Assembly: GCA_017546125.1 (NCBI GenBank)
Contig: JAFYXO010000027.1
Coordinates: 1-64,000 of the forward strand
Reading direction: 5' to 3'
Origin: Bacteroidales bacterium
Lineage (GTDB): Bacteria; Bacteroidota; Bacteroidia; Bacteroidales; UBA932
Length of the DNA: 64,000 nt
The notes below the pieces were generated by a model. It was given only the letters and a program-made list of their open reading frames with translations. It was not told the DNA's origin and ran no database searches. Shown here one piece after another: positions 1-64,000 of this stretch. The translations under genes and the position numbers were made by a program. Within the stretch, counting starts at the first letter, position 1. Every line of letters begins with the position of its first letter.

Positions 1-229
1 CTATCCCAAGAACCTCTTTCTAATCGTTCTTTACGCTGCAAAATATCAATCATGTTTAAGAGAACGCATTACACTGAGGTCAGGGTAACTGTCAAGATTG
101 TTTACCCTGTGCTTATCAATGTGAGAGCGTACACACGCATTCGTTTTGATAAGGTAGAAAAAATCCGCAGTCACTATAGAAGATATTGGGGTATCTGATG
201 TAATGACTAAGACTGAGTCGAAAGACTGA

Positions 230-343
230 CTATCTCATCCCTCTGTTTTTATCTTTCACAATTCGTTCCAACATAGGTTTAACCCAAGGATTCTCATCAA
301 TAAATTTTACGACCTTTCGGAAGTCATTCCAGAGGTTCAACAT
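230..343 (-). CDS. Possible 37-residue small protein or gene remnant
   Basis: The minus-strand frame runs from an ATG at 343 to a TAG at 230 and gives a hydrophilic, basic peptide with a natural amino-acid mix (NLWNDFRKVVKF, ENPWVKPMLERI). The hairpin with a T-run at 367-395 lies just upstream on this strand, so the frame would sit directly behind a terminator. The frame stays open upstream of the ATG through the hairpin, which would also fit the tail of a longer broken gene. No family recognised and no promoter seen. Confidence 0.2.
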   Translation of the reverse strand: MLNLWNDFRKVVKFIDENPWVKPMLERIVKDKNRGMR

Positions 344-366
344 TTCGACACTTAGGGGAGCAACAG

Positions 367-400
367 AAAAAGCAGCACAACATTGCTGCTTTTTTCTTTT
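367..400 (+). terminator. Intrinsic terminator hairpin
   Basis: An 11-bp stem (AAAAAGCAGCA at 367-377 pairing with TGCTGCTTTTT from 384) closes a 6-base loop and is followed by a T-rich run. The A-run on its left makes it work on paper in both directions. The gene it ends is not visible in this window. Confidence 0.6.
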
Positions 401-642
401 TTACCCTATCTGAATCCAAATCACATTATCGTCTTCGTCACACCCGACTCAGTTCGGGTGTCTATATCGCGAAGAGATTGGGCACGAAAATAGGCCTATA
501 AGGGGCAAAATGTTCCCAATCCTGTGTCGGATAGAGGGATTGGGCACGCTAATTACTCATAGAAGCACCTGCAGCGAGGGTTGATGTGTCTAATCTATGA
601 AGTCTAAAGCTGCGCGAAGGGGAGTAACATACGGCACCATTT

Positions 643-1440
643 TCAGAACTGCTTCCAGAGGAGATAGGCCGACATTACCAGCACCACAGCGATTACTGTC
701 ACTTTTATAAACTTTTCACCCCAGCGGATCGCCACTTTTGATGCGGTCACACCTCCGATTACATTGCCCACCGCATAGATAAGGGCGACAGGCCAGTTGA
801 TCTGACCGTGGATGGCAAATATCACCAGAGCTACCGGTGTATAAATGACAGTTGTGAGCTGCTTGATGGCATTCGCGTGGGTAAGATCCTGGCCCAGAAA
901 GAAGAATGATGACAAAATCACCAGTATTCCGATACCTGCGTGGGTAAATCCGCCATATATACCTAAAATAAAAAAGAGCAGATATTTCCAGAAAGTCATC
1001 TGGGAGGTATAATGAAGATTATATCTTTTCAAAATCTTATCCTTGTCCAAAAGGAGCAATATCACGATCAGAGGGAGCAGCACTCCCGATGCTATCTCCA
1101 TCACTTTAGGAGGAAATACCGATGCCATTTCTGCCCCAAAAAATGCCCCAATAGCCACCGGAAAGCCCACTCTGGCAGCCAGACCCACATCCAGAAGCCC
1201 CTCCTTTTTATATATGACGGAGTTGGTCGAAAACTGGAGCATCACCCCGACACGCGATGTGGCATTGGCTATGTTTATAGGCATACCCATCGCCATAAAG
1301 AGTCCATAGGAGATTACGGTAGCCATCCCCGCCACCGTATTGACAAACCCCACGAACGCCCCGACAAGCACCAGTACTGCTATAATCGAGGGATCCCACC
1401 AGGGGGTATTCATCAGAAAATCTCCTATTCTCTCTATCAT
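643..1440 (-). CDS. TSUP (TauE/SafE) family membrane exporter
   Basis: A 265-residue integral membrane protein of the sulfite exporter TauE/SafE (TSUP) family. The family moves organic or inorganic sulfur anions across the inner membrane, though many members have unknown substrates. The sequence shows the typical two-half layout of hydrophobic helices, with the glycine-rich first helix and VNTVAGM turn (about residues 28-40) and a matching second-half turn (GIYGGFTHAGIGILV, about 160-175). About eight membrane segments are expected. It starts 9 bases after the TonB receptor stop, so the two are almost certainly co-transcribed with the His-rich protein upstream. The receptor, His-rich protein and exporter set suggests import and export of one metal or sulfur ligand; the ligand is not readable. 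Confidence 0.85.
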   Translation of the reverse strand: MIERIGDFLMNTPWWDPSIIAVLVLVGAFVGFVNTVAGMATVISYGLFMAMGMPINIANATSRVGVMLQFSTNSVIYKKEGLLDVGLAARVGFPVAIGAFFGAEMASVFPPKVMEIASGVLLPLIVILLLLDKDKILKRYNLHYTSQMTFWKYLLFFILGIYGGFTHAGIGILVILSSFFFLGQDLTHANAIKQLTTVIYTPVALVIFAIHGQINWPVALIYAVGNVIGGVTASKVAIRWGEKFIKVTVIAVVLVMSAYLLWKQF

Positions 1441-1449
1441 AACACAAAG

Positions 1450-3723
1450 TTAGAAAACAAATTTTATACCGAAATAGTACGATCTTGGGGTTGCAGGACC
1501 GTATACATATTTTGAGTCTTTGTTCACCCCTACATCGAGGTCATCCTGGAACTGATTGAGGATATTTTTTACAGAGACAAACAGATCCATCTGTGTCTTG
1601 CGGGTAATATCCACTTTATATGCGGCTCTGAAACCCAAATCGGTAAATACCGGGGTCACTTTCTCGCAATCCTTCTCCACCCATCCCGCATAGTGCTGGA
1701 ATAGCATAGAACCTGTAAATACGCTATTGAGGGATAGAGTCAATGGTTTTACAGGATTATAATCAAGATTCAAATAGCCATAGTGGTCCGGGCTGTTGTA
1801 CATGGTGGTCTGCGCCTGAACATCATCACTCCACTTGAATGGTGTCTTGTATCGGCTCTTCTGGAATGTATATCCACCCTGAATATTGAGCTCTGTACCA
1901 TACGCCACTCTCGCCTCGGCATTCACACCCGCTACCACAGCACCATCTTCATTAACCCTCTGGAGCAACAGATTCCCCTGACTGTCGTGCCCCATCTCCA
2001 CCAAAGCAAATACATTCTCCAAATCGGTATAGAAACCCTCTACAAGGAAATTGATCTGCCACTTGTCCACCTGCTTCCAGTAATCAAAAGAGAGGTTGAT
2101 GCTGTTTGAGTACTCAGGAACCAAATCGGGTGAGACTTGGATCAACGACACCTCTCCACCTACAGCACCCACATGCAGATCTTCGTCATATACTTGTGGA
2201 GCCCTATAGCCGCGTGCATATGAAGCCCTTAGTGTGATATCCTTTGTAGGGGCATATCTCAAAGTAAGACGAGGGGAGATTATGGGGTTCTTAATCATAT
2301 TGTGCTTGTCTGCACGGAGACCCACCAAAATGCCATATCTGACATTTTTCCACTCATTTTGTGCATAAAGACCGCCTACGTGTGTCTGCTGGAAAATCTC
2401 CCTGTCGTAACCTATCATCATATCGTGGAGTTTGTCCATTGTATAGTCAAAACCTGCAGTGAAATGTGCCGGCATACCGCTGTTTTTGAAATCGTGTATC
2501 CATTGGGCACCCGCATTGAGGGTAAGGTCGGTGGTTTTTCCGTAAGCGTTGAGGTTCTTCTCTGTACCAAAATATGAGTTTCTGCCGATATGCTGCATAG
2601 AGACATATACATTAGCGGAGTTCTTCTCATCTGCAGATACTATATCATAGGTAAGGCCTCCACCATTGATCTGATGATCAAGCTGCTCTGCCAGATTTGC
2701 CTCGTGTGCAGGGAGATGAAGGCTGTCGCCACCCCTTCTGTATTCGTGGATATGGTGATACTCGAAGGTCAGTTTCTGCCTCTCGGCCAATTTGTGAAAA
2801 GCACGCACACCCACAGTCTCACTTTTCAGTGTAGGGATATCGGTGTATCCGTCCTCATTGTAATCATATCCGTCACGGCTCCTTATCATAGAGAAAAGGT
2901 ATGCACCGGTACGTCCGTCACCCGAGATGAACGAACCGTTAAGTGATGTATTCACATCGACAGAGGTCCCCCCTATCAAACCTGTCTGATTGGAGAGTTG
3001 AAGCAGCGATGATGTGGGCTCCTTGGTGATGATATTGACAGTTCCGCCGATAGCGTTGGATCCGAAGAGGGCAGAACCGCCACCTCTGACCACCTCCACC
3101 CTCTCAATCATCGAGGCGGGGAGCTGCTCCAGTCCGTAAACCATACCCAAAGAGCTGAATATGGCCCTACTGTCGAGGAGCACTTGGGAGTATTGTCCTG
3201 AGAGACCATTGATCCTCAACTGAGGGACACCGCAGTTACCGCAGTCGTACTCCACTCTGAGTCCCGGCTGGAAATTTAGGATCTCCGCAGGTGTTACAGA
3301 TGCTGTGGTCTCAAACTTCTTAGGGGTTACAAGGTTTACAATATTGCCTGTCTCCCTCTTCTTGGTGGTGTATCTGTTACCTGTCACCACCACCTCCTCA
3401 AGAAGCTGCTCATCCGGAGCAAGGGAGAACTGAAGCACATAGTTGTCAGCCTGAGTGATCACTATGGTCTGGATATCCTCCTGATACCCTACAAGTGTAG
3501 CTTTGAATGTATGTTTCCCCTTGGGGACATTGGTAAGCAAATAGTGACCTGTCTCATCACTGTTTGTATATAATTGGCCATCATTCACTATGATGGTGGC
3601 GAAAGGGATATGCTCTCCTGTTTTTTTATCTATAACATGCCCTGTAATAGTGGCATCATTGCTCTGCGCACACAGAGCAGACGCTGCTACAAATGCAAGC
3701 AGCACCGCAAATATTTTTTTCAT
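1450..3723 (-). CDS. TonB-dependent outer membrane receptor
   Basis: A 757-residue TonB-dependent receptor. In order: signal peptide (1-19), a CarboxypepD_reg-like domain (about 22-105, ITGHVIDKKTGEHIPFATI), a TonB-box-like EEVVVTG (109-115), plug domain (about 120-240, with VVRGGGSALFGSNAIGG), and a 22-strand-type barrel ending in an aromatic (...GIKFVF), as outer membrane barrels do. Unusual is a CxxC pair (C161, C164) at the plug apex, followed by PQLRINGLSGQYSQVLLDSR. Plugs with this cysteine-plus-RxNGL motif recur in Bacteroidota, and the pair could contact a metal or thiol ligand. It sits between the His-rich protein (57 bases upstream) and the TSUP exporter (9 bases downstream). The substrate is unknown. 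Confidence 0.9.
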   Translation of the reverse strand: MKKIFAVLLAFVAASALCAQSNDATITGHVIDKKTGEHIPFATIIVNDGQLYTNSDETGHYLLTNVPKGKHTFKATLVGYQEDIQTIVITQADNYVLQFSLAPDEQLLEEVVVTGNRYTTKKRETGNIVNLVTPKKFETTASVTPAEILNFQPGLRVEYDCGNCGVPQLRINGLSGQYSQVLLDSRAIFSSLGMVYGLEQLPASMIERVEVVRGGGSALFGSNAIGGTVNIITKEPTSSLLQLSNQTGLIGGTSVDVNTSLNGSFISGDGRTGAYLFSMIRSRDGYDYNEDGYTDIPTLKSETVGVRAFHKLAERQKLTFEYHHIHEYRRGGDSLHLPAHEANLAEQLDHQINGGGLTYDIVSADEKNSANVYVSMQHIGRNSYFGTEKNLNAYGKTTDLTLNAGAQWIHDFKNSGMPAHFTAGFDYTMDKLHDMMIGYDREIFQQTHVGGLYAQNEWKNVRYGILVGLRADKHNMIKNPIISPRLTLRYAPTKDITLRASYARGYRAPQVYDEDLHVGAVGGEVSLIQVSPDLVPEYSNSINLSFDYWKQVDKWQINFLVEGFYTDLENVFALVEMGHDSQGNLLLQRVNEDGAVVAGVNAEARVAYGTELNIQGGYTFQKSRYKTPFKWSDDVQAQTTMYNSPDHYGYLNLDYNPVKPLTLSLNSVFTGSMLFQHYAGWVEKDCEKVTPVFTDLGFRAAYKVDITRKTQMDLFVSVKNILNQFQDDLDVGVNKDSKYVYGPATPRSYYFGIKFVF

Positions 3724-3780
3724 TTGAAATATTGGAAGTTTGTTAGTTGGAATTTTTAATACAATGACAAATCGAAAACA

Positions 3781-4128
3781 CTAACAAACTGCTGGCGGGG
3801 CACGAAGAGATTGGAGCGAACCGGTGAAAGGGTCCGCAATATCAAATTTTAAAGAAATTTCAGATTTTGTGTATCTGCCATCGGGGACGGCAGACCAGAA
3901 TGCGGTAGCCACCAACACGAAAGAGAGGGACAATGCCGCTATCGTCTGCATCTCCAGACCTGAGTGGGTATGGCCTGCATTCGAATATGGATGGGAGTGG
4001 GTAACTACCTCACTATTAACGATGTGAGAGTGGTAGAAAAGATTGGAACCTGACCAAATGGTAAAGAACAGCAGCAATAGAAATGCCGCCTTAAGCCCCC
4101 TTGTCTTATTTATCCTCTCAAATTTCAC
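3781..4128 (-). CDS. Small His-rich membrane protein, likely metal related
   Basis: A 115-residue protein with three His pairs in a short span (HSH, HSHP, HTHS), flanked by two hydrophobic segments (about residues 14-30 and 62-82). Small His-rich proteins next to TonB receptors are a recurring arrangement in Bacteroidales and suggest metal binding or sensing; that role is inference. I chose the GTG at 4128 because a TACCTTTG -7 box (4134-4141) ends 5 bases before it, the same spacing seen at other genes here. An upstream ATG at 4173 would place the promoter inside the coding region and overlap the ABC-F gene. The C-terminal 35 residues are not recognisable. First gene of the operon with the TonB receptor and exporter. 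Confidence 0.6.
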   Translation of the reverse strand: MKFERINKTRGLKAAFLLLLFFTIWSGSNLFYHSHIVNSEVVTHSHPYSNAGHTHSGLEMQTIAALSLSFVLVATAFWSAVPDGRYTKSEISLKFDIADPFTGSLQSLRAPPAVC

Positions 4129-4133
4129 GGCCG

Positions 4134-4141
4134 CAAAGGTA
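4134..4141 (-). promoter_or_regulatory. -7 box for the His-rich/TonB/TSUP operon
   Basis: TACCTTTG on the minus strand matches the Bacteroidota TAnnTTTG element. It ends 5 bases before the GTG start at 4128, so the transcript would have almost no leader. Confidence 0.6.
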
Positions 4142-4151
4142 GTATTTTTAA

Positions 4152-6029
4152 CTAAATCGACAACTCCAGCCACCTCATCTCGAGCTCATCCAGACGTTCC
4201 ATCACCTCTCCGATTCGGACAGATGCACGGGTAAGCTCATCTCCCGCCAATTGTCCGGAGGACAAACCCTCCTCCAATTTTGCCTTCTCACCATTGAGCG
4301 CCTCCATTTCGGCCTCAATCTGCTCAAGCTCCCTCTGCTCCTTGTAGGAGAGCTTCCTCTTGGCACCGTCATTGCTTTTGGGTTTGACGGTCTCAGCTAC
4401 AGGCTTCTCCTTTTTCTTCGGAGCCTCACCCTCTGCAGAGCCTCGCATATCCTTCACATATTGCCTCCACTCGCTGCATTTACCCACATAATCCTTCACA
4501 CGTCCCTCACCCTGGAAGATAAAGATATGGTCCGCCAGCTTATCGAGGAAGAAACGGTCGTGCGATACGATAAGAAGCGATCCCGGGAAGTTCTGCAAAT
4601 ACTCCTCGAGAACATTGAGGGTCATGATATCCAGGTCATTGGTAGGCTCATCGAGGATCAGGAAATTGGGATTCCGCATCAGCACTGTCAAAAGATAGAG
4701 TCTTCGTCTCTCTCCACCTGAGAGCTTCTCCACCTTTGTGTAATGGGTATGGGGTGGGAATAGGAAATAGTTGAGGAAGGTGCTCACCGGCACCCTGTCC
4801 CCATTGGCCAAGGCCACAGTCTCTGCGATGTCGTGCACCACGTCAAATACGGTCTGGTCGGGCTTGAACTCTATTCCTGCCTGCGAATAGTACCCTATCG
4901 AAAGGGTCTCCCCCTGCTCGATAATGCCGGAGAAAGGTTTGAGATGGCCCATCATCAGGTTAAGGAAGGTACTCTTCCCGACACCATTGTTTCCGACGAT
5001 ACCCACCTTCTCAAAGCGGGCAAAATTGTATGTAAAATCCTCAAGCATACAGCGGCTGCCGTAGTAGAACGAGAGGTTTTTGCAGTTGATTATCTTCTTG
5101 CCGAGGCGGGCGCTCTGCACATTGATGGAGAGTTTCTTCTCCTCTACCCTAGCCTGGGCTCTGTCCTTCAAGTCGTAGAATGCGTCTATCCTGTATTTGG
5201 CTTTGCCCGTGCGGGCACAAGGGGTAGCCCTGATCCACTCAAGCTCACGACGGAGGAGATTCCTCGCCTTGGTCACCTCAGCTGCGGTATTTGCAATACG
5301 CTCCTCCCTCTTTTCGAGGAAATATGAGTAATTGCCCTTGTAGGTATAAAGCTCCCCGCCATCAAGTTCGAGGATGGTATTGCAGACACGGTCAAGGAAA
5401 TACCTGTCGTGGGTCACCATGAAAAGGGTGCAGCGCGATTTTTTAAGATAATCTTCCAGGAACTCGATTATATCCATATCGAGGTGGTTGGTAGGCTCGT
5501 CGAGGATCAGGAAGTCTGCATTGCGGAGCAATAGACCTGCGATAGCTACCCTTTTGACCTCTCCTCCGGAGAGCTGCGACATCTTTTTGTCCAGTTCTGG
5601 AAGTTTGAGAGAGGTAAGGATCTGCTTTATCTTCTGGTCATAGCTCCACCCGTCGGCACTGTCCATCGCATTTATCGCCTTTTCGAGCCTCTTCTTGTCC
5701 CCCGAAAGGAGCGCCTCATCGTACTCCTGCACCACTTTATAGAGATGCTCCGTCTTCTGGAACACCTCATCGAAAATGGTATTGTCTGGGTCGAATTCGT
5801 AGTCCTGCTCCAGAAATGCGATAGTGATATCCTTCATGAACTTCACCTCTCCTCCACGGTCAGACGAATCCTTCCCTGCAAGGATCGAGAGGAGTGAAGT
5901 TTTCCCCGTACCATTAGGGGCAATGAGGGCCATTTTATCCCCCTCATTTATATTAAAACTGATCTTGTCGAAGAGAACCTTCTCCCCGTATGACTTGCTT
6001 ATATTTTCTACTTGTAGGTAACTTGCCAT
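4152..6029 (-). CDS. uup: ABC-F family ATPase, Uup type
   Basis: A 625-residue soluble protein with two ABC ATPase domains and no membrane segments, the ABC-F layout. Domain 1 spans about 5-250 (Walker A APNGTGKTS, signature LSGGE, Walker B LILDEPTNHLD). The linker lies at about 250-310, and domain 2 covers about 315-530 (Walker A GNNGVGKST, LSGGE, LILDEPTNDLD). A Lys/Glu-rich C-terminal coiled coil (about 555-625) is characteristic of Uup. The family acts on the ribosome, and Uup has also been tied to DNA stability. Length is close to E. coli Uup (635). It is transcribed alone from a -7 box at 6038-6045, back to back with the S58 peptidase gene. Confidence 0.88.
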   Translation of the reverse strand: MASYLQVENISKSYGEKVLFDKISFNINEGDKMALIAPNGTGKTSLLSILAGKDSSDRGGEVKFMKDITIAFLEQDYEFDPDNTIFDEVFQKTEHLYKVVQEYDEALLSGDKKRLEKAINAMDSADGWSYDQKIKQILTSLKLPELDKKMSQLSGGEVKRVAIAGLLLRNADFLILDEPTNHLDMDIIEFLEDYLKKSRCTLFMVTHDRYFLDRVCNTILELDGGELYTYKGNYSYFLEKREERIANTAAEVTKARNLLRRELEWIRATPCARTGKAKYRIDAFYDLKDRAQARVEEKKLSINVQSARLGKKIINCKNLSFYYGSRCMLEDFTYNFARFEKVGIVGNNGVGKSTFLNLMMGHLKPFSGIIEQGETLSIGYYSQAGIEFKPDQTVFDVVHDIAETVALANGDRVPVSTFLNYFLFPPHTHYTKVEKLSGGERRRLYLLTVLMRNPNFLILDEPTNDLDIMTLNVLEEYLQNFPGSLLIVSHDRFFLDKLADHIFIFQGEGRVKDYVGKCSEWRQYVKDMRGSAEGEAPKKKEKPVAETVKPKSNDGAKRKLSYKEQRELEQIEAEMEALNGEKAKLEEGLSSGQLAGDELTRASVRIGEVMERLDELEMRWLELSI

Positions 6030-6037
6030 TTCGGGGC

Positions 6038-6065
6038 CAAAGTTAGGAGAAAAATTCTATCTTTG
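6038..6065. promoter_or_regulatory. Divergent -7 boxes between uup and the S58 peptidase
   Basis: TAACTTTG on the minus strand (6038-6045) lies 8 bases before the uup ATG. TATCTTTG on the plus strand (6058-6065) serves the peptidase gene at 6098. Both fit TAnnTTTG, and they lie 12 bases apart, so the two promoters may interfere. Confidence 0.6.
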
Positions 6066-6097
6066 TAGGTGGGAAAATGTTTTAAAATTCAAAATAT

Positions 6098-7219
6098 ATG
6101 AAAAAAGGTATACTACTTTTGACAATTGCCATCATCGGCAGCACATCACTATATGGCCAACGCCTTAGAGACTACGGTGTTAACTATGGCATCTTCAAGA
6201 CAGGAGAACACAATGCCATCACCGATGTCCCTGGTGTGAAGGTGGGTCACAAGACCATCATCGAAGGTGACAACATCCGCACAGGTGTGACAGCTATCAT
6301 CCCCCACAGCGGAAACATCTTCCAAAACAAGGTACCTGCAGCTGTATATGTGGGCAATGGCTTTGGCAAACTCGCCGGCACCACCCAGATCATGGAGCTT
6401 GGAAACATCGAGACACCTATCATCCTCACCAATACCCTTTCGGTATCTGCCGGACTTGAGGGTCTTATCGAATACACACTCACCCAGCCTGGCAATGAGA
6501 AAGTAAAATCTGTAAACGGCGTGGTCGGAGAGACCAATGACGCTGGGCTCAACGATATCCGTGGCCGCCACGTAAAGAGAGAGCACGTCCTTGAGGCTAT
6601 CGCCAATGCAGCTTCAGGACCCGTAGCTGAGGGCAATGTAGGTGCAGGAACAGGAACCATCTGCTTCGGCTTCAAAGGTGGTATCGGCACAGCATCAAGA
6701 GTCCTCCCTACCAGATACGGCAGCTACAATGTAGGTGTTATCGTCCAGAGCAATTATGGCGGTGTGCTTGAAATCGCAGGTGTGCAGGTGGGACAGCTTC
6801 TCGACCAATACAGCTTCCGCGATGCTGTACTTCAGGATGTGGACGGATCATGCATGATGATTATCGCTACAGATGCACCACTTGACAGCAGAAATCTTGA
6901 GAGACTTGCCAAAAGGGTGATGATGGGTCTTGCCAAGACCGGCGGTATCGCTTCAAACGGCAGTGGTGACTATGTACTCGCCTTCTCTACCTACGAAGGA
7001 AACCTTATCAGCACCAAGACCAAATTCTACACCCCTACTTTGATGCACAATGACGACATGTCTCCACTTTTCAATGCAGCTATCGAGGCTACTGCAGAGG
7101 CACTATGGAACTCACTTTTCGCTGCAGAGACCATGACAGGCATCGGAGGGAATACAGTTAAAGAGCTCCCTGAAGAAGAGGTGGCAAAAATTTTGAAAAA
7201 AGCTATAATTAAAAAATAA
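6098..7219 (+). CDS. P1/S58 family peptidase (DmpA-like)
   Basis: A 373-residue secreted or periplasmic peptidase of family S58 (DmpA/P1), N-terminal nucleophile aminopeptidases that self-cleave ahead of the catalytic serine. A signal peptide covers 1-20. The fold markers follow: AITDVPGVKVGHKT near 40, VNGVVGETNDAGLND around 140, GTGTICFGFKGGIGT around 185. The likely nucleophile is the serine in SNGSGDYVLAFST near 285, the usual position for cleavage into alpha and beta chains. The M16 peptidase gene follows after 5 bases, so the two form an operon for protein or peptide breakdown in the envelope. Confidence 0.85.
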   Translation: MKKGILLLTIAIIGSTSLYGQRLRDYGVNYGIFKTGEHNAITDVPGVKVGHKTIIEGDNIRTGVTAIIPHSGNIFQNKVPAAVYVGNGFGKLAGTTQIMELGNIETPIILTNTLSVSAGLEGLIEYTLTQPGNEKVKSVNGVVGETNDAGLNDIRGRHVKREHVLEAIANAASGPVAEGNVGAGTGTICFGFKGGIGTASRVLPTRYGSYNVGVIVQSNYGGVLEIAGVQVGQLLDQYSFRDAVLQDVDGSCMMIIATDAPLDSRNLERLAKRVMMGLAKTGGIASNGSGDYVLAFSTYEGNLISTKTKFYTPTLMHNDDMSPLFNAAIEATAEALWNSLFAAETMTGIGGNTVKELPEEEVAKILKKAIIKK

Positions 7220-7224
7220 CGAAG

Positions 7225-10041
7225 ATGGAAAAGGTATTAATATCATTACTTGCACTTATCCTTAGTGCGAGTATGGCATTCGGTCAGATAGCTGACCCCA
7301 ATGCGCCACTAAAAAATGACCCCGCGGTAAGATACGGTAAGCTCGACAATGGACTTACTTATTATATCCAACACAATGAGAAACCTGCTGAGCGTGCAGA
7401 GTTCTACCTTGTAACAAATGTGGGAGCCATTCAGGAGACCCCTGCTCAGGATGGTCTTGCACACTTCCTGGAGCATATGGCCCTCAACGGTACCAAAAAT
7501 CTTCCCGGGAAGATGATGCTTGAGTACTTCCAGAGTGTAGGTGTGGAGTTCGGCAGAAACATCAACGCCGGCACAGGTGTGGAGTACACTATGTATATGC
7601 TTAACAATATCCCTGTAACCCGTCAGGGTATTGTCGACACAGCGATGCTCATTATGCACGACTACTCAGGCTTCGTGACCAACGACCCTGCAGAGGTAGA
7701 GAAAGAGCGTGGTGTAATCGTGGAAGAGTGGAGAACACGCCGCACTGCAGACTGGAGAATGCACGAAAAAGAGCTTCCATACCTTTATGGAGACTCAAAA
7801 TATGGCTCTTGTACCCTTATCGGAAGCAAAGAGAACCTTGAAACATTTGACCCTATCGAGATCAAAAAATTCTATGAGACCTGGTACAGACCTGACCTTC
7901 AGGCTGTAATCGTAGTGGGTGATATCGATGTGGATGCTATCGAGGCTCAGCTCAAAACCCTTTTCGCTGACATCCCTGCCCGCGAGAATCCAGAGCCTAA
8001 AATTATGCACCAGATCCCCGACAACGATGCCCCTATCGTAGGTATCATCACCGACCCTGAGGCTACCAACACACAGATTCAGGTATACTTCAAAGAGGAT
8101 ACTGTCCCTATGGAGATCAGATCATTCGGAGCTATCTATCTGACACAGATCCTTCAGAACCTCATCTCAAGTGTCATCAACGAGAGACTTGACGACATCT
8201 CGAAAAAAGCTGATGCACCATTCCTCTATGCATATATGCGCTACGGTCAGATGACCCAGACCAAAGACGCCTTCCAGGGTGGACTTGCTTGTAAAGAGGG
8301 TGAAGGTGTGAGCGCATTCACCGCCCTTATGACCGAGCTTGAAAAGGTAAAACGCTTCGGCTTCACAGAGGGTGAATACGAAAGGGCCAAGACCAACCTT
8401 CTCCGCCAGCTGGAGATGGCTAAAGACAACGCCTCTACCCGTCAGAACGCAGAACTTGTAAATCCACTTATGATCAACTTCCTGTTCGGCTACCCTTATA
8501 TGGATCCTGCATACGAATACGAGGTGGCTCAAGGCTATTTGTCACTTTTGCCATTGGCACAGATCAACGCTATGATGCCACAGCTTTTCAATTTCTCAAA
8601 AAATGCAGTAGTTATCTACAAATCTGTTGAGAAAGAGGGTCTTGTTCACCCTACAGAGGCTGAACTTGCCGGTGTTATCAGTGCTGCAGCTGCAGCTGAG
8701 ATTGAGGCTCCTGCTGAAGATGCTGTAATGGAACCCCTTGTGGATGCGAATGCACTCCCTGGCTCACGTGTCAAGAAAGAGTATGCTGGTCAGTATGGCT
8801 CAATAGTTTGGGAACTTAAAAACGGAATCAAGGTTATCGTGAAACCTACAGATTTCAATAAAGAAGAGGTGCTTTTCAATATCTACAATGATGGTGGAAA
8901 ATCTCTAATCGCAGTTGAGGATCTACCTTCGTTTGAGAGCAATGTATTTATGATGTTCTCTTCTACTGCGGGTATTTCGAAATTCCCTCAAACCACACTT
9001 CTGAAAATGCTTACAGGCAAGATGGTGAGTGCAGGTCCATTTATCGATGAGTATTCTCAGGGTGTAAACGGTTCTTGTTCACCAAAAGACTTTGAAACAC
9101 TCTTGCAGTTGGCATATCTGTTCTATGCAGAGCCACGTTTTGTGGAAGAGGAGTTCGCCTCAAGTATGAACCAGCTTAAAGCTATCGTTCCAAACCTGAC
9201 CAAGCAGCCAAACTTCCAGTTCCAGACTGAATTGACCAAGGTGATTTATGGTGAGAATCCACGCAGATTTGTCATCAGCCCTGAAATGCTTGAAAAAGTA
9301 AGTGTCCCTACCATCGAGAGAGTTTACAAATCACTCTTCTCAAATGCAGCCGGTTCTATCGTGAGAATCGTGGGCAACGTAAATCCTGATGAGATCAAAC
9401 CTCTTGTGGAGAAATATATCGGATCTATCCCTACAGCCAAGAAAGCACCTAAATGGGTGGATACCAAGAGCGACATCATCGAAGGTAAAATCGACCACAA
9501 GTTCGAAGTGGAGATGACCACACCTAAAACTACAGTGGCACTTGTCACTACTGCGAAAGTGGAGAACACCCTTAAGAACAGTGTTACTGCATCGGCTGTA
9601 AATTACATCCTGGACCTTATCTACACTGAGAGCATCCGTGAAGAGGAGGGTGGTACTTATGGTGTATCCTCATACGGCAGAATCACTGAGATTCCTTATA
9701 ACAAATATATGCTTCAGGTGGTATTTGACACTGATGTAGCCAAAGCTCCAAAACTTATCGAGCTTGCCAAAGCGGGCTTGAACTCTCTTGCAGAAAATGG
9801 ACCATCAGAGGACTTCCTGGCTAAAGCTAAGGAGAACTTCCTTAAGAATATCCCAGAGGATGCCATTTCCAACAGCTACTGGAATGGAAAACTTGGCCAA
9901 TACTACAAGTACTCCAAAGATTTCCACACCGACTACGAAGGCACTGTAAAAGCCCTTACCACCGCAGATGTACAAGCATTTGTAAAAGAGGTGCTTTCAC
10001 AAGAGAACTTCATAGAGTTTGTAATGAATCCACGTCAATAA
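7225..10041 (+). CDS. M16 family zinc metallopeptidase
   Basis: A 938-residue insulinase/pitrilysin-like peptidase with a signal peptide (1-20), so periplasmic. The inverted zinc motif HFLEH is at residues 80-84 (H80, E83, H84), and a third ligand is expected in ERGVIVEEWR near 160. Two M16 half-domain pairs follow, the second half (about 520-930) lacking the zinc motif as in the family generally. Fused two-unit periplasmic M16 peptidases are common in Bacteroidales. It is the second gene of the operon with the S58 peptidase and is followed by a strong terminator at 10066-10098. Confidence 0.9.
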   Translation: MEKVLISLLALILSASMAFGQIADPNAPLKNDPAVRYGKLDNGLTYYIQHNEKPAERAEFYLVTNVGAIQETPAQDGLAHFLEHMALNGTKNLPGKMMLEYFQSVGVEFGRNINAGTGVEYTMYMLNNIPVTRQGIVDTAMLIMHDYSGFVTNDPAEVEKERGVIVEEWRTRRTADWRMHEKELPYLYGDSKYGSCTLIGSKENLETFDPIEIKKFYETWYRPDLQAVIVVGDIDVDAIEAQLKTLFADIPARENPEPKIMHQIPDNDAPIVGIITDPEATNTQIQVYFKEDTVPMEIRSFGAIYLTQILQNLISSVINERLDDISKKADAPFLYAYMRYGQMTQTKDAFQGGLACKEGEGVSAFTALMTELEKVKRFGFTEGEYERAKTNLLRQLEMAKDNASTRQNAELVNPLMINFLFGYPYMDPAYEYEVAQGYLSLLPLAQINAMMPQLFNFSKNAVVIYKSVEKEGLVHPTEAELAGVISAAAAAEIEAPAEDAVMEPLVDANALPGSRVKKEYAGQYGSIVWELKNGIKVIVKPTDFNKEEVLFNIYNDGGKSLIAVEDLPSFESNVFMMFSSTAGISKFPQTTLLKMLTGKMVSAGPFIDEYSQGVNGSCSPKDFETLLQLAYLFYAEPRFVEEEFASSMNQLKAIVPNLTKQPNFQFQTELTKVIYGENPRRFVISPEMLEKVSVPTIERVYKSLFSNAAGSIVRIVGNVNPDEIKPLVEKYIGSIPTAKKAPKWVDTKSDIIEGKIDHKFEVEMTTPKTTVALVTTAKVENTLKNSVTASAVNYILDLIYTESIREEEGGTYGVSSYGRITEIPYNKYMLQVVFDTDVAKAPKLIELAKAGLNSLAENGPSEDFLAKAKENFLKNIPEDAISNSYWNGKLGQYYKYSKDFHTDYEGTVKALTTADVQAFVKEVLSQENFIEFVMNPRQ

Positions 10042-10065
10042 CAGTAGTCATCACTAAATACGCAG

Positions 10066-10098
10066 AACCCCTCCGGAGAGTCTCCAGAGGGGTTTCTT
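10066..10098 (+). terminator. Terminator after the M16 peptidase gene
   Basis: The arms AACCCCTC and GAGGGGTT, extended by GGAG/CTCC across one mismatch, form a long hairpin followed by TTTCTT. It closes the peptidase operon 25 bases after the stop codon. Confidence 0.75.
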
Positions 10099-10242
10099 AT
10101 GCATAAGCCTTTCATGTATCCCAATTACCGGATTCAAAATCTCAAAAGCACAAAAAACTTGGAAGTATTTATCCTTAATTTACGTTATATGTTCAGAATT
10201 ATTATTAAATTCGTGATATATAAATCATAACACTATACAGCT

Positions 10243-11457
10243 ATGAAAAGATTGTTTATTATTTGCTATCTTATCTCTCTATCACTGCTCTCGTGTTCTA
10301 AGGTTTCACCTGAAATTGTCAATGAGCAAAACGATCATACAATTCCAATAAAAGAAGCCACTCAAACACTAATAAATACACTTAATGACCTTCAGCCTGC
10401 AACAAAATCTAAACAAATTAAGATTGAATCTGTAGAAGTTGTTAGCAGTTCAGATATTTATAATCATATTACTAAAACAGCAAATCTTGATATAGATAAG
10501 TTGTTATATATTTTCAATTTTGACAACAATAGTGGATATGCTATTGTCGCTGCTGATAACAGAATACCAGACCCAGTTTTAATGATTGCAGATGTAGGAA
10601 ATATAACCAAAGAGATATTTAAAGCCATAAGTGATTGCTCTTTTATATACAACCTTATCGGAGATTATGCTGTCGTATTTACAGATTCGCCATCAGACAA
10701 TACTCCATCCGACGACAATGCTTCTTTTGATGGAAGTGAATCTGACTCCAGCGGAAGTTCATCAGGAAACATCTCTGGAGTGATAGGCAATGTATCTCCG
10801 ATGCTCCAATCTATAATGCATCAATCCGAGCCATACAACCTGAGCTGCCCAGAAATTGAACCCGACACGCGAGCTCCAGCAGGATGTATCCCTATAGCTA
10901 TGGCTCAAATCTTCTACTATTTTCAGTATCCACACGTCAATGACGATCTCAACATCCCATTTTCATCCACATTCTCAGAAGATACAACTGATGCATACAA
11001 TCTTTACGAATTAATATATAATATCGGAATTCAAACTGATGTTATGTATGATAAAGATGGCAGTGGCACCACTATGGCCAAAGCCAAAACAGCCATGGAA
11101 GAGTATTACGCATACGAGGATGTGATTAAGTACAATCTTTATAGAGAAAACATCATCTTGGATATGATCTCTGAACACAAGCCCGTGCTAATTGGGGCAA
11201 GTAATCAGTGGATAGGAGGCGTAGGTCATGCTTGGGTAATTGACGGATATATGCATTCCCCTACTGCTGGACATTTATTACATTGCAATATGGGATGGGG
11301 TGGTCCAGGTAATGGATATTATGCATCAGGAGTATTTGATGTCACAAGCGGCATAGCACCTTACTATCCCGACAATACTACAAATATAAATCCTGGCGAA
11401 GAAAACAAAGATTATGCCTATCACTACAGGTTTTTAGACTATAATAGACCACGATAA
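10243..11457 (+). CDS. C10 family cysteine protease lipoprotein, copy 1
   Basis: A 404-residue streptopain-like (C10) protease. The lipoprotein signal ends at C18 (LSLLSC). A prodomain of the Spi inhibitor type follows (about 20-145), with the SGYAIVAADNRIPDPVL motif typical of C10 zymogens. A Ser/Asp-rich linker (148-178) joins it to the catalytic domain. The nucleophile is C215 in PAGCIPIAMAQ, the catalytic histidine H329 in GVGHAWVIDG, and NMGWGG lies near 349-354. Activation by prodomain removal is known for the family. The gene overlaps the next start (TAATGA), so the two are translationally coupled. It has a near-copy at 12748-13983. No strong promoter was recognised upstream; TAAATTCG near 10205 is a weak match. 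Confidence 0.88.
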   Translation: MKRLFIICYLISLSLLSCSKVSPEIVNEQNDHTIPIKEATQTLINTLNDLQPATKSKQIKIESVEVVSSSDIYNHITKTANLDIDKLLYIFNFDNNSGYAIVAADNRIPDPVLMIADVGNITKEIFKAISDCSFIYNLIGDYAVVFTDSPSDNTPSDDNASFDGSESDSSGSSSGNISGVIGNVSPMLQSIMHQSEPYNLSCPEIEPDTRAPAGCIPIAMAQIFYYFQYPHVNDDLNIPFSSTFSEDTTDAYNLYELIYNIGIQTDVMYDKDGSGTTMAKAKTAMEEYYAYEDVIKYNLYRENIILDMISEHKPVLIGASNQWIGGVGHAWVIDGYMHSPTAGHLLHCNMGWGGPGNGYYASGVFDVTSGIAPYYPDNTTNINPGEENKDYAYHYRFLDYNRPR

Positions 11458-12674
11458 TGAAAACCTCATTCAGATATATACTCTTAACTTCAATAGTTCT
11501 CCTCGCAGCTACCGCCTGTGAGGAGATTATCGAATTGGAGGGGGAGTCTGTGGAGCCAAAGATGATAATACAATCTGTCTGCACCAATGAAGACAAAATA
11601 GTGATAGCTGTTTCATCATCGGGAACGATCTATGATACTCCGGACACCGGAGAGGTTTTCAACCCTATCGTAAAGGTCTCTATTAATGGAGGTGAACCGA
11701 AGGAGTGTATACGCGAATATGGGGCAAGTCCGTATGATTTACCAAATCGCAATTCCCCCATATATGCAGACTACCGATTAAAAGAACCTTATTACGAAGG
11801 CCATGTTCATAAAAGGAAGTTTGACTCAATAATCCCAATAAGATTTGAGCGCTTTACTCGCACTCCTGATGACATAATTTACACTTACGACTATTATCCA
11901 TCAGAGCTGGATATTATAGAAATTTTTGTTGAGGACCCCAAGAGTAGCACAAAACTGGAAGCACAGACACAAATACCAAGAAAGGTCAAATTTGATATCG
12001 AATTAATAAAAGTTGATACCGTATTATATAACGTCTTTGCCAATGGTAGGAATCAAAAAGAATTAACAGCGACATTTCAATGCACCATTCATGATCCCAA
12101 ACAGGAAAACAATTTTTATATGTTGGAGTTTTTAAATCGTAGTGGTGGATTATGGCACTTTCTCGCTACCTTACAACACCTTGAAAACCCAAAGTATCCA
12201 GATTGGTATACAGTAGCAAAACCAATCCCTATTCACACAAAAGACAAACTTTTTTACGATCCTAACATACCCGTCAATAACTATTATTATTATGATGGCC
12301 ACTATTCTAATATTGGAGAAAATCGAACAATATATTTCACAGATGACACTGTAAACGAAGAACCACTCTCGTTTGTTTTCACATACACTGGTAATACTAT
12401 CGTTCAAATATATTCATATTGGGAAGAGAATATATTCATGAACACAAATCTTATCGACGGTCTTTTCAAGCTCCATAGTATGAGCGAAGAGATGTACAGA
12501 TACTGTAAGTCAAAAGAGTACTCCCAGCAGTATAATCAGGATATATTCTCCCAGCCAAACCAGCTGTACTCAAATATAAAAGGGGATGCGTACGGATTCC
12601 ACATCAGCGAATCTTACTCTTATTCAGAACCTATAATGATAGGCTTCGAAGAGATAGCCGGGTATTTCGAGTAA
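11457..12674 (+). CDS. DUF4249 lipoprotein, copy 1
   Basis: A 405-residue lipoprotein; the signal ends at the cysteine in LLAATAC (C21). Its start overlaps the C10 protease stop. The family is found across Bacteroidota, usually next to a TonB receptor, as here, and its function is unknown. The first 75 or so residues and the last 70 (from FKLHSMSEEMYRYCKSKEY to the end) are almost identical to copy 2 at 13983-15197, while the middle (about 90-330) is strongly diverged. Possible roles, by context only: a surface partner of the receptor, or a binding or inhibitor partner of the coupled protease. Confidence 0.8.
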   Translation: MKTSFRYILLTSIVLLAATACEEIIELEGESVEPKMIIQSVCTNEDKIVIAVSSSGTIYDTPDTGEVFNPIVKVSINGGEPKECIREYGASPYDLPNRNSPIYADYRLKEPYYEGHVHKRKFDSIIPIRFERFTRTPDDIIYTYDYYPSELDIIEIFVEDPKSSTKLEAQTQIPRKVKFDIELIKVDTVLYNVFANGRNQKELTATFQCTIHDPKQENNFYMLEFLNRSGGLWHFLATLQHLENPKYPDWYTVAKPIPIHTKDKLFYDPNIPVNNYYYYDGHYSNIGENRTIYFTDDTVNEEPLSFVFTYTGNTIVQIYSYWEENIFMNTNLIDGLFKLHSMSEEMYRYCKSKEYSQQYNQDIFSQPNQLYSNIKGDAYGFHISESYSYSEPIMIGFEEIAGYFE

Positions 12675-12687
12675 TATGATGCAATAA

Positions 12688-12718
12688 TTTGTTAATCACA
12701 CGATTTTGATTATCTTTG
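12688..12718 (+). promoter_or_regulatory. Promoter for the second C10/DUF4249 couple
   Basis: TTTG (12688-12691), 19 bases, then TATCTTTG (12711-12718) is a full match to the Bacteroidota vegetative promoter. It lies 30 bases before the second C10 start, so copy 2 and the TonB receptor genes can be transcribed apart from copy 1. Confidence 0.8.
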
Positions 12719-12747
12719 TTATCAGTAACATAAAGTAATAATTCACT

Positions 12748-13983
12748 ATGAAAAAAGTATCCCTAATTTTGGTCATTCTATTAATTATATTCCATTCTTG
12801 TTCTAGAATTTCACCTGACATCAATGTAGAACAAAATAAGTACACTATTTCAATAGAGGATGCAACTCAAGTATTGATGAGCACCTTGGCAGATTTTCAA
12901 AATCAGACAAAATCTTCACAATTAGAAATTTGCTCGATAGAAACTGTATATGGTGATGATCTTAATATTCAAGGAACAAAGTCTACAAATTTGGGCATAG
13001 ATAATCTTTTATACATTTTTAATTTTACTAATAACAATGGGTTCGCTATTGTCGCTGCTGATAACAGAATACCAGACCCAGTTTTAATGATTGCAGATAT
13101 AGGAAATATATCTAAGGACATATTTAAAACAATATGCGAAAGTTCTTTTATATACAATCTTATAGGGGACTATGTGGTTTATTCCATAGACTTGCCATCT
13201 GATGATGAAACCGATTTTGATGATAGCGAAGGTGGAAATAATGGTGGAAATAATGGTGGAAATAATGGTGGAAATAATGGTGGAAATAATGGTGGAAATA
13301 ATGGTGGCGCCATAAGCAACGTCCCACCTATGCTTCAAACTGCAATGCATCAAGGTTTACCATATAATCACTTTTGTCCAGTTATTACAAATGATACTAT
13401 TGCCCCTGCAGGGTGTATTCCAATAGCGATGGCACAAATCTTCAACTATTATCAATACCCACACATCAATGATAATTTAAATATTCCTTTCGCCAGCAAT
13501 TATATTTTAGATTATTCAATATCAGGAATTCCTCGCCTTATAGAAAATATTGGTTTACGCACCGATATTGAATATGACAAAGATGGCAGTGGCACCACTA
13601 TGGCCAAAGCCAAAACAGCCATGGAAGAGTATTACGCGTACGAGGATGTGACCAAGTACAATCTTTATAGAGAAAACATTATCTTGGATATGATCTCTGA
13701 ACACAAGCCCGTGCTAATTGGGGCAAGTAATCAGTGGATAGGAGGCAAAGGTCATGCTTGGGTAATTGACGGATATATGTATTCTAGCACTGCAGGACAC
13801 CTTTTACACTGCAATATGGGATGGGGTGGTCCAGGTAATGGATATTATGTATCTGGTGTATTTGATGTTACAAGCGGAACTGCACCTTACTACCCTGACA
13901 ACACCACAGATGCAAATCCTAACGACGAAAATAAGGATTATGCCTATCACTACAGGTTTTTAGACTATAATAGACCACGATAA
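12748..13983 (+). CDS. C10 family cysteine protease lipoprotein, copy 2
   Basis: A 411-residue paralogue of the protease at 10243. Lipoprotein cysteine C18 (IFHSC), Spi-type prodomain (20-145), then a linker made of a GGNN repeat (about 162-187) in place of the Ser/Asp linker of copy 1, then the catalytic domain with C223 (AGCIPIAMAQ), H336 (GKGHAWVIDG) and NMGWGGPGNGYY. The catalytic residues are intact, so both copies should be active. From the YDKDGSGTTMAKAKTAMEEY region to the end the two copies are nearly identical, while residues just after the nucleophile and in the early prodomain differ. The stop overlaps the next start, as in copy 1. Confidence 0.88.
   Translation: MKKVSLILVILLIIFHSCSRISPDINVEQNKYTISIEDATQVLMSTLADFQNQTKSSQLEICSIETVYGDDLNIQGTKSTNLGIDNLLYIFNFTNNNGFAIVAADNRIPDPVLMIADIGNISKDIFKTICESSFIYNLIGDYVVYSIDLPSDDETDFDDSEGGNNGGNNGGNNGGNNGGNNGGNNGGAISNVPPMLQTAMHQGLPYNHFCPVITNDTIAPAGCIPIAMAQIFNYYQYPHINDNLNIPFASNYILDYSISGIPRLIENIGLRTDIEYDKDGSGTTMAKAKTAMEEYYAYEDVTKYNLYRENIILDMISEHKPVLIGASNQWIGGKGHAWVIDGYMYSSTAGHLLHCNMGWGGPGNGYYVSGVFDVTSGTAPYYPDNTTDANPNDENKDYAYHYRFLDYNRPR
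13231..13302 (+). repeat. Six 12-base repeats GGTGGAAATAAT
   Basis: Six perfect tandem copies of a 12-base unit lie inside the C10 protease gene and encode Gly-Gly-Asn-Asn repeats in the linker between prodomain and catalytic domain. The unit is a multiple of three, so copy-number change keeps the frame and only alters linker length. Copy 1 of the gene lacks it. Confidence 0.95.
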
Positions 13984-15197
13984 TGAAAATCTCTTTCAGA
14001 TATATCCTCTTAGTTTCAATAATTCTCCTCGCAGCTACCGCCTGTGAGGAGATTATCGAATTGGAGGGGGAGTATGTGGAGCCAAAGATGATAATACAAT
14101 CTGTATGCACCAATGAAGACAAAATAGTGATAGCTGTTTCATCATCGGGAACGATCTATAATACTCCGGACACCGGAGAGGTTTTCAACCCTATCGTAAA
14201 GGTCTCAATAAACGGAAGTGAACCGAAGGAGTGTACACGCGAGTTAGGAGCAAGTCCCTACAAATCTCATGTATCTACTTCAATAATGAAAAGTATAGAC
14301 TACCCATTGAAAGAGACATACAAAAATGGTATGGAGGGAAAAATCTACGAAACAAGTGTCCCTATAAAGTTCCCCACGGTATATTTTCCAGATAGTGCAT
14401 ATGAACCACTGTTCACCTTCAACTATCTTCCCGTGGAAGGAGATGTAATAGACATTTTCGTTGAAGATCTCAAGAGTGGCACTACAGTGAAATCAACCAC
14501 ACAGATACCAAAAAGAGTCGAATTTGATATTAAAATATTGGAAATTGACACCACAGTTGTAAACGAGCCTCATTCTACAATAAATATGTCTGCTACCATA
14601 GAGTGTACTATCCACGACCCAGCAAATGTATCCAATTATTATGTATTGGAGTACCTGGATCGTAGTACACATTTGGTCTATTTCTTTGATGCACTGCCGT
14701 ATATAGACAAACCAGAATACCCTTTTTGGTATAAAACATTCCATACATATCCAATTTCGACAAGAGATCATATTTTCTACGATCCAAATATAACGACATC
14801 TGTTATATATGAATCTGAGCTGATGGGGCAAGTTTGGTATGTTGAAAGTGAACCGGAAAGAAGTTATTACTTTAATGATGAATCATTCGACGGGAAATCA
14901 TACTCATTAATTTTAAAAATCAGTACAGATTTCCATGGGCTTAAAGGTGCTTCTGTTCCGTGGTACACAGGAATCATCGATGGCCACTTCAAGCTCCATA
15001 GTATGAGCGAAGAGATGTACAGATACTGCAAGTCAAAAGAGTACTCCCAGCAGTATAATCAGGATATATTCTCCCAGCCAAACCAGCTGTACTCAAACAT
15101 AAAAGGGGATGCGTACGGATTCCACATCAGCGAATCTTACTCTTATTCAGAACCTATAATGATAGGCTTCGAAGAGATAGCCGGGTATTTCGAATGA
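13983..15197 (+). CDS. DUF4249 lipoprotein, copy 2
   Basis: A 404-residue lipoprotein paralogous to 11457-12674, with its signal ending at the cysteine in LLAATAC. Its start overlaps the C10 copy 2 stop, and its own stop overlaps the TonB receptor start, so protease, DUF4249 protein and receptor are translationally linked in a row. The ends are near-identical to copy 1 and the middle is diverged. The family function is unknown; the direct coupling to a receptor of the DUF4249-associated type supports a surface complex with it. Confidence 0.8.
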   Translation: MKISFRYILLVSIILLAATACEEIIELEGEYVEPKMIIQSVCTNEDKIVIAVSSSGTIYNTPDTGEVFNPIVKVSINGSEPKECTRELGASPYKSHVSTSIMKSIDYPLKETYKNGMEGKIYETSVPIKFPTVYFPDSAYEPLFTFNYLPVEGDVIDIFVEDLKSGTTVKSTTQIPKRVEFDIKILEIDTTVVNEPHSTINMSATIECTIHDPANVSNYYVLEYLDRSTHLVYFFDALPYIDKPEYPFWYKTFHTYPISTRDHIFYDPNITTSVIYESELMGQVWYVESEPERSYYFNDESFDGKSYSLILKISTDFHGLKGASVPWYTGIIDGHFKLHSMSEEMYRYCKSKEYSQQYNQDIFSQPNQLYSNIKGDAYGFHISESYSYSEPIMIGFEEIAGYFE

Positions 15198-17449
15198 TTA
15201 TGAGGACACTACTTTCCATATCTATCTTAATCCTATCCCACATAGCATTGTTGGGTCAGGATAATGACACCACAGCCTTAAAGGGCGGTATCCTTAAAGA
15301 GGCCGTAGTCTCTGCCCAAAGCATAATCAAGGAGACCTCCACCAGGACGACATTGACACCTCTGCAGATAAAGGTCAAGCCTGCGCTCTTCGGAGAAATG
15401 GATCCTCTGAAAGTGGTCCTGACTATGCCGGGAATCCAGAACAATGTAGAGGGTGATGTCGGTATCTCTGTCAGGGGTGGGGATGTGGACCAGACTCTGG
15501 TCTCTCTGGACGGTGTGGCAATATACAATCCATCCCATATGAAAGGTTTTGTCTCTGCATTCAACTCTGATGTGGTAAGCCAAATAGATATCTTCAAAAG
15601 TGCCTTCCCTGCCAAATATGGTTCCAGACTCTCAGGCGTCGTGGATGTGAAAACCAAAATAGGTGATATGCAAAAGTTTGGAGGAAGTCTGAACTTGGGG
15701 ATGATGTCTTCAAAAATATTTCTGGAAGGTCCAATATTCAAAGGGAGAACATCTTTCACCTTTTCTGCCAGAAAATCTTATTTCGGACTTATAGTGGGAA
15801 ACATCTATAAGAAGATTGTAAAAGGGAATGATGACTTCTTTGAGCAGTTGAAACATACCGGATATTACGACGTCAATGCAGGTATCACCCAGCTGATAGG
15901 GGACAATCACAAGATAGATGTGAGATTTTATCGGGGAGATGACAAGATATCGACTATCAATCATACGGATCAGACATATAGTCTGGAAGTGGAAGATACC
16001 ACCATCGTACGGAATTCGGGCACATCTTCAGGAGAGAACTGGGGAAATATGGCGGGACTCATCAGATGGGACTACACCAAATCAAACAAAATAGATCTCT
16101 CCACCTATGCCTCATACTCCATCTTCAGACACGCATACAGCAATAGGGAGACCAAGCAGACAGATAGTTTGTGTCCCTCCTTCAAAGACGGTCTTATAAG
16201 GACCATACAAGAGGAGAATCTACTGAAAAGGCAATCATACATCGAAGAGTTCGCTGTCGGGAGTGATGCCAGACTACATCTTGCTAAAGGGCACACCCTT
16301 TCATTTGGGATCAGGGGCTCCAAACAGATACTTCTCCCCAAGATATTGGCATCAAATACAGTTACCCATATAGTACCGGACAAAGAGGACTCCATTCTCG
16401 TAAAAAACAACGACTTCGGTTCAGATTATGAAATAAACACATACTCGATATATGCTGAGGATGATTTTACCATAGGAAAGAAGTTGAATATTTCAGCCGG
16501 TATCAGATTTACAATATATGATCTGATGGAAAATTATCACTATATCCCTGAGCCAAGAATCAGATGTTCCTGGGTCATAACTCCCAACTTCTCTCTAAAG
16601 GGTTCATACTCCCGAATGAGCCAGCCTATCCACTTGCTCTCATCCTCAAATATCACTTCCCCATCCGATTTATGGGTCCCGTCTACAGCAGAATTGCCAC
16701 CTATGCTGTCCGACAACTTCGCTTTTGGCGGGTGGTATGAGAAACGTATGGATGATCTTTACCTTATGTTCTCTCTGGAAGGATATTATAAAACAATGGA
16801 GAACACACTTGATTACTATCAGAGTTACTCTCTTCTGAGCAGAATAGACTGGGAGGATGCAGTAGAAGTGGGACACGCCAAGAGTTATGGTATGGAAGTC
16901 TTTACCAATATCAGACACAAAACATTTGATGCCACTATTGCGTACACACTGAGTGAGACTCTGGAACAATATGAAACCATCAACAGTGGAGAGTGGTTCC
17001 CGTCTACCCAGGACTGCAGACACAATCTTTCAGTTCAGGTATCGTACATACCATTCGAGAACTTCACCTTGTCAGCAGCATTCTATTACAAAACCGGAAG
17101 AAGATACACCTTGTCAGACATAGTACTTCGTACCCCATACCACCGTTTCTATTGGCACACAGACACATCTGCCGAGATGAATCACTACTGGATCCTCAGC
17201 AATGCCTATTCATACCTGGAAAAAAACGGATACAAGATGGAAGATTACCATCGCATGGACCTCTCTGTGAACTACAGATTTGAACATAAGAAAAGCTATA
17301 GTGATATAAATCTGTCGGTATATAATGCATATAACCGGATGAATCCTTACAAACTCTCATTCGAAACCGGTACGGATGGTAAAGTAACAGTAAAGAAACT
17401 GTGCGTATTCCCTATTATGCCATCAATAAACTATATATTCACATTCTAA
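15194..17449 (+). CDS. TonB-dependent receptor coupled to DUF4249
   Basis: A 751-residue outer membrane receptor: signal peptide (about 1-22), a short stretch with EAVVSAQ as a likely TonB box, plug (about 45-155; GISVRGGDVDQTLVSLDGV and AFPAKYGSRLSGVVDVKT), then the barrel to an aromatic end (NYIFTF). It lacks the N-terminal CarboxypepD_reg-like domain often carried by Bacteroidota receptors. The first ATG overlaps the DUF4249 stop (ATGA); a second ATG 6 bases on (MRTLLS) is also possible. Context suggests it handles a product or cargo linked to the C10 proteases and DUF4249 proteins, for example peptides; this is inference. Confidence 0.85.
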   Translation: MIMRTLLSISILILSHIALLGQDNDTTALKGGILKEAVVSAQSIIKETSTRTTLTPLQIKVKPALFGEMDPLKVVLTMPGIQNNVEGDVGISVRGGDVDQTLVSLDGVAIYNPSHMKGFVSAFNSDVVSQIDIFKSAFPAKYGSRLSGVVDVKTKIGDMQKFGGSLNLGMMSSKIFLEGPIFKGRTSFTFSARKSYFGLIVGNIYKKIVKGNDDFFEQLKHTGYYDVNAGITQLIGDNHKIDVRFYRGDDKISTINHTDQTYSLEVEDTTIVRNSGTSSGENWGNMAGLIRWDYTKSNKIDLSTYASYSIFRHAYSNRETKQTDSLCPSFKDGLIRTIQEENLLKRQSYIEEFAVGSDARLHLAKGHTLSFGIRGSKQILLPKILASNTVTHIVPDKEDSILVKNNDFGSDYEINTYSIYAEDDFTIGKKLNISAGIRFTIYDLMENYHYIPEPRIRCSWVITPNFSLKGSYSRMSQPIHLLSSSNITSPSDLWVPSTAELPPMLSDNFAFGGWYEKRMDDLYLMFSLEGYYKTMENTLDYYQSYSLLSRIDWEDAVEVGHAKSYGMEVFTNIRHKTFDATIAYTLSETLEQYETINSGEWFPSTQDCRHNLSVQVSYIPFENFTLSAAFYYKTGRRYTLSDIVLRTPYHRFYWHTDTSAEMNHYWILSNAYSYLEKNGYKMEDYHRMDLSVNYRFEHKKSYSDINLSVYNAYNRMNPYKLSFETGTDGKVTVKKLCVFPIMPSINYIFTF

Positions 17450-17462
17450 CATTCCACAATTT

Positions 17463-17975
17463 ATGAAGAGAAACATTATACTTTTGGCGATATTGCTCAC
17501 ATCAAGCATTACATTACAAGCACAAAAAAAACACCTTTTTGAGATAGGGGCAGGTGCGGTGTTGCCATTCTCCACGATGTTTTACATGGGAGGACCTTCT
17601 TTCGGAGGTCCGGCGATTAACGCATACGGAGAATACAGATACGCTATTCAGGATCATATCCATCTTGGTGGCCAATTGGGCTATAAGGCCTACAGCAAGG
17701 GGAAAACCCCAATGCATATGATATCAGCCAAGGCCCATCTCACAGCCAACATCCTTCCACACAGGAAAGTCAATCCATATGCCGGACTGGGAATCGGATA
17801 CGGCTTTTTCACAAATGGATCAAAACATTTCCTACTGGTCCCCAGAATAGGTATTCAGATAGGGAAACATCTCCGAATTGCTCTTGAATATGATATGGCA
17901 TACGAGAACAAATCCGGTGATTACGACAGAGACAATTATGTCCCACAATCGCTCAATGTAGCCTGGACATTTTAA
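17463..17975 (+). CDS. Small outer membrane beta-barrel protein
   Basis: A 170-residue protein with a signal peptide (1-20, ending LQAQ) and alternating strand pattern with glycine and aromatic residues (ITLQAQKKHLFEIGAGAVLP; VNPYAGLGIGYGFF), ending in WTF like an outer membrane barrel. It resembles the 8-stranded OmpA/OmpW-like porin family of Bacteroidota. It starts 13 bases after the receptor gene, so it is the last member of the C10/DUF4249/TonB unit. Its last 4 bases overlap the end of the convergent rhaD-like gene. Function unknown. Confidence 0.7.
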   Translation: MKRNIILLAILLTSSITLQAQKKHLFEIGAGAVLPFSTMFYMGGPSFGGPAINAYGEYRYAIQDHIHLGGQLGYKAYSKGKTPMHMISAKAHLTANILPHRKVNPYAGLGIGYGFFTNGSKHFLLVPRIGIQIGKHLRIALEYDMAYENKSGDYDRDNYVPQSLNVAWTF

Positions 17976-18688
17976 GCCCCTGCCGCCCTGGCACTGATAT
18001 AGATCTGCGCCGCCTTATTCAGAGTGTCTATCACATCAAAACATGTGATAATATCGTCCCCTACAGCAAGCACTCCATGCTTTTCCCATATCACTACATC
18101 GTGATCACGGAGCTGCCCAACTGTAGCTTCTGCAAGTTCGACTGTACCTGGAAAATGGAAAGGGACTACCCCGACCCCTTTGGTCACCACTATCTTACAC
18201 TCGGGAATCATACTCCACAACATCTCGGTAAGGGCGTCACTGTCAAGCCATTTGTCGATATGGGTCAAGGCCACCAGTTCAATGGGATGAGTGTGTAGCA
18301 CCACTTTACAACCCCTTCCCAGTCCACGAAGGTAATTGTGCATATAAAGATGGGATGCCAGTTCTGATGTAGGGGCTATCTCTTCGCGATAGATTATTTC
18401 ATAAAATCTCCCATCAGAACTTATTCTGATAAGCACACCATTATCCCAGGGATTTTTGGCCACATCCCTCATCCTCTTGCCGGATCCTGTCACATAGAAG
18501 ACATTATCTGCAAGATTTTCCAGTACGGCAGGAAGCTCTCTCCTGACCGACAAAGCATCTCTGGTTTTGAATCTTGATGAAAGTGAATCGGTGAGATTTA
18601 CTGAAATATTCCCACCATTGTACTCAGCCCAACCTTTCTCCCAAAGGTAACCGGCCACCTCTGTGATTTTATCTAATTCCTTAAACAT
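17972..18688 (-). CDS. rhaD: Rhamnulose-1-phosphate aldolase-like class II aldolase
   Basis: A 238-residue class II aldolase/adducin family protein that lines up with E. coli RhaD: WEKGWAEYNGGNISV near the start, VTGSGK, PTSELASH (the glutamate being the catalytic acid), HTHPIELVALT (two zinc histidines), PECKIVVTKGVGVVPFH, and KHGV (third zinc histidine). RhaD splits L-rhamnulose-1-phosphate into dihydroxyacetone phosphate and L-lactaldehyde. It is about 35 residues shorter than the E. coli enzyme, mostly at the C-terminus. No other rhamnose gene is nearby, so another sugar phosphate is possible. I start it at the ATG at 18688; the ATG at 18703 lies upstream of the -7 box that would express it. 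Confidence 0.75.
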   Translation of the reverse strand: MFKELDKITEVAGYLWEKGWAEYNGGNISVNLTDSLSSRFKTRDALSVRRELPAVLENLADNVFYVTGSGKRMRDVAKNPWDNGVLIRISSDGRFYEIIYREEIAPTSELASHLYMHNYLRGLGRGCKVVLHTHPIELVALTHIDKWLDSDALTEMLWSMIPECKIVVTKGVGVVPFHFPGTVELAEATVGQLRDHDVVIWEKHGVLAVGDDIITCFDVIDTLNKAAQIYISARAAGA

Positions 18689-18692
18689 ACCC

Positions 18693-18720
18693 CAAAGATA
18701 CATTTTTTAATATATCTTTG
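18693..18720. promoter_or_regulatory. Divergent leaderless promoters (rhaD / PHP gene)
   Basis: TATCTTTG occurs on the minus strand at 18693-18700, 4 bases before the rhaD ATG (18688), and on the plus strand at 18713-18720, 5 bases before the PHP-gene ATG (18726). Initiation a few bases downstream of each box would place the transcript start at or next to the start codon. Confidence 0.65.
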
Positions 18721-18725
18721 TAACT

Positions 18726-19898
18726 ATGTCAAGAATAATTAAAACCATATCAGGTGCTTTGATGATGCTATTGAGGGTCATCATCCTTGTATTATGTCTG
18801 TTCAGCTTTTCTCCTATCTACAAATGGGGGGATCCGGCACCATTCTCCGGAGACAGGATATATAATCCCTATGCAGGTTCAGACTCTGCTGCAGTATGGA
18901 AGCGTGCGACATTCCACACCCACACAAAAGTGGACAAAGGTATAAATGAGTGCCCATACTACCCTGACGTGGTGTATGATGACTATATGGCTTTGGGATA
19001 CGACATTGTCGCATTTACCAACCACAATGCGTTGACCCAGCACCCCTATAACCAAAGGCTTGACCTACACGCATACGAGCATGGCTATAACCTTTTCAAA
19101 CTCCATACAAATGTATTCGGTACCCGTCAGGTTCAGAAATACGACATTCTGCTACCCATCTTCGATTCACAAAAGCAGTTCAAGATGGATTTGGCGAAAA
19201 AGCATGGAGATTTCATAGTCTTCAATCATCCCGACAGGACACACGGTGTAACATCCAAAACTATGACCAGAATCTCCGGGTATAACCTGATTGAAGGTGA
19301 TTCAGGATTTGAGGAGAGGGATGGCGGCGAAGGGACACATCTCCGACACTGGGACGAGGCCCTTTCTGCCGGACGATACTCACACAATCTCCTTTCTGAC
19401 GACAATCACGACTCCAAAAGGGCTTCCCGCATAGCGAGGAGATCCACTTGGGTTAATACCCCTACCGCTGAGTACTTTGATGTCAGGGACGCCCTTCTTC
19501 AGGGCAATTTCTACTCGATGAGGACCCCGGAGGGGATCCCTACAGATTCGCTCCCACGAATCAGCTGTATTGGACTTAAGTCCGACACCATCCATATTTC
19601 ACTCACAAAGCCAGCCTCCACTATAGAGGTGATATCGCAGAATGGAGAAGTGAAGCAGAGGCTTTCCGACACTGGCTTCGCCCAATACGTCATCCAGGGG
19701 GATGAGCCATACATCCGGATGACTGCCCGATTTGACGACGGCACTGTCATCTACACCAACGCCTTTGCCCGCTACAGTGACGGTGACTCGCCATATTGCG
19801 ACTTGAACCACCCCATCCACTGGCCACTGACCATCCTTTATAACCTGATATTGATGGCCATCATCTCCACTATCGCAGTCCATATAAAAAAACCATAA
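18726..19898 (+). CDS. Membrane-anchored PHP-type phosphoesterase-like protein
   Basis: A 390-residue protein with an N-terminal membrane segment (about 8-30) and a C-terminal one (about 366-385). Between them is a PHP-like metal-binding domain: FHTHTKVDKG (first histidine pair), DIVAFTNHNAL, FNHPDR, and SDDNHDSKRAS. PHP domains hydrolyse phosphoesters using two or three metal ions; the substrate is not evident. With helices at both ends the catalytic part probably faces the periplasm. It is transcribed alone, back to back with rhaD, from a -7 box 5 bases before its start. Confidence 0.7.
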   Translation: MSRIIKTISGALMMLLRVIILVLCLFSFSPIYKWGDPAPFSGDRIYNPYAGSDSAAVWKRATFHTHTKVDKGINECPYYPDVVYDDYMALGYDIVAFTNHNALTQHPYNQRLDLHAYEHGYNLFKLHTNVFGTRQVQKYDILLPIFDSQKQFKMDLAKKHGDFIVFNHPDRTHGVTSKTMTRISGYNLIEGDSGFEERDGGEGTHLRHWDEALSAGRYSHNLLSDDNHDSKRASRIARRSTWVNTPTAEYFDVRDALLQGNFYSMRTPEGIPTDSLPRISCIGLKSDTIHISLTKPASTIEVISQNGEVKQRLSDTGFAQYVIQGDEPYIRMTARFDDGTVIYTNAFARYSDGDSPYCDLNHPIHWPLTILYNLILMAIISTIAVHIKKP

Positions 19899-19900
19899 AA

Positions 19901-19931
19901 TTTGTCGTTTTATAAAAACTGCATATATTTG
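19901..19931 (+). promoter_or_regulatory. Promoter upstream of the GT2 gene
   Basis: TTTG (19901-19904), 19 bases, TATATTTG (19924-19931): a full match to the Bacteroidota promoter. Initiation is expected near 19936, which is 150 bases before the nearest start codon and just ahead of a terminator-like hairpin. Confidence 0.75.
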
Positions 19932-19935
19932 CATA

Positions 19936-20003
19936 GTAATATTAGTGACACTTGATACAATAAAGCATGGCATTTCAGCCCCAACTGAAGTGCCTTTCTT
20001 TTT
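19936..20003 (+). ncRNA. Candidate small RNA or attenuated leader
   Basis: A perfect promoter (19901-19931) is followed about 35 bases after the predicted start by a 10-bp hairpin (GGCATTTCAG 19969-19978, loop CCCCAA, CTGAAGTGCC 19985-19994, one G-U pair) and then TTTCTTTTT. The unit would give an RNA of about 68 nucleotides. It is either a free small RNA or an attenuator controlling the glycosyltransferase gene that begins at 20087. No known family recognised. Confidence 0.5.
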
Positions 20004-20086
20004 AGAAAGATAGCCAAAAGTGTATTCAATGATAGAAGGTCTCATAATACTATAGACATATTGGGGTACATTTTAATACTTGTTTA

Positions 20087-21067
20087 ATGTCCACAACAGC
20101 GGTAGTCATATTAAACTGGAACGGCAGGGGATTTCTGGAGAAATTCCTCCCACCACTGCTACAATACACCCCACAAGAGCTGGGATCGGTGATTGTCGCA
20201 GACAATGGCTCTGAAGACGGATCATTGGAATTGCTCGAAGAGCGATACCCCACAGTTAAGACTATAAAGTTCGATAAGAACTACGGATTTACCGGAGGAT
20301 ACAACAGGGCATTTGAGGCTATCCGAAACCAACCTGAGCTGTATGGCAAGTTTGAGTACTACCTCCTACTGAATTCAGATGTGGAGGTGACCCCCGGCTG
20401 GCTCGACTGCCTGGTGGAGTTTATGGAGTCACACCCAAAGGCGGCAATCTGCTCACCTAAGGTCCTCTCATACGACAGGCGTGACCACTTTGAACATGCA
20501 GGGGCTTGCGGTGGAATGCTTGACAGATTCTATTTTCCTTATTGCCGTGGGCGTGTCCTCTCCAAAGTGGAAAAGGACCAGGGGCAATACGACACCCCGG
20601 CAGAAGTATTTTGGGCATCGGGCACATCATTTATGATCCGCTCAGATGTTTGGCACCGCCTCGGTGGTCTGGACGAAACATTCTTTGCCCACATGGAGGA
20701 GATCGACCTCTGCTGGAGGGCAAAACTATCAGGAGAAGAGGTATGGGTGGTACCCCAATCGCACATCTACCACGTCGGTGGCGGCACACTTCCCAACAAC
20801 TCACCACGCAAACTCTACCTCAACTTCCGCAACAACCTCCTTATGATGGAGAAGAACCTCCCCGACGCTTCGCGCAATAGGATAATCTTCACCCGAATGT
20901 GTATAGACGGGGCAGCAGCGGCGGCGTATCTGCTGATGGGCAAGGTCCCATATTTTAAGGCGGTGTGGAATGCTCACAAAGATTACCGCAAGATGAAAGG
21001 TTCGGTGGTCCGCACACCCCATATCATAGAAGTTCCCAGACCCAAAGGGTCAGTTTTCTTTATGTAA
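20087..21067 (+). CDS. Glycosyltransferase family 2
   Basis: A 326-residue GT-A fold glycosyltransferase. The nucleotide-sugar site is visible as VVILNWNGRGFLE at the start, VADNGSEDGS near 43-52, NYGFTGGYNRAF, and LLLNSDVEV (the DxD-type metal motif). The acceptor side shows WASGTSFMIR and EEIDLCWRAK. This arrangement is typical of rhamnosyl- or other sugar-transferases of surface polysaccharide. No membrane segment. The gene is alone, with a 150-base leader that contains a terminator-like hairpin. The end is followed by two tandem palindromes. Confidence 0.85.
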   Translation: MSTTAVVILNWNGRGFLEKFLPPLLQYTPQELGSVIVADNGSEDGSLELLEERYPTVKTIKFDKNYGFTGGYNRAFEAIRNQPELYGKFEYYLLLNSDVEVTPGWLDCLVEFMESHPKAAICSPKVLSYDRRDHFEHAGACGGMLDRFYFPYCRGRVLSKVEKDQGQYDTPAEVFWASGTSFMIRSDVWHRLGGLDETFFAHMEEIDLCWRAKLSGEEVWVVPQSHIYHVGGGTLPNNSPRKLYLNFRNNLLMMEKNLPDASRNRIIFTRMCIDGAAAAAYLLMGKVPYFKAVWNAHKDYRKMKGSVVRTPHIIEVPRPKGSVFFM

Positions 21068-21072
21068 TTAAA

Positions 21073-21160
21073 TTCCCGCGTTCATTTTTCGCAATATTCA
21101 GACGCGGGAGGTCATTTTTTTGCTTCCCGCGTTCATTTTTCGCCAAATCCGTACGCGGGA
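21073..21160. repeat. Two tandem 51-base palindromic repeats
   Basis: The 20-base sequence TTCCCGCGTTCATTTTTCGC occurs at 21073-21092 and again at 21124-21143, exactly 51 bases apart. Each copy is the left half of a hairpin: TCCCGCGT at 21074-21081 pairs with ACGCGGGA at 21102-21109, and 21125-21132 with 21153-21160, each with a 20-base loop. The loops differ outside the repeat. It lies between convergent genes and may act as a terminator or a REP-like element. Confidence 0.8.
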
Positions 21161-21172
21161 TTATAGACAGAC

Positions 21173-21226
21173 TACCTGAAAACAGACCCCACGGACACAA
21201 TCCGCAGGGTCTATATTAATCAGGTA
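21173..21226. terminator. Nested inverted repeat between convergent genes
   Basis: TACCTGA (21173-21179) pairs with TCAGGTA (21220-21226), and inside it AGACCC-CA-CGGA pairs with TCCG-CA-GGGTCT around a 5-base loop (21184-21212). There is no strong T-run, so a role in ending transcription is possible but not certain. Confidence 0.45.
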
Positions 21227-21353
21227 ACGCAGAAATTACCCTATTCTGAAAAATTGTATAAAAAGTGGAATTTCAAGGCACACGATGTGTGAAAAACCGG
21301 AGCATACTGCCGTATGTGAGGATTTTGAACACGAGTGTAACGCCGAAATTACC
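21224..21353. repeat. Intergenic element bounded by 17-base near-repeats
   Basis: GTAACGCAGAAATTACC (21224-21240) and GTAACGCCGAAATTACC (21337-21353) match at 16 of 17 bases and bracket about 100 bases that include a CATAC/GTATG hairpin (near 21302-21314) in the stretch ACCGGAGCATACTGCCG. It lies just past the pepD stop. It could be an interspersed repeat or a structured 3' region; I cannot assign a family. Confidence 0.4.
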
Positions 21354-21361
21354 TTTTTAGA

Positions 21362-22816
21362 CTATTTTACAGGGGCGTTCTTAAGAGCCTCAACTAGGAA
21401 ATTCCACCACTTCTCAACTGTAGGGATAAGAACTCTCTCTTCTGGTGAGTGAGGAGACATCAAAGTAGGGCCGCAAGAGATCATATCCCAATGAGGGTAG
21501 TTGTTAGAGATGATGGCGCACTCAAGACCTGCGTGGATAGCTTTCACATCAGCTTCTACACCGTAAAGGTTTTTGTAGGTCTCTTTCATGGTCTTAAGGA
21601 TAGGTGACTCCATGTTTGGCTGCCATCCTGAATAACCACCGGTAAATGCCACTTTAGCGCCAGCAAGCTCGAATACGGCACGGATAGCTTCGCTAAGATC
21701 GTGTTTAGCTGTATCGCAAGAACCTCTCATAAGTGTTCTTACTACGATTTTACCTTTTTCAGATTTGACGATAGCCAAGTTGTTTGATGTATCTACAAGG
21801 TTATCCATTACCAAGCTCATACGGTCTACACCTGATGGACAAGCGTAAACAGCTTGCATAACTTTAACAGCTACCTCTGCAGGTACACATTTTTTAGCGC
21901 CTGCGCTCTTAGTGAAGTATACCTCTACACCCGGATCGATAGGTTTGTATTCAGCTTTAACTTCAGCTGTAACTTTAGCTACGTGTTTTTTAGCTTTTGA
22001 CACTTTGTTTGCAGGTACAGCGATGTAAGCTACAGCCTCTCTTGGGATAGCGTTACGCATGTTACCACCCTCGATAGAGATCAGACGGCCACCCATATCC
22101 CTTAGGATAGGGAGAAGAAGACGGGCCATAATTTTGTTTGAGTTACCGCGACCTTCATTGATCTCCATTCCTGAGTGACCACCTCTAAGACCTTTGACAG
22201 CCACTTCGTATTGAACTAGATCTTTTGGAAGAGCCTCCTCTTTATATTTGAACTCAGCATTGGTATCAAGACCACCTGCACAACCTACATAAAGTTCACC
22301 CTCAGTCTCAGAGTCAAGGTTTACAAGGATGTCACCTTTAAGAAGTCCACCTTTAAGTGCTTTTGCACCTGTCATACCGGTCTCTTCATCGATTGTGAAT
22401 AGAGCTTCGATAGGTCCGTGTACCAAATCGGTAGCCTCAAGAACTGCCATAGCTGCAGCGCAACCAAGACCGTTGTCAGCACCAAGGGTAGTACCTTGAG
22501 CATATAGCCATTCGCCTACCACTTTAGTCTCTACAGGATCATTGTCCCAGTCGTGAACTACGTCGTTATTGTTTTGAGGAACCATATCAATGTGAGCCTG
22601 GAAGATGATACCGGTGCGGTTCTCCATACCAGGGGTAGCAGGTTTGCGGATGATGATATTGCCCACCTCGTCTTTGATAGTCTCAAGACCAAGGCTTTGA
22701 CCCCATTGATAAAGATATTCTACAGCTTTTTGCTCTCTCTTTGATGGACGAGGGATACGTGTAAGTGAGTAGAAATGTTTCCAAACTCTTTTGGGTTCTA
22801 GATTTTCGATTGTCAT
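21362..22816 (-). CDS. pepD: Aminoacyl-histidine dipeptidase (M20)
   Basis: A 484-residue cytosolic M20 family dipeptidase (PepD/carnosinase type), which cleaves short peptides such as X-His. Visible landmarks: IFQAHIDMVPQ (first metal histidine), GADNGLGCAAAMAV (bridging aspartate), FTIDEETGMTGA (catalytic glutamate pair), GLRGGHSGMEI in the lid domain, and HAGLECAII near the C-terminus. Length fits the family (E. coli 485). It is the last gene of the acyltransferase, DUF4831, pepD string, 27 bases after DUF4831. It ends with TAG. With the POT transporter next door it fits uptake and hydrolysis of di- and tripeptides. Confidence 0.92.
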   Translation of the reverse strand: MTIENLEPKRVWKHFYSLTRIPRPSKREQKAVEYLYQWGQSLGLETIKDEVGNIIIRKPATPGMENRTGIIFQAHIDMVPQNNNDVVHDWDNDPVETKVVGEWLYAQGTTLGADNGLGCAAAMAVLEATDLVHGPIEALFTIDEETGMTGAKALKGGLLKGDILVNLDSETEGELYVGCAGGLDTNAEFKYKEEALPKDLVQYEVAVKGLRGGHSGMEINEGRGNSNKIMARLLLPILRDMGGRLISIEGGNMRNAIPREAVAYIAVPANKVSKAKKHVAKVTAEVKAEYKPIDPGVEVYFTKSAGAKKCVPAEVAVKVMQAVYACPSGVDRMSLVMDNLVDTSNNLAIVKSEKGKIVVRTLMRGSCDTAKHDLSEAIRAVFELAGAKVAFTGGYSGWQPNMESPILKTMKETYKNLYGVEADVKAIHAGLECAIISNNYPHWDMISCGPTLMSPHSPEERVLIPTVEKWWNFLVEALKNAPVK

Positions 22817-22843
22817 AATAGTGTATATTATTAAGGTTTATAT

Positions 22844-23914
22844 TTATTTGATGATACTTGCAGGGAATTCGATCACTTTACCCATCTGATAGACAGGGAT
22901 TCTGGTTTGGAGGAGAAGCTCCTGACCATCAAGAATCTTCACTGTACAAATAGCAGGGACTCTGTAATATATTGTCCCCATATTGGGTTTTTTGGTCTTC
23001 ACAGAAGAGAGATCCTGAGCATTTGTTTGAGGCTCTGCTATCGCTTCAGGGGTAATCTCAAGTACGATAGGTCTGCCGGATACATTGTCAGACATCACAA
23101 GACCTTGTTTGTCTGACACCCTGAATGCCACGTGAAGCTGACGCTCCTCCCCCTCTTTAGGCACTACATCAAATCCCACTTTCTGAACAGCTGTCTCCAC
23201 CTTTCCAAGGAAAAGGCTCAAATACTCCTGCTCCAGACGGGTAATCTCAGCAATCGCTGCACCCAGAGCCTCTCCGCTGAATGTGGCATCTGTATCGCCG
23301 GTGATGATCTGCACCCTCTGACGGCGTAGCTTGAAGATCTCGTTTGCTATCTCCTGTGCTTTTTTCTCAAGGCTCTTCTCCACCACCTGGCTTTGCTGGA
23401 TCGCCACTTTATCGTATCCGCCCTGTGCATTCTTCACATTTTTATATAGGGTAGTCTCCACAGATGTGAATGTCTCTGTAGCCTCAACACCTGAAGTGTT
23501 GTGGTTCTCAGCCAATGTAGGGAATCTCCAGAATTCAGCATCTCCCTTATTCTGATCCGAGAGGACCACCAGACCTTGTGAGGTCATTTGGAAGAATGAG
23601 TTAGAGAGGCCCTGTGCCCCAAGGAGATTTATTGCATATCTCTTGTTCATATCTGCTTCAAGATAAGGGGTCACCTTAACCGACAACAGGTGATATTTCT
23701 CTGAAGGTTCTCCCTCTACATCGATTCCAAGATATTTTTTGGCATATTTCGCATATGGACCAGGGGTATAAACCTCCCTCTCCGCCTCCACTGCCAAATG
23801 GAGTGAGGTACTTGGCAATGAGTAGACCAATGCCCCTCCGTCTGTCTGACCTTTCGCAGACCACATCGCCAGTGCCAGCATAGGCACAGCTATCAAAAAC
23901 ACTAATTTCTTCAT
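22844..23914 (-). CDS. DUF4831 family exported protein
   Basis: A 356-residue protein of the DUF4831 family, restricted to Bacteroidota and of unknown function. A signal peptide (about 1-22) indicates export. I start at the ATG at 23914 (MKKLVFLIAV) because it gives a standard signal peptide and leaves a 5-base gap to the acyltransferase gene; an ATG 24 bases upstream would overlap that gene. The C-terminal part has a regular beta pattern. The position between a lipid A-type acyltransferase and pepD gives no clear functional hint. Confidence 0.75.
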   Translation of the reverse strand: MKKLVFLIAVPMLALAMWSAKGQTDGGALVYSLPSTSLHLAVEAEREVYTPGPYAKYAKKYLGIDVEGEPSEKYHLLSVKVTPYLEADMNKRYAINLLGAQGLSNSFFQMTSQGLVVLSDQNKGDAEFWRFPTLAENHNTSGVEATETFTSVETTLYKNVKNAQGGYDKVAIQQSQVVEKSLEKKAQEIANEIFKLRRQRVQIITGDTDATFSGEALGAAIAEITRLEQEYLSLFLGKVETAVQKVGFDVVPKEGEERQLHVAFRVSDKQGLVMSDNVSGRPIVLEITPEAIAEPQTNAQDLSSVKTKKPNMGTIYYRVPAICTVKILDGQELLLQTRIPVYQMGKVIEFPASIIK

Positions 23915-23919
23915 ATCTG

Positions 23920-24807
23920 TTATTTTAATTTTTTCCATCTTCTATGGCTCCAAAGCCAATTTGATTTGTCTCTGTTTATTCTCTCTTCGAGCAATTTCAC
24001 ATACTCTCTGGTAACAAAACCCTCTTCGGTCTGTGAAGCATCGTGGCAAATAAGTTTGTATTCCGACCTGTACAAACCTCTGCGAACCCTCTCCACTCCG
24101 AAGAAAACCACCGGCAACGAGAGTCTTCTGGCCAACCCTTCAGGGCCGTTGAACACTTTGGTGGGCTGGTTCATGAAAACCATATCGGTACCGACGCCTC
24201 TGTCGGGGAACTGGTCTGCTATGAAGTAGTAGACACCACCCTGCTCCTTGCTCTTGAGCATATGCCTCACTATATTGTTCTTCTCTACCAGAACACAAGC
24301 ATGGTGCTTCTCCCTGATTTTTCTGATCACCATATCGGAGACCTTGCTTGACATCTTCTTGTATATGTAGAAGAAGTGCTCATTGTCCATCTTCAACCCG
24401 TAGTGGGCCTTGAGATCCGGAAGGGATGTGTAGAGCTCCCAATTGCTTTGGTGGCCCATTACCACCAGAACAGATTTTCCGTCCCCATATGCTTCATTCA
24501 AGACATCACACCCTCTGAAATCCAACAGTTCCGCCACCCTCTCGCGCGATCTGGTGAATGCCCAGACAGTCTCCACGATCGTGTCACAAAGTGAATGGTA
24601 AAACTCTTTGGTCACCTTCCTGACACCTTTATAGTCCATATCGGGAAAGGAACGTGATATATTGGTCACCACCACATCATATCTGTATCTCAATACCTTA
24701 TAGAGAAGTATGTACAGAATGTCGGAAATAAGATAGTGGACCCTCAACGGAAGCCATGAAAAGAGGGTAAAAACCGCTATCAGTATGTAATATAAAACTC
24801 TATACAT
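23920..24807 (-). CDS. Lipid A biosynthesis (LpxL/HtrB-type) acyltransferase
   Basis: A 295-residue inner membrane acyltransferase of the LpxL/LpxM family, which adds secondary acyl chains to lipid A. An N-terminal membrane segment precedes the catalytic motif GHQSNWELY (the H-x4-E equivalent, about 115-123). The second block ADQFPDRGVGTDMVFMNQPTKVF-type region follows near 195-217, then GLARRLSLPVVFFGVER. I take the ATG at 24807; a GTG two codons upstream is also possible. A TAACTTTG -7 box lies at 24827-24834. First gene of the operon with DUF4831 and pepD. Confidence 0.85.
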   Translation of the reverse strand: MYRVLYYILIAVFTLFSWLPLRVHYLISDILYILLYKVLRYRYDVVVTNISRSFPDMDYKGVRKVTKEFYHSLCDTIVETVWAFTRSRERVAELLDFRGCDVLNEAYGDGKSVLVVMGHQSNWELYTSLPDLKAHYGLKMDNEHFFYIYKKMSSKVSDMVIRKIREKHHACVLVEKNNIVRHMLKSKEQGGVYYFIADQFPDRGVGTDMVFMNQPTKVFNGPEGLARRLSLPVVFFGVERVRRGLYRSEYKLICHDASQTEEGFVTREYVKLLEERINRDKSNWLWSHRRWKKLK

Positions 24808-24826
24808 ATTCACTTATCTCAACAAA

Positions 24827-24884
24827 CAAAGTTAATGAATTTTATCATACTTCACCCTTTTATTGACAAATTTTAATATCTTTG
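24827..24884. promoter_or_regulatory. Divergent -7 boxes, acyltransferase and POT transporter
   Basis: TAACTTTG on the minus strand (24827-24834) serves the acyltransferase operon. TATCTTTG on the plus strand (24877-24884) serves the peptide transporter, 42 bases before its ATG. Confidence 0.6.
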
Positions 24885-24926
24885 CGAATTGTTAAATGAA
24901 AAACTAATTTTTTAAGCTTAAACAAT

Positions 24927-26492
24927 ATGTTCAAAAATCACCCTAAAGGTCTGTTGGCAGCTGCTCTTAGTAACATGGGCGAACGCTTCGGTTACTACAT
25001 CATGAACGCTGTTCTAACACTATTCCTCTGTTCAAAATTTGGTTTGAGTGATGCTAACGGCGCACTTATCTACTCAATTTTCTATTCAGGTATCTATGTA
25101 TTGAGCCTTATCGGAGGTCTTATCGCCGATAGAACTCAAAATTACAAGAGAACTATCATGTCAGGTCTTGTAGTAATGGCTCTTGGATATGTTCTTCTTT
25201 CTATTCCTATCCTTGCTACCCCTGAAAACAAAACCGGTCTTCTAGCCCTTACTTGCGGTGCCCTTTTCTTCATCGCTTTCGGTAACGGTCTATTCAAAGG
25301 CAACCTTCAGGCTATCGTTGGCCAAATGTATGACAACTTCGAGGCTGACGCTGCAAAAGAGGGTCCAGAGGCTCTTGCTCAAGCTAAAGACAAAAGAGAC
25401 TCAGGTTTCCAGATTTTCTATGTATTTATCAATGTTGGTGGCCTTATCGCACCTTTCGTTGCTCCTCTACTTAGAGGTTGGTGGCTAAAAGTTAACGGCC
25501 TTATCTACAACTCATCTCTACCTGCACTTTGCCACGACTTTATCGCAGGCAAAATCAACTCTCCAGAGGAGTTGTCACAACTTGCTGAAGTAGTTAAAGC
25601 TTCTACAGTTAACGGCTTGGTTCCTGGTGACATGATGGCATTCTGCACCAACTACCTTGACGTATTCAACTCAGGTATCCACTACTCATTCTTGGCTTCT
25701 GTAGCTGCAATGCTTATCTCTCTTGTTATCTTCATCTTCACTAAGAAGATCTTCCCTAACCCAGGTAAGAAAGAGGCTAAAGAGGTAGTAAACTACACTG
25801 CTGAAGAGAAACAAGCTATGGCTAAAGAGATCAAACAGAGAATGTACGCTCTATTTGCAGTTCTTGGCGTGGTTATCTTCTTCTGGTTCTCATTCCACCA
25901 AAACGGTGCTTCACTTTCATTGTTCGCACGTGACTTCGTGGATACATCTAAAGTGGCTCCTGAGATTTGGCAAGCTGTCAATCCATTCTTCGTAATCACA
26001 TTGACCCCTATCATCATGTGGTTGTTCGGAAGCATGGCTAGAAAAGGTAAAGAGATCTCTACTCCTCGTAAGATCGCTATCGGTATGGGTATCGCAGGTA
26101 TGGCTTACCTATTCCTTGCTATCTATTCATACGTTCAAGGTTATCCTTGCGCTGAAGAGTTCAGATCTATGGATATGGCAGCTCAATCAGCAGCTAAAGC
26201 TGGCTGGTGGGTATTGATCGTTCTATACTTCTTCTTGACTGTTGCTGAGCTATTCATCTCACCTCTTGGTTTGTCATTTGTATCTAAAGTGGCTCCTAAA
26301 AACCTTCAAGGTCTTTGCCAAGGTCTATGGCTTTGCGCTACCGCTATCGGTAACTTGATGTTGTGGGTTGGTCCTATCATGTACAACACAATGGCTCTTG
26401 GCACATGCTGGTCAGTATTCCTAGTACTTTGCTTGATCTCAATGGGAGTAATGTTCGGTATGGTTAACTGGCTTGAAAGAGTTACAAAATAA
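24927..26492 (+). CDS. POT (PTR2) family peptide/proton symporter
   Basis: A 521-residue major facilitator of the proton-coupled oligopeptide transporter family, which imports di- and tripeptides. The family signature ERFGYY is at about residues 19-24, followed by FYSGIYVLSLIGGLIADR and the helix 4-5 region with GLFKGNLQAIVGQMYD and FQIFYVFINVGGLIAPF. About 12-14 membrane helices are visible. A C-terminal FISPLGLSFVSKVAPKNLQG loop matches the family. Codon choice here is strongly biased to a few codons, as in well-expressed genes. It is a single gene with a -7 box at 24877 and a terminator at 26525. Together with PepD and the secreted peptidases it fits peptide-based nutrition. Confidence 0.9.
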   Translation: MFKNHPKGLLAAALSNMGERFGYYIMNAVLTLFLCSKFGLSDANGALIYSIFYSGIYVLSLIGGLIADRTQNYKRTIMSGLVVMALGYVLLSIPILATPENKTGLLALTCGALFFIAFGNGLFKGNLQAIVGQMYDNFEADAAKEGPEALAQAKDKRDSGFQIFYVFINVGGLIAPFVAPLLRGWWLKVNGLIYNSSLPALCHDFIAGKINSPEELSQLAEVVKASTVNGLVPGDMMAFCTNYLDVFNSGIHYSFLASVAAMLISLVIFIFTKKIFPNPGKKEAKEVVNYTAEEKQAMAKEIKQRMYALFAVLGVVIFFWFSFHQNGASLSLFARDFVDTSKVAPEIWQAVNPFFVITLTPIIMWLFGSMARKGKEISTPRKIAIGMGIAGMAYLFLAIYSYVQGYPCAEEFRSMDMAAQSAAKAGWWVLIVLYFFLTVAELFISPLGLSFVSKVAPKNLQGLCQGLWLCATAIGNLMLWVGPIMYNTMALGTCWSVFLVLCLISMGVMFGMVNWLERVTK

Positions 26493-26524
26493 TAAGATAC
26501 CCGTCCTTAACGAGTATTAAAACT

Positions 26525-26556
26525 GAAAGGCTGGCTTTAAAAGTCAGCCTTTTTTT
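26525..26556 (+). terminator. Terminator after the POT transporter gene
   Basis: AAAGGCTG pairs with CAGCCTTT around an A/T-rich loop, and a T-run follows. The next gene's -7 box (26558-26565) begins directly at its end. Confidence 0.75.
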
Positions 26557-26557
26557 A

Positions 26558-26565
26558 TATCTTTG
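26558..26565 (+). promoter_or_regulatory. Leaderless-type -7 box for the LysR gene
   Basis: TATCTTTG ends 5 bases before the ATG at 26571 and overlaps the end of the upstream terminator's T-run. Confidence 0.6.
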
Positions 26566-26570
26566 TCCCT

Positions 26571-27170
26571 ATGCTGACCGATTTTCGACTTAAAGTTTTC
26601 TGCGCTGTTGCAAAGCACCTCAATTTCACCCGCGCCGCCAAGGAGCTGAATATCTCCCAACCGGCGGTGAGCCAGAATATTGCGGAGCTTGAGCAACAAG
26701 TTGGCGACGCACTTGTCGAAAGGGGCTACAACGGGGTAGAACTCACAAAAAAGGGGGAGGTTCTCCTCCAATATGCAGAGAAAATTCTCCATTTGTATGA
26801 ATCCCTCAACCTCGAACTTGTCCCCACCCACACCAGGGAGGCCGCCAGAATCAGAATCGCAGCATGCCCTATTGCGGTACGCTTCATTTTGCCCAAAGCA
26901 ATAAAGAAGTTCCAGGCACTCCACCCCACCGCTGAGGTAGAGCTTCTCGAGAGGGATGACGGGGAGATCGAAAGGTCAATCCTCGATTCGGAGGCGGACC
27001 TTGGGGTAATGGAGAGCAGACCCGCCAATCTCTCCACCGAGCCATTTGCAAAGCTTACCCTCTCGGAGTCGGGTGATGCTCTGGCCGAAATCATATTCGG
27101 TTTCGACCCGAAATCACAAAACATAGACACTATTGAAAAATTTATATTAACAGCTAAAACCACCCTATAA
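26571..27170 (+). CDS. Shortened LysR-family regulator
   Basis: A 199-residue protein with a complete LysR winged HTH (residues 1-60, FTRAAKELNISQPAVSQNIAELE), the linker helix, and the first part of the effector domain (RIRIAACPIAVRFILP, then VELLERDDGEIERSILDSEADLGVM, to about residue 150). Normal LysR proteins have about 300 residues. Here subdomain II is missing and the chain passes into a short tail (IIFGFDPKSQNIDTIEKFI) resembling a LysR C-terminal end, which suggests an internal loss rather than a simple early stop. DNA binding could persist while ligand response is doubtful. The next gene begins 2 bases later, so there is no room for the missing part. Confidence 0.75.
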   Translation: MLTDFRLKVFCAVAKHLNFTRAAKELNISQPAVSQNIAELEQQVGDALVERGYNGVELTKKGEVLLQYAEKILHLYESLNLELVPTHTREAARIRIAACPIAVRFILPKAIKKFQALHPTAEVELLERDDGEIERSILDSEADLGVMESRPANLSTEPFAKLTLSESGDALAEIIFGFDPKSQNIDTIEKFILTAKTTL

Positions 27171-27172
27171 CC

Positions 27173-28474
27173 TTGAATCTGACCCCAAAACAGAAAAAAC
27201 TATTGAACTGGGCACTCATTGTGGCCGGAGTGGTGGTTATTGTCCTGAACATTATATCCAGATGCACCGGGGCAGAGAATATGGAGCAGGAAGGTTCAGA
27301 GGAGGAGTATATCTCCATCAACCACCTCATCTCAAATGACATGTCTGACTCCGAATCTACCAAAAAGCTCGACAATTATGTGGAGAAGTTCCTCAAGAGG
27401 TGGGAGATAAAAGGGGGAAGCCTCGCCATAATGAAAGAGGGGAAGCTTGTATATGCCAAGGGGTACGGCTGGGCAGACGAGGAGGACTCTCTCAAAACCG
27501 GCCCGGGCAATATTTTCAGGGTCGCATCCCTATCAAAGCTCATCACCGCTACCGCAATAATGAAAATGGTGGAGGACTCACTGCTGGCACTTGACGACAA
27601 GGTATTTGGGGAAAACGGAATCCTTAACGAGGAGCAATTCTCACACTATAGGGACAAAAGGGTGCCCAGAATCACAGTGGAGCACCTTCTGAGACACAAG
27701 GGTGGATTTGCCACATATCGTGGGGACCCGCTCTTCTCCACAAGGGAGATTATGATCTGGGAGGGGCTCGACACCGTTCCTGATATGGACAGAGTCATCG
27801 AGTACTCGCTCTCACAGCGTCTTGGATTCACGCCGGGGGCAAGTACCAAATACTCCAATGCCGGATACCTTATCCTCTCCAAGATCATCGAGAAGCTCAG
27901 TGGGATGAGTTATGAAGAGTATTGCCAGAGATACATTCTGCACCCGTCGGGATGCCATGACATGCATCTGGCCAGGAACCTTTATGAGGAAAAATACCGG
28001 AACGAGGTGAGATACTACGAGCCCCATGACGCTACCCCTATCCTCGCATACAACAATAGCGGCGACTCGCTCTACAGAAGGTATGGCGGGAACAATATTG
28101 AGGGTCTCTTTGGTGCAGGGGGATGGGTATCATCTCCATCCGAATTTGTAATGTTCGTCTCCAGGATCGACGGCGAAGAGACCACACCCGACATCCTCTC
28201 AGGCGAGAGTATAAAGAGAATGATCACCTGTGTGGGTGGTGAACTCCCTATCGGATGGTCCAGAGCCGGGGCAGGTTCTGAATGGAAAAGGACAGGAACG
28301 CTCGCCGGGAGCAGTGCGATAGTGAAAAAACAGAAAGATGGGACCATCTGGATGTTTGTCACCAATACCAGTTCATGGAAAGGGAACAAATTCCCACGAT
28401 ATATCGAGACTATGGTCAGGAGGGCTTCATCGGGAATTGAGTTCCCGGATCAAAATCTTTTGGATTTTATCTAA
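27173..28474 (+). CDS. Serine hydrolase, class C beta-lactamase-like
   Basis: A 433-residue protein with an N-terminal membrane anchor (about 12-30) and a beta-lactamase/DD-peptidase-type domain. The SxxK motif is S119-L-S-K122, the YxN motif is YSNAGY near 226, and the third box is probably KRTGTLAGSS near 370. Such penicillin-binding-like proteins act as esterases, D-peptidases or peptidoglycan-linked hydrolases; most are not resistance genes. The start is a TTG at 27173, 2 bases after the LysR stop, chosen because it keeps the membrane anchor; a later ATG (residue 37) would remove it. Its 3' end contains the promoter of the ribosomal protein operon. Confidence 0.75.
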   Translation: MNLTPKQKKLLNWALIVAGVVVIVLNIISRCTGAENMEQEGSEEEYISINHLISNDMSDSESTKKLDNYVEKFLKRWEIKGGSLAIMKEGKLVYAKGYGWADEEDSLKTGPGNIFRVASLSKLITATAIMKMVEDSLLALDDKVFGENGILNEEQFSHYRDKRVPRITVEHLLRHKGGFATYRGDPLFSTREIMIWEGLDTVPDMDRVIEYSLSQRLGFTPGASTKYSNAGYLILSKIIEKLSGMSYEEYCQRYILHPSGCHDMHLARNLYEEKYRNEVRYYEPHDATPILAYNNSGDSLYRRYGGNNIEGLFGAGGWVSSPSEFVMFVSRIDGEETTPDILSGESIKRMITCVGGELPIGWSRAGAGSEWKRTGTLAGSSAIVKKQKDGTIWMFVTNTSSWKGNKFPRYIETMVRRASSGIEFPDQNLLDFI

Positions 28475-28489
28475 TAATCACTATCTTTG
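28459..28489 (+). promoter_or_regulatory. Promoter of the rpsF-rpsR-rplI operon
   Basis: TTTG (28459-28462), 19 bases, TATCTTTG (28482-28489) is a full match. The -33 box lies inside the last codons of the upstream hydrolase gene. The leader to rpsF is about 50 bases. Confidence 0.8.
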
Positions 28490-28545
28490 CAGCCCTTTTG
28501 GTATAACCAGAAGTAAAATTTATTTATAACTTAATATTAATCAAA

Positions 28546-28881
28546 ATGTTAAAACAGTACGAAACCGTTTTCATTGCAACTCCCGTTTTATCTGAAGCAC
28601 AGATAAAGGAAGCGGTACAAAAGTATCACGACCTAATCGTGGCTGAGGGTGGCGAGATCGTGCATGAAGAGGACTGGGGCCTTAAAAAATTGGCTTACCC
28701 AATCCAGAAAAAAACTACAGGATTCTATCACTTGATCGAATTCAAAGCAGACTCACAATTCATCGCTAAATTGGAAGTAAACTACAAACGTGACGAGAGA
28801 ATCCTACGTTTCCTTACTTTCGCTATGGACAAACACGCTGTAGCTTACGCAGAGCGTCGTCGTGCTAACCAATCTAAATAA
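28546..28881 (+). CDS. rpsF: 30S ribosomal protein S6
   Basis: A 111-residue S6 protein with the [18 protein letters not shown] opening, the [20 protein letters not shown] core and the [19 protein letters not shown] segment; it binds S18 on the 30S platform. It is first in the usual Bacteroidota order rpsF-rpsR-rplI, with a promoter at 28459-28489. Confidence 0.97.
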
Positions 28882-28895
28882 GGAGGAATTTAATT

Positions 28896-29162
28896 ATGGC
28901 AACTAACAACGAAATCCGTTATCTAAACCCTCCTACAGTAGAGGTTAAAAAGAAAAAATATTGCCGTTTCAAAAAAACAGGCATCAAATATGTTGACTAC
29001 AAGGACGCTGAATTCCTAAAACGCTTCCTTAACGAGCAAGGTAAAATCCTTCCTCGTCGTCTTACCGGTACTTCTTTGAAATTCCAAAAGAAAGTAGCGC
29101 AAGCAGTTAAACGCGCAAGGCACCTTGCTTTGCTTCCTTACGTAACAGACCTATTGAAATAA
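28896..29162 (+). CDS. rpsR: 30S ribosomal protein S18
   Basis: An 88-residue S18 protein ([53 protein letters not shown]). It is preceded by a clear AGGAGG-like site (AGGAGGAATTTAATT), unusual among the genes here and consistent with high expression. It lies 14 bases after rpsF. Confidence 0.97.
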
Positions 29163-29176
29163 GAAGGAGGAGAGAT

Positions 29177-29629
29177 ATGGAAATTATTTTGAAACAAGAT
29201 GTCGCTAATCTAGGACATAAAGATGATATCGTAACTGTAAAAAATGGTTACGCAGCTAACTACCTTATCCCTCAAGGATATGCTATCATGGCTACCCCTT
29301 CTGCTAAAAAGGTTCACGCTGAAAATCTAAGACAAAGAGCTCACAAAGAGGCTAAAATCCGCGAAGAGGCTACTGCTCTTGCTGCTAAACTTGAAGGCTT
29401 GACAGTAAAAGTAGCTACTAAAGTTAGCTCAACCGGTAAAGTATTCGGTTCAGTTAACAACATCCAAGTTGCTGAGGCTCTTGCTGCTCTTGGTCACGAG
29501 ATCGACCGCAGAAACATCACTCTTGTAGAGGCTGACAAAGTTCAGGAAGTTGGTACTTTCGCAGCTGTTGTTAAATGCTACAAAGAGATCAAAGCTAATA
29601 TCAACGTAGAAGTTGTAGGCGAAGAGTAA
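29177..29629 (+). CDS. rplI: 50S ribosomal protein L9
   Basis: A 150-residue L9 protein: N-terminal domain with DVANLGHKDDIVTVKNGYAA and NYLIPQGYAIMATP, a connecting helix, and a C-terminal RNA-binding domain (KVSSTGKVFGSVNNIQVAEA). A strong AAGGAGGAG site precedes it. Last gene of the operon, followed by a perfect terminator. Confidence 0.97.
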   Translation: MEIILKQDVANLGHKDDIVTVKNGYAANYLIPQGYAIMATPSAKKVHAENLRQRAHKEAKIREEATALAAKLEGLTVKVATKVSSTGKVFGSVNNIQVAEALAALGHEIDRRNITLVEADKVQEVGTFAAVVKCYKEIKANINVEVVGEE

Positions 29630-29650
29630 TCTTCACTTCACGTACTACAG

Positions 29651-29688
29651 AAAGAGATTGACTGTCGCAGTCAATCTCTTTTTTTTTC
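29651..29688 (+). terminator. Strong terminator after rplI
   Basis: A perfect 14-bp stem (AAAGAGATTGACTG with CAGTCAATCTCTTT, 29651-29681) with a TCG loop is followed by eight T residues in total. Confidence 0.9.
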
Positions 29689-29698
29689 ATTACTCCTT

Positions 29699-29748
29699 CA
29701 CATCTTTATCAGCCACATCTTATTCAGCCACATCTTTTCGCACATCTT
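29699..29748 (+). repeat. Short tandem repeats with CACATCTT core
   Basis: CACATCTT begins at 29699, 29714, 29729 and 29741, giving spacings of 15, 15 and 12. The intervening bases are similar (TATCAGC, ATTCAGC, TTCG). It is noncoding, between rplI and murF. Confidence 0.6.
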
Positions 29749-29752
29749 TTTC

Positions 29753-29858
29753 GCGTCAGCAACTCACTGACACTCAACCACTTCCCACACCTGAGGGTGG
29801 ATGAAATCACCCACCCTCAGGTATAGTAAAGTGCTGATATTGAGAGAATTGCTGACGC
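29753..29858. repeat. 106-base imperfect palindrome
   Basis: The outer arms GCGTCAGCAA (29753-29762) and TTGCTGACGC (29849-29858) are perfect, as are the inner arms ACCTGAGGGTGG (29789-29800) and CCACCCTCAGGT (29811-29822) around a 10-base loop. Partial pairing continues between them. It ends about 15 bases before the murF stop. It could be the murF terminator or a MITE/REP-like element. Confidence 0.65.
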
Positions 29859-29873
29859 AATACTTTCGACAGG

Positions 29874-31244
29874 CTAAAGTTCAGGAATGATACTTTGAAG
29901 TCTGATGCCGTTGGATCCTTTGACCAGAATGGTCTGGTTCTTCAGGTGCTCTTTATGAAGATATACTTTGAGGGCCTCCACATCGGGGAAGAAGAGCGGT
30001 TTGAAACTTGGGGCAAGACCTCTTGCGTATTCCTGAAGGGCTCCGAATTCTGCACCTACGAGGATCACCTTCTTGAGATCCATTGTCGCCAACAGATCTA
30101 CTATCTCCTTATGCTCCTGGGCCGAATACTCTCCCAGCTCTCTCATGTCACCCAGAATGACCCCTTTATTTTTGAACTCTGTAGAGATAAAGTTGGCAAG
30201 AGATGCCTTCATACTGGTGGGATTTGCATTATAGGCATCCACCACCAACAGATTGTGCTTGCCCTTTTTAAGTTCCGAACGGTTGTTGGTAGGGACATAC
30301 TCGGCTACAGCTGCATAGCAATCCTCCGTAGGGACACCGAAATGTTCACCCACAGCGATGGCAGCCAGGACATTATCTGCATTGTAGGAACCTATCAGAT
30401 GTGTAGTCACCACATTTCCTCCAATCTTCAGTCTCAGATATGGATCGTGGCTGGTCACTGGTAGAATCTCCACACCCTGATGCTTCATACCGTAGGTAAT
30501 AGGGTTGATACCGGGTCTGTCATCCACCATTCTGAACAGTTCAGGATTGTCAACATTCAAAAATGCAGTACCTGAATGTTCCTGCAGATAGTCATACAAC
30601 TCCCCTTTGGTCTTTTTGACCCCTTCATAAGATCCGAAACCAAGGAGATGTGCCTTGCCCACATTGGTAATCAGACCGAAGTTAGGTAGGGCTACGTTTA
30701 CAAGCTCTTCAATATCACCTGGATGGCTTGCCCCCATCTCCACCACTGCGATCTGGGTAGACATGGAGATCTTGAAGAGGGTCATTGGGACTCCGATACT
30801 GTTATTGAGGTTGCCCTCTGTAGCTACCACTCTGTATTTTTTAGCCAGAACTGCCTTAATCAGCTCTTTGGTAGTGGTTTTACCATTGGTACCTGTAAGG
30901 CCTATAACCGGTATCCTGAACCCTTGCCTATGCCATTTGGCCAGTAATTGGAATGCCTTCAAAGGGCTCTCCACCACTATATATCTCTTCAAACGCTCCC
31001 TGTCAGCAGCAGTTCCGTAGTCAGCATTGAATTTGGCAGCCACTACCCTCTTTCCGAAGTCGCTATCCCTCTCCACTACTGCACAGAGTGCCCCTTTCTC
31101 CAAAGCTGCTCTGGCATAATTATTACCATCAAAACTCTCCCCTCTCAATGCGAAAAAGATGTTGCCCGCCGACACACTTCTGCTGTCGGTACTTACACCT
31201 GATGAGAATGGAAACAATTCCAATATTCTTTTGATCTCTTTCAT
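29874..31244 (-). CDS. murF: UDP-N-acetylmuramoyl-tripeptide--D-Ala-D-Ala ligase
   Basis: A 456-residue Mur ligase that adds D-Ala-D-Ala to UDP-MurNAc-tripeptide, the last cytoplasmic step of peptidoglycan precursor synthesis. An N-terminal substrate domain (GVSTDSRSVSAGNIFFALRG) precedes the ATP loop GLTGTNGKTTTKELI (about 115-129), the central domain (VVEMGASHPGDIEEL, ITNVGKAHLLGFGS) and the C-terminal domain (NRSELKKGKHNLLVVDAYNANPTS, ILGDMRELG). MurF is distinguished from MurE by the DAYNANP motif. It begins 2 bases after dut. It is not in a dcw cluster, as in many Bacteroidota. Confidence 0.95.
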   Translation of the reverse strand: MKEIKRILELFPFSSGVSTDSRSVSAGNIFFALRGESFDGNNYARAALEKGALCAVVERDSDFGKRVVAAKFNADYGTAADRERLKRYIVVESPLKAFQLLAKWHRQGFRIPVIGLTGTNGKTTTKELIKAVLAKKYRVVATEGNLNNSIGVPMTLFKISMSTQIAVVEMGASHPGDIEELVNVALPNFGLITNVGKAHLLGFGSYEGVKKTKGELYDYLQEHSGTAFLNVDNPELFRMVDDRPGINPITYGMKHQGVEILPVTSHDPYLRLKIGGNVVTTHLIGSYNADNVLAAIAVGEHFGVPTEDCYAAVAEYVPTNNRSELKKGKHNLLVVDAYNANPTSMKASLANFISTEFKNKGVILGDMRELGEYSAQEHKEIVDLLATMDLKKVILVGAEFGALQEYARGLAPSFKPLFFPDVEALKVYLHKEHLKNQTILVKGSNGIRLQSIIPEL

Positions 31245-31246
31245 AA

Positions 31247-31681
31247 CTATTGCTTTCCAGTCGAACCAAAACCACCTGTACCCCTCTCACTCTCCGATAG
31301 AGTATCCACCTCTACCCACTCCACCTTCTCGTAGCGTGCGATTACCATCTGCGCAATCCTCTCCCCCGGATTGATGGTAAAATCATCCTTAGAGAGATTG
31401 ACGAGAATCACCTTGATCTCACCCCTGTAATCAGCATCAATGGTACCAGGGGAGTTCACAATCGATATTCCGTGCTTCGCTGCAAGACCGCTGCGTGGTC
31501 TCACTTGAGCCTCATGCCCTTCGGGCAATTCGATATAGATCCCTGTAGGAACCATTGCCCTCTCAAGGGAAGACAATACGATAGGTTCATCTATAGCAGC
31601 CCTCAAATCCACGCCTGCAGAGTGTACAGTCGCGTACTCAGGGGTACTATACTTCGACTTGTTTACTATTTTTACTTCCAT
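31247..31681 (-). CDS. dut: Deoxyuridine 5'-triphosphate nucleotidohydrolase
   Basis: A 144-residue trimeric dUTPase, which converts dUTP to dUMP and keeps uracil out of DNA. All five motifs are visible: [45 protein letters not shown] and [12 protein letters not shown] start at the ATG at 31681 ([11 protein letters not shown]), which matches family length; an upstream ATG at 31723 would add 14 hydrophobic residues foreign to the family. The first 35 bases overlap the end of the flippase gene. Confidence 0.95.
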
Positions 31682-33143
31682 AATTGATAAAAAGATAATA
31701 TCCTGCAATATAAACAAAAACAAGCAAACTCCTCACTGCCAATTTCCATCCCAAAGCCAACGCCTCAGGTATCAGCAAGTTAACCCCATAAAGCAGAAGA
31801 CCCGCACCTATAATCAGGAAGATTCTACCCCAATTGTATGGGATCCTGTAGTATTTGTTGCCGAGCAATGTGCTGATTACCAGCATCACCAGGTAGCTTG
31901 CAAAATGGCCCCAGGCTGCTGCCCAATACGAATATTTGGCCAGGAACACCACATTGACCACTGCTGTGACCAATAGACCTGCAAGGGTGATATATATGGC
32001 ATAAGAAGATTTGTCAGACAGCTTGTACCACATCGAGACATTGAAGAGCATTCCGAGCATCATATAAGCGAGAAGCATAATGGGGACTATCCCCATCCCC
32101 ACTCTGAAATCTGCCCCCACCACAAACTGTATAATATCGATGTAGAAGATAATCCCGAGAAAAACGAGCATACAGAATGCGACAAAATACTCCATCACCT
32201 GGGCATACAGCTCCTTGGAACCTTTGTCCCTGGCTCTTGCAAAGAAAAATGGCTCCGCAGCAAACCTGAACATCTGGACAAAAAGGGACATTATCACCGC
32301 CACTTTTACAGCCGCCTGATAAATACCCAGATCGGATCTCCATAAGGTGTCATCCACATTGAAATATCTGAAAAGTATCCTATCCAGAAAGTCGTTCATC
32401 ACCCCAGGCAAACCTGCAATCATCAATGGGAGTGAATATTTCATCAACCCTCTCCACACCTTTGCGTCAAGATCAAACTTCAGCTTGAGTATATCCGGAA
32501 CAAATAGCAGAAGTGCCACCACACAGCTCACACAGATAGAGAAAATCGGGTATGAAAAGTCTGGGGTGGCCGACACGAATTTCAGCAGGAATGTATCGGG
32601 ATGGGCAGCCGCAAAACCTGGAAACCAGAGGAAAAGCAGGACATTTGACCCCACTTCGGTAAGGATCTTCGTGGTCTTGAAAATTGCGAATTTCCACGCC
32701 TTGGTCTCAAATCTCAGCTTCGCAAATAGAATCGCTGTGAAGGAGTCTATCGACAATATCAGACCTATGTAGACATAGCATAGGTAGTAGCCGGAATAAC
32801 CCATCGCCACAGAGATGGAATCTCCGAAGAAGATCATCACCAGAAGGAAGAGCAGTGAAAGGGCCGAGACCGAAACCAATGCTGTAGAGAAGACCTGAAC
32901 AGGTTTTGCCCCCTCCTTGTTTGCAAATCTGAAACAACCTGTCTCCAACCCGAGTGTAAGTGCCACCTGAAGCACCGCAATATAGGCCATGAATTCGGTC
33001 AGCACACCATAGTCGGTGGTGGTCAGATAGTATGTGTAAAGGGGAAGGAACAAAAAGTTTATAAATCGGGCCAAGATGGTACTCACCCCGTATATAGCGG
33101 TCTCCCCCGCCAGTTTTTTCAATATGCTGCTGTTTGCACCCAT
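31647..33143 (-). CDS. MOP-superfamily polysaccharide flippase
   Basis: A 498-residue membrane protein with 12-14 predicted helices, of the polysaccharide transport (PST/Wzx-like) branch of the MOP exporter superfamily. The N-terminus ([38 protein letters not shown]) is the conserved first repeat. Such proteins flip lipid-linked sugars, for O-antigen, capsule or peptidoglycan-type substrates. It starts 1 base after the patatin-barrel gene and overlaps dut, placing it in an envelope operon with murF; a lipid II-related or surface glycan role is possible but not shown. Confidence 0.85.
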
Positions 33144-33144
33144 T

Positions 33145-35472
33145 TTAATTTCTCAAACCTCTCGCTTTAAACAATAGGAATCCAAGATTCAACTGTGGAT
33201 AAAATTTGGTATCTGCTTTCTGATAATATGCACAAGAGAGGGTCACAGGTCCGAAAGGGGACTGCCATACCAGAGCGGCATCTCCCAACAGATTTCCAAG
33301 TGGCAACGGGTCAGAGAAATCGTACTGACCACCACCCTTCTCGATTATCTCCTTGTATGGCTGGAAGTAACCTACCGCCACCCTCAACGAAAAGCTCTCC
33401 CCGAATTTGAAGATAGGTGTAAGGGTCATCCCTGCATAAATTGGGGCCCTATACCCCTCCAGAAGCAATGTGCGGCTATGCACTGTAGGTGTGTATGCAG
33501 GCGACAACAGCACTGTGGAGATATAATCACCCATCCTGATAGGATTCGAGAGGACCACATTTGCATTGAACCCGAGCGAAAGCCATTTGGAAATATTGTA
33601 ATAGTTGTCCACCCTCAAATCTATGATCACACTGTGTTTCTCCGGGTTATATGAGGCTGGGAACTTGTGCTCCACAGAGTGAGACCCGGGGATAAAGAGC
33701 TCTTTACCATACACATATCTGAGGTCTATATGTCTCTGTTTACCCTCTGTGGGATAGAGTTTATAGTTCAGTGTATTCTGCTCGAACAATATCCTTGGGG
33801 TAAAATAGAAAAACTCAGTCCTGTCTTTGGTATCATACTTGGTGTATGAATTGGTAGGGTAATAGTCATAGTGGTTATAACCCACTGTACCGCCTACATT
33901 TACCATAAAGCCATGCCTCTCGGATAGTGGCATACCGACATTCACAGTGCCGTACACCTCTGTCTCCATTACATTTCTGGCAAGCGTTGTCTCAAAAATA
34001 GGGCTCTGGTTGCTGGAGAGATAGTCAAATCTGTGCCCCACCACATCCAGTTCCACAAAGCTCAGCGGATCAAAAGTGAGGTCCTTCCTCAATGAGAGGT
34101 CTGCCCCCACATAGAGCTGTCCCACATTGATATTCATTGCCGCCCGGTAAGGGTGTTTGTCCATATCCTGATATGAAATACCCACATACCCCTGAAGCAG
34201 GGATGATGAGGATATATTGCCTCCGGCAGAGAGTGTGACTCCCCTCTTTTTGGTCGCCATAATATTGAGTGTGAAGAGAGAGTCCACAGGGTCAAATTTG
34301 GCAGTAGGGTAAAAGGTGTTCACTGTCTTGGCGGCTGTAACTTTGTAATACCCCCTCTTGGCCTGATTGAACGAGAAAGTATCCCTTCCGAGGGTAATGG
34401 TACGGGAGATATACTCCTTCTCCAATGAGTCGAGATCCCCCTCAATAACGAGTTCATCAAAAATCAGAGCAGGGCACCTTTTCCTGAAAGCGAGCCTCAT
34501 ACTGTCCACCTCAGCCTTGCTCCTCTCCCTGGTGATCCTCTCCTTCAAGCCCGGGATATATTTCATTGCATCATTGTAGCCCTTCTCCATTATCTCATCC
34601 ACTGCCTGAAAATCCATCAGACCATAATCATCGTACTCACCGGTGATTACAACCCCCTGCTCGACAGGGATATTGTAGTCCGAATCTACAGAGACCATAA
34701 GCTCTATCATTCCGAACGGATCATCATCTTCAAATGTCATAGCATCCCCCTTCACACATTTGGAGCCTATCAGGTAATCGGGGTTGTGAATCTCCTTCAT
34801 CAACTGCCATGGGAAGTTATTGTAAAATCCCCCGTCAAAAAGGAGAGTGGAGTCTATAACGATAGGTTTGAAATATGCGGGGAATGTCATTGATGCCCTG
34901 ATAGCCGACCCCAGGTCTCCCGATGTGCTGACATACTCTTTCTTGTTTGAAATATCTGCCGCAACGCAGAAGAAAGGGACCATCAGTTTGTTGAAGTCGT
35001 ACTCTGCCGCCGCAGAGGATGTTCCGAAGAGCTGCACCACCGCCAAATCCATAGGATACGGGGATACGATACTTGTGGGGAGAGATGGTTTCAGCCCGTC
35101 GAACTGGCCATTTTTGTCATAGTCCTTTCTCAGGTTCACATTCAGCATCGCAGGGGTATTGTCCGTCTGATACATGAATGTGGAGAAATCACGCTCCTGC
35201 TTCCCTTTGTACCATGAGAGGAACCTGTCAGATTTTATTATGTAGACCATATCATCTACAGAGAGGCCGATAGAATACATACCACCCACAATGGCCCCCA
35301 TGGATGTACCTGCGATATAATCGATGGGGATATTATTCTCCTCCAGCGCCTTTATCACACCCAGATGGGAGAGTCCTTTCGCACCACCTCCGCTAAGTAC
35401 CAGTCCCACAGATTGGGAAAAGAGGGAAAATGAGGACAAAAAAACTGCTATGAATATGGTAATTCTTCTCAT
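33145..35472 (-). CDS. Patatin-like phospholipase with outer membrane barrel
   Basis: A 775-residue PlpD/type V-like protein. A signal peptide (1-20) precedes the patatin domain (about 22-310): oxyanion glycines SGGGAKGLSHLG (27-38), nucleophile S57 in GTSMG, and the catalytic aspartate in LLFDGGFYNN near 213. Then come a POTRA-like segment (about 325-400) and a 16-strand Omp85-type barrel (about 410-775) with PTEGKQRHIDLRY and a C-terminal LGFLLFKARGLRN. The family carries lipase activity to the outer membrane or outside. It heads the operon patatin, flippase, dut, murF. A TACCTTTA -7-like box lies at 35506-35513 on this strand. Confidence 0.88.
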   Translation of the reverse strand: MRRITIFIAVFLSSFSLFSQSVGLVLSGGGAKGLSHLGVIKALEENNIPIDYIAGTSMGAIVGGMYSIGLSVDDMVYIIKSDRFLSWYKGKQERDFSTFMYQTDNTPAMLNVNLRKDYDKNGQFDGLKPSLPTSIVSPYPMDLAVVQLFGTSSAAAEYDFNKLMVPFFCVAADISNKKEYVSTSGDLGSAIRASMTFPAYFKPIVIDSTLLFDGGFYNNFPWQLMKEIHNPDYLIGSKCVKGDAMTFEDDDPFGMIELMVSVDSDYNIPVEQGVVITGEYDDYGLMDFQAVDEIMEKGYNDAMKYIPGLKERITRERSKAEVDSMRLAFRKRCPALIFDELVIEGDLDSLEKEYISRTITLGRDTFSFNQAKRGYYKVTAAKTVNTFYPTAKFDPVDSLFTLNIMATKKRGVTLSAGGNISSSSLLQGYVGISYQDMDKHPYRAAMNINVGQLYVGADLSLRKDLTFDPLSFVELDVVGHRFDYLSSNQSPIFETTLARNVMETEVYGTVNVGMPLSERHGFMVNVGGTVGYNHYDYYPTNSYTKYDTKDRTEFFYFTPRILFEQNTLNYKLYPTEGKQRHIDLRYVYGKELFIPGSHSVEHKFPASYNPEKHSVIIDLRVDNYYNISKWLSLGFNANVVLSNPIRMGDYISTVLLSPAYTPTVHSRTLLLEGYRAPIYAGMTLTPIFKFGESFSLRVAVGYFQPYKEIIEKGGGQYDFSDPLPLGNLLGDAALVWQSPFGPVTLSCAYYQKADTKFYPQLNLGFLLFKARGLRN

Positions 35473-35479
35473 TTTGCAC

Positions 35480-35513
35480 TATATTTGCTAAATATATTTG
35501 CAGTGGTAAAGGT
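35480..35513. promoter_or_regulatory. Divergent promoter region, patatin and cyclophilin
   Basis: Two TATATTTG boxes on the plus strand (35480-35487 and 35493-35500) precede the cyclophilin gene. TACCTTTA on the minus strand (35506-35513, one mismatch to consensus) precedes the patatin gene. No clear -33 boxes were found. Confidence 0.5.
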
Positions 35514-35536
35514 ACAAAAAAACAGATAAAGAAGTC

Positions 35537-36199
35537 ATGAAAACTAAAATTATTACACTACTGATGATCCTCCCTCTATTGGTTGCATCTTGCGGCAACA
35601 ACAAGTCTAAAAAGGGGGAAACCAAAGAAGAAACTAAAGAACAGATTAAAGATATGGAAACCAAACTATCATTTGCACCGGAATCTCTTCCAGAAGAGCC
35701 TATTTTCGAGATTATTACATCTGAAGGCACCATCACAGTACTTCTATATAAGGATACCCCTCTTCACAGGGACAACTTTGTAAAACTTGCAGCTGAAAAC
35801 TTCTATGACAACATTTTGTTCCATAGAGTTATCAATGGATTTATGATTCAGGTGGGCGACCCATTGACCAAAGATCCTGCCAACGCCCCTAAATTCGGAA
35901 CAGGTGGTCCGGGCTATACAGTCCCTGCTGAGTTCGTAGCAGAACACAACCACAAGAAAGGTGCACTTGCAGCGGCAAGACTTGGCGATATGGCCAACCC
36001 TAAGAGGGCTTCATCAGGTTCACAATTCTACATCGTTCAGGACGAGAGGACCTGCGCCCAACTCGACGGAGCATACACTGTATTCGGAGAGACTTTGGAC
36101 GGCTTCGAAGTTATCGACAAGATCGCCTCTGTACAGACCGATCAAAGGGACAGACCTCTTAAAGACATTAAGATTATCACCATTAAGCCTGTACTATAA
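35537..36199 (+). CDS. Cyclophilin-type peptidyl-prolyl isomerase lipoprotein
   Basis: A 220-residue PPIase. The lipoprotein signal ends in LVASC (C15), followed by a charged linker. The cyclophilin domain runs from about 55 (FEIITSEGTITVLLYKD), with NFYDNILFHRVINGFMIQ (the catalytic arginine is in FHRV), GSQFYIVQ and LDGAYTVFGETLDG. It probably assists folding in the periplasm or at the outer membrane. Its stop shares one base with the next start (TAATG), so it is co-translated with an RND pump. Confidence 0.92.
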   Translation: MKTKIITLLMILPLLVASCGNNKSKKGETKEETKEQIKDMETKLSFAPESLPEEPIFEIITSEGTITVLLYKDTPLHRDNFVKLAAENFYDNILFHRVINGFMIQVGDPLTKDPANAPKFGTGGPGYTVPAEFVAEHNHKKGALAAARLGDMANPKRASSGSQFYIVQDERTCAQLDGAYTVFGETLDGFEVIDKIASVQTDQRDRPLKDIKIITIKPVL

Positions 36200-37302
36200 T
36201 GAAAAGAATATTGATTGGGATGATTTTGTTTTCATCCCTTTCTTTTGTCTCGTGCAAAAGTAAAACAGAATCTGTACAGACCCCACCTGAGTACAAGACC
36301 AAGCTTATCGATACCACCACAGCTGTGGTATATTCGGAGTATTCGGCCGTACTGCAGAGTGAAGCGGTAGTGGAGATCAGACCCAAGGTGACAGGATACC
36401 TGTCCAAGATAGCGGTAAATGAAGGCCAATGGGTAACTAAAGGGACACTTCTGTTCAAAATTGATGACGCAGATTTCGCACAGAAGGTAAACTCCGCAAA
36501 AGCGGGCGTCCAGGCGGCTAAAGCCAACAGGGACAACGCCCTTCTTGAAGTGAAGAAACTGACCCCTCTTGTACAGAAGGGGATTATCAGCCCATTTGAG
36601 CTTGAGGCAAGACAAGGCAACCTTGATGCAGCAGAGGCAGCATTGGTTCAGGCAGAGGCAGCACTTGCCGATGCGAAAATCAACCTTGGCTACACCTCAA
36701 TAACTGCTCCCACATCCGGAGTATTGAGCAGAATCGAGGTCCGCGTAGGATCTTTGATCGGACCATCAAATGCATCACCACTCACCACCATATCGGGCGA
36801 CGGCGATGTATTCGCATATTTCTCCTTTGACGAGAAAAACCTTGCACCTCTCAGAAGGGCAAGATTCAACAGCGGAGAGCACAACCCTGCAGGCAAATCC
36901 AACATTGAGCTGATTCTGGCTGACGGCCAGCAATACCAGCACAAAGGTAAAATGGAGTCCGCTTCAGGTATCATCGACAGAACCACCGGTTCTATCCAAT
37001 TGAAGGTGGTATTCCCGAATCCTGACAACGAGATCCTGTCAGGAAGCAGCGGAGTTGTGAAGATCCCTGCCACATACAAAGGGTGCATCACAGTGCCACA
37101 GAGTGCCACATACGAGCTTCAGGACAAGATAATGATCTATGTGGTAAATTCAGACAACACAGTTACCAGGAAGATCATCACCATAGAGGGTACTTCCGGA
37201 AAAGACTATGTGGTATCATCAGGTCTCAAAACAGGAGACAGAATCGTAATTGAAGGTGCAGACAAACTTAAAGACGGTATGTCTATCACCCCTAAAGAGT
37301 AA
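36199..37302 (+). CDS. RND efflux periplasmic adaptor (MFP)
   Basis: A 367-residue membrane fusion protein. A lipoprotein signal ends in SFVSC, followed by a lipoyl half (VEIRPKVTGYLSKIAVNEGQWV), a coiled-coil hairpin (about 95-150, SAKAGVQAAKANRDNALLEV), the second lipoyl half (TSITAPTSGVLSRIEVRVG), a beta-barrel domain and a membrane-proximal domain. It links the inner membrane pump (5 bases downstream) to the outer membrane channel. AcrA/MexA type, so a hydrophobic drug or toxic-compound pump is likely; the substrate is not readable. Confidence 0.92.
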   Translation: MKRILIGMILFSSLSFVSCKSKTESVQTPPEYKTKLIDTTTAVVYSEYSAVLQSEAVVEIRPKVTGYLSKIAVNEGQWVTKGTLLFKIDDADFAQKVNSAKAGVQAAKANRDNALLEVKKLTPLVQKGIISPFELEARQGNLDAAEAALVQAEAALADAKINLGYTSITAPTSGVLSRIEVRVGSLIGPSNASPLTTISGDGDVFAYFSFDEKNLAPLRRARFNSGEHNPAGKSNIELILADGQQYQHKGKMESASGIIDRTTGSIQLKVVFPNPDNEILSGSSGVVKIPATYKGCITVPQSATYELQDKIMIYVVNSDNTVTRKIITIEGTSGKDYVVSSGLKTGDRIVIEGADKLKDGMSITPKE

Positions 37303-37307
37303 AAAAG

Positions 37308-40300
37308 ATGGCTAAGAATATGTTTTTGAAACGGCCGGTCCTATCTACGGTCATTTCAATATTGATAGTGATACTGGGTGTATTGGGACTCGTCTCATTG
37401 CCCATCACATCATACCCCAACATCGCATCCCCCATGGTGCAGGTCACAGCCCAGTACCCGGGAGCAAATGCTGAGGTGGTCCTCAAGAGCGTGATTGCCC
37501 CCTTGGAGGAGCAGATCAACGGCGTCGAGGGGATGACATACATCTCTTCTTCCGCCGGCAACGACGGTAGCGCCACCATCAAAGTGTATTTCGAGCTTGG
37601 GACAAATGCAGATATGGCTGCAGTCAATGTACAGAACCGTGTCTCTGCCGCATCGAGCAAACTCCCATCAGCTGTAACATCGTACGGTGTCACCACCGAG
37701 AAGATGCAGAACACCATCCTCCTCATGCTTTCGGTCTACTCCGAAAACCCCGAATTCGACCAGACATTTGTAGAGAACTACGTCCGCATCAATGTGTTCC
37801 CTGAACTTCAGCGCACCAACGGTGTGGGACGACTCAATGTGTTTGGAGCAGGCGACTACGCCATCCGCATCTGGCTTGACCCCGACAAGATGTCCATGCT
37901 CAACCTTATGCCGAGCGACATCACCGCAGCACTGCAGGAGCAGAACATAGAGGCTGCACCGGGCAAATTCGGTGAGAACAGCGACGTCGCATTCGAGTAC
38001 ACTATCAAGTACAAAGGAAAATTCACCGACCCGAAACAATATGAGGATATCGTATTGAAAGCGTTCCCTGACGGAAGGATACTCAAACTAAAAGATGTGG
38101 CCAGAGTGGAACTTGGCTCATTCAACTACTCGGTGAAAAACAGCGCATTCGGCTGCCCTAGTATCAGTATGGCCGCATACCAGATGGCCGGATCCAATGC
38201 ACAGGTGGTGGTGAATGACCTCCTCAACAAGATGGAGACTCTATCTGAGGATTTCCCTGAGGGGATGAAGTGGATTGCCCCATACAACACCAACAAATTC
38301 CTCGACGCATCCATACACCACGTATTGAAGACCCTATTTGAGGCCTTCATCCTGGTATTCCTAGTAGTGTTTGTGTTCTTGCAGGATCTCAAATCTACCA
38401 TTATTCCGAGTATCTCGGCACTTGTGGCCCTTATCGGCACCATGTTCTGCCTGGTATTGTTCGGATTTACCATAAATATGCTGACCCTCTTCGCTCTGGT
38501 TCTGGCGATTGGAATTGTGGTCGACGACGCCATTGTCGTCGTCGAGGCTGTCCACGCAAAACTGCAGGAGGGATACAAGAGCTCATACGAGGCCACAGAG
38601 AGTGCAATGGGTGAGATTCAAGGTGCTATCATCTCCATCTCACTGGTGATGTCTGCAGTATTTATCCCTGTCAGCTTCATGACCGGATCTACAGGTGTAT
38701 TCTACCAGCAGTTTGCCCTGACCCTCGCCTGCTCAGTGATATTGTCGGCTATCAACGCATTGACCCTCAGCCCCGTGATGTGTGCCATCTTTATCAAACC
38801 GCACCACCACGCAGATGGGGAGAAGGTGTCTTTCGGCAAGAGACTGGCCAACAGCTTCAATGCCGCATTTGACTCTATGACCAATAAATACGGAAATGTC
38901 CTTTCACTATTCTCAAGAAAGAAGATTATACCCGTATCGATACTTGCAGCATTCGCCATCATAGCTGTCGTTCTGATGAAAAATACCCCTACCGGCTTCA
39001 TCCCGAATGAGGACCAGGGTATCGTGATGGTGGACTTGTCGATGCCGGCAGGTACATCACTTGAAAGGACAGACGAGATCCTGTCTGAAATCGACTCGAT
39101 ATGCGGAACACACCCTGTAGTGGTGGACCGTATGTGTGTGACAGGAAGCAGTCTGATGAACGATGCTGTAGGAAGTTCGTATGGCCTTATAGTTATGTCA
39201 CTGAAAGACTGGGAAGAGAGAGAGGGTATCACCATCAAGGATGTGATCCGTGAACTTACCCAGAAAGTTTCCCACATCAGAGACGGCAAGATCATCTTCT
39301 TTGTACCCCCTACTGTACCCGGCTTCGGTATCTCATCAGGTTTTGAGATGCAGCTACAGGACAAGAGTGGCGGCTCCCTCGAAAAATTCTATGAGGTACA
39401 GCAGAACTATATCCAGAAGCTCTCAGAAAGGGAGGAGATCCAGTACGCCACATCTTCATTCAACATCAACTTCCCACAATACGAATTTGATGTCAATGTG
39501 GACAAATGCAAACTTGCAGGTGTAAGGGTAAGCGATGTATTCAATACACTGCAGGCATACTACGGATCATCTATCGTATCAGACTTCAACAGATTCAACA
39601 AATATTACAGGGTTCTTATCCAGGCTGAACCAAAAAGCAGGGAGAACCTGATGTCGATAAATGGTGTCAAGGTCAGAAACTCGTCAGGCGAGATGGTCCC
39701 TATCTCCACTTTGGTCAATTTCAAGAGGGTATACGGACCGGAACTGCTCAACAGGTACAACCTCTACACATCGACCACCATCACAGGTTCACCGGCTGCC
39801 GGATATTCTTCGGGTGATGCCATCAATGCTATCAGAGAGGTGGCTGCAGAGGTACTTCCTACCGGATACGGATACGATTTCTCAGGTATGACCCGTGAGG
39901 AGATCGCTTCGTCAGGTCAGCAGGGGATAATCTTCCTGTTGTGCTTCATATTTGTATTCCTCATCCTGTCGGCACAGTATGAAAGCTATATCCTCCCATG
40001 GTCTGTACTGATCTCACTTGTAATCGGTGTGGCCGGAGTATATATCTTCATAAATATGGTGGGCATTGAGAGCAACATCTATGTGCAAGTGGCGCTGATT
40101 ATGCTTATCGGTCTGCTCGCCAAAAACGGTATCCTTATCGTCGAGTTCGCCAAACAGCGATATGAATCTGGTGCCGGTGTGGTAGAGGCCGCCATAAGTG
40201 GTGCAAAAGCCCGCTTGAGACCTATCCTTATGACCTCATTCGCATTCATATTCGGACTTGTGCCTCTATGCATGTCCAGTGGAGCGGGTGCAGTGGGCAA

Positions 40301-40427
40301 CGTTTCGATCGGTATCGCCGCTGTGGGGGGTATGTTTATCGGTACCCTTTTCGGAGTATTCGTCATTCCGATCATGTATATTATCTTCCAGAATCTGGAT
40401 AGTAAACTTAGCAAGAAGAAAGCATGA
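37308..40427 (+). CDS. RND efflux pump permease (HAE-1, AcrB-like)
   Basis: A 1039-residue proton-driven RND transporter with 12 helices and two large periplasmic loops. The N-terminus shows FLKRPVLSTVISILIVILG and LPITSYPNIASPMV. The proton relay aspartates sit in IGIVVDDAIVVVEAV (about 402-416). The C-terminal half shows TGFIPNEDQGIVMVDLSMPAG and IMLIGLLAKNGILIVEFAKQ with its relay lysine. The length and the porter-domain motifs fit the hydrophobe/amphiphile efflux class rather than heavy metals. It overlaps the channel gene by 4 bases (ATGA). Confidence 0.95.
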   Translation: MAKNMFLKRPVLSTVISILIVILGVLGLVSLPITSYPNIASPMVQVTAQYPGANAEVVLKSVIAPLEEQINGVEGMTYISSSAGNDGSATIKVYFELGTNADMAAVNVQNRVSAASSKLPSAVTSYGVTTEKMQNTILLMLSVYSENPEFDQTFVENYVRINVFPELQRTNGVGRLNVFGAGDYAIRIWLDPDKMSMLNLMPSDITAALQEQNIEAAPGKFGENSDVAFEYTIKYKGKFTDPKQYEDIVLKAFPDGRILKLKDVARVELGSFNYSVKNSAFGCPSISMAAYQMAGSNAQVVVNDLLNKMETLSEDFPEGMKWIAPYNTNKFLDASIHHVLKTLFEAFILVFLVVFVFLQDLKSTIIPSISALVALIGTMFCLVLFGFTINMLTLFALVLAIGIVVDDAIVVVEAVHAKLQEGYKSSYEATESAMGEIQGAIISISLVMSAVFIPVSFMTGSTGVFYQQFALTLACSVILSAINALTLSPVMCAIFIKPHHHADGEKVSFGKRLANSFNAAFDSMTNKYGNVLSLFSRKKIIPVSILAAFAIIAVVLMKNTPTGFIPNEDQGIVMVDLSMPAGTSLERTDEILSEIDSICGTHPVVVDRMCVTGSSLMNDAVGSSYGLIVMSLKDWEEREGITIKDVIRELTQKVSHIRDGKIIFFVPPTVPGFGISSGFEMQLQDKSGGSLEKFYEVQQNYIQKLSEREEIQYATSSFNINFPQYEFDVNVDKCKLAGVRVSDVFNTLQAYYGSSIVSDFNRFNKYYRVLIQAEPKSRENLMSINGVKVRNSSGEMVPISTLVNFKRVYGPELLNRYNLYTSTTITGSPAAGYSSGDAINAIREVAAEVLPTGYGYDFSGMTREEIASSGQQGIIFLLCFIFVFLILSAQYESYILPWSVLISLVIGVAGVYIFINMVGIESNIYVQVALIMLIGLLAKNGILIVEFAKQRYESGAGVVEAAISGAKARLRPILMTSFAFIFGLVPLCMSSGAGAVGNVSIGIAAVGGMFIGTLFGVFVIPIMYIIFQNLDSKLSKKKA

Positions 40428-41794
40428 AAAAGATAATATTTTTAATAGCCGGAGCTATCCTGATCTCCTCTTGCGCTGTGAAATATCAGCAGCCGGAGGT
40501 GGATGTTGACCACCTGGTCAGGGGTGCCGAGTATACAGACACCACTTTTGACGTCCACAAACTGGACTGGAGGGAATTTTATCAGGACCCCTATCTGGTG
40601 GCACTCATAGACTCCGCATTGATCCACAACTTCGACATGAAGGTGGCCCTTGCCCGCATTGAGCAGGCTGCATCATATTTCAAACAGGGGAAATCTGCAC
40701 TATTCCCATCGCTGAATGCAAATGTCTCCGGTGGATATACCAAGCCTGATCTTGGTTCAAATGCCACACAATATTACTCATTGGGCGCCAGCCTCTCATG
40801 GGAAATAGACATATGGGGGAAGATAAGCAGCGCAAAAAGGGGCAAATACGAGGCATTCCTCGCACAGCAGAGCACCCGAAATGCGATTCAAACGAAGCTT
40901 ATCTCGAGCATTGCGACAGCATATTACTCACTGGTGGTCCTCGATACCGAGAAGCGCTTCATTATAGAAACCATCGAGAACAGAGAGGAGTACCTTGCCA
41001 CAGTCAGGGAGCTTAAAAATGCTGCACAGGTGACCGAAGTGGCTGTTCTTCAGGCAGAGGCACAGCTATTGCTCGCAAAGACCTACCTACCTGATATCGA
41101 GCACGCCATTTTCCAGACCGAGAGCACACTCTCACTACTGCTGGGAGTCCCCCCCATGGAGATTCCGAGGGGAAGCGTCAACTCTCTCGAGGATATCCAC
41201 TTCCCTATAATGGAGGAGATCGGAGTTCCAGCCAAATTGCTCCGCAACAGACCCGATGTCCTTGCAGCTGAACACTCATTGAAAGGGGCTATGGAAGGGT
41301 TCAACAGTGCCAAAGCGGCCATGTACCCATCATTGACCCTCACCGGAAACATCTCCAGCGATGCCACTCAGATATCAAATTGGTTCGCAATGCCAGGATC
41401 CCTTCTATATGGACTTATCGGAGGACTCACCCAACCAATATTCAACGCAAGATCCCTCCGTACCCAGAAAGAGGTCGCCTATCAGGATTACCGGATTGCC
41501 GCCCTCAATTTCCAGGAGTGCGTACTAAAAGCGGGATCTGAGGTATCCAATACCCTGTCATCGCTAAGAAGCGACAGGGAGAAGGTGGGATATATGACCA
41601 AGCAGACCATTGCCTTGGGCAAAGCTTATGAATATTCTGTGGAACTCCTCATCAACGGATATGCAAACTATTTGGATGTTCTAAGTGCACAAGAGGGATT
41701 TTTCAACGCTAAGATAAACTTAATCATGGGGTTACAAGACTGCATAAATGACCATATCGAACTTTATCGCGCACTTGGCGGCGGATGGAATTAA
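40424..41794 (+). CDS. RND efflux outer membrane channel (OprM/NodT type)
   Basis: A 456-residue TolC-like lipoprotein; the signal ends in LISSC (C17). Two outer membrane efflux protein repeats are visible (DPYLVALIDSALIHNFDMKVALARIEQA; then RNRPDVLAAEHSLKGAMEGF). NodT-type features include SLSWEIDIWGKISSAKRGK and GGLTQPIFNARSLRTQKEVA. It completes the tripartite pump. It is followed by a sigma-54-like promoter that begins 3 bases after its stop codon and by a terminator at 41871. Confidence 0.93.
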   Translation: MKKIIFLIAGAILISSCAVKYQQPEVDVDHLVRGAEYTDTTFDVHKLDWREFYQDPYLVALIDSALIHNFDMKVALARIEQAASYFKQGKSALFPSLNANVSGGYTKPDLGSNATQYYSLGASLSWEIDIWGKISSAKRGKYEAFLAQQSTRNAIQTKLISSIATAYYSLVVLDTEKRFIIETIENREEYLATVRELKNAAQVTEVAVLQAEAQLLLAKTYLPDIEHAIFQTESTLSLLLGVPPMEIPRGSVNSLEDIHFPIMEEIGVPAKLLRNRPDVLAAEHSLKGAMEGFNSAKAAMYPSLTLTGNISSDATQISNWFAMPGSLLYGLIGGLTQPIFNARSLRTQKEVAYQDYRIAALNFQECVLKAGSEVSNTLSSLRSDREKVGYMTKQTIALGKAYEYSVELLINGYANYLDVLSAQEGFFNAKINLIMGLQDCINDHIELYRALGGGWN

Positions 41795-41796
41795 GT

Positions 41797-41813
41797 TTGG
41801 CACAGTAATTGCA
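41797..41813 (+). promoter_or_regulatory. Sigma-54 (RpoN) type promoter
   Basis: TTGGCACAGTAATTGCA fits the -24/-12 consensus YTGGCAC-N5-TTGCW with exact spacing. It starts 3 bases after the efflux channel stop codon. Transcription would start near 41824. Such promoters need an enhancer-binding activator. Confidence 0.6.
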
Positions 41814-41823
41814 ACTAGTTTGA

Positions 41824-41900
41824 TCAGATAGATTTTTCATAGATTAAGTTTTAGGTTAAAATAAAGAGCTGGCAGCAAAAAAATGCTGCCTTTTCTTTTT
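41824..41900 (+). ncRNA. Candidate sigma-54-driven small RNA
   Basis: From the predicted start near 41824 an RNA of about 75 nucleotides would end at a perfect 7-bp hairpin (GGCAGCA 41871-41877, six A loop, TGCTGCC 41884-41890) followed by TTTTCTTTTTT. It holds no start codon with a useful frame. The same hairpin would also end read-through from the efflux operon. No known RNA family recognised. Confidence 0.45.
41871..41900 (+). terminator. Terminator ahead of rpsP
   Basis: GGCAGCA, a six-base A loop, TGCTGCC and a T-rich tail. It separates the efflux operon and the candidate small RNA from rpsP. Confidence 0.8.
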
Positions 41901-41917
41901 TATACAAAAAATTTGCC

Positions 41918-41925
41918 TACATTTG
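41918..41925 (+). promoter_or_regulatory. -7 box of the rpsP-rimM operon
   Basis: TACATTTG matches TAnnTTTG, with a T-rich -33 region. A TAAGGAGG stretch lies at 41946-41953, about 36 bases before the ATG, so it is too far off to be the rpsP ribosome site. Confidence 0.65.
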
Positions 41926-41988
41926 CGGGCCTTTTCTCGAGTAGATAAGGAGGTTATATTTTAAAACAACTAATAAACCTTTAACAAA

Positions 41989-42537
41989 ATGGCTGTTAAA
42001 ATTCGCTTAGCTCGCCACGGAAAGAAAAACTACGCTTTCTATCACATCGTGGCTGCTGACTCTCGCGCTCCACGCGATGGTCGTTTCATTGAGCTTCTTG
42101 GCTCTTACAATCCAAACACTAACCCTGCAACTATCAACCTTGACGCTGAGAAAGCCCTTAAATGGCTTAACAACGGTGCTCAACCTTCTGATACTTGCCG
42201 TCGCATCCTTTCTTACGAGGGTGTCCTTCTTAAGAAACACCTTCAAGGTGGCGTTCTTAAAGGCGCTCTAACTCAAGAGGCTGCTGATCAGAAATGGGAG
42301 GCTTGGAAAGCTGAAAAAGCTGCTAAAGTAAGCGCTAAGAAACAAAATCTTTCAGCTACTGCTAAAGCTGCTGCCAAAGAGAGCCTTGCTGCTGAAGCTA
42401 AGGTAAATCAAGAGAGAGCAGAAGCTATCGCTAAAAGAAAAGCTGAAGAGGCTGCTGCTAAAGCTGCTGAAGAGGCTGCTGCCGCTGCTGCTGCAGAAGC
42501 TCCTGCTGAAGAAACCGCTGAAAATCCTGAGGCGTAA
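41989..42537 (+). CDS. rpsP: 30S ribosomal protein S16, long form
   Basis: A 182-residue S16. The first 80 or so residues are the ribosomal domain ([39 protein letters not shown]). The remaining 100 are a Lys/Ala/Glu-rich extension ending in alternating Ala and Glu, probably a long helix. Such extensions are seen in Bacteroidota S16 proteins; their role is unknown. rimM follows after 4 bases, the usual pairing. Confidence 0.95.
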
Positions 42538-42541
42538 TCAG

Positions 42542-43030
42542 ATGTTTCCGGCCGTAGACGATCTTCTGCCGATAGCACAGGTGTTGAAATCTTACGGCAC
42601 CCAGGGGGAGGTTTTGATCAGCTTCCTCGCTGCGATGCCTGACGATATTGACCTTAACGAACCGGTGTTCCTCATCCCAGAGGGACTGCCGGTTCCTTTT
42701 TTTATTGAAGACCTCCAGTTCAGAGGAACCTCCAAAGCCCTTGTCAAATTTGAAGACATCGATTCGATGAAAGAGGCTGAGGAGATTACAAACCAAAAAA
42801 TCTACTACCCCGCACACATGTGCTACAGCGAAGAGTCTGACTCGCTTCTGGGGTACACCCTCTACAATCAGAGTGGAGAAAAAGTGGGTATTATCACCCA
42901 GGTTCACGACTTTTCAGGCAACACTTGCCTCGAGGTAAACGGCAATCTTATTCCGCTGCATCCCGATCTGATCATCAAACTTCAGAAAAAAGGGAGAAAA
43001 ATTACTGTAAATATACCCGAAGGACTATAA
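42542..43030 (+). CDS. rimM: 16S rRNA processing protein RimM
   Basis: A 162-residue maturation factor for the 30S head, which binds S19. The RimM N-terminal barrel (PIAQVLKSYGTQGEVLISF) is followed by a PRC-barrel domain (about 90-160, SLLGYTLYNQSGEKVGII; LIPLHPDLIIKL). It lies in an operon with rpsP. No trmD follows; the next gene opens a different operon. Confidence 0.92.
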   Translation: MFPAVDDLLPIAQVLKSYGTQGEVLISFLAAMPDDIDLNEPVFLIPEGLPVPFFIEDLQFRGTSKALVKFEDIDSMKEAEEITNQKIYYPAHMCYSEESDSLLGYTLYNQSGEKVGIITQVHDFSGNTCLEVNGNLIPLHPDLIIKLQKKGRKITVNIPEGL

Positions 43031-43048
43031 TTTCCAGGCCGTAATATA

Positions 43049-43080
43049 TTTGCATAAATAGAATTATATTCATATTTTTG
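43049..43080 (+). promoter_or_regulatory. Promoter of the caspase/FISUMP operon
   Basis: TTTG (43049-43052), 20 bases, TATTTTTG (43073-43080), 34 bases before the first ATG. A second TATATTTG box overlaps at 43045-43052. No other promoter is obvious until 61325, because the genes that follow are nearly contiguous. Confidence 0.65.
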
Positions 43081-43114
43081 CTTCGATTAATCAAACATTT
43101 TAGGCCTAATTATC

Positions 43115-43918
43115 ATGAAAAGAACTTTTGCAACGATTCTCGTTGTTGCATTGTCTTTACTTTCACCGCTCGTCTCGCGCGCTGATGTAAGGATTGTGAC
43201 TGTTCGCGCTGAAGGAAAGTGCGAGCTGTCAAGATTTATCACCATCGAACAAGCAGAACAAAAGGCTCTACAAGAGGCTAAGCAGGAGGCACTTAGAAAA
43301 GCTGGTGTCCCGGAGAACGTATGGTCTGTTTTCGGCACTGTGACCGAAAGCAACGGCCAGGCATTCAAACAAGCCTACTCCGAAATGAGTGTTCTGGCTG
43401 TCGGCGGTCTGGTAAATATTCTTGAAACACCCAGCTACAGCAGACAATACTCCGAAAGGGAAAAGAGGGAGTATGTGGTATGTAAAATCCACGCTGAGGT
43501 AAAAAAAGGGGACGAAGTGGACAAATCATACCAGATAAAAGTGGATGGTATCGCCTCTGTCTACAAAGTGGATGAAGCTTTCAGTATGAACATTCAAGTC
43601 TCATCTGACTCATTTGTAAGGGTTTTCTGGTTTAATGAGGCAGACGGTTCCCAATTGCTTCCAAACGCATACGAACAAAACAACTTTGTACCCAAAGGTA
43701 CTACAAGAGTTTTCCCTGATTCTGAATTGTATGACTTGGGTATAGCAAAAAATGACCCTACCAAAGAGACAGAATTGGTAAATGTTATGGTAGTGGCTAC
43801 CAAAACAGATTATCCTTTCTTCGAGGACACTGTATCATTTGAATCCCTGCTCAAGTGGATTTATGACATCCCTGCATCTGACAGATGCGCATCTTTTGAA
43901 ACATTTTATATTAAATAA
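43115..43918 (+). CDS. Exported protein with DUF4384-like domain
   Basis: A 267-residue protein with a signal peptide (1-23). An N-terminal region (about 24-125) has a charged helix (AEQKALQEAKQEALRKAG) like those of LPP20/FlgT-type domains. A C-terminal DUF4384-like beta-sandwich (about 135-240) has YQIKVDGIASVYKVDEAFSM, SDSFVRVFWFNEADGS and LLPNAYEQNNFVPKG. In other bacteria DUF4384 is often fused to caspase-like proteases; here the caspase-like gene starts 2 bases downstream, which supports a shared complex. The domain call is by motif feel, not a search. Confidence 0.65.
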   Translation: MKRTFATILVVALSLLSPLVSRADVRIVTVRAEGKCELSRFITIEQAEQKALQEAKQEALRKAGVPENVWSVFGTVTESNGQAFKQAYSEMSVLAVGGLVNILETPSYSRQYSEREKREYVVCKIHAEVKKGDEVDKSYQIKVDGIASVYKVDEAFSMNIQVSSDSFVRVFWFNEADGSQLLPNAYEQNNFVPKGTTRVFPDSELYDLGIAKNDPTKETELVNVMVVATKTDYPFFEDTVSFESLLKWIYDIPASDRCASFETFYIK

Positions 43919-43920
43919 TT

Positions 43921-46512
43921 ATGAAAAGGATAGTTTCTTTTTTACTTGCATCGTTGATCGCCACAACATTGATGGCACAAACAAGCAACAGTTTCAAATG
44001 GCTACGTAATGTAGACGAACAAACAGTACGTCCTTACAGCGAAGGTCTCTCTGCCTTTTTTGAAAATGGCAAATGGGGATTTTTGAATCTTGATGGAAAA
44101 GTGGCAATCAAACCTGAGTTTGATGAAGTTACAGACTTTGAAAAGGGTTTGAGTATTGTCAAGAAAGATGGAAAATATGGCGCAATCAACACCAATGGCG
44201 GACATATATTCCCTATCACATTTGACAAATTGACCAAATTCAATGGCGGCATCGCATTGGCAGAAGAGAATGGATTGAAATACTATCTTTACTCAAACGG
44301 CAAGAGACAGCCATTGTCAAACAAATACACATTCTATCCTTATAGCGAGGGTTTTGCCAGAATCAAAAGTACAAAAAACGGCAAATGGGGTTATATTGAC
44401 AGTGATGGCATCATCGTTATCAACCCTACCTATACATACGCATCAGATTTTCATGGTGGGTTTGCAATCGTATCAAAAGGTGAAGAGAAATTCCTGATCA
44501 CAGCCAAAGGTTCTAAGAAAAATACCACATTCCCTGTAGACACCACCCTATCCCTTAACTCTGACGGAGTTGGTTTCTTCCAGGACAGAACCAAGAAATA
44601 CGTATTTGTGGACAAATACCTTGTTCCAAGTAAGATGACATACGTTATGAAGCACGATTTCTCTGAAGGTTATGCACTAACCAAAGATCTCAGAGGCAAA
44701 CTTGCTTTTATCGACAATACCGGTGCAATAAGACTTGATCTTTCATCTTATGATGATGCAGGTGACTTCTCTGAAGGGAAAGCATGGGTTATGAAAAATG
44801 GCAAATACGGCTACATCAATACACGTGGCTCACTTGTCATTGATACCATCTTCACCTACGCTTCCAATTTCAAGGATGGTCAGGCATATGTCGCTTCCGG
44901 CTCAAGACAAGGTATCGTAAAGATGGCCGGCAAGAATGAGAAATTTCCACAATTGGCCATCAATAACATCAGACTGGTAGAGACAAATGACAACGGAAAA
45001 GTGGACGTTGACGAGAACTTTACCATCGAAATGGAGGTATCAAACCCTGGTGATGATATCCTTAATGGCGCAAAAATAACCCTTGGCGGTGATGCCGAGC
45101 AGTCAAGCTGGTTCTCTTATGAGAGCATCTCCACCGATCTTGGAAATATCCCTGCAGGTGACAGCAGACTGGTTACATTCACTGGAAAATCAAATACAGA
45201 ACTTCAGACAGAAGATATTCTTCTCTCACTAAAAGGTGAGGCGAGCAACCTTTTCACCTCTGTACAAACCCCATTCACATTTGCTGCAGCAGGTATCAAC
45301 GCTTGTAAACCAGTTATCGAGTCTTACTGGGCACACAACACTGACCACACCCCTATCAGACCTGGAAAAGAGGCTACCCTTATGATTACAGTGAAGAATG
45401 AGGGTCAGGATGCAGCCAAAGATGTAACCATCTCACTCCAATGGCCTGACAATATTGAGTTTAAGGAGAGTGTACTAAAGATACCTTTCATCAAACCATC
45501 AGAGACCAAAACAATCTCGACATTGTTTACAGTGAAGAGTGACTCCCTAAATGCAAATGCCAATACAGATTTCTCAGTGGTGGCTCATATCGATGAGTTT
45601 ACACACAAGAGAAAAGATGTGAAATATTTCTCATTTGCATCTGGAAAACTCAACTCACAAATCAACCTTCTTACAGGTGCAGGTGCTATGGTTCAAATGG
45701 CTATGGCCCAAAACAACACACAGCAAAAGGTTGTTAAAGAGTCTGAACTTGTAATTGGCCTTAACCAAGTGACTATGAAGTCTGAAAACCGATTTGCACT
45801 TGTAATCGGTAATGAAGACTACAATGGCGGAAAACGTGATGCATCTTATCAGCCAAACGTAGAGTTTGCAGAGCAGGATGCTACCACATTTGCAAGATTT
45901 GCTGAAGATATGATGGGTGTACCAAGCCAGAACATCATCCTTTTGAAAAATGCGACATACGCTCAAATGAAACAGAACCTGAGCAAGATCGAACGTGTAG
46001 CCAAACAAAATCCGGGACAGGTAGAACTTATCGTTTACTATGCAGGTCACGGTCAGGTGGATGGCGACTCGAAAGAGAGCTACCTTATCCCTGTCGATGT
46101 GAGCATCACAGCACCTACTGCAGGTATCAAACTTGAAGAGTTCTACAGCACACTGAGCAGCTGCAACGCCAAGAGAACCATCGTATTCCTGGATGCTTGT
46201 TACAGTGGTGTAGGTCGTGGTATCATCATCAGAGCTAAAGAGACCCCTGTAAAAGGCAATCTTGTCGTTATGACTGCAACCTCATCTTCACAAAGATCTA
46301 TGCCTTACCACGACAAGAGCCATGGTCTGTTTACATACTTCCTATTGAAAACCATGAAGGATCACAATGGTGACATCAGCATCGGAGACCTTTACAATGA
46401 GGTTTCTGCTACTGTTAAAACCAAATCGATCTGGATTAACAACATGGAACAAACCCCAGAACTTATCAATGGTCCTGACATCGCTTCAGGATGGAAAGAG
46501 TGGAAATTTTAA
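43921..46512 (+). CDS. Exported WG-repeat caspase-like protease (C14)
   Basis: An 863-residue protein. A signal peptide (1-20) precedes about seven WG-type repeats (about 35-340; units such as FENGKWGFLNLDGKVAIKPE and KNGKYGYINTRGSLVID). Two CARDB-like Ig modules follow (about 345-460 and 465-600; VKNEGQDAAKDVTISLQWPD). A caspase-like domain fills about 620-855: RFALVIGNEDY, H710 in YYAGHG and C760 in DACYSG. Both catalytic residues are present, so it should be an active cysteine protease, probably with Arg/Lys or Asp specificity that cannot be read. There is no membrane anchor beyond the signal peptide, so it is periplasmic or secreted. Confidence 0.9.
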   Translation: MKRIVSFLLASLIATTLMAQTSNSFKWLRNVDEQTVRPYSEGLSAFFENGKWGFLNLDGKVAIKPEFDEVTDFEKGLSIVKKDGKYGAINTNGGHIFPITFDKLTKFNGGIALAEENGLKYYLYSNGKRQPLSNKYTFYPYSEGFARIKSTKNGKWGYIDSDGIIVINPTYTYASDFHGGFAIVSKGEEKFLITAKGSKKNTTFPVDTTLSLNSDGVGFFQDRTKKYVFVDKYLVPSKMTYVMKHDFSEGYALTKDLRGKLAFIDNTGAIRLDLSSYDDAGDFSEGKAWVMKNGKYGYINTRGSLVIDTIFTYASNFKDGQAYVASGSRQGIVKMAGKNEKFPQLAINNIRLVETNDNGKVDVDENFTIEMEVSNPGDDILNGAKITLGGDAEQSSWFSYESISTDLGNIPAGDSRLVTFTGKSNTELQTEDILLSLKGEASNLFTSVQTPFTFAAAGINACKPVIESYWAHNTDHTPIRPGKEATLMITVKNEGQDAAKDVTISLQWPDNIEFKESVLKIPFIKPSETKTISTLFTVKSDSLNANANTDFSVVAHIDEFTHKRKDVKYFSFASGKLNSQINLLTGAGAMVQMAMAQNNTQQKVVKESELVIGLNQVTMKSENRFALVIGNEDYNGGKRDASYQPNVEFAEQDATTFARFAEDMMGVPSQNIILLKNATYAQMKQNLSKIERVAKQNPGQVELIVYYAGHGQVDGDSKESYLIPVDVSITAPTAGIKLEEFYSTLSSCNAKRTIVFLDACYSGVGRGIIIRAKETPVKGNLVVMTATSSSQRSMPYHDKSHGLFTYFLLKTMKDHNGDISIGDLYNEVSATVKTKSIWINNMEQTPELINGPDIASGWKEWKF

Positions 46513-46526
46513 TTTGAAACATCACT

Positions 46527-47153
46527 ATGATTAAAAAAGCCTCGATAGCCTTACTTGTTACCATATTTTTGACATTGGTTGGTACATACAAGGCATCTGC
46601 ACAGTTGGTCAAAGTATCTGTCGGCGTCAATGGAGGAGCACTCATGACACAAATGGCGACAGACCCTGCACCATCAACACCTATGTACATCAGCGGATAC
46701 GGTGGAGCCTTTCTATCCGCACATATAGGAAAAGCCCTAACTGTTCGCGCAGCGGCCAACTACGCTATGCAAGGTGGCCAATACGAAGTTAACGGAACAA
46801 GTGTCACAGTAGATCAGTCCTACATACAGATACCTATGACACTGTTGCTTAACGCCGGCAGCTTCCTCTCATTTGAGGTGGGCCTAGTGCAGAACATCCT
46901 TATGGGTTCCAAATATGTAGAGAAAGGTGAGACAGAGTATATCGTTCAACCCGACCCCGGTGCATTGAAATACAATTTCGGTGCAGTGGGTGGCGTCTGC
47001 TTCAACTTTGGAAAAGTCGTATTCCTGAATTTGAGATATTGCTACGGCTTGAGCAACTCTTATGTAATTCATGGAAAAGGCTTCCCTGTAAGTACGATAT
47101 CGGCTGGTCTGGGCTTTAACATTTATACATCTAAGAAATCAGCATTCAGATAA
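46527..47153 (+). CDS. Outer membrane beta-barrel protein
   Basis: A 208-residue protein with a signal peptide (about 1-25, ending ASAQ) and a strand-rich barrel pattern (VKVSVGVNGGALMTQMAT, LTVRAAANYAMQGGQYEV, VGLVQNILMGSKYV, ISAGLGFNIY), similar to PorT/OmpW-like families of Bacteroidota. It sits 14 bases after the caspase-like gene and 14 before the LRR lipoprotein. It may anchor or export its neighbours, which is inference from position. Confidence 0.7.
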   Translation: MIKKASIALLVTIFLTLVGTYKASAQLVKVSVGVNGGALMTQMATDPAPSTPMYISGYGGAFLSAHIGKALTVRAAANYAMQGGQYEVNGTSVTVDQSYIQIPMTLLLNAGSFLSFEVGLVQNILMGSKYVEKGETEYIVQPDPGALKYNFGAVGGVCFNFGKVVFLNLRYCYGLSNSYVIHGKGFPVSTISAGLGFNIYTSKKSAFR

Positions 47154-47167
47154 TAGAACATACGATT

Positions 47168-50100
47168 ATGAAGAGAGCATTAAAAGTAACCTTACTAGCA
47201 ATAACTACCTTTGTAACAATTGCTTCTATATCAGGATGCAAAGTAGACGAAGGAGGCATTTATGGTGCATTCCCATATATGAATGTACCATTTCAAGACA
47301 CACTGATCTCAAAAGTACACCAGACTGTAACTATCCCCCTCGAGAGCAATAGAACGCTGAGTGCCAATGTCACTGATGCTCTATGGCTGAAAGCGAGAGT
47401 GGAGGGTACAAACCTTATCCTTGTGGCAGAGCCCAACGATCTGGAGACAAACAGAACAGCCACTGTAGAGATCAGCACTATAAACTCTACCATCAAGGCC
47501 ACTATTATTGTGACCCAGGATGCATCAGGAGAACTTACCATAAAAGGCGACCTTATTCTAAAAACTGTCGATGATATAGAGACAAACACATATACCAAAA
47601 CCACAGAGAGCCTCATAATTGGTGACGTTATCTCCATATATGCCGCTACAGCAGACGCTGTCAAACCTGCTGCTACAAATGGAGATGTAACATTCCCTTT
47701 CGGCGGCTACAGATATCTTACAGTCGCGCCATCCAATATCTCCAACAAAGAGATATCACTATTGGATGAGCAGATTCACATGATAGGCCAAGGGACAATG
47801 GCACTGGCAAACACAAAGGTGACCAGATTCCCTTACAATATCATACGCAATAATGATGTAACAGGTGCATATGTGGTAGCATGCGAATTGTCATCACTTC
47901 CCACAGCTGATTCACTCAGCGCTCTTACTGCACTCACAGATCTTGATCTAACTAAAAATCATATCGAGAATATAACTCCTCTAGCTGGACTTAGCGGGCT
48001 CAAATCCCTTAACATCTCAAGCAATAAAGTGGAAGATATCTCTGCTTTGGCAGATCTTCAGAACCTCCAGAATCTGGTGCTTGACAATAACGATATCACA
48101 GATATTGAGCCTATTGCCAAGCTTCCAAATATAGGCAACCTGTCTCTTAAGGGACTTCCTATCCTCCCTACCCAGTACGACATCCTCAGAGAATCACTTC
48201 CTGCTGAATGTATCGTGGATACTACCGGAATACGTGAAGAAGATTCACCTCTTGTCAATATCGGACTACCTTCAGAGACCAGCCACAGCGAGAGTTCATT
48301 TACAGTGAGTGCCAAGCTCAAAAAGTTCGATGAAGGAATTGTAAATAATCCTGGATTCTATTGGGGCAGTTCGAAGAAACTTGCTCAGATGGAGTTTATT
48401 TCTGCCACATATTCAGAATCAGACAGCACCATATCTGCGGAGATATCAAATGTGGATACTCAAAACAACGTATATTTCTTCAGAGGATACGCTGAAAACA
48501 ATGCCGGCAAGTCATTCAGCGATATCAACAGATTTGGTGATATTGTCAATGTCGGCAACTATAAAATCAACAACAACGAAGAGTTTGAAGAGTTCTATAA
48601 CGCTACAATAACCCAGATTGAAGGATCACTGATTATAGGATACGGAATCTTAGGGGGAAACGGTGAAATCATTGATGTACCTGTAGGAGACACTGTCTAC
48701 AAATTCGGCAGATCAGATGATATAACATCCCTCCAGCAAATGAGCAATGTAAGCCGCATTAAAGATGGCCTATATGTGATATTGACCCCTATAACCTCAG
48801 TGAATGAGATATCCAAGATAGAGGAACTCACCACACTTTGGCTGGAAGGTAATAAAATCAACAATATCCCTGAATTGTCCAACATTTCCGGGCTCAGGAC
48901 TATCAATATAGCGAGAAACAACATCTCGGATATAAAACCACTTCTCAAACTTACCGAACTTGACACCTTATATCTTGGTAATGAGAAATACATTTATGAT
49001 GAGACCAACAGAATCGGTGTGCTTACAGGTCTGGAGAAACTCACAAACCTCAAATACCTGGATCTAAGCGGTCTTCCTCTCCACAACTGGCAGGTAAAGA
49101 ACCTTAGAGATGAGATGCCCGGCTGTAATATAGTCTTTACTCCCGGCAACAGAACCCCATTCCTCCCTGTTGTCAGATCTGAGAGCGCGAGTATCTCGGG
49201 TTCTAACGTAACAATAAAAGGTTACCTTGAAAACAAAGGTGAAGGACAAGTGCTCGAGTACGGTTTCTACTGGGGTAAAGATCTTGAAAACCTCACCAGA
49301 GCGGTGGCCGGTAACGGAGATATCTCAAATGGAACCACATTCTCATGCGGACTTGAAATACCGGATGAAGACAGGTATTTCTATATACCTTACGTAGTAA
49401 ACACATACGGAGAGGTGAAAGGGATGAACAGTCTTGAAGAATTTGATTATAAGGAGTTCACCCTAAGCTACACTAACCTGAGCGAAAGGGGTACATCAAA
49501 CTCATATATAGTATCCAATGCCGGCAGATATACATTCAAGGCAAATGTAATAGGTAACGGCAGCGCAGGTATTATCGATACTGCCAACTTCCACACCACA
49601 GATGTAAACATCTACCCTACCAATGCAGGCCTTGTATGGCAGACATCTGATGATATTATTCAGGATATTGTATTCCTAAGCGAATCTCAGGAAATCCTGA
49701 TCACCACCAGCGGCAAAGAGGGTAATGCACTTGTTGCTGCTATCGATGGCAATAACAATATCCTCTGGAGCTGGCATATCTGGTGTACCGACAAACCTGT
49801 AGACCACAAATATATCAACTACAATGGACAGAGATTCACTGTTCAGGACCGTAACCTCGGTGCCACAAGAGCTGACAGAGGGACTGGTAATGAGTGGATA
49901 GAATCGACAGGGCTGTTCTTCCAATGGGGTAGAAAAGATCCGATAAATTCTAACCAATACAACACTACCCAATCAAAACTCACTATCGAAGAGACTGTCC
50001 TTTATCCTACCATATTCCCTATACACATGGAGTGGATGGCAAATAGGAATAAATACTTATGGACAAGAAAAGTTAAAACCATCTATGACCCATGTCCTGT

Positions 50101-50842
50101 AGGTTACAAGGTAGCAAATAGAGACGTATGGACAGGCTTCTCTACTACTGGTATGAGTACCTCCAGCCACTCGGAAATAAACATTAAAGGGACCTGGGAT
50201 AACGGATTCTACTTTATCTATGATGGCACAAACACTGCCTGGTATCCTGCTGCATATAACATGGGGTATTCTGAAAACTCGGGTAGAGTCTGGTATAGCG
50301 ATGGTGACTATGAGTATGCATTCAATAATGGCTGGGATGAAGGAAATGACTGGACCTGCCCACCACTGATGGAATACTACTATAATACAGATATTGATGC
50401 AAGTGTACGTTTTGATTACTGCTGGTCACATACCGGCTCACCTTCTTATGTCCGATGTATGCTTGATGGCAATTTCGTTGACGCACGACTTCCTGAGGTA
50501 GTATCTGATGAAGTGGTTGTAATCAACAGCAACTCCGCTAAAGCTGTCGGATATGTGAACTCACACGGAGAGTCAGAAACAACAGCCCGTGGATTTGTAT
50601 GGGGCAAACAAGAGTACCCAACAATTACTGCCGACAGACACATCGAAGTTCCTGCAGGTGATGAAGGCTTTATGGGCCGCTTTGAAGCTGTAATAGAAGG
50701 TCTCCAACCAGGAACCACCTACTACGTAAGGCCATATGCTACCAGCTCACTTGGTACAGCATACGGAAAACCTATGAAGATAAAAACCAAAGATGGCGGT
50801 AGCAGTGAGGATATCGGACGTGATGATAATTTTGAATGGTAA
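47168..50842 (+). CDS. Large LRR and FISUMP-domain surface lipoprotein
   Basis: A 1224-residue lipoprotein; the signal ends in SISGC (C24). In order: a BACON-like domain (about 35-115, ending IVTQDASG), a first leucine-rich block (about 240-330, LTDLDLTKNHIENITPLAGL), a fibronectin-like module (about 350-455), a second LRR block (about 550-660), another fibronectin-like module, a FISUMP-type domain (about 790-1110; WSWHIWCTD, DRNLGATRADRGTG, QWGRKDP, YDPCPVGYKV), a last fibronectin-like module (GFVWGKQEYPT, YYVRPYATSSLGTAYG), and an acidic tail ending NFEW. LRRs here usually bind protein or glycan partners. Confidence 0.8.
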   Translation: MKRALKVTLLAITTFVTIASISGCKVDEGGIYGAFPYMNVPFQDTLISKVHQTVTIPLESNRTLSANVTDALWLKARVEGTNLILVAEPNDLETNRTATVEISTINSTIKATIIVTQDASGELTIKGDLILKTVDDIETNTYTKTTESLIIGDVISIYAATADAVKPAATNGDVTFPFGGYRYLTVAPSNISNKEISLLDEQIHMIGQGTMALANTKVTRFPYNIIRNNDVTGAYVVACELSSLPTADSLSALTALTDLDLTKNHIENITPLAGLSGLKSLNISSNKVEDISALADLQNLQNLVLDNNDITDIEPIAKLPNIGNLSLKGLPILPTQYDILRESLPAECIVDTTGIREEDSPLVNIGLPSETSHSESSFTVSAKLKKFDEGIVNNPGFYWGSSKKLAQMEFISATYSESDSTISAEISNVDTQNNVYFFRGYAENNAGKSFSDINRFGDIVNVGNYKINNNEEFEEFYNATITQIEGSLIIGYGILGGNGEIIDVPVGDTVYKFGRSDDITSLQQMSNVSRIKDGLYVILTPITSVNEISKIEELTTLWLEGNKINNIPELSNISGLRTINIARNNISDIKPLLKLTELDTLYLGNEKYIYDETNRIGVLTGLEKLTNLKYLDLSGLPLHNWQVKNLRDEMPGCNIVFTPGNRTPFLPVVRSESASISGSNVTIKGYLENKGEGQVLEYGFYWGKDLENLTRAVAGNGDISNGTTFSCGLEIPDEDRYFYIPYVVNTYGEVKGMNSLEEFDYKEFTLSYTNLSERGTSNSYIVSNAGRYTFKANVIGNGSAGIIDTANFHTTDVNIYPTNAGLVWQTSDDIIQDIVFLSESQEILITTSGKEGNALVAAIDGNNNILWSWHIWCTDKPVDHKYINYNGQRFTVQDRNLGATRADRGTGNEWIESTGLFFQWGRKDPINSNQYNTTQSKLTIEETVLYPTIFPIHMEWMANRNKYLWTRKVKTIYDPCPVGYKVANRDVWTGFSTTGMSTSSHSEINIKGTWDNGFYFIYDGTNTAWYPAAYNMGYSENSGRVWYSDGDYEYAFNNGWDEGNDWTCPPLMEYYYNTDIDASVRFDYCWSHTGSPSYVRCMLDGNFVDARLPEVVSDEVVVINSNSAKAVGYVNSHGESETTARGFVWGKQEYPTITADRHIEVPAGDEGFMGRFEAVIEGLQPGTTYYVRPYATSSLGTAYGKPMKIKTKDGGSSEDIGRDDNFEW

Positions 50843-50861
50843 AATGGGAGGAGATAAGATT

Positions 50862-53800
50862 ATGAAAAAGCTATATTTTTATTCGATAATTTCAGTGGTA
50901 ATCCTCTCACTAATAGGATGTACCCAGAGGGAGGATGTCAAAATCCCCAACCCTACAGTCAAAATGGTCCTCACGGCCGCTACTGAGGGCGATGAAACCA
51001 AAGCTCTTATGGGTGAGATCAATGATGACGACTCCAGAAGTGTACTTTGGGAGCCTGGTGATTCGATAAGGGTAATGTTAGGCGAAGGTGACAATAGTAA
51101 CTATTTGGACACAGCTCTGTTCGTAAACATAACCGCTGAGAACAGCAAAATCGCCACTTTTGAAGGGGAGATTACAAATAACTACCGACACCAACTATTT
51201 GCCAGCTATCCATACTCCATGATGGTCAATAAGTTTACAAATGAATACTGGAATGGAACAAACTGGATATATGACAGATATTTTACTATCCGTCTGTCTC
51301 AAACTCAAATTTACAGGGAAAACAACTTTGCCAAAGAATCTTTCCCTATGTTGGCATACCAAGAGTTGCTAATTCAAAATGGGTATCAACTTAACGATCC
51401 GCTTGAGTTCAAAAATCTTTGTGGAGTATTGGCACTCAATATAGTAGGAGACATCACAGTGAGGTCTATCACTATGACAGCAAAGGACTCTACAGGAAGA
51501 CAAGTGGCTTTATCTGGTTTAGGCCAAATAAAAAGAGATAGTGACAGTTTGTTTACTGCACTGACAATGTTCCCTGTTAGAGCTGATGAATATACTACTA
51601 TGGCTATGGCAGAGGGGATCTCAACAGTCACCTTGGAGTGTCCGGATGTGGAGCTTGACCCCGACATCCCTACCCCATTCCATATCGTCCTTCCTCCCGC
51701 TACATATAGCTCATTCACTCTGACTATTGCCACCACAGATGGAAGAATCATGTTGGTAAATGTAGATAAAGAGCTTGTCATCAACCGATCAAAAGCCAAA
51801 CACACTACACCTCTAACATATGTTGAGACTGTAGCTGTAGACCTTAGCAACAGAGGTACATCCAACTGTTATATAGTACCTGAAGCAGGAGTATATAAAT
51901 TTAGAGCTGATGTCATCGGTAACGGAAATCATGGAATCATTGGTGGAGCCAATTTCCACACATCTGACCCATCCATATCACCCGAAATAGTAAAAATTCT
52001 ATGGAACGACAATAGTGCTGTTTCAGGGGTGGGGCTGAACACTGATGAAGGTTATATATCATTCACCTCTACCGGAAACAAAGGAAATGCACTGATCGCA
52101 GCAATGGATGCAGACAGCACCATCCTTTGGAGCTGGCATATCTGGTGTACTGACAAACCAAAAGAGCACACTTATGTAAACTACGAGGATGAATCATTTA
52201 TAGTTCTCGACAGGAATATCGGAGCTACACGCGCCGACAGAGGTACAGGTGAAGAGTGGAGAGAATCTGTAGGTCTTCACTACCAGTGGGGCAGAAAAGA
52301 TCCGTTTACCTCTTCAAACCTCAACAGATCGGATAATACATTTACCATCGAAAAATCTATCAAGTACCCAACATATCTTGGTCCATGGAGATGGCTTGAT
52401 GAAAATGCGAATGGTTACTATATGAATTATAGCCAGTTGTGGAGTGACTCTCTAAAAACCATATACGATCCATGTCCTGTGGGGTATAAAGTGGCACCAA
52501 GAGCTATATGGACAGGATTTTCAAAGAAGGGATTATCATCTGAATGTAAAGAAATAGATGACTATAATGTATCAGGATCTTTTGATAACGGATGGAATTT
52601 CAAATATGACGGAACAAACACTGCCTGGTACCCAGCTACATCCAACGATGGATTTTCTATAAATCCTTCCGGAAATGTAGGTAAATACTGGTCATCAACA
52701 AGTTATAGCACAAACGAAGCTTATAATCTATATTTCCATTACGGCGACGAATTCAGCCATAACATGACTAACTATAGCGAATCCTCAGGTTATATCAAAG
52801 CTGTCCGCTGCTCTGTAGACGAAGGCTTCATCGACAGGAGTCTCCCAACCATCACCATTGACAAGATTGATGGTATAGGCTATGAGTCTGCTAGGGTTAC
52901 AGCTACAGTATCGGTACCTAATGGTGTATCAGAAGTCACTGGTTCCGGCCTGGTATGGTCTACTTTACATAATCCTACAATAGAGTCTTCACATAATGTA
53001 GCAATTGATACTCTTGATGGAGAATTCTCATACGACATTATCGGTCTTGACGACTTCACCACATACTATGTAAGGGCATACGCAACCAACGCCAATGGCA
53101 CCCAATATAGTGAGGAGAAGTCATTCACCACCAACTACAATGGACCTATCATCAACCTCAGTGAGTCCGGTACAGCAAACTGCTATATAGTACCACCTAC
53201 AGCTGACCACTACTCTATTGACTTGTCTGTGATAGGTAATGGTTCCAAGGGTATTATTGATACCGCAAACTTCCATACAGCAGATGTCTCCCTTGACCCG
53301 GCAAATGTGAAGATAATATGGGCCATAAAGTACGACAACTACTACGGCACATCAAGCACCTCTGAACTTCTCTCATTCAGAGAGTTCAATCAAGAGAAAA
53401 AGACATATCACTTCGTACCTACAGGTGAAGAGGGGAATATTCTCCTGGCTGCTGTTAATGAAAATGACGAGATTATATGGAGCTGGCACCTTTGGATCAC
53501 CGACGAACCTAAGGAACATAACTATATAAATCACGAGGGCAAGATATATACCGTAATGGACCGTAACATCGGCGCCACCCGTGCAGACAGAGGGTCAGGA
53601 GAGCAATGGAGAGAGTCATCCGGATTCGTATATCAGTGGGGTAGAAAAGATCCATTCCACGATGGTATTGAGCAAACTTCCAACACTCCATTTTTGATAT
53701 ATGAGAGTATATTGTATCCTACTTACATATCAGCCTCGTGGGATTGGGTATACCACGAAGATCCTGTAGACAGGAAATACTTGTGGAGTTCAAAAACCAA

Positions 53801-54542
53801 GACCATATATGACCCTTGTCCTGTAGGATATAAAGTGGCTCCTAAAGACACATGGACAGGATTTACCACTACAGGTGAGGGTGCCCAAAAGAAGATCTAC
53901 ATAAACATGTCTGGCAATTGGGATAAAGGTTACAACTTCAAATATGACGGGACCAACACAGCATGGTATCCAAATACAATGTACGCCTATTGGACTCCTT
54001 GGTGGCAAGAAAATAGTGGTGGCCTCTGGAGTGGCGATTCAGATACCTGGGATAATAGGGCTCACTATATGGACTATTACTACAATAACGATATGGAACT
54101 GTCTGTAAATATATCTAGTAACCTAAATTCCGATATCGGCTACGGAAGAGCAGTCCGCTGCGTTATCGACTCAGACCACCACGACGTCGCATTCCCTTAC
54201 GTGAGCACACTTTCTGTTGACAACATCACATCCAACTCTGCAGACGCAAGCGCGACATTGGTATCTGAGGGTATCGACTCCGTAACTGAAAGAGGCTTTG
54301 TATATGGCAAACAGGAGAATCCAACCATAGCCAACACCAAAGTCACAGTCGATACAGAGGGTTCTATGATTGGTAATTATAATACTACTATCACAGCTCT
54401 TGAGCCTGGTACTACTTATTATATCAGAGCATACGCTACTAATGGTCACGGCACATCATACGGCAAATCCATTATGATCCGAACCAAAGATGGTGGCAGC
54501 AGTGAAAAATACGATCGTGATGAAGAGGATTATGAATGGTAA
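50862..54542 (+). CDS. Fimbrillin-like lipoprotein with two FISUMP domains (1)
   Basis: A 1226-residue lipoprotein; the signal ends in LIGC before TQREDVKIPNP. An N-terminal fimbrillin (Mfa-like) region spans about 20-315 (KALMGEINDDDSRSVLWEPG, FKNLCGVLALNIVG), then FISUMP domain 1 (about 320-640), a fibronectin-like module, FISUMP domain 2 (about 745-1090), a fibronectin-like module and an acidic tail ending DYEW. I start at the ATG at 50862, which follows a GGGAGGAGATAAG ribosome site and gives a clean lipoprotein signal. Such proteins form or decorate surface fibres in Bacteroidales; the fibre role is family knowledge applied by inference. Confidence 0.8.
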   Translation: MKKLYFYSIISVVILSLIGCTQREDVKIPNPTVKMVLTAATEGDETKALMGEINDDDSRSVLWEPGDSIRVMLGEGDNSNYLDTALFVNITAENSKIATFEGEITNNYRHQLFASYPYSMMVNKFTNEYWNGTNWIYDRYFTIRLSQTQIYRENNFAKESFPMLAYQELLIQNGYQLNDPLEFKNLCGVLALNIVGDITVRSITMTAKDSTGRQVALSGLGQIKRDSDSLFTALTMFPVRADEYTTMAMAEGISTVTLECPDVELDPDIPTPFHIVLPPATYSSFTLTIATTDGRIMLVNVDKELVINRSKAKHTTPLTYVETVAVDLSNRGTSNCYIVPEAGVYKFRADVIGNGNHGIIGGANFHTSDPSISPEIVKILWNDNSAVSGVGLNTDEGYISFTSTGNKGNALIAAMDADSTILWSWHIWCTDKPKEHTYVNYEDESFIVLDRNIGATRADRGTGEEWRESVGLHYQWGRKDPFTSSNLNRSDNTFTIEKSIKYPTYLGPWRWLDENANGYYMNYSQLWSDSLKTIYDPCPVGYKVAPRAIWTGFSKKGLSSECKEIDDYNVSGSFDNGWNFKYDGTNTAWYPATSNDGFSINPSGNVGKYWSSTSYSTNEAYNLYFHYGDEFSHNMTNYSESSGYIKAVRCSVDEGFIDRSLPTITIDKIDGIGYESARVTATVSVPNGVSEVTGSGLVWSTLHNPTIESSHNVAIDTLDGEFSYDIIGLDDFTTYYVRAYATNANGTQYSEEKSFTTNYNGPIINLSESGTANCYIVPPTADHYSIDLSVIGNGSKGIIDTANFHTADVSLDPANVKIIWAIKYDNYYGTSSTSELLSFREFNQEKKTYHFVPTGEEGNILLAAVNENDEIIWSWHLWITDEPKEHNYINHEGKIYTVMDRNIGATRADRGSGEQWRESSGFVYQWGRKDPFHDGIEQTSNTPFLIYESILYPTYISASWDWVYHEDPVDRKYLWSSKTKTIYDPCPVGYKVAPKDTWTGFTTTGEGAQKKIYINMSGNWDKGYNFKYDGTNTAWYPNTMYAYWTPWWQENSGGLWSGDSDTWDNRAHYMDYYYNNDMELSVNISSNLNSDIGYGRAVRCVIDSDHHDVAFPYVSTLSVDNITSNSADASATLVSEGIDSVTERGFVYGKQENPTIANTKVTVDTEGSMIGNYNTTITALEPGTTYYIRAYATNGHGTSYGKSIMIRTKDGGSSEKYDRDEEDYEW

Positions 54543-54562
54543 AAATGGGAGGAGATAAGACT

Positions 54563-57500
54563 ATGAAAAGAATAAATCTATACTTTGTAATTTCAGCACT
54601 ACTCCTCTCAGCTATCGGCTGTACCCAGAGAGAGGATACTAAAATACCTAACCCCACCTTCCAGACAAGCTTCACAGCTGTTATGGAGGGGGGTGACCAG
54701 ACCAAAGCACTATTGGGAGAGACCCTTGATGACGGATCCAGAGAGCTTCTTTGGGAGCCAGGGGACTCCATCAAGATATTCTGCCGCTCTGTAGACTATG
54801 TGGCCAACTACACCGGACACATCTATGTAAATAGAGAGACACAAAAATCTACCCAAGCAGTTTTCGAGGGTAGTATGTGCCGCTCATACGACGTTCTGGC
54901 CGTCTACCCACACTGCCTCTACTCATACCAGCCATATTGGGAGAGTGATGGAAGAGAGTACTATACCAGCCATATTGACTTCCCTAAAGTACAGAAATAC
55001 AGGGAGAACAATATCGCTAAAGAGTCTGTCCCTATGGCAGCCTTCAAAACCCTCAAACCTGAAGAAAACTACACTCTTCAGGGCAATCTTGAGTTCAGGA
55101 ACCTCTATGGTGTACTTGTCCTTAATCTTACTGGCTCGGATAAAGTAAGATCGATCACCATTACAGCCAAGGACTCATTGGGGCAAGTGGCTACCCTTTC
55201 GGGCTTTGGTGAGATCATTAGGACAGAAGACTCTTTCGATAAAGTCAAAATGCACATTGTAACTGATGACAAAATGGCCGAATCCGGTCACCCTGCCATC
55301 ACACTTGAGTGCCCTGATGTACAGCTCAACACTGTCGTACCTACGCCGTTCCATATCGCACTTCCTCCAGCCAAATACAGTTCGTTCTCACTGTTGATTA
55401 CGACAGCTGATGGCAAAATGATGATAAAAGAGTCAAATAAGGAGCTTGTCATCAAGCGCTCTACCCTTAAGCATACAGTGCCACTCACCTACACTGAGAC
55501 CATCCCTGTAAACCTTAGTGAGAGGGGGACCTCAAACTCTTATATCGTAGAGAAAGCCGGCATATATACATTTGATGCATCTGTAATCGGTAATGGTGCC
55601 ATAGGTATCAAACCCTACGCCAATTTCCACACATCTGACCCAGCCATCTCCCCCGCATCAGTTGAGCTTCTATGGGAAGATACCAATGGTCTCATTTCAG
55701 CCCTGAACTATGATTCAGAGGAGAAAAAGGTGAGCTTTATGCACTCAGGTATAGAGGGAAATGCACTGATAGCGGTCAAGGATGAAGAAGGTGTCATCCT
55801 CTGGAGCTGGCACATCTGGTGCACTGACAAGCCGGTGGAGCACACCTACATAAACTATCAGAACCAGACATTCAATGTGATGGACCGTAACCTCGGAGCT
55901 ACACGCGCTGACAGAGGGACTGGAGAAGAATGGATCGAATCTGTAGGTCTGCACTATCAGTGGGGTAGAAAGGATCCGTTTACATACAATCCAAACAGTG
56001 ATGAGCGCACAATCTCACGTCAACTGACCATAGAAGAATCTATTCTATTCCCGACAAGGGTTTGTACGAACAGCAGATGGCTTATCACCGAGAATATGTA
56101 CCTGTGGTCAGATTCTCTTAAAACTATATACGACCCTTGCCCTGTAGGGTACAAAGTAGCACCTAAGGCTATATGGTCCGGATTTACCACCACAGGACAA
56201 AATAGCCAAAACTCTGAAGAATATGAGGTTTCAGGCACATACGACAAAGGGTGGAATTTTATTTATGATGGAACCAATACCGCCTGGTACCCCGCTAATG
56301 TTCGCGCTGATTACTGGAGTGGTGTATATAAGCAATATCCTGGCGAAGAGAACGGAAGATATTGGTCTTCTTCAAACAATGGATCTCCATACCAATTATC
56401 ATTCTATCATTATGATGAATTCAACACTAATATATACTCCGACCAAAGCAAATGGGAGCTATCTGATCCTTACAACGTCCGCTGTGTAGCTGATGAGGGT
56501 TATGTGGACACTTCACTTCCGACACTCTCTACACCTGCGGTAACGAATATCGGCAACACTACCGCCACCTTTAGTGCTGAGGCCACAGATCAGGGTGGAT
56601 CTGCAGTAATCCAGAAAGGATTTGTATGGAGCAAGAGCCACAAACCTACAGTGGATCTGCCAACCAAGATTATCGTATCTTCAGATACCGGCAAATACTC
56701 AGCAAATATCTCAAATCTGGAACAGATGTCGGGATATTATGTAAGGGCATTTGCTACCAACAGCCACGGCACAGGCTACAGTGAGGAGTTCTTCTTCTCT
56801 ACCAAATACGACGGTATCCCTACCAACCTGAGCAACAACGGCACATCTAACTGTTACATAGTCTCTGAAGAGGGTTACTACGGATTTGATGCCTCTATTA
56901 TAGGTAATGGTTCCAAAGGTATAATTCCTGGCGCAGGATTCCATACATCAGATCCATCCATCTCACCTGTTACAGCTGAGATAGTATGGGAAGATACAGA
57001 GGATCTGATCACCTATCTCTACTTCGACAACACCAAGAAGACCATAAACTTCTGTGCATCAGGTAAAGAGGGTAATGCCCTTATCGCTGCTAAAGATGAG
57101 GAGGGTACTGTCCTTTGGAGCTGGCACATCTGGTGTACAGACAAGCCTGCCGACCACTCATACTTCAACTTCAATATGAAGAACTTCATCGTAATGGACC
57201 GCAATATAGGTGCCACCCGTGCAGACAGAGGCACAGGGGGAGAGTGGAGAGAGTCTGCCGGTCTTTTCTACCAGTGGGGCAGAAAAGATCCATTCTCACC
57301 TAACAGATATAACTACATCTATTATACAACTATATCTCTTAAGGAGTCCATTTCACACCCTAATACAATGGTTGTAGTTGAAGGAGGTAATTGGTGTAGC
57401 AATAGTATTAACAGCAACTGGAACGAAGAGCAGAAGACTATCTATGATCCTTGTCCTCTCGGCTATAGAATCTCCCCATCAGACACTTGGTCGGCATTCT

Positions 57501-58150
57501 CTAAAACAGGGCAATATACGGACCAACTTGCACAATTCAATGTCTCAGGCTCTTGGGACTATGGTTTCAACTTCATATACGATGGCACCAACACCGCATG
57601 GTTCCCTCAGACATACATAGGCTACTATGGTGAGACCGAAACCGGTATAGGTGAGTATTGGCTCCCATCTTCACATGACAATTCGGGACGTAAATTTGGA
57701 TACAACACCAATGGTGTAAATCTATTCTTTGACTGGTATGAACACACATCCAGAGGGCACGCTGTCCGCTGTGTGAAAGACCAGGTGTACAATGACCCAA
57801 GTATGCCAAACGTCCTCACCACAGGGGTATCCAATATCACAGAGTCTCAGGCCAAATTTACCGGCGAAGTGACTACTGAAGGTACATTCGGTGTCTCTGA
57901 GAGGGGCTTTGTCTGGAATATCAATGCAGACGGCAAAACACTGAACGTGGATACAGCCAATAAAGAGGTGGTCGGCAGCGGTATGGGCAGCTTCGAGACT
58001 ACTGTCATCTCACTCAAGCCTGGTACAAACTACTTCTTCAGAAGTTATGCTATCAGTACCAATGGCACTGTATATGGTGAGACACTCTATTTCAAAACTA
58101 AAGAAACAGGTTCTAACGAAGATCTAGGAGAAGACGAACATGAATGGTAG
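54563..58150 (+). CDS. Fimbrillin-like lipoprotein with two FISUMP domains (2)
   Basis: A 1195-residue paralogue of the preceding protein. The signal ends in AIGC before TQREDTKIPNP; fimbrillin-like region about 20-315 (KALLGETLDDGSRELLWEPG, FRNLYGVLVLNLTG), FISUMP 1 (about 320-640), a fibronectin-like module (KGFVWSKSHKPT), FISUMP 2 (about 745-1080), a last fibronectin-like module and the tail GSNEDLGEDEHEW. The same GGGAGGAGATAAG ribosome site precedes the ATG at 54563. It ends with TAG, overlapping the next start by 11 bases. Confidence 0.8.
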   Translation: MKRINLYFVISALLLSAIGCTQREDTKIPNPTFQTSFTAVMEGGDQTKALLGETLDDGSRELLWEPGDSIKIFCRSVDYVANYTGHIYVNRETQKSTQAVFEGSMCRSYDVLAVYPHCLYSYQPYWESDGREYYTSHIDFPKVQKYRENNIAKESVPMAAFKTLKPEENYTLQGNLEFRNLYGVLVLNLTGSDKVRSITITAKDSLGQVATLSGFGEIIRTEDSFDKVKMHIVTDDKMAESGHPAITLECPDVQLNTVVPTPFHIALPPAKYSSFSLLITTADGKMMIKESNKELVIKRSTLKHTVPLTYTETIPVNLSERGTSNSYIVEKAGIYTFDASVIGNGAIGIKPYANFHTSDPAISPASVELLWEDTNGLISALNYDSEEKKVSFMHSGIEGNALIAVKDEEGVILWSWHIWCTDKPVEHTYINYQNQTFNVMDRNLGATRADRGTGEEWIESVGLHYQWGRKDPFTYNPNSDERTISRQLTIEESILFPTRVCTNSRWLITENMYLWSDSLKTIYDPCPVGYKVAPKAIWSGFTTTGQNSQNSEEYEVSGTYDKGWNFIYDGTNTAWYPANVRADYWSGVYKQYPGEENGRYWSSSNNGSPYQLSFYHYDEFNTNIYSDQSKWELSDPYNVRCVADEGYVDTSLPTLSTPAVTNIGNTTATFSAEATDQGGSAVIQKGFVWSKSHKPTVDLPTKIIVSSDTGKYSANISNLEQMSGYYVRAFATNSHGTGYSEEFFFSTKYDGIPTNLSNNGTSNCYIVSEEGYYGFDASIIGNGSKGIIPGAGFHTSDPSISPVTAEIVWEDTEDLITYLYFDNTKKTINFCASGKEGNALIAAKDEEGTVLWSWHIWCTDKPADHSYFNFNMKNFIVMDRNIGATRADRGTGGEWRESAGLFYQWGRKDPFSPNRYNYIYYTTISLKESISHPNTMVVVEGGNWCSNSINSNWNEEQKTIYDPCPLGYRISPSDTWSAFSKTGQYTDQLAQFNVSGSWDYGFNFIYDGTNTAWFPQTYIGYYGETETGIGEYWLPSSHDNSGRKFGYNTNGVNLFFDWYEHTSRGHAVRCVKDQVYNDPSMPNVLTTGVSNITESQAKFTGEVTTEGTFGVSERGFVWNINADGKTLNVDTANKEVVGSGMGSFETTVISLKPGTNYFFRSYAISTNGTVYGETLYFKTKETGSNEDLGEDEHEW

Positions 58151-61100
58151 AATAATATTTTCAGTAATAGCAGCACTCGTATTGGGATTGAGCAGCTGTA
58201 CAGAGAAAGGGCAGGATCTTGAAATAGCCCCAAAAGAGCATTTTGTATTCAAGGCTACCATAGAGGAGTCGGACCTGACCAAAACCACCCTGGGTGAATA
58301 CCAGGATGACGGGACCACCAGAAGTGTCCTATGGGAACCTATGGACTCCATAGGTATATAGTGTGACCACTGGTACGGATTTGACCCATTTGTAAACAGG
58401 AACGAGTTCGTCAGCTCAGTAGCTGTATTTGAGGGTGAGACATCTTCAGGCAGTGTACACTATGCACTCTACCCATTCTCTCACGAGGTGGAATACTACT
58501 ACGACAATTATGAAAACCAGCGTCAGTACCATCTGAACCTCCCACAGAAACAGATCTACTCTGAGAACACTTTCTCGAGAAAATCCTTCCCAATGGTGGG
58601 TAGAAAGTATGCCGGTGACGAGAAGTTTACGTTCAAGAATCTGTGTGGAGTACTTGTAGTACAGCTTACAGGTAGTGAAACTGTAAAGAGTATCACATTC
58701 TCAAGCCTTAACACTGAAGGTAAACCTATGCCTGTAAGTGGCCACGCCAGGGTAAATTTGAACTACGATGAGGTTCCTACACTTGTAATTGACACAGAGG
58801 TATACAATAAATTTCCGGTATATGAGAATGTCACACTGGTATGTAACGAGGGTGTAGCTCTTAACCCTTCTACACCTACACCTTTTTACATTGTCCTCCC
58901 CCCAGGGACATACCACTCTCCACAGCTGATTATCTCCACCGCATCGGGTAAGATGATGCTAAAAGAGTCCGACAATCCACTTACTATCCAGAGATCGAGA
59001 AGTGCTAAGGTAACACCTATGACCTTCACAGAGACCATTCCTGTAAATCTTAGTGAGAGGGGCACATCAAACTCTTATATAGTATCAGAAAGCGGCATTT
59101 ACTCGTTTGATGCCTCAGTAATCGGCAATGGCAGTGCAGGTATCATCCCAAATGCGGCCTTCCACACATCAGATCCAAGCATCTCCCCCGCAAGTGTGGA
59201 ACTGCTATGGGAAGACATATCCGGCATCATCTCAGGACTGGCATACAACAGTGATGAAAAAAGAATCTCTTTTATGTCTCACGGAGTGGAGGGTAATGCC
59301 CTTGTAGCTGCCAAGGATGCCAATGGGACCATCCTCTGGAGCTGGCACATCTGGTGTACCGACACCCCTGCAGAGCACATATACATAAACCATCAGAACC
59401 AATACTTTAGAGTCTTGGACCGCAATCTCGGTGCCACACGTGCAGACCGCGGCACAGGTGGAGAAGACTGGATGGATGCAGTAGGTCTCCACTACCAATG
59501 GGGAAGAAAAGACCCACTCATCAACAAATGTGCTACCATCGGATACCAACTCTCCATTCAGGAGAGTATCGAATTTGCCACACGCTTGTGTAGCCAACAT
59601 CAATGGATGTACGATATAAATCCAAGATTGTGGACAGACACCACCAAAACTATCTACGACCCATGCCCAGTAGGTTATAAAGTATCACCCAATGCCATAT
59701 GGAGCGGCTTCCTGCATGACGGAAAGATAAACTCCCAGCGTGAAAATGATATAAATAAATCCGGCTCTTTCCACAGAGGATGGGATTTCTACTATGACGG
59801 GGCCAATACCGCATACTACCCTACCACCGAACAGGGCAGTTATTGGGGCCTCAACTATTCCCCATCCCAAGAACAGGCATATTACTGGTCATCAACAAAT
59901 TCATGGGATACTCCTAAAGGGCTGTACTTCAGATACACAGACTCCTACAATCTTGATACGCACTTAGAATACAATTGGGGCACAGGTTATCCTCTTAGTG
60001 TCCGCTGCGTCGCAGATGAGGGGTACATTGATCCTACTCTGCCTGTGGTGGATACTGTCTTCGTATCTTCAATTACAGAGTATGATGCTTTGGCCCAATG
60101 CAGCATAGTGACACCGGGTTCATCTGAAGTAATATCGAAAGGTGTAGTGTGGAGCAAAAATCCTAATCCTACCATCGATCTAAGCACCAAAACAGAGAAT
60201 AATGACAACTCATCAAGTTTTACCTCTGTTGTTACAGGGCTTGAATCTTTCACCACCTACTACATCAGGGCATACGCCACCAATAGTTATGGTACTGCCT
60301 ATGGTCCTGAAGTCGAATTCAGCACTACATACAGCGGAGATGCTACCGATCTTAGTGCTATAGAGAGTGCCAACAGCTATATTGTCAATGACGTATATCC
60401 TGTATATAAATTCCGTGCTGTAAAAGGTAACAGCTCTGAATCACTCTCAGATGCCTTCGTGGGAAATGTGGTATGGGAATCATACGGTACGTCAGAGTCT
60501 ATAAGGCCAGGTGATCTGATAGACAAGGTACTTTATCACGACGGCTATATCTATTTCAAACTTGACGAAGCCGGTAAAGAGGGTAACGCCCTTATCGCTG
60601 TCAAGAACACTAAAGGTGAGATCCTGTGGAGCTGGCACATCTGGATGACGGACACCCCTGAAGAGCACACATATGCAAACGGAGAAGCTGTCCTTATGGA
60701 CCGTAACCTGGGTGCTGTATCAGCCAGCCCGGGAGATGTACAGGCCCTCGGTCTGCTGTACCAATGGGGTAGAAAGGATCCGTTCCTTGGCAGCTCTTCT
60801 ACCACAGAACCTATTGTTGCAGCATCTACTATAGTGTGGCCTGAGTCTGAATTTTACACTACCCATGGAAACATTGAGTATGTCACAAGCCATCCTACCA
60901 CATATATCAGATCTCTTGATTATAACGAAAATTGGGATTGGCTATATGTTCATGACGATACTCTATGGGGTGAAGAGAAGACCATCTACGACCCTTGCCC
61001 TGCAGGATGGAAAGTTGCATCAATGAATGAATTCAGTAATCATTGGTCTAATGACAACTTCAAATCTCTACCTCCACTTGATAACGTAAATCACGGATTC

Positions 61101-61325
61101 CTCGTAACACTCAAATCAGGCAGTGAAGCATGGTATCCGTTGTCAGGAGGAAGATATATCCATGGTGCCTTGCATGATATTAATAACATATGTAAAATAT
61201 GGAGTAGCAAAAGTAGTTATAACAACAATAGTTACAGTTTTTACATCTGGATAACTGGAACAACCGCTACATGTCATTCATGGAAAGCAACTGCCAACAG
61301 CATCCGCTGCCAGAAGATTCAGTAA
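58140..61325 (+). pseudogene. Fimbrillin/FISUMP lipoprotein gene broken by in-frame TAG
   Basis: A third paralogue, 1061 residues if read through. The first 73 codons encode a lipoprotein signal (GLSSC) and the opening fimbrillin stretch KTTLGEYQDDGTTRSVLWEP up to MDSIGI, then TAG at 58359-58361. The same frame continues without a break (CDHWYGFDPFVNRNEFVSS) through a fimbrillin-like region, two FISUMP-type domains and one fibronectin-like module to a TAA. In the neighbour the stop position corresponds to a phenylalanine (DSIKIFC), so a one-base change from a Tyr codon is likely. The 3' part alone lacks a signal peptide. TAG is used as a normal stop by the preceding gene and by pepD, so recoding is unlikely. 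It also lacks the acidic EW tail. Confidence 0.8.
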
Positions 61326-61333
61326 ATAAGAGC

Positions 61334-61405
61334 CCCCCGGTCGGGCCGGGGGAGCCCTCTAACTAATATGAAATACCGCGGTCCTATCATGGCCGCGTTT
61401 TTTTT
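61334..61405. terminator. Two hairpins between convergent operons
   Basis: CCCCCGG pairs with CCGGGGG (61334-61352, 5-base loop). A second hairpin, CGCGGTC with GGCCGCG (61377-61397), is followed by eight T residues. The second ends the 18-kb plus-strand operon and overlaps the end of the phosphohexomutase gene. Confidence 0.8.
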
Positions 61406-62807
61406 AGAATGTATCTATTATCTCTTTCACCTTTGTCACTTTCTCGTCAAGAAGCTCCTTAGAGGTAGCCTCACATAGGAATCGAAGGTATGGCTCTGTA
61501 TTTGATGGGCGGATATTGTACCACCAGTCAGGGAACTCCTCCCTGTATCCGTCGAAGTCCATAGAGAGTGTAGGTGTCTCCACCGAACGGAAGTAGTCAC
61601 GTACGCGGTTCATCGCACCAAGTTTGTCCTCTATCTTGAAATTGATCTCACCTGAGTTCTGATATTTCTCTATCTGCGAGATGAGGAAGGAGAATGATGC
61701 TCCCCTCTTCTTCATCTGTGCCACGATATCAAGCACGATAAGAGATGCCATGATACCACTGTCCGAGTAGTAGAAATCCTTAAAGTAGTAGTGACCGGCA
61801 AGCTCACCTCCGAACAGGCCGTCAAACTCTCTGAGCTTGGGGGCTGCAAACGCCCTACCGACCCTCCATGTATGGATCTCCCCACCCATAGGGGCGAGAT
61901 ATTCTCCCACAGCTTTGGAACTTCTGATATCCTGAATCACACCCTCTTTAAGATTAGGGGTGTTCATTAGGATCTCCCTGCGCTCTTTCACCGCCTCCGA
62001 TGAACCTATAGCCTCGAGGAAGAAGTGTCCGAGGAGGGCAATGATAAGATCAGGAGAGACGAATCTTGAGTTTTCGTCCACAAACATCACCCTATCTGCA
62101 TCTCCATCATAGATGACACCAATATCACACTTTTTCTCTGCCACCAGGCGGCGAAGATCCTCGGTGTTCTCCGGGATAAGTGGATTGGCTTCGTGGTTGG
62201 GGAATGTCCCGTCAAGTTCATCAAAGATATAGTGCAGCCTCTCCGAGCCCTCTCCAAGGAGGTCTTTGACCAATAGCCCCGCCATACCGTTTGAGATATC
62301 CACACCTATATTCAGATTTGAGTAATCTCCCAGATATCTCCTCTGGAACTCAAGATATTCACCTTTGATATCCATCTCCACCACTTTACCCTTCACAGGG
62401 GCAGGGGTACACTCCTTACCCTCTTTTATCCAACCTTCAATAGTACCAAGACCTGTATCATACCCTACAGGCAATGCATTTTCACGGGATACCTTCAGTC
62501 CGTTATATTCGCGTGGGTTGTGCGAAGCTGTAATCTGCACAGAGGCCTTGAAACCTTTGGCAGCTGTACCCCAATAGATCATAGGGGTAGTGGCAAGCCC
62601 TGCATCATAAACATCTGCACCGGCATCTGTGATACCTTTGAGCAGGTATTCGTGCATCTCGGGAGAGGACTCCCTCACATCCCGACCCACAAGAACTTTG
62701 TCTGCCCCTAACAGTCCGGGGAGAAAATAGCCCACTTTGTATACTGTCTCCTTGTCAAAATCGACATTGTAGACACCTCTGATATCGTATGCGTGAAATG
62801 CTCCCAT
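61404..62807 (-). CDS. manB: Phosphomannomutase/phosphoglucomutase
   Basis: A 467-residue alpha-D-phosphohexomutase that interconverts hexose 1- and 6-phosphates for nucleotide-sugar synthesis. All four motifs are visible: phosphoserine loop TASHNPREYNG (about 95), metal loop YDGDADRV (about 233), sugar loop GGELAGHYYF (about 325) and phosphate loop RPSNTEPYLR (about 430). The GGELAGH type is typical of bacterial PMM/PGM, so both mannose and glucose forms may be used. I take the ATG at 62807 (MGAFHAYDIRG); a GTG three codons upstream abuts the def stop. Third gene of ruvX-def-manB. Confidence 0.9.
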   Translation of the reverse strand: MGAFHAYDIRGVYNVDFDKETVYKVGYFLPGLLGADKVLVGRDVRESSPEMHEYLLKGITDAGADVYDAGLATTPMIYWGTAAKGFKASVQITASHNPREYNGLKVSRENALPVGYDTGLGTIEGWIKEGKECTPAPVKGKVVEMDIKGEYLEFQRRYLGDYSNLNIGVDISNGMAGLLVKDLLGEGSERLHYIFDELDGTFPNHEANPLIPENTEDLRRLVAEKKCDIGVIYDGDADRVMFVDENSRFVSPDLIIALLGHFFLEAIGSSEAVKERREILMNTPNLKEGVIQDIRSSKAVGEYLAPMGGEIHTWRVGRAFAAPKLREFDGLFGGELAGHYYFKDFYYSDSGIMASLIVLDIVAQMKKRGASFSFLISQIEKYQNSGEINFKIEDKLGAMNRVRDYFRSVETPTLSMDFDGYREEFPDWWYNIRPSNTEPYLRFLCEATSKELLDEKVTKVKEIIDTF

Positions 62808-62816
62808 AATGTTCAC

Positions 62817-63386
62817 TTATTTAGCTTTTTCCAATTTGATTTTATAGTGCGCCCCCACTTTACCTTTAGAGATATTGTGAAGTTTGCTGCTGATCATCTT
62901 TTTGCGGATAGGTGCAGCCTTGTCTACAAACATAACCCCTTTCAGGTGGTCAAGTTCGTGCTGCACCATCCTGGCTGCGAAGTCATCAAACTCCTCCACA
63001 TGCTTTACAAACTCCCTGTCGTAATACTCCACTTTTATCCTCTTAGGACGGATGATGTCGCAGTTGATATCCGGGATGCTCAAGCACCCTTCGCTGTATG
63101 TGGAGGTCTCTTCACTCTCCTCCAACACCACAGGATTGATCATCACCCTGAAGAAATCTTTAAGATAGTGGTATGTGTCTGCGATATCCCTTCCGTCCAC
63201 CATCACACACTGGATATCCTTACCCACTTGAGGTGCTGCCAGACCCACACCCTCTGCATTTTTCATGGTGTCGAACATATCATCAATGAATTTGCCCAAC
63301 GCCTCTCTGTCCACACTCTCTACATCGATCTCTTTAGCTTTGGCCCTCAATACATCTGAGCCGAATACATAAATTGGTAGTATCAT
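62817..63386 (-). CDS. def: Peptide deformylase
   Basis: A 189-residue iron/zinc hydrolase that removes the formyl group from new proteins. The three family motifs are present: GLAAPQVG (about 48-55), EGCLSIP (metal cysteine, about 98-104) and QHELDHLKG (HExxH, about 147-155). It lies 9 bases after ruvX, as in many Bacteroidota. Confidence 0.96.
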   Translation of the reverse strand: MILPIYVFGSDVLRAKAKEIDVESVDREALGKFIDDMFDTMKNAEGVGLAAPQVGKDIQCVMVDGRDIADTYHYLKDFFRVMINPVVLEESEETSTYSEGCLSIPDINCDIIRPKRIKVEYYDREFVKHVEEFDDFAARMVQHELDHLKGVMFVDKAAPIRKKMISSKLHNISKGKVGAHYKIKLEKAK

Positions 63387-63395
63387 ATCTTTCTC

Positions 63396-63809
63396 CTATT
63401 TTTTTCTATCCATAAATGTCTGCAAAATTATAGCTGCACTCACCTTGTCCACCGCCGCCTTGTCCCTCCGGTCCATCTTCTTCACACCGCTGTCTATCAG
63501 CGACTGGAATGCAAGGACTGAGGTGAACCTCTCATCCTCCAGCACGACAGGAATGTTCGGAAAAGCTTTCTTCAACTGCTTCAAAAACACATCCACATAT
63601 TGTGCCGCTTCTGATGGCTTATTGTCCATATTTACAGGATATCCCACTACAAACTTCTCCACTTCCTCACGAGAGGTGTAAGTTTTAAGGTAATTAATTA
63701 TATTTGCAGTCGGAACGGTCTCCAGTGGTGACGCAAAAATCATAAGTGGATCGCTCACAGCGACTCCCACCCTTTTTTTGCCATAATCTATCCCTATAAT
63801 CCGTTTCAT
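63396..63809 (-). CDS. ruvX: Pre-16S rRNA nuclease / Holliday junction resolvase YqgF
   Basis: A 137-residue YqgF/RuvX protein with an RNase H-like fold: IGIDYGKKRVGVAVSDPL at the start (catalytic aspartate), VVGYPVNMDNKPSE in the centre, ERFTSVLAFQSLIDSG and DRRDKAAVDKVSAAIILQ at the end. It processes the 5' end of 16S rRNA. A TAAATTTG -7 box (63814-63821) ends 4 bases before the ATG, so the mRNA should be leaderless. First gene of ruvX-def-manB. Confidence 0.94.
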   Translation of the reverse strand: MKRIIGIDYGKKRVGVAVSDPLMIFASPLETVPTANIINYLKTYTSREEVEKFVVGYPVNMDNKPSEAAQYVDVFLKQLKKAFPNIPVVLEDERFTSVLAFQSLIDSGVKKMDRRDKAAVDKVSAAIILQTFMDRKK

Positions 63810-63813
63810 AATG

Positions 63814-63821
63814 CAAATTTA
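63814..63821 (-). promoter_or_regulatory. Leaderless-type -7 box for ruvX
   Basis: TAAATTTG on the minus strand, 4 bases before the ruvX ATG. It lies in the 20-base gap shared with the divergent M23-type gene. Confidence 0.6.
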
Positions 63822-63829
63822 ACATTTTA

Positions 63830-64000
63830 ATGAAAAAGAAGAAGCTTACCAGGAGATATCGCTTCTCTATTATAGAGGACAACACCCATAAAGTTCGTTT
63901 TCAGTTCAAGGCGAGCAGGCTCACCACCATCATCGGCGGCGTAGTGGCTGTGCTGTTGCTGTTGGCTATCCTGTTGACAATCATCGCCTACACCCCACTC
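63830..64000 (+). CDS. N-terminus of a probable M23 family metallopeptidase (partial)
   Basis: Fifty-seven codons run off the right edge: a basic start (MKKKKLTRRYRFSIIEDNTH), then KVRFQF and one membrane segment (TIIGGVVAVLLLLAILLTII) ending AYTPL. This basic head plus anchor layout matches the N-terminus of Bacteroidota M23 peptidoglycan peptidases of the MepM type; the catalytic domain lies outside the window. The name rests on this resemblance only. It starts 20 bases from ruvX, divergent. Confidence 0.6.
   Translation, partial: MKKKKLTRRYRFSIIEDNTHKVRFQFKASRLTTIIGGVVAVLLLLAILLTIIAYTPL

Follow-up and report, generated by a model that had tools for sequence, protein, structure and literature searches.

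An exported orthocaspase encoded with surface lipoproteins in one family of Bacteroidales

We find that the gene for an exported orthocaspase is associated, in one family of uncultured Bacteroidales of gut type, with genes for surface lipoproteins and that this association, as read from gene neighborhoods, is real and conserved; it is apparently undescribed, while its individual parts are ordinary. We analyzed a stretch of 64,000 nucleotides (the window) on contig C20 of a draft genome (1.86 Mb, 93% complete), which contains genes A to G and the following features.

43049-43080, + strand: Bacteroidales-type promoter, TTTG-N20-TAnnTTTG, exact motif match
43115-43918, + strand: gene A, secreted DUF4384 protein, 267 aa (Pfam DUF4384, 2.1e-10; predicted Sec signal peptide)
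43921-46512, + strand: gene B, exported protein with WG repeats, two Ig-like domains (CARDB, DUF11) and a C14 caspase domain (Pfam), 863 aa
45790-46464, + strand: C14 caspase domain of B (Pfam Peptidase_C14)
46048-46050, + strand: His710 of B, in YYAGHG, catalytic dyad
46192-46194, + strand: Asp758 of B, in DACYSG, acidic pocket residue of D-x-C
46198-46200, + strand: Cys760 of B, in DACYSG, catalytic dyad
46527-47153, + strand: gene C, small outer-membrane beta-barrel, 208 aa (OMP_b-brl_2, 1.9e-11)
47168-50842, + strand: gene D, BACON/LRR/FISUMP-like lipoprotein, 1224 aa (lipobox ISGC; LRR_4, 1.2e-22; weak BACON)
50862-54542, + strand: gene E, lipoprotein with a fimbrillin-like N-domain and two FISUMP-FN3 modules, 1226 aa (lipobox SLIGC; fn3, 9.5e-6)
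54563-58150, + strand: gene F, lipoprotein of E-like architecture (46% identity to E over the full length)
58140-61325, + strand: gene G, E/F-like, broken by an in-frame TAG, ending with the last FISUMP-like module (Fib_succ_major, 8.1e-5)
61377-61405, + strand: intrinsic terminator at the operon end, 7-bp G+C-rich stem, then a T run

The first-pass annotation had proposed a seven-gene cluster on the + strand at 43115-61325 with one promoter and, at its far end, one terminator, and we recovered all of these. The genes are separated by 2, 14, 14, 19, 20 and -11 bases. The promoter is an exact match to the Bacteroidales -33/-7 consensus, TTTG-N20-TATTTTTG, and is the sole + strand match within the cluster (43000-61400 scanned); the whole window has 8 matches, compared to 1.9 expected from shuffles. 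The terminator hairpin (61377-61397) and its T run face a convergent phosphomannomutase gene. From this arrangement we take the operon of seven genes to be real, and the layout suggests a single transcript for A to G. Elsewhere in the window, at 10243-15197, four successive same-strand genes of ∼400 aa have a low GC content (35-41% versus ∼45%) and were possibly acquired.

The product of gene B matches WG_beta_rep (3.8e-47), CARDB (1.4e-7), DUF11 (1.6e-7) and Peptidase_C14 (4.1e-22) in Pfam; the last match scores 79.4 bits against a curated cut-off of 21.4, which places B in family C14. It carries a predicted Sec signal peptide. The His-Cys dyad and the D-x-C motif are invariant, being retained in all listed caspase-bearing homologs of B. 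A search of the PDB with the whole protein or with the caspase domain alone gave no relevant match. B is a clan CD cysteine protease, as are gingipains and PorU (C25) and clostripain (C11), with which it would share a basic P1 preference; cleavage after basic residues is documented for C14B enzymes (PMC6426788), and the orthocaspase of B is predicted to cut after Lys or Arg. A second type of exported caspase, with a long repeat-like N-terminal region, Ig-like domains and a C14 domain, adjoins a WD40-like/OmpA-like gene in two genomes (L038:12430-17340 and L039:12542-17469).

The lipoproteins encoded by D to G are mosaics of a few modules. In E, F and G, an N-domain precedes a series of repeated FISUMP-like and FN3 modules, and no fimbrillin domain was found in D. 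The N-domain had no direct match in Pfam, and an alignment of only four E/F/G members gave a 34% profile comparison to Mfa_like_1 proteins. Of 250 genomes surveyed within this bacterial family, 64 contain members of the N-domain family. A profile of 23 members matched genuine Mfa_like_1 proteins (hhalign 93%, 3.5e-7) and, in the PDB, the ‘putative cell adhesion protein’ 4k4k; 3 of the 23 members match Mfa_like_1 in Pfam. Because of these profile, Pfam and PDB matches, the label ‘fimbrillin-like’, already applied to these genes in the first-pass annotation, is right but distant. AlphaFold models of E (681 aa, 3 sequences) and of a fimbrillin-like lipoprotein from genus g7 (589 aa, 3 sequences) had pLDDT values of 36 and 33 and were set aside, and our fold calls therefore rest on sequence profiles.

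The FISUMP module is recognized weakly, and directly only in G, which falls below the curated cut-offs of both Pfam PF09603 (8e-5, 23.4 versus 33.9 bits) and the NCBIfam model TIGR02145 (6e-4, 20.5 versus 41.65 bits); D, E and F are homologous to G in this module (42-45% identity). G starts at 58140 with the lipobox signal MNGRIIFSVIAALVLGLSSC, and an in-frame TAG at 58359-58361 (codon 74) interrupts a frame that continues to 61325, so that G as assembled is broken and its assembled long ORF (from 58488) lacks a signal peptide. Thus, of the three fimbrillin/FISUMP lipoproteins proposed earlier, E and F are intact genes and the third is stop-interrupted; likewise, the proposal that all seven products are exported agrees with the predicted signal peptides and lipoboxes, except for the assembled long ORF of G. 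An acidic C-terminal tail, E-D-x-G-x-D...E-W-stop, is common to D (50807-50842) and F (58108-58150), with variants on E and on a second copy of the module on contig C19, and might serve as a signal for sorting or processing. A tail of the D/F type is also found on E-family lipoproteins in two genomes in which no caspase was seen (L188:681-3218 and L189:7942-10419).

The survey of gene neighborhoods that the first-pass annotation had suggested indicates that the pairing of B with lipoproteins is also conserved in other genomes, where the gene order varies. Among 399 genomes of the family, 16 from three genera (g1, g7 and g23) encode the WG-Ig-Ig-C14 protein, at 17 loci in total, a count that takes in two genomes, G171 and G207, whose B copy is without the C14 domain; it was not found among 393 genomes sampled from the order outside the family. 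The loci are not fully independent, because all genomes belong to one family. The named relatives are Bacteroidales genomes from metagenomes, among them sheep colon and Candidatus Coprenecus. The DUF4384 gene A adjoins B at 14 of the 17 loci, and the barrel gene C lies within the B locus at 12. Lipoproteins of fimbrillin, BACON/LRR or LRR type stand beside B at 14 of 17, counting a convergent pilus operon in genome G328. Strong orthologs of C are confined to B loci (11 of 11, with 250 genomes searched).

Three gene orders were found at these loci. In g1 and g7, the order is (A)-B-C-D-lipoproteins, and D orthologs or remnants lie directly 3′ of C at all ten C-carrying loci of these genera. In g7, an Mfa2/Mfa_like_1 lipoprotein (7.8e-9, 3.7e-6) and then an LRR_EndoS giant come after B-C-D; the g7 counterparts of the lipoproteins match Mfa2 above cut-off. 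The second copy in the window's own genome (contig C19, L033) has B, C and D at 54, 45 and 38% identity, adjoins an EF-G-like gene, has no DUF4384 gene and is cut by the contig end. In g23, the order C-D-LRR-lipoprotein-lipoprotein-x-A-B is seen in full in G158 and in part in G388 and G372, where the upstream reading stops short of possible C and D genes. G328 has the order C-A-B, which converges on a canonical FimA/Mfa2 pilus operon (Mfa2, 1.6e-62). At three loci (G181, G127 and G231), A-B stands without barrel or lipoproteins and adjoins OmpA-like genes. In G171 and G207, B stops cleanly past its second Ig domain and C follows at once; these shortened B genes (L093:6216-8078, in reversed orientation, and L094:5449-7233) have lost the caspase domain, and C, D and the lipoproteins are all intact. 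A 1197-aa lipoprotein at L130:6542-10135 combines Mfa_like_1, BspA-type LRR, BACON and Peptidase_M64 domains and stands in a fimbrillin operon of the window's own genome.

In G002, a genome of the same genus, tolC-rpsP-rimM runs directly into pmm-def-yqgF and the whole block is missing, so that it occurs in its entirety or not at all. Where the block is present, its parts differ in divergence: between the window and G001, identity is 96% for rpsP, 81% for rimM and 79% for tolC, and within the block it is 66% for A, 81% for B, 71% for C and 50% for D. The caspase gene is thus on a par with rimM. In G001, D is fused to E/F-like modules in a single 1700-aa protein, which stands where the window has four lipoproteins. 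These comparisons show a conserved apparatus and a fast-diverging set of displayed lipoproteins. A diversity-generating retroelement as the source of lipoprotein diversification was rejected, as RVT_1 is absent from the window's genome.

We propose that the operon is an all-or-none cell-envelope block that would display fast-evolving lipoproteins of fimbrillin type, LRR and FISUMP on the outer membrane. Its constant part would be A, B and C (the DUF4384 protein, the WG-Ig-Ig-orthocaspase and the small outer-membrane barrel), and its variable, displayed part D to G, with their equivalents at other loci. B may bind the lipoproteins or the barrel through its WG/Ig region, in the periplasm or at the surface, and its orthocaspase domain may then trim or quality-control exposed lipoproteins, as an optional activity lost at some loci. 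C would serve at the outer membrane as an anchor or receiver of the complex, not as its exporter. The first-pass annotation had tentatively taken the barrel as the route of the lipoproteins, and this was not supported: C has ∼208 aa (∼8 strands), a size class that is not known to form a protein-wide pore, and export of proteins through a barrel of ∼200 aa is unlikely. That the block is a functional surface-lipoprotein module we regard as probable, while the proposal in all its parts, from display and binding by B to optional trimming and the anchoring role of C, has in our estimate an even chance of being right. The display proposal is supported by the B-C-D order in g1 and g7, by the re-ordered parts in g23 and the arrangement in G328, by the confinement of C orthologs to B loci and the clean absence of the block in G002, and by the 81% identity of the caspase against 50% for D together with the invariant catalytic residues. 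It is weakened by the three loci with only A-B and by the loss of the caspase in G171 and G207.

A more specific role for the protease was put forward in the first-pass annotation, namely that the operon's own caspase matures its lipoproteins. In its strongest form, B would be a surface-exposed, dedicated maturase of pilin type that cuts the fimbrillin-like lipoproteins after the Lys of T-K-(A/S/T), as an Arg-gingipain does for FimA and Mfa1. The basic-residue preference of C14B enzymes fits this role, and C25 gingipains mature fimbrillins (PMC11316588), while C25 proteases such as PorU and gingipains (PF01364) were absent from three genomes of the genus (G000, G001 and G002), where no gingipain-type maturase was found. 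Every fimbrillin-like lipoprotein examined at a caspase locus has a T/S/V-K-A/S/T motif near the position of FimA cleavage, ∼25 residues past the lipidated Cys. However, the same motif, with K or R, is common in fimbrillins of caspase-free genomes; because it is general to Bacteroidales fimbrillins, we rejected it as a sign of a caspase substrate. Moreover, G002 has fimbrillins with neither B nor C25, and in G171 and G207 the barrel and the motif-bearing lipoproteins are kept where the caspase domain is lost. Since these two loci lost only that domain, it is dispensable for keeping the rest of the operon. Maturation by the operon's caspase was thus not supported, and we consider a dedicated maturase rather unlikely. 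A C11 clostripain-type protease gene, present elsewhere in the window's genome and shared by G001 and G002, is a rival candidate for maturing the fimbrillin-type lipoproteins. That B cleaves the lipoproteins encoded with it in any manner is possible but doubtful. We would give somewhat less credence to the wider idea that a C14 protease replaced gingipains as the enzyme of maturation or remodeling of fimbrillin-type lipoproteins in a C25-free lineage of Bacteroidales, with a barrel and a DUF4384 partner, in a rapidly swapped lipoprotein cassette.

The three lipoprotein-free A-B loci, all beside OmpA-like genes, invite the reading that A and B form an independent stress module of the envelope or cell surface (a WG-Ig sensor, an orthocaspase and a DUF4384 protein), and that the lipoproteins are neighbors since surface genes cluster, not substrates. 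A 2012 survey of prokaryotic metacaspase operons, which counts 14 with OmpA and 16 with surface functions and is silent on fimbrillin in its section on operons (PMC3501461), is in line with this, as are cyanobacterial orthocaspases with fused DUF4384 and FGE-sulfatase domains (PMC8283722), a parallel to the separate genes A and B here. This reading does not account for a barrel exclusive to B loci, nor for B, C and D staying together through re-ordering across three genera, and we hold it as a tentative alternative that is probably not correct. A caspase effector of anti-phage defense or cell death is highly improbable: the PADLOC ‘caspase’ model matches B (5.7e-13), but the match covers only the shared protease domain, and A, C and D match no defense model. 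A defense caspase would be expected to be cytoplasmic and to have system partners, while B carries a Sec signal peptide and adjoins no gene for a cytoplasmic sensor.

Among known systems, the operon resembles the type V pilus loci (mfa1-5, fimA-E) in its run of Sec/SPII lipoproteins with domains, here distant, of the fimbrillin clan, in the Lys/Arg motif past the lipidated Cys, and in its giant lipoproteins with extra C-terminal domains, which resemble type V tip pilins. No protein of the window matched a FimA or Mfa2 model, and a set of stalk (FimA/Mfa1), anchor (Mfa2) and tip was not found in it; a canonical FimA/Mfa2 set occurs only adjacent to the block, in G328. Unlike the Mfa-Fim loci, the operon has FISUMP-FN3 and LRR modules and further encodes an exported orthocaspase, a small barrel dedicated to it and a DUF4384 protein, in a genome without a C25 maturase. 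B itself, of family C14 and with no gingipain or T9SS features seen, is like other prokaryotic orthocaspases (C14B) in its His-Cys dyad, its D-x-C motif, its repeat-type accessory domains and its surface or OmpA neighbors; it differs in being exported and in its WG and Ig architecture, and the DUF4384 partner is a separate gene rather than a fusion. Partnership with a barrel and fimbrillin, LRR or FISUMP lipoproteins is unreported for orthocaspases in the open-access literature searched, which also contained nothing relevant on WG-repeat caspases of Bacteroidota, on FISUMP lipoproteins or on caspase-fimbrial operons. The statement of the first-pass annotation that no described system pairs an exported C14 protease with fimbrillin-like lipoproteins is consistent with this search.

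Prokaryotic caspase homologs are widespread, often in operon contexts that have yet to be explained; the context described here is specific, repeated and testable, and it bears on how fimbrillin-type lipoproteins are processed in gingipain-free Bacteroidales. If B cuts the lipoproteins, bacterial caspases would have a clear role in surface display that is not one in cell death; if it does not, the caspase-less loci would reveal what the WG-Ig part does alone.
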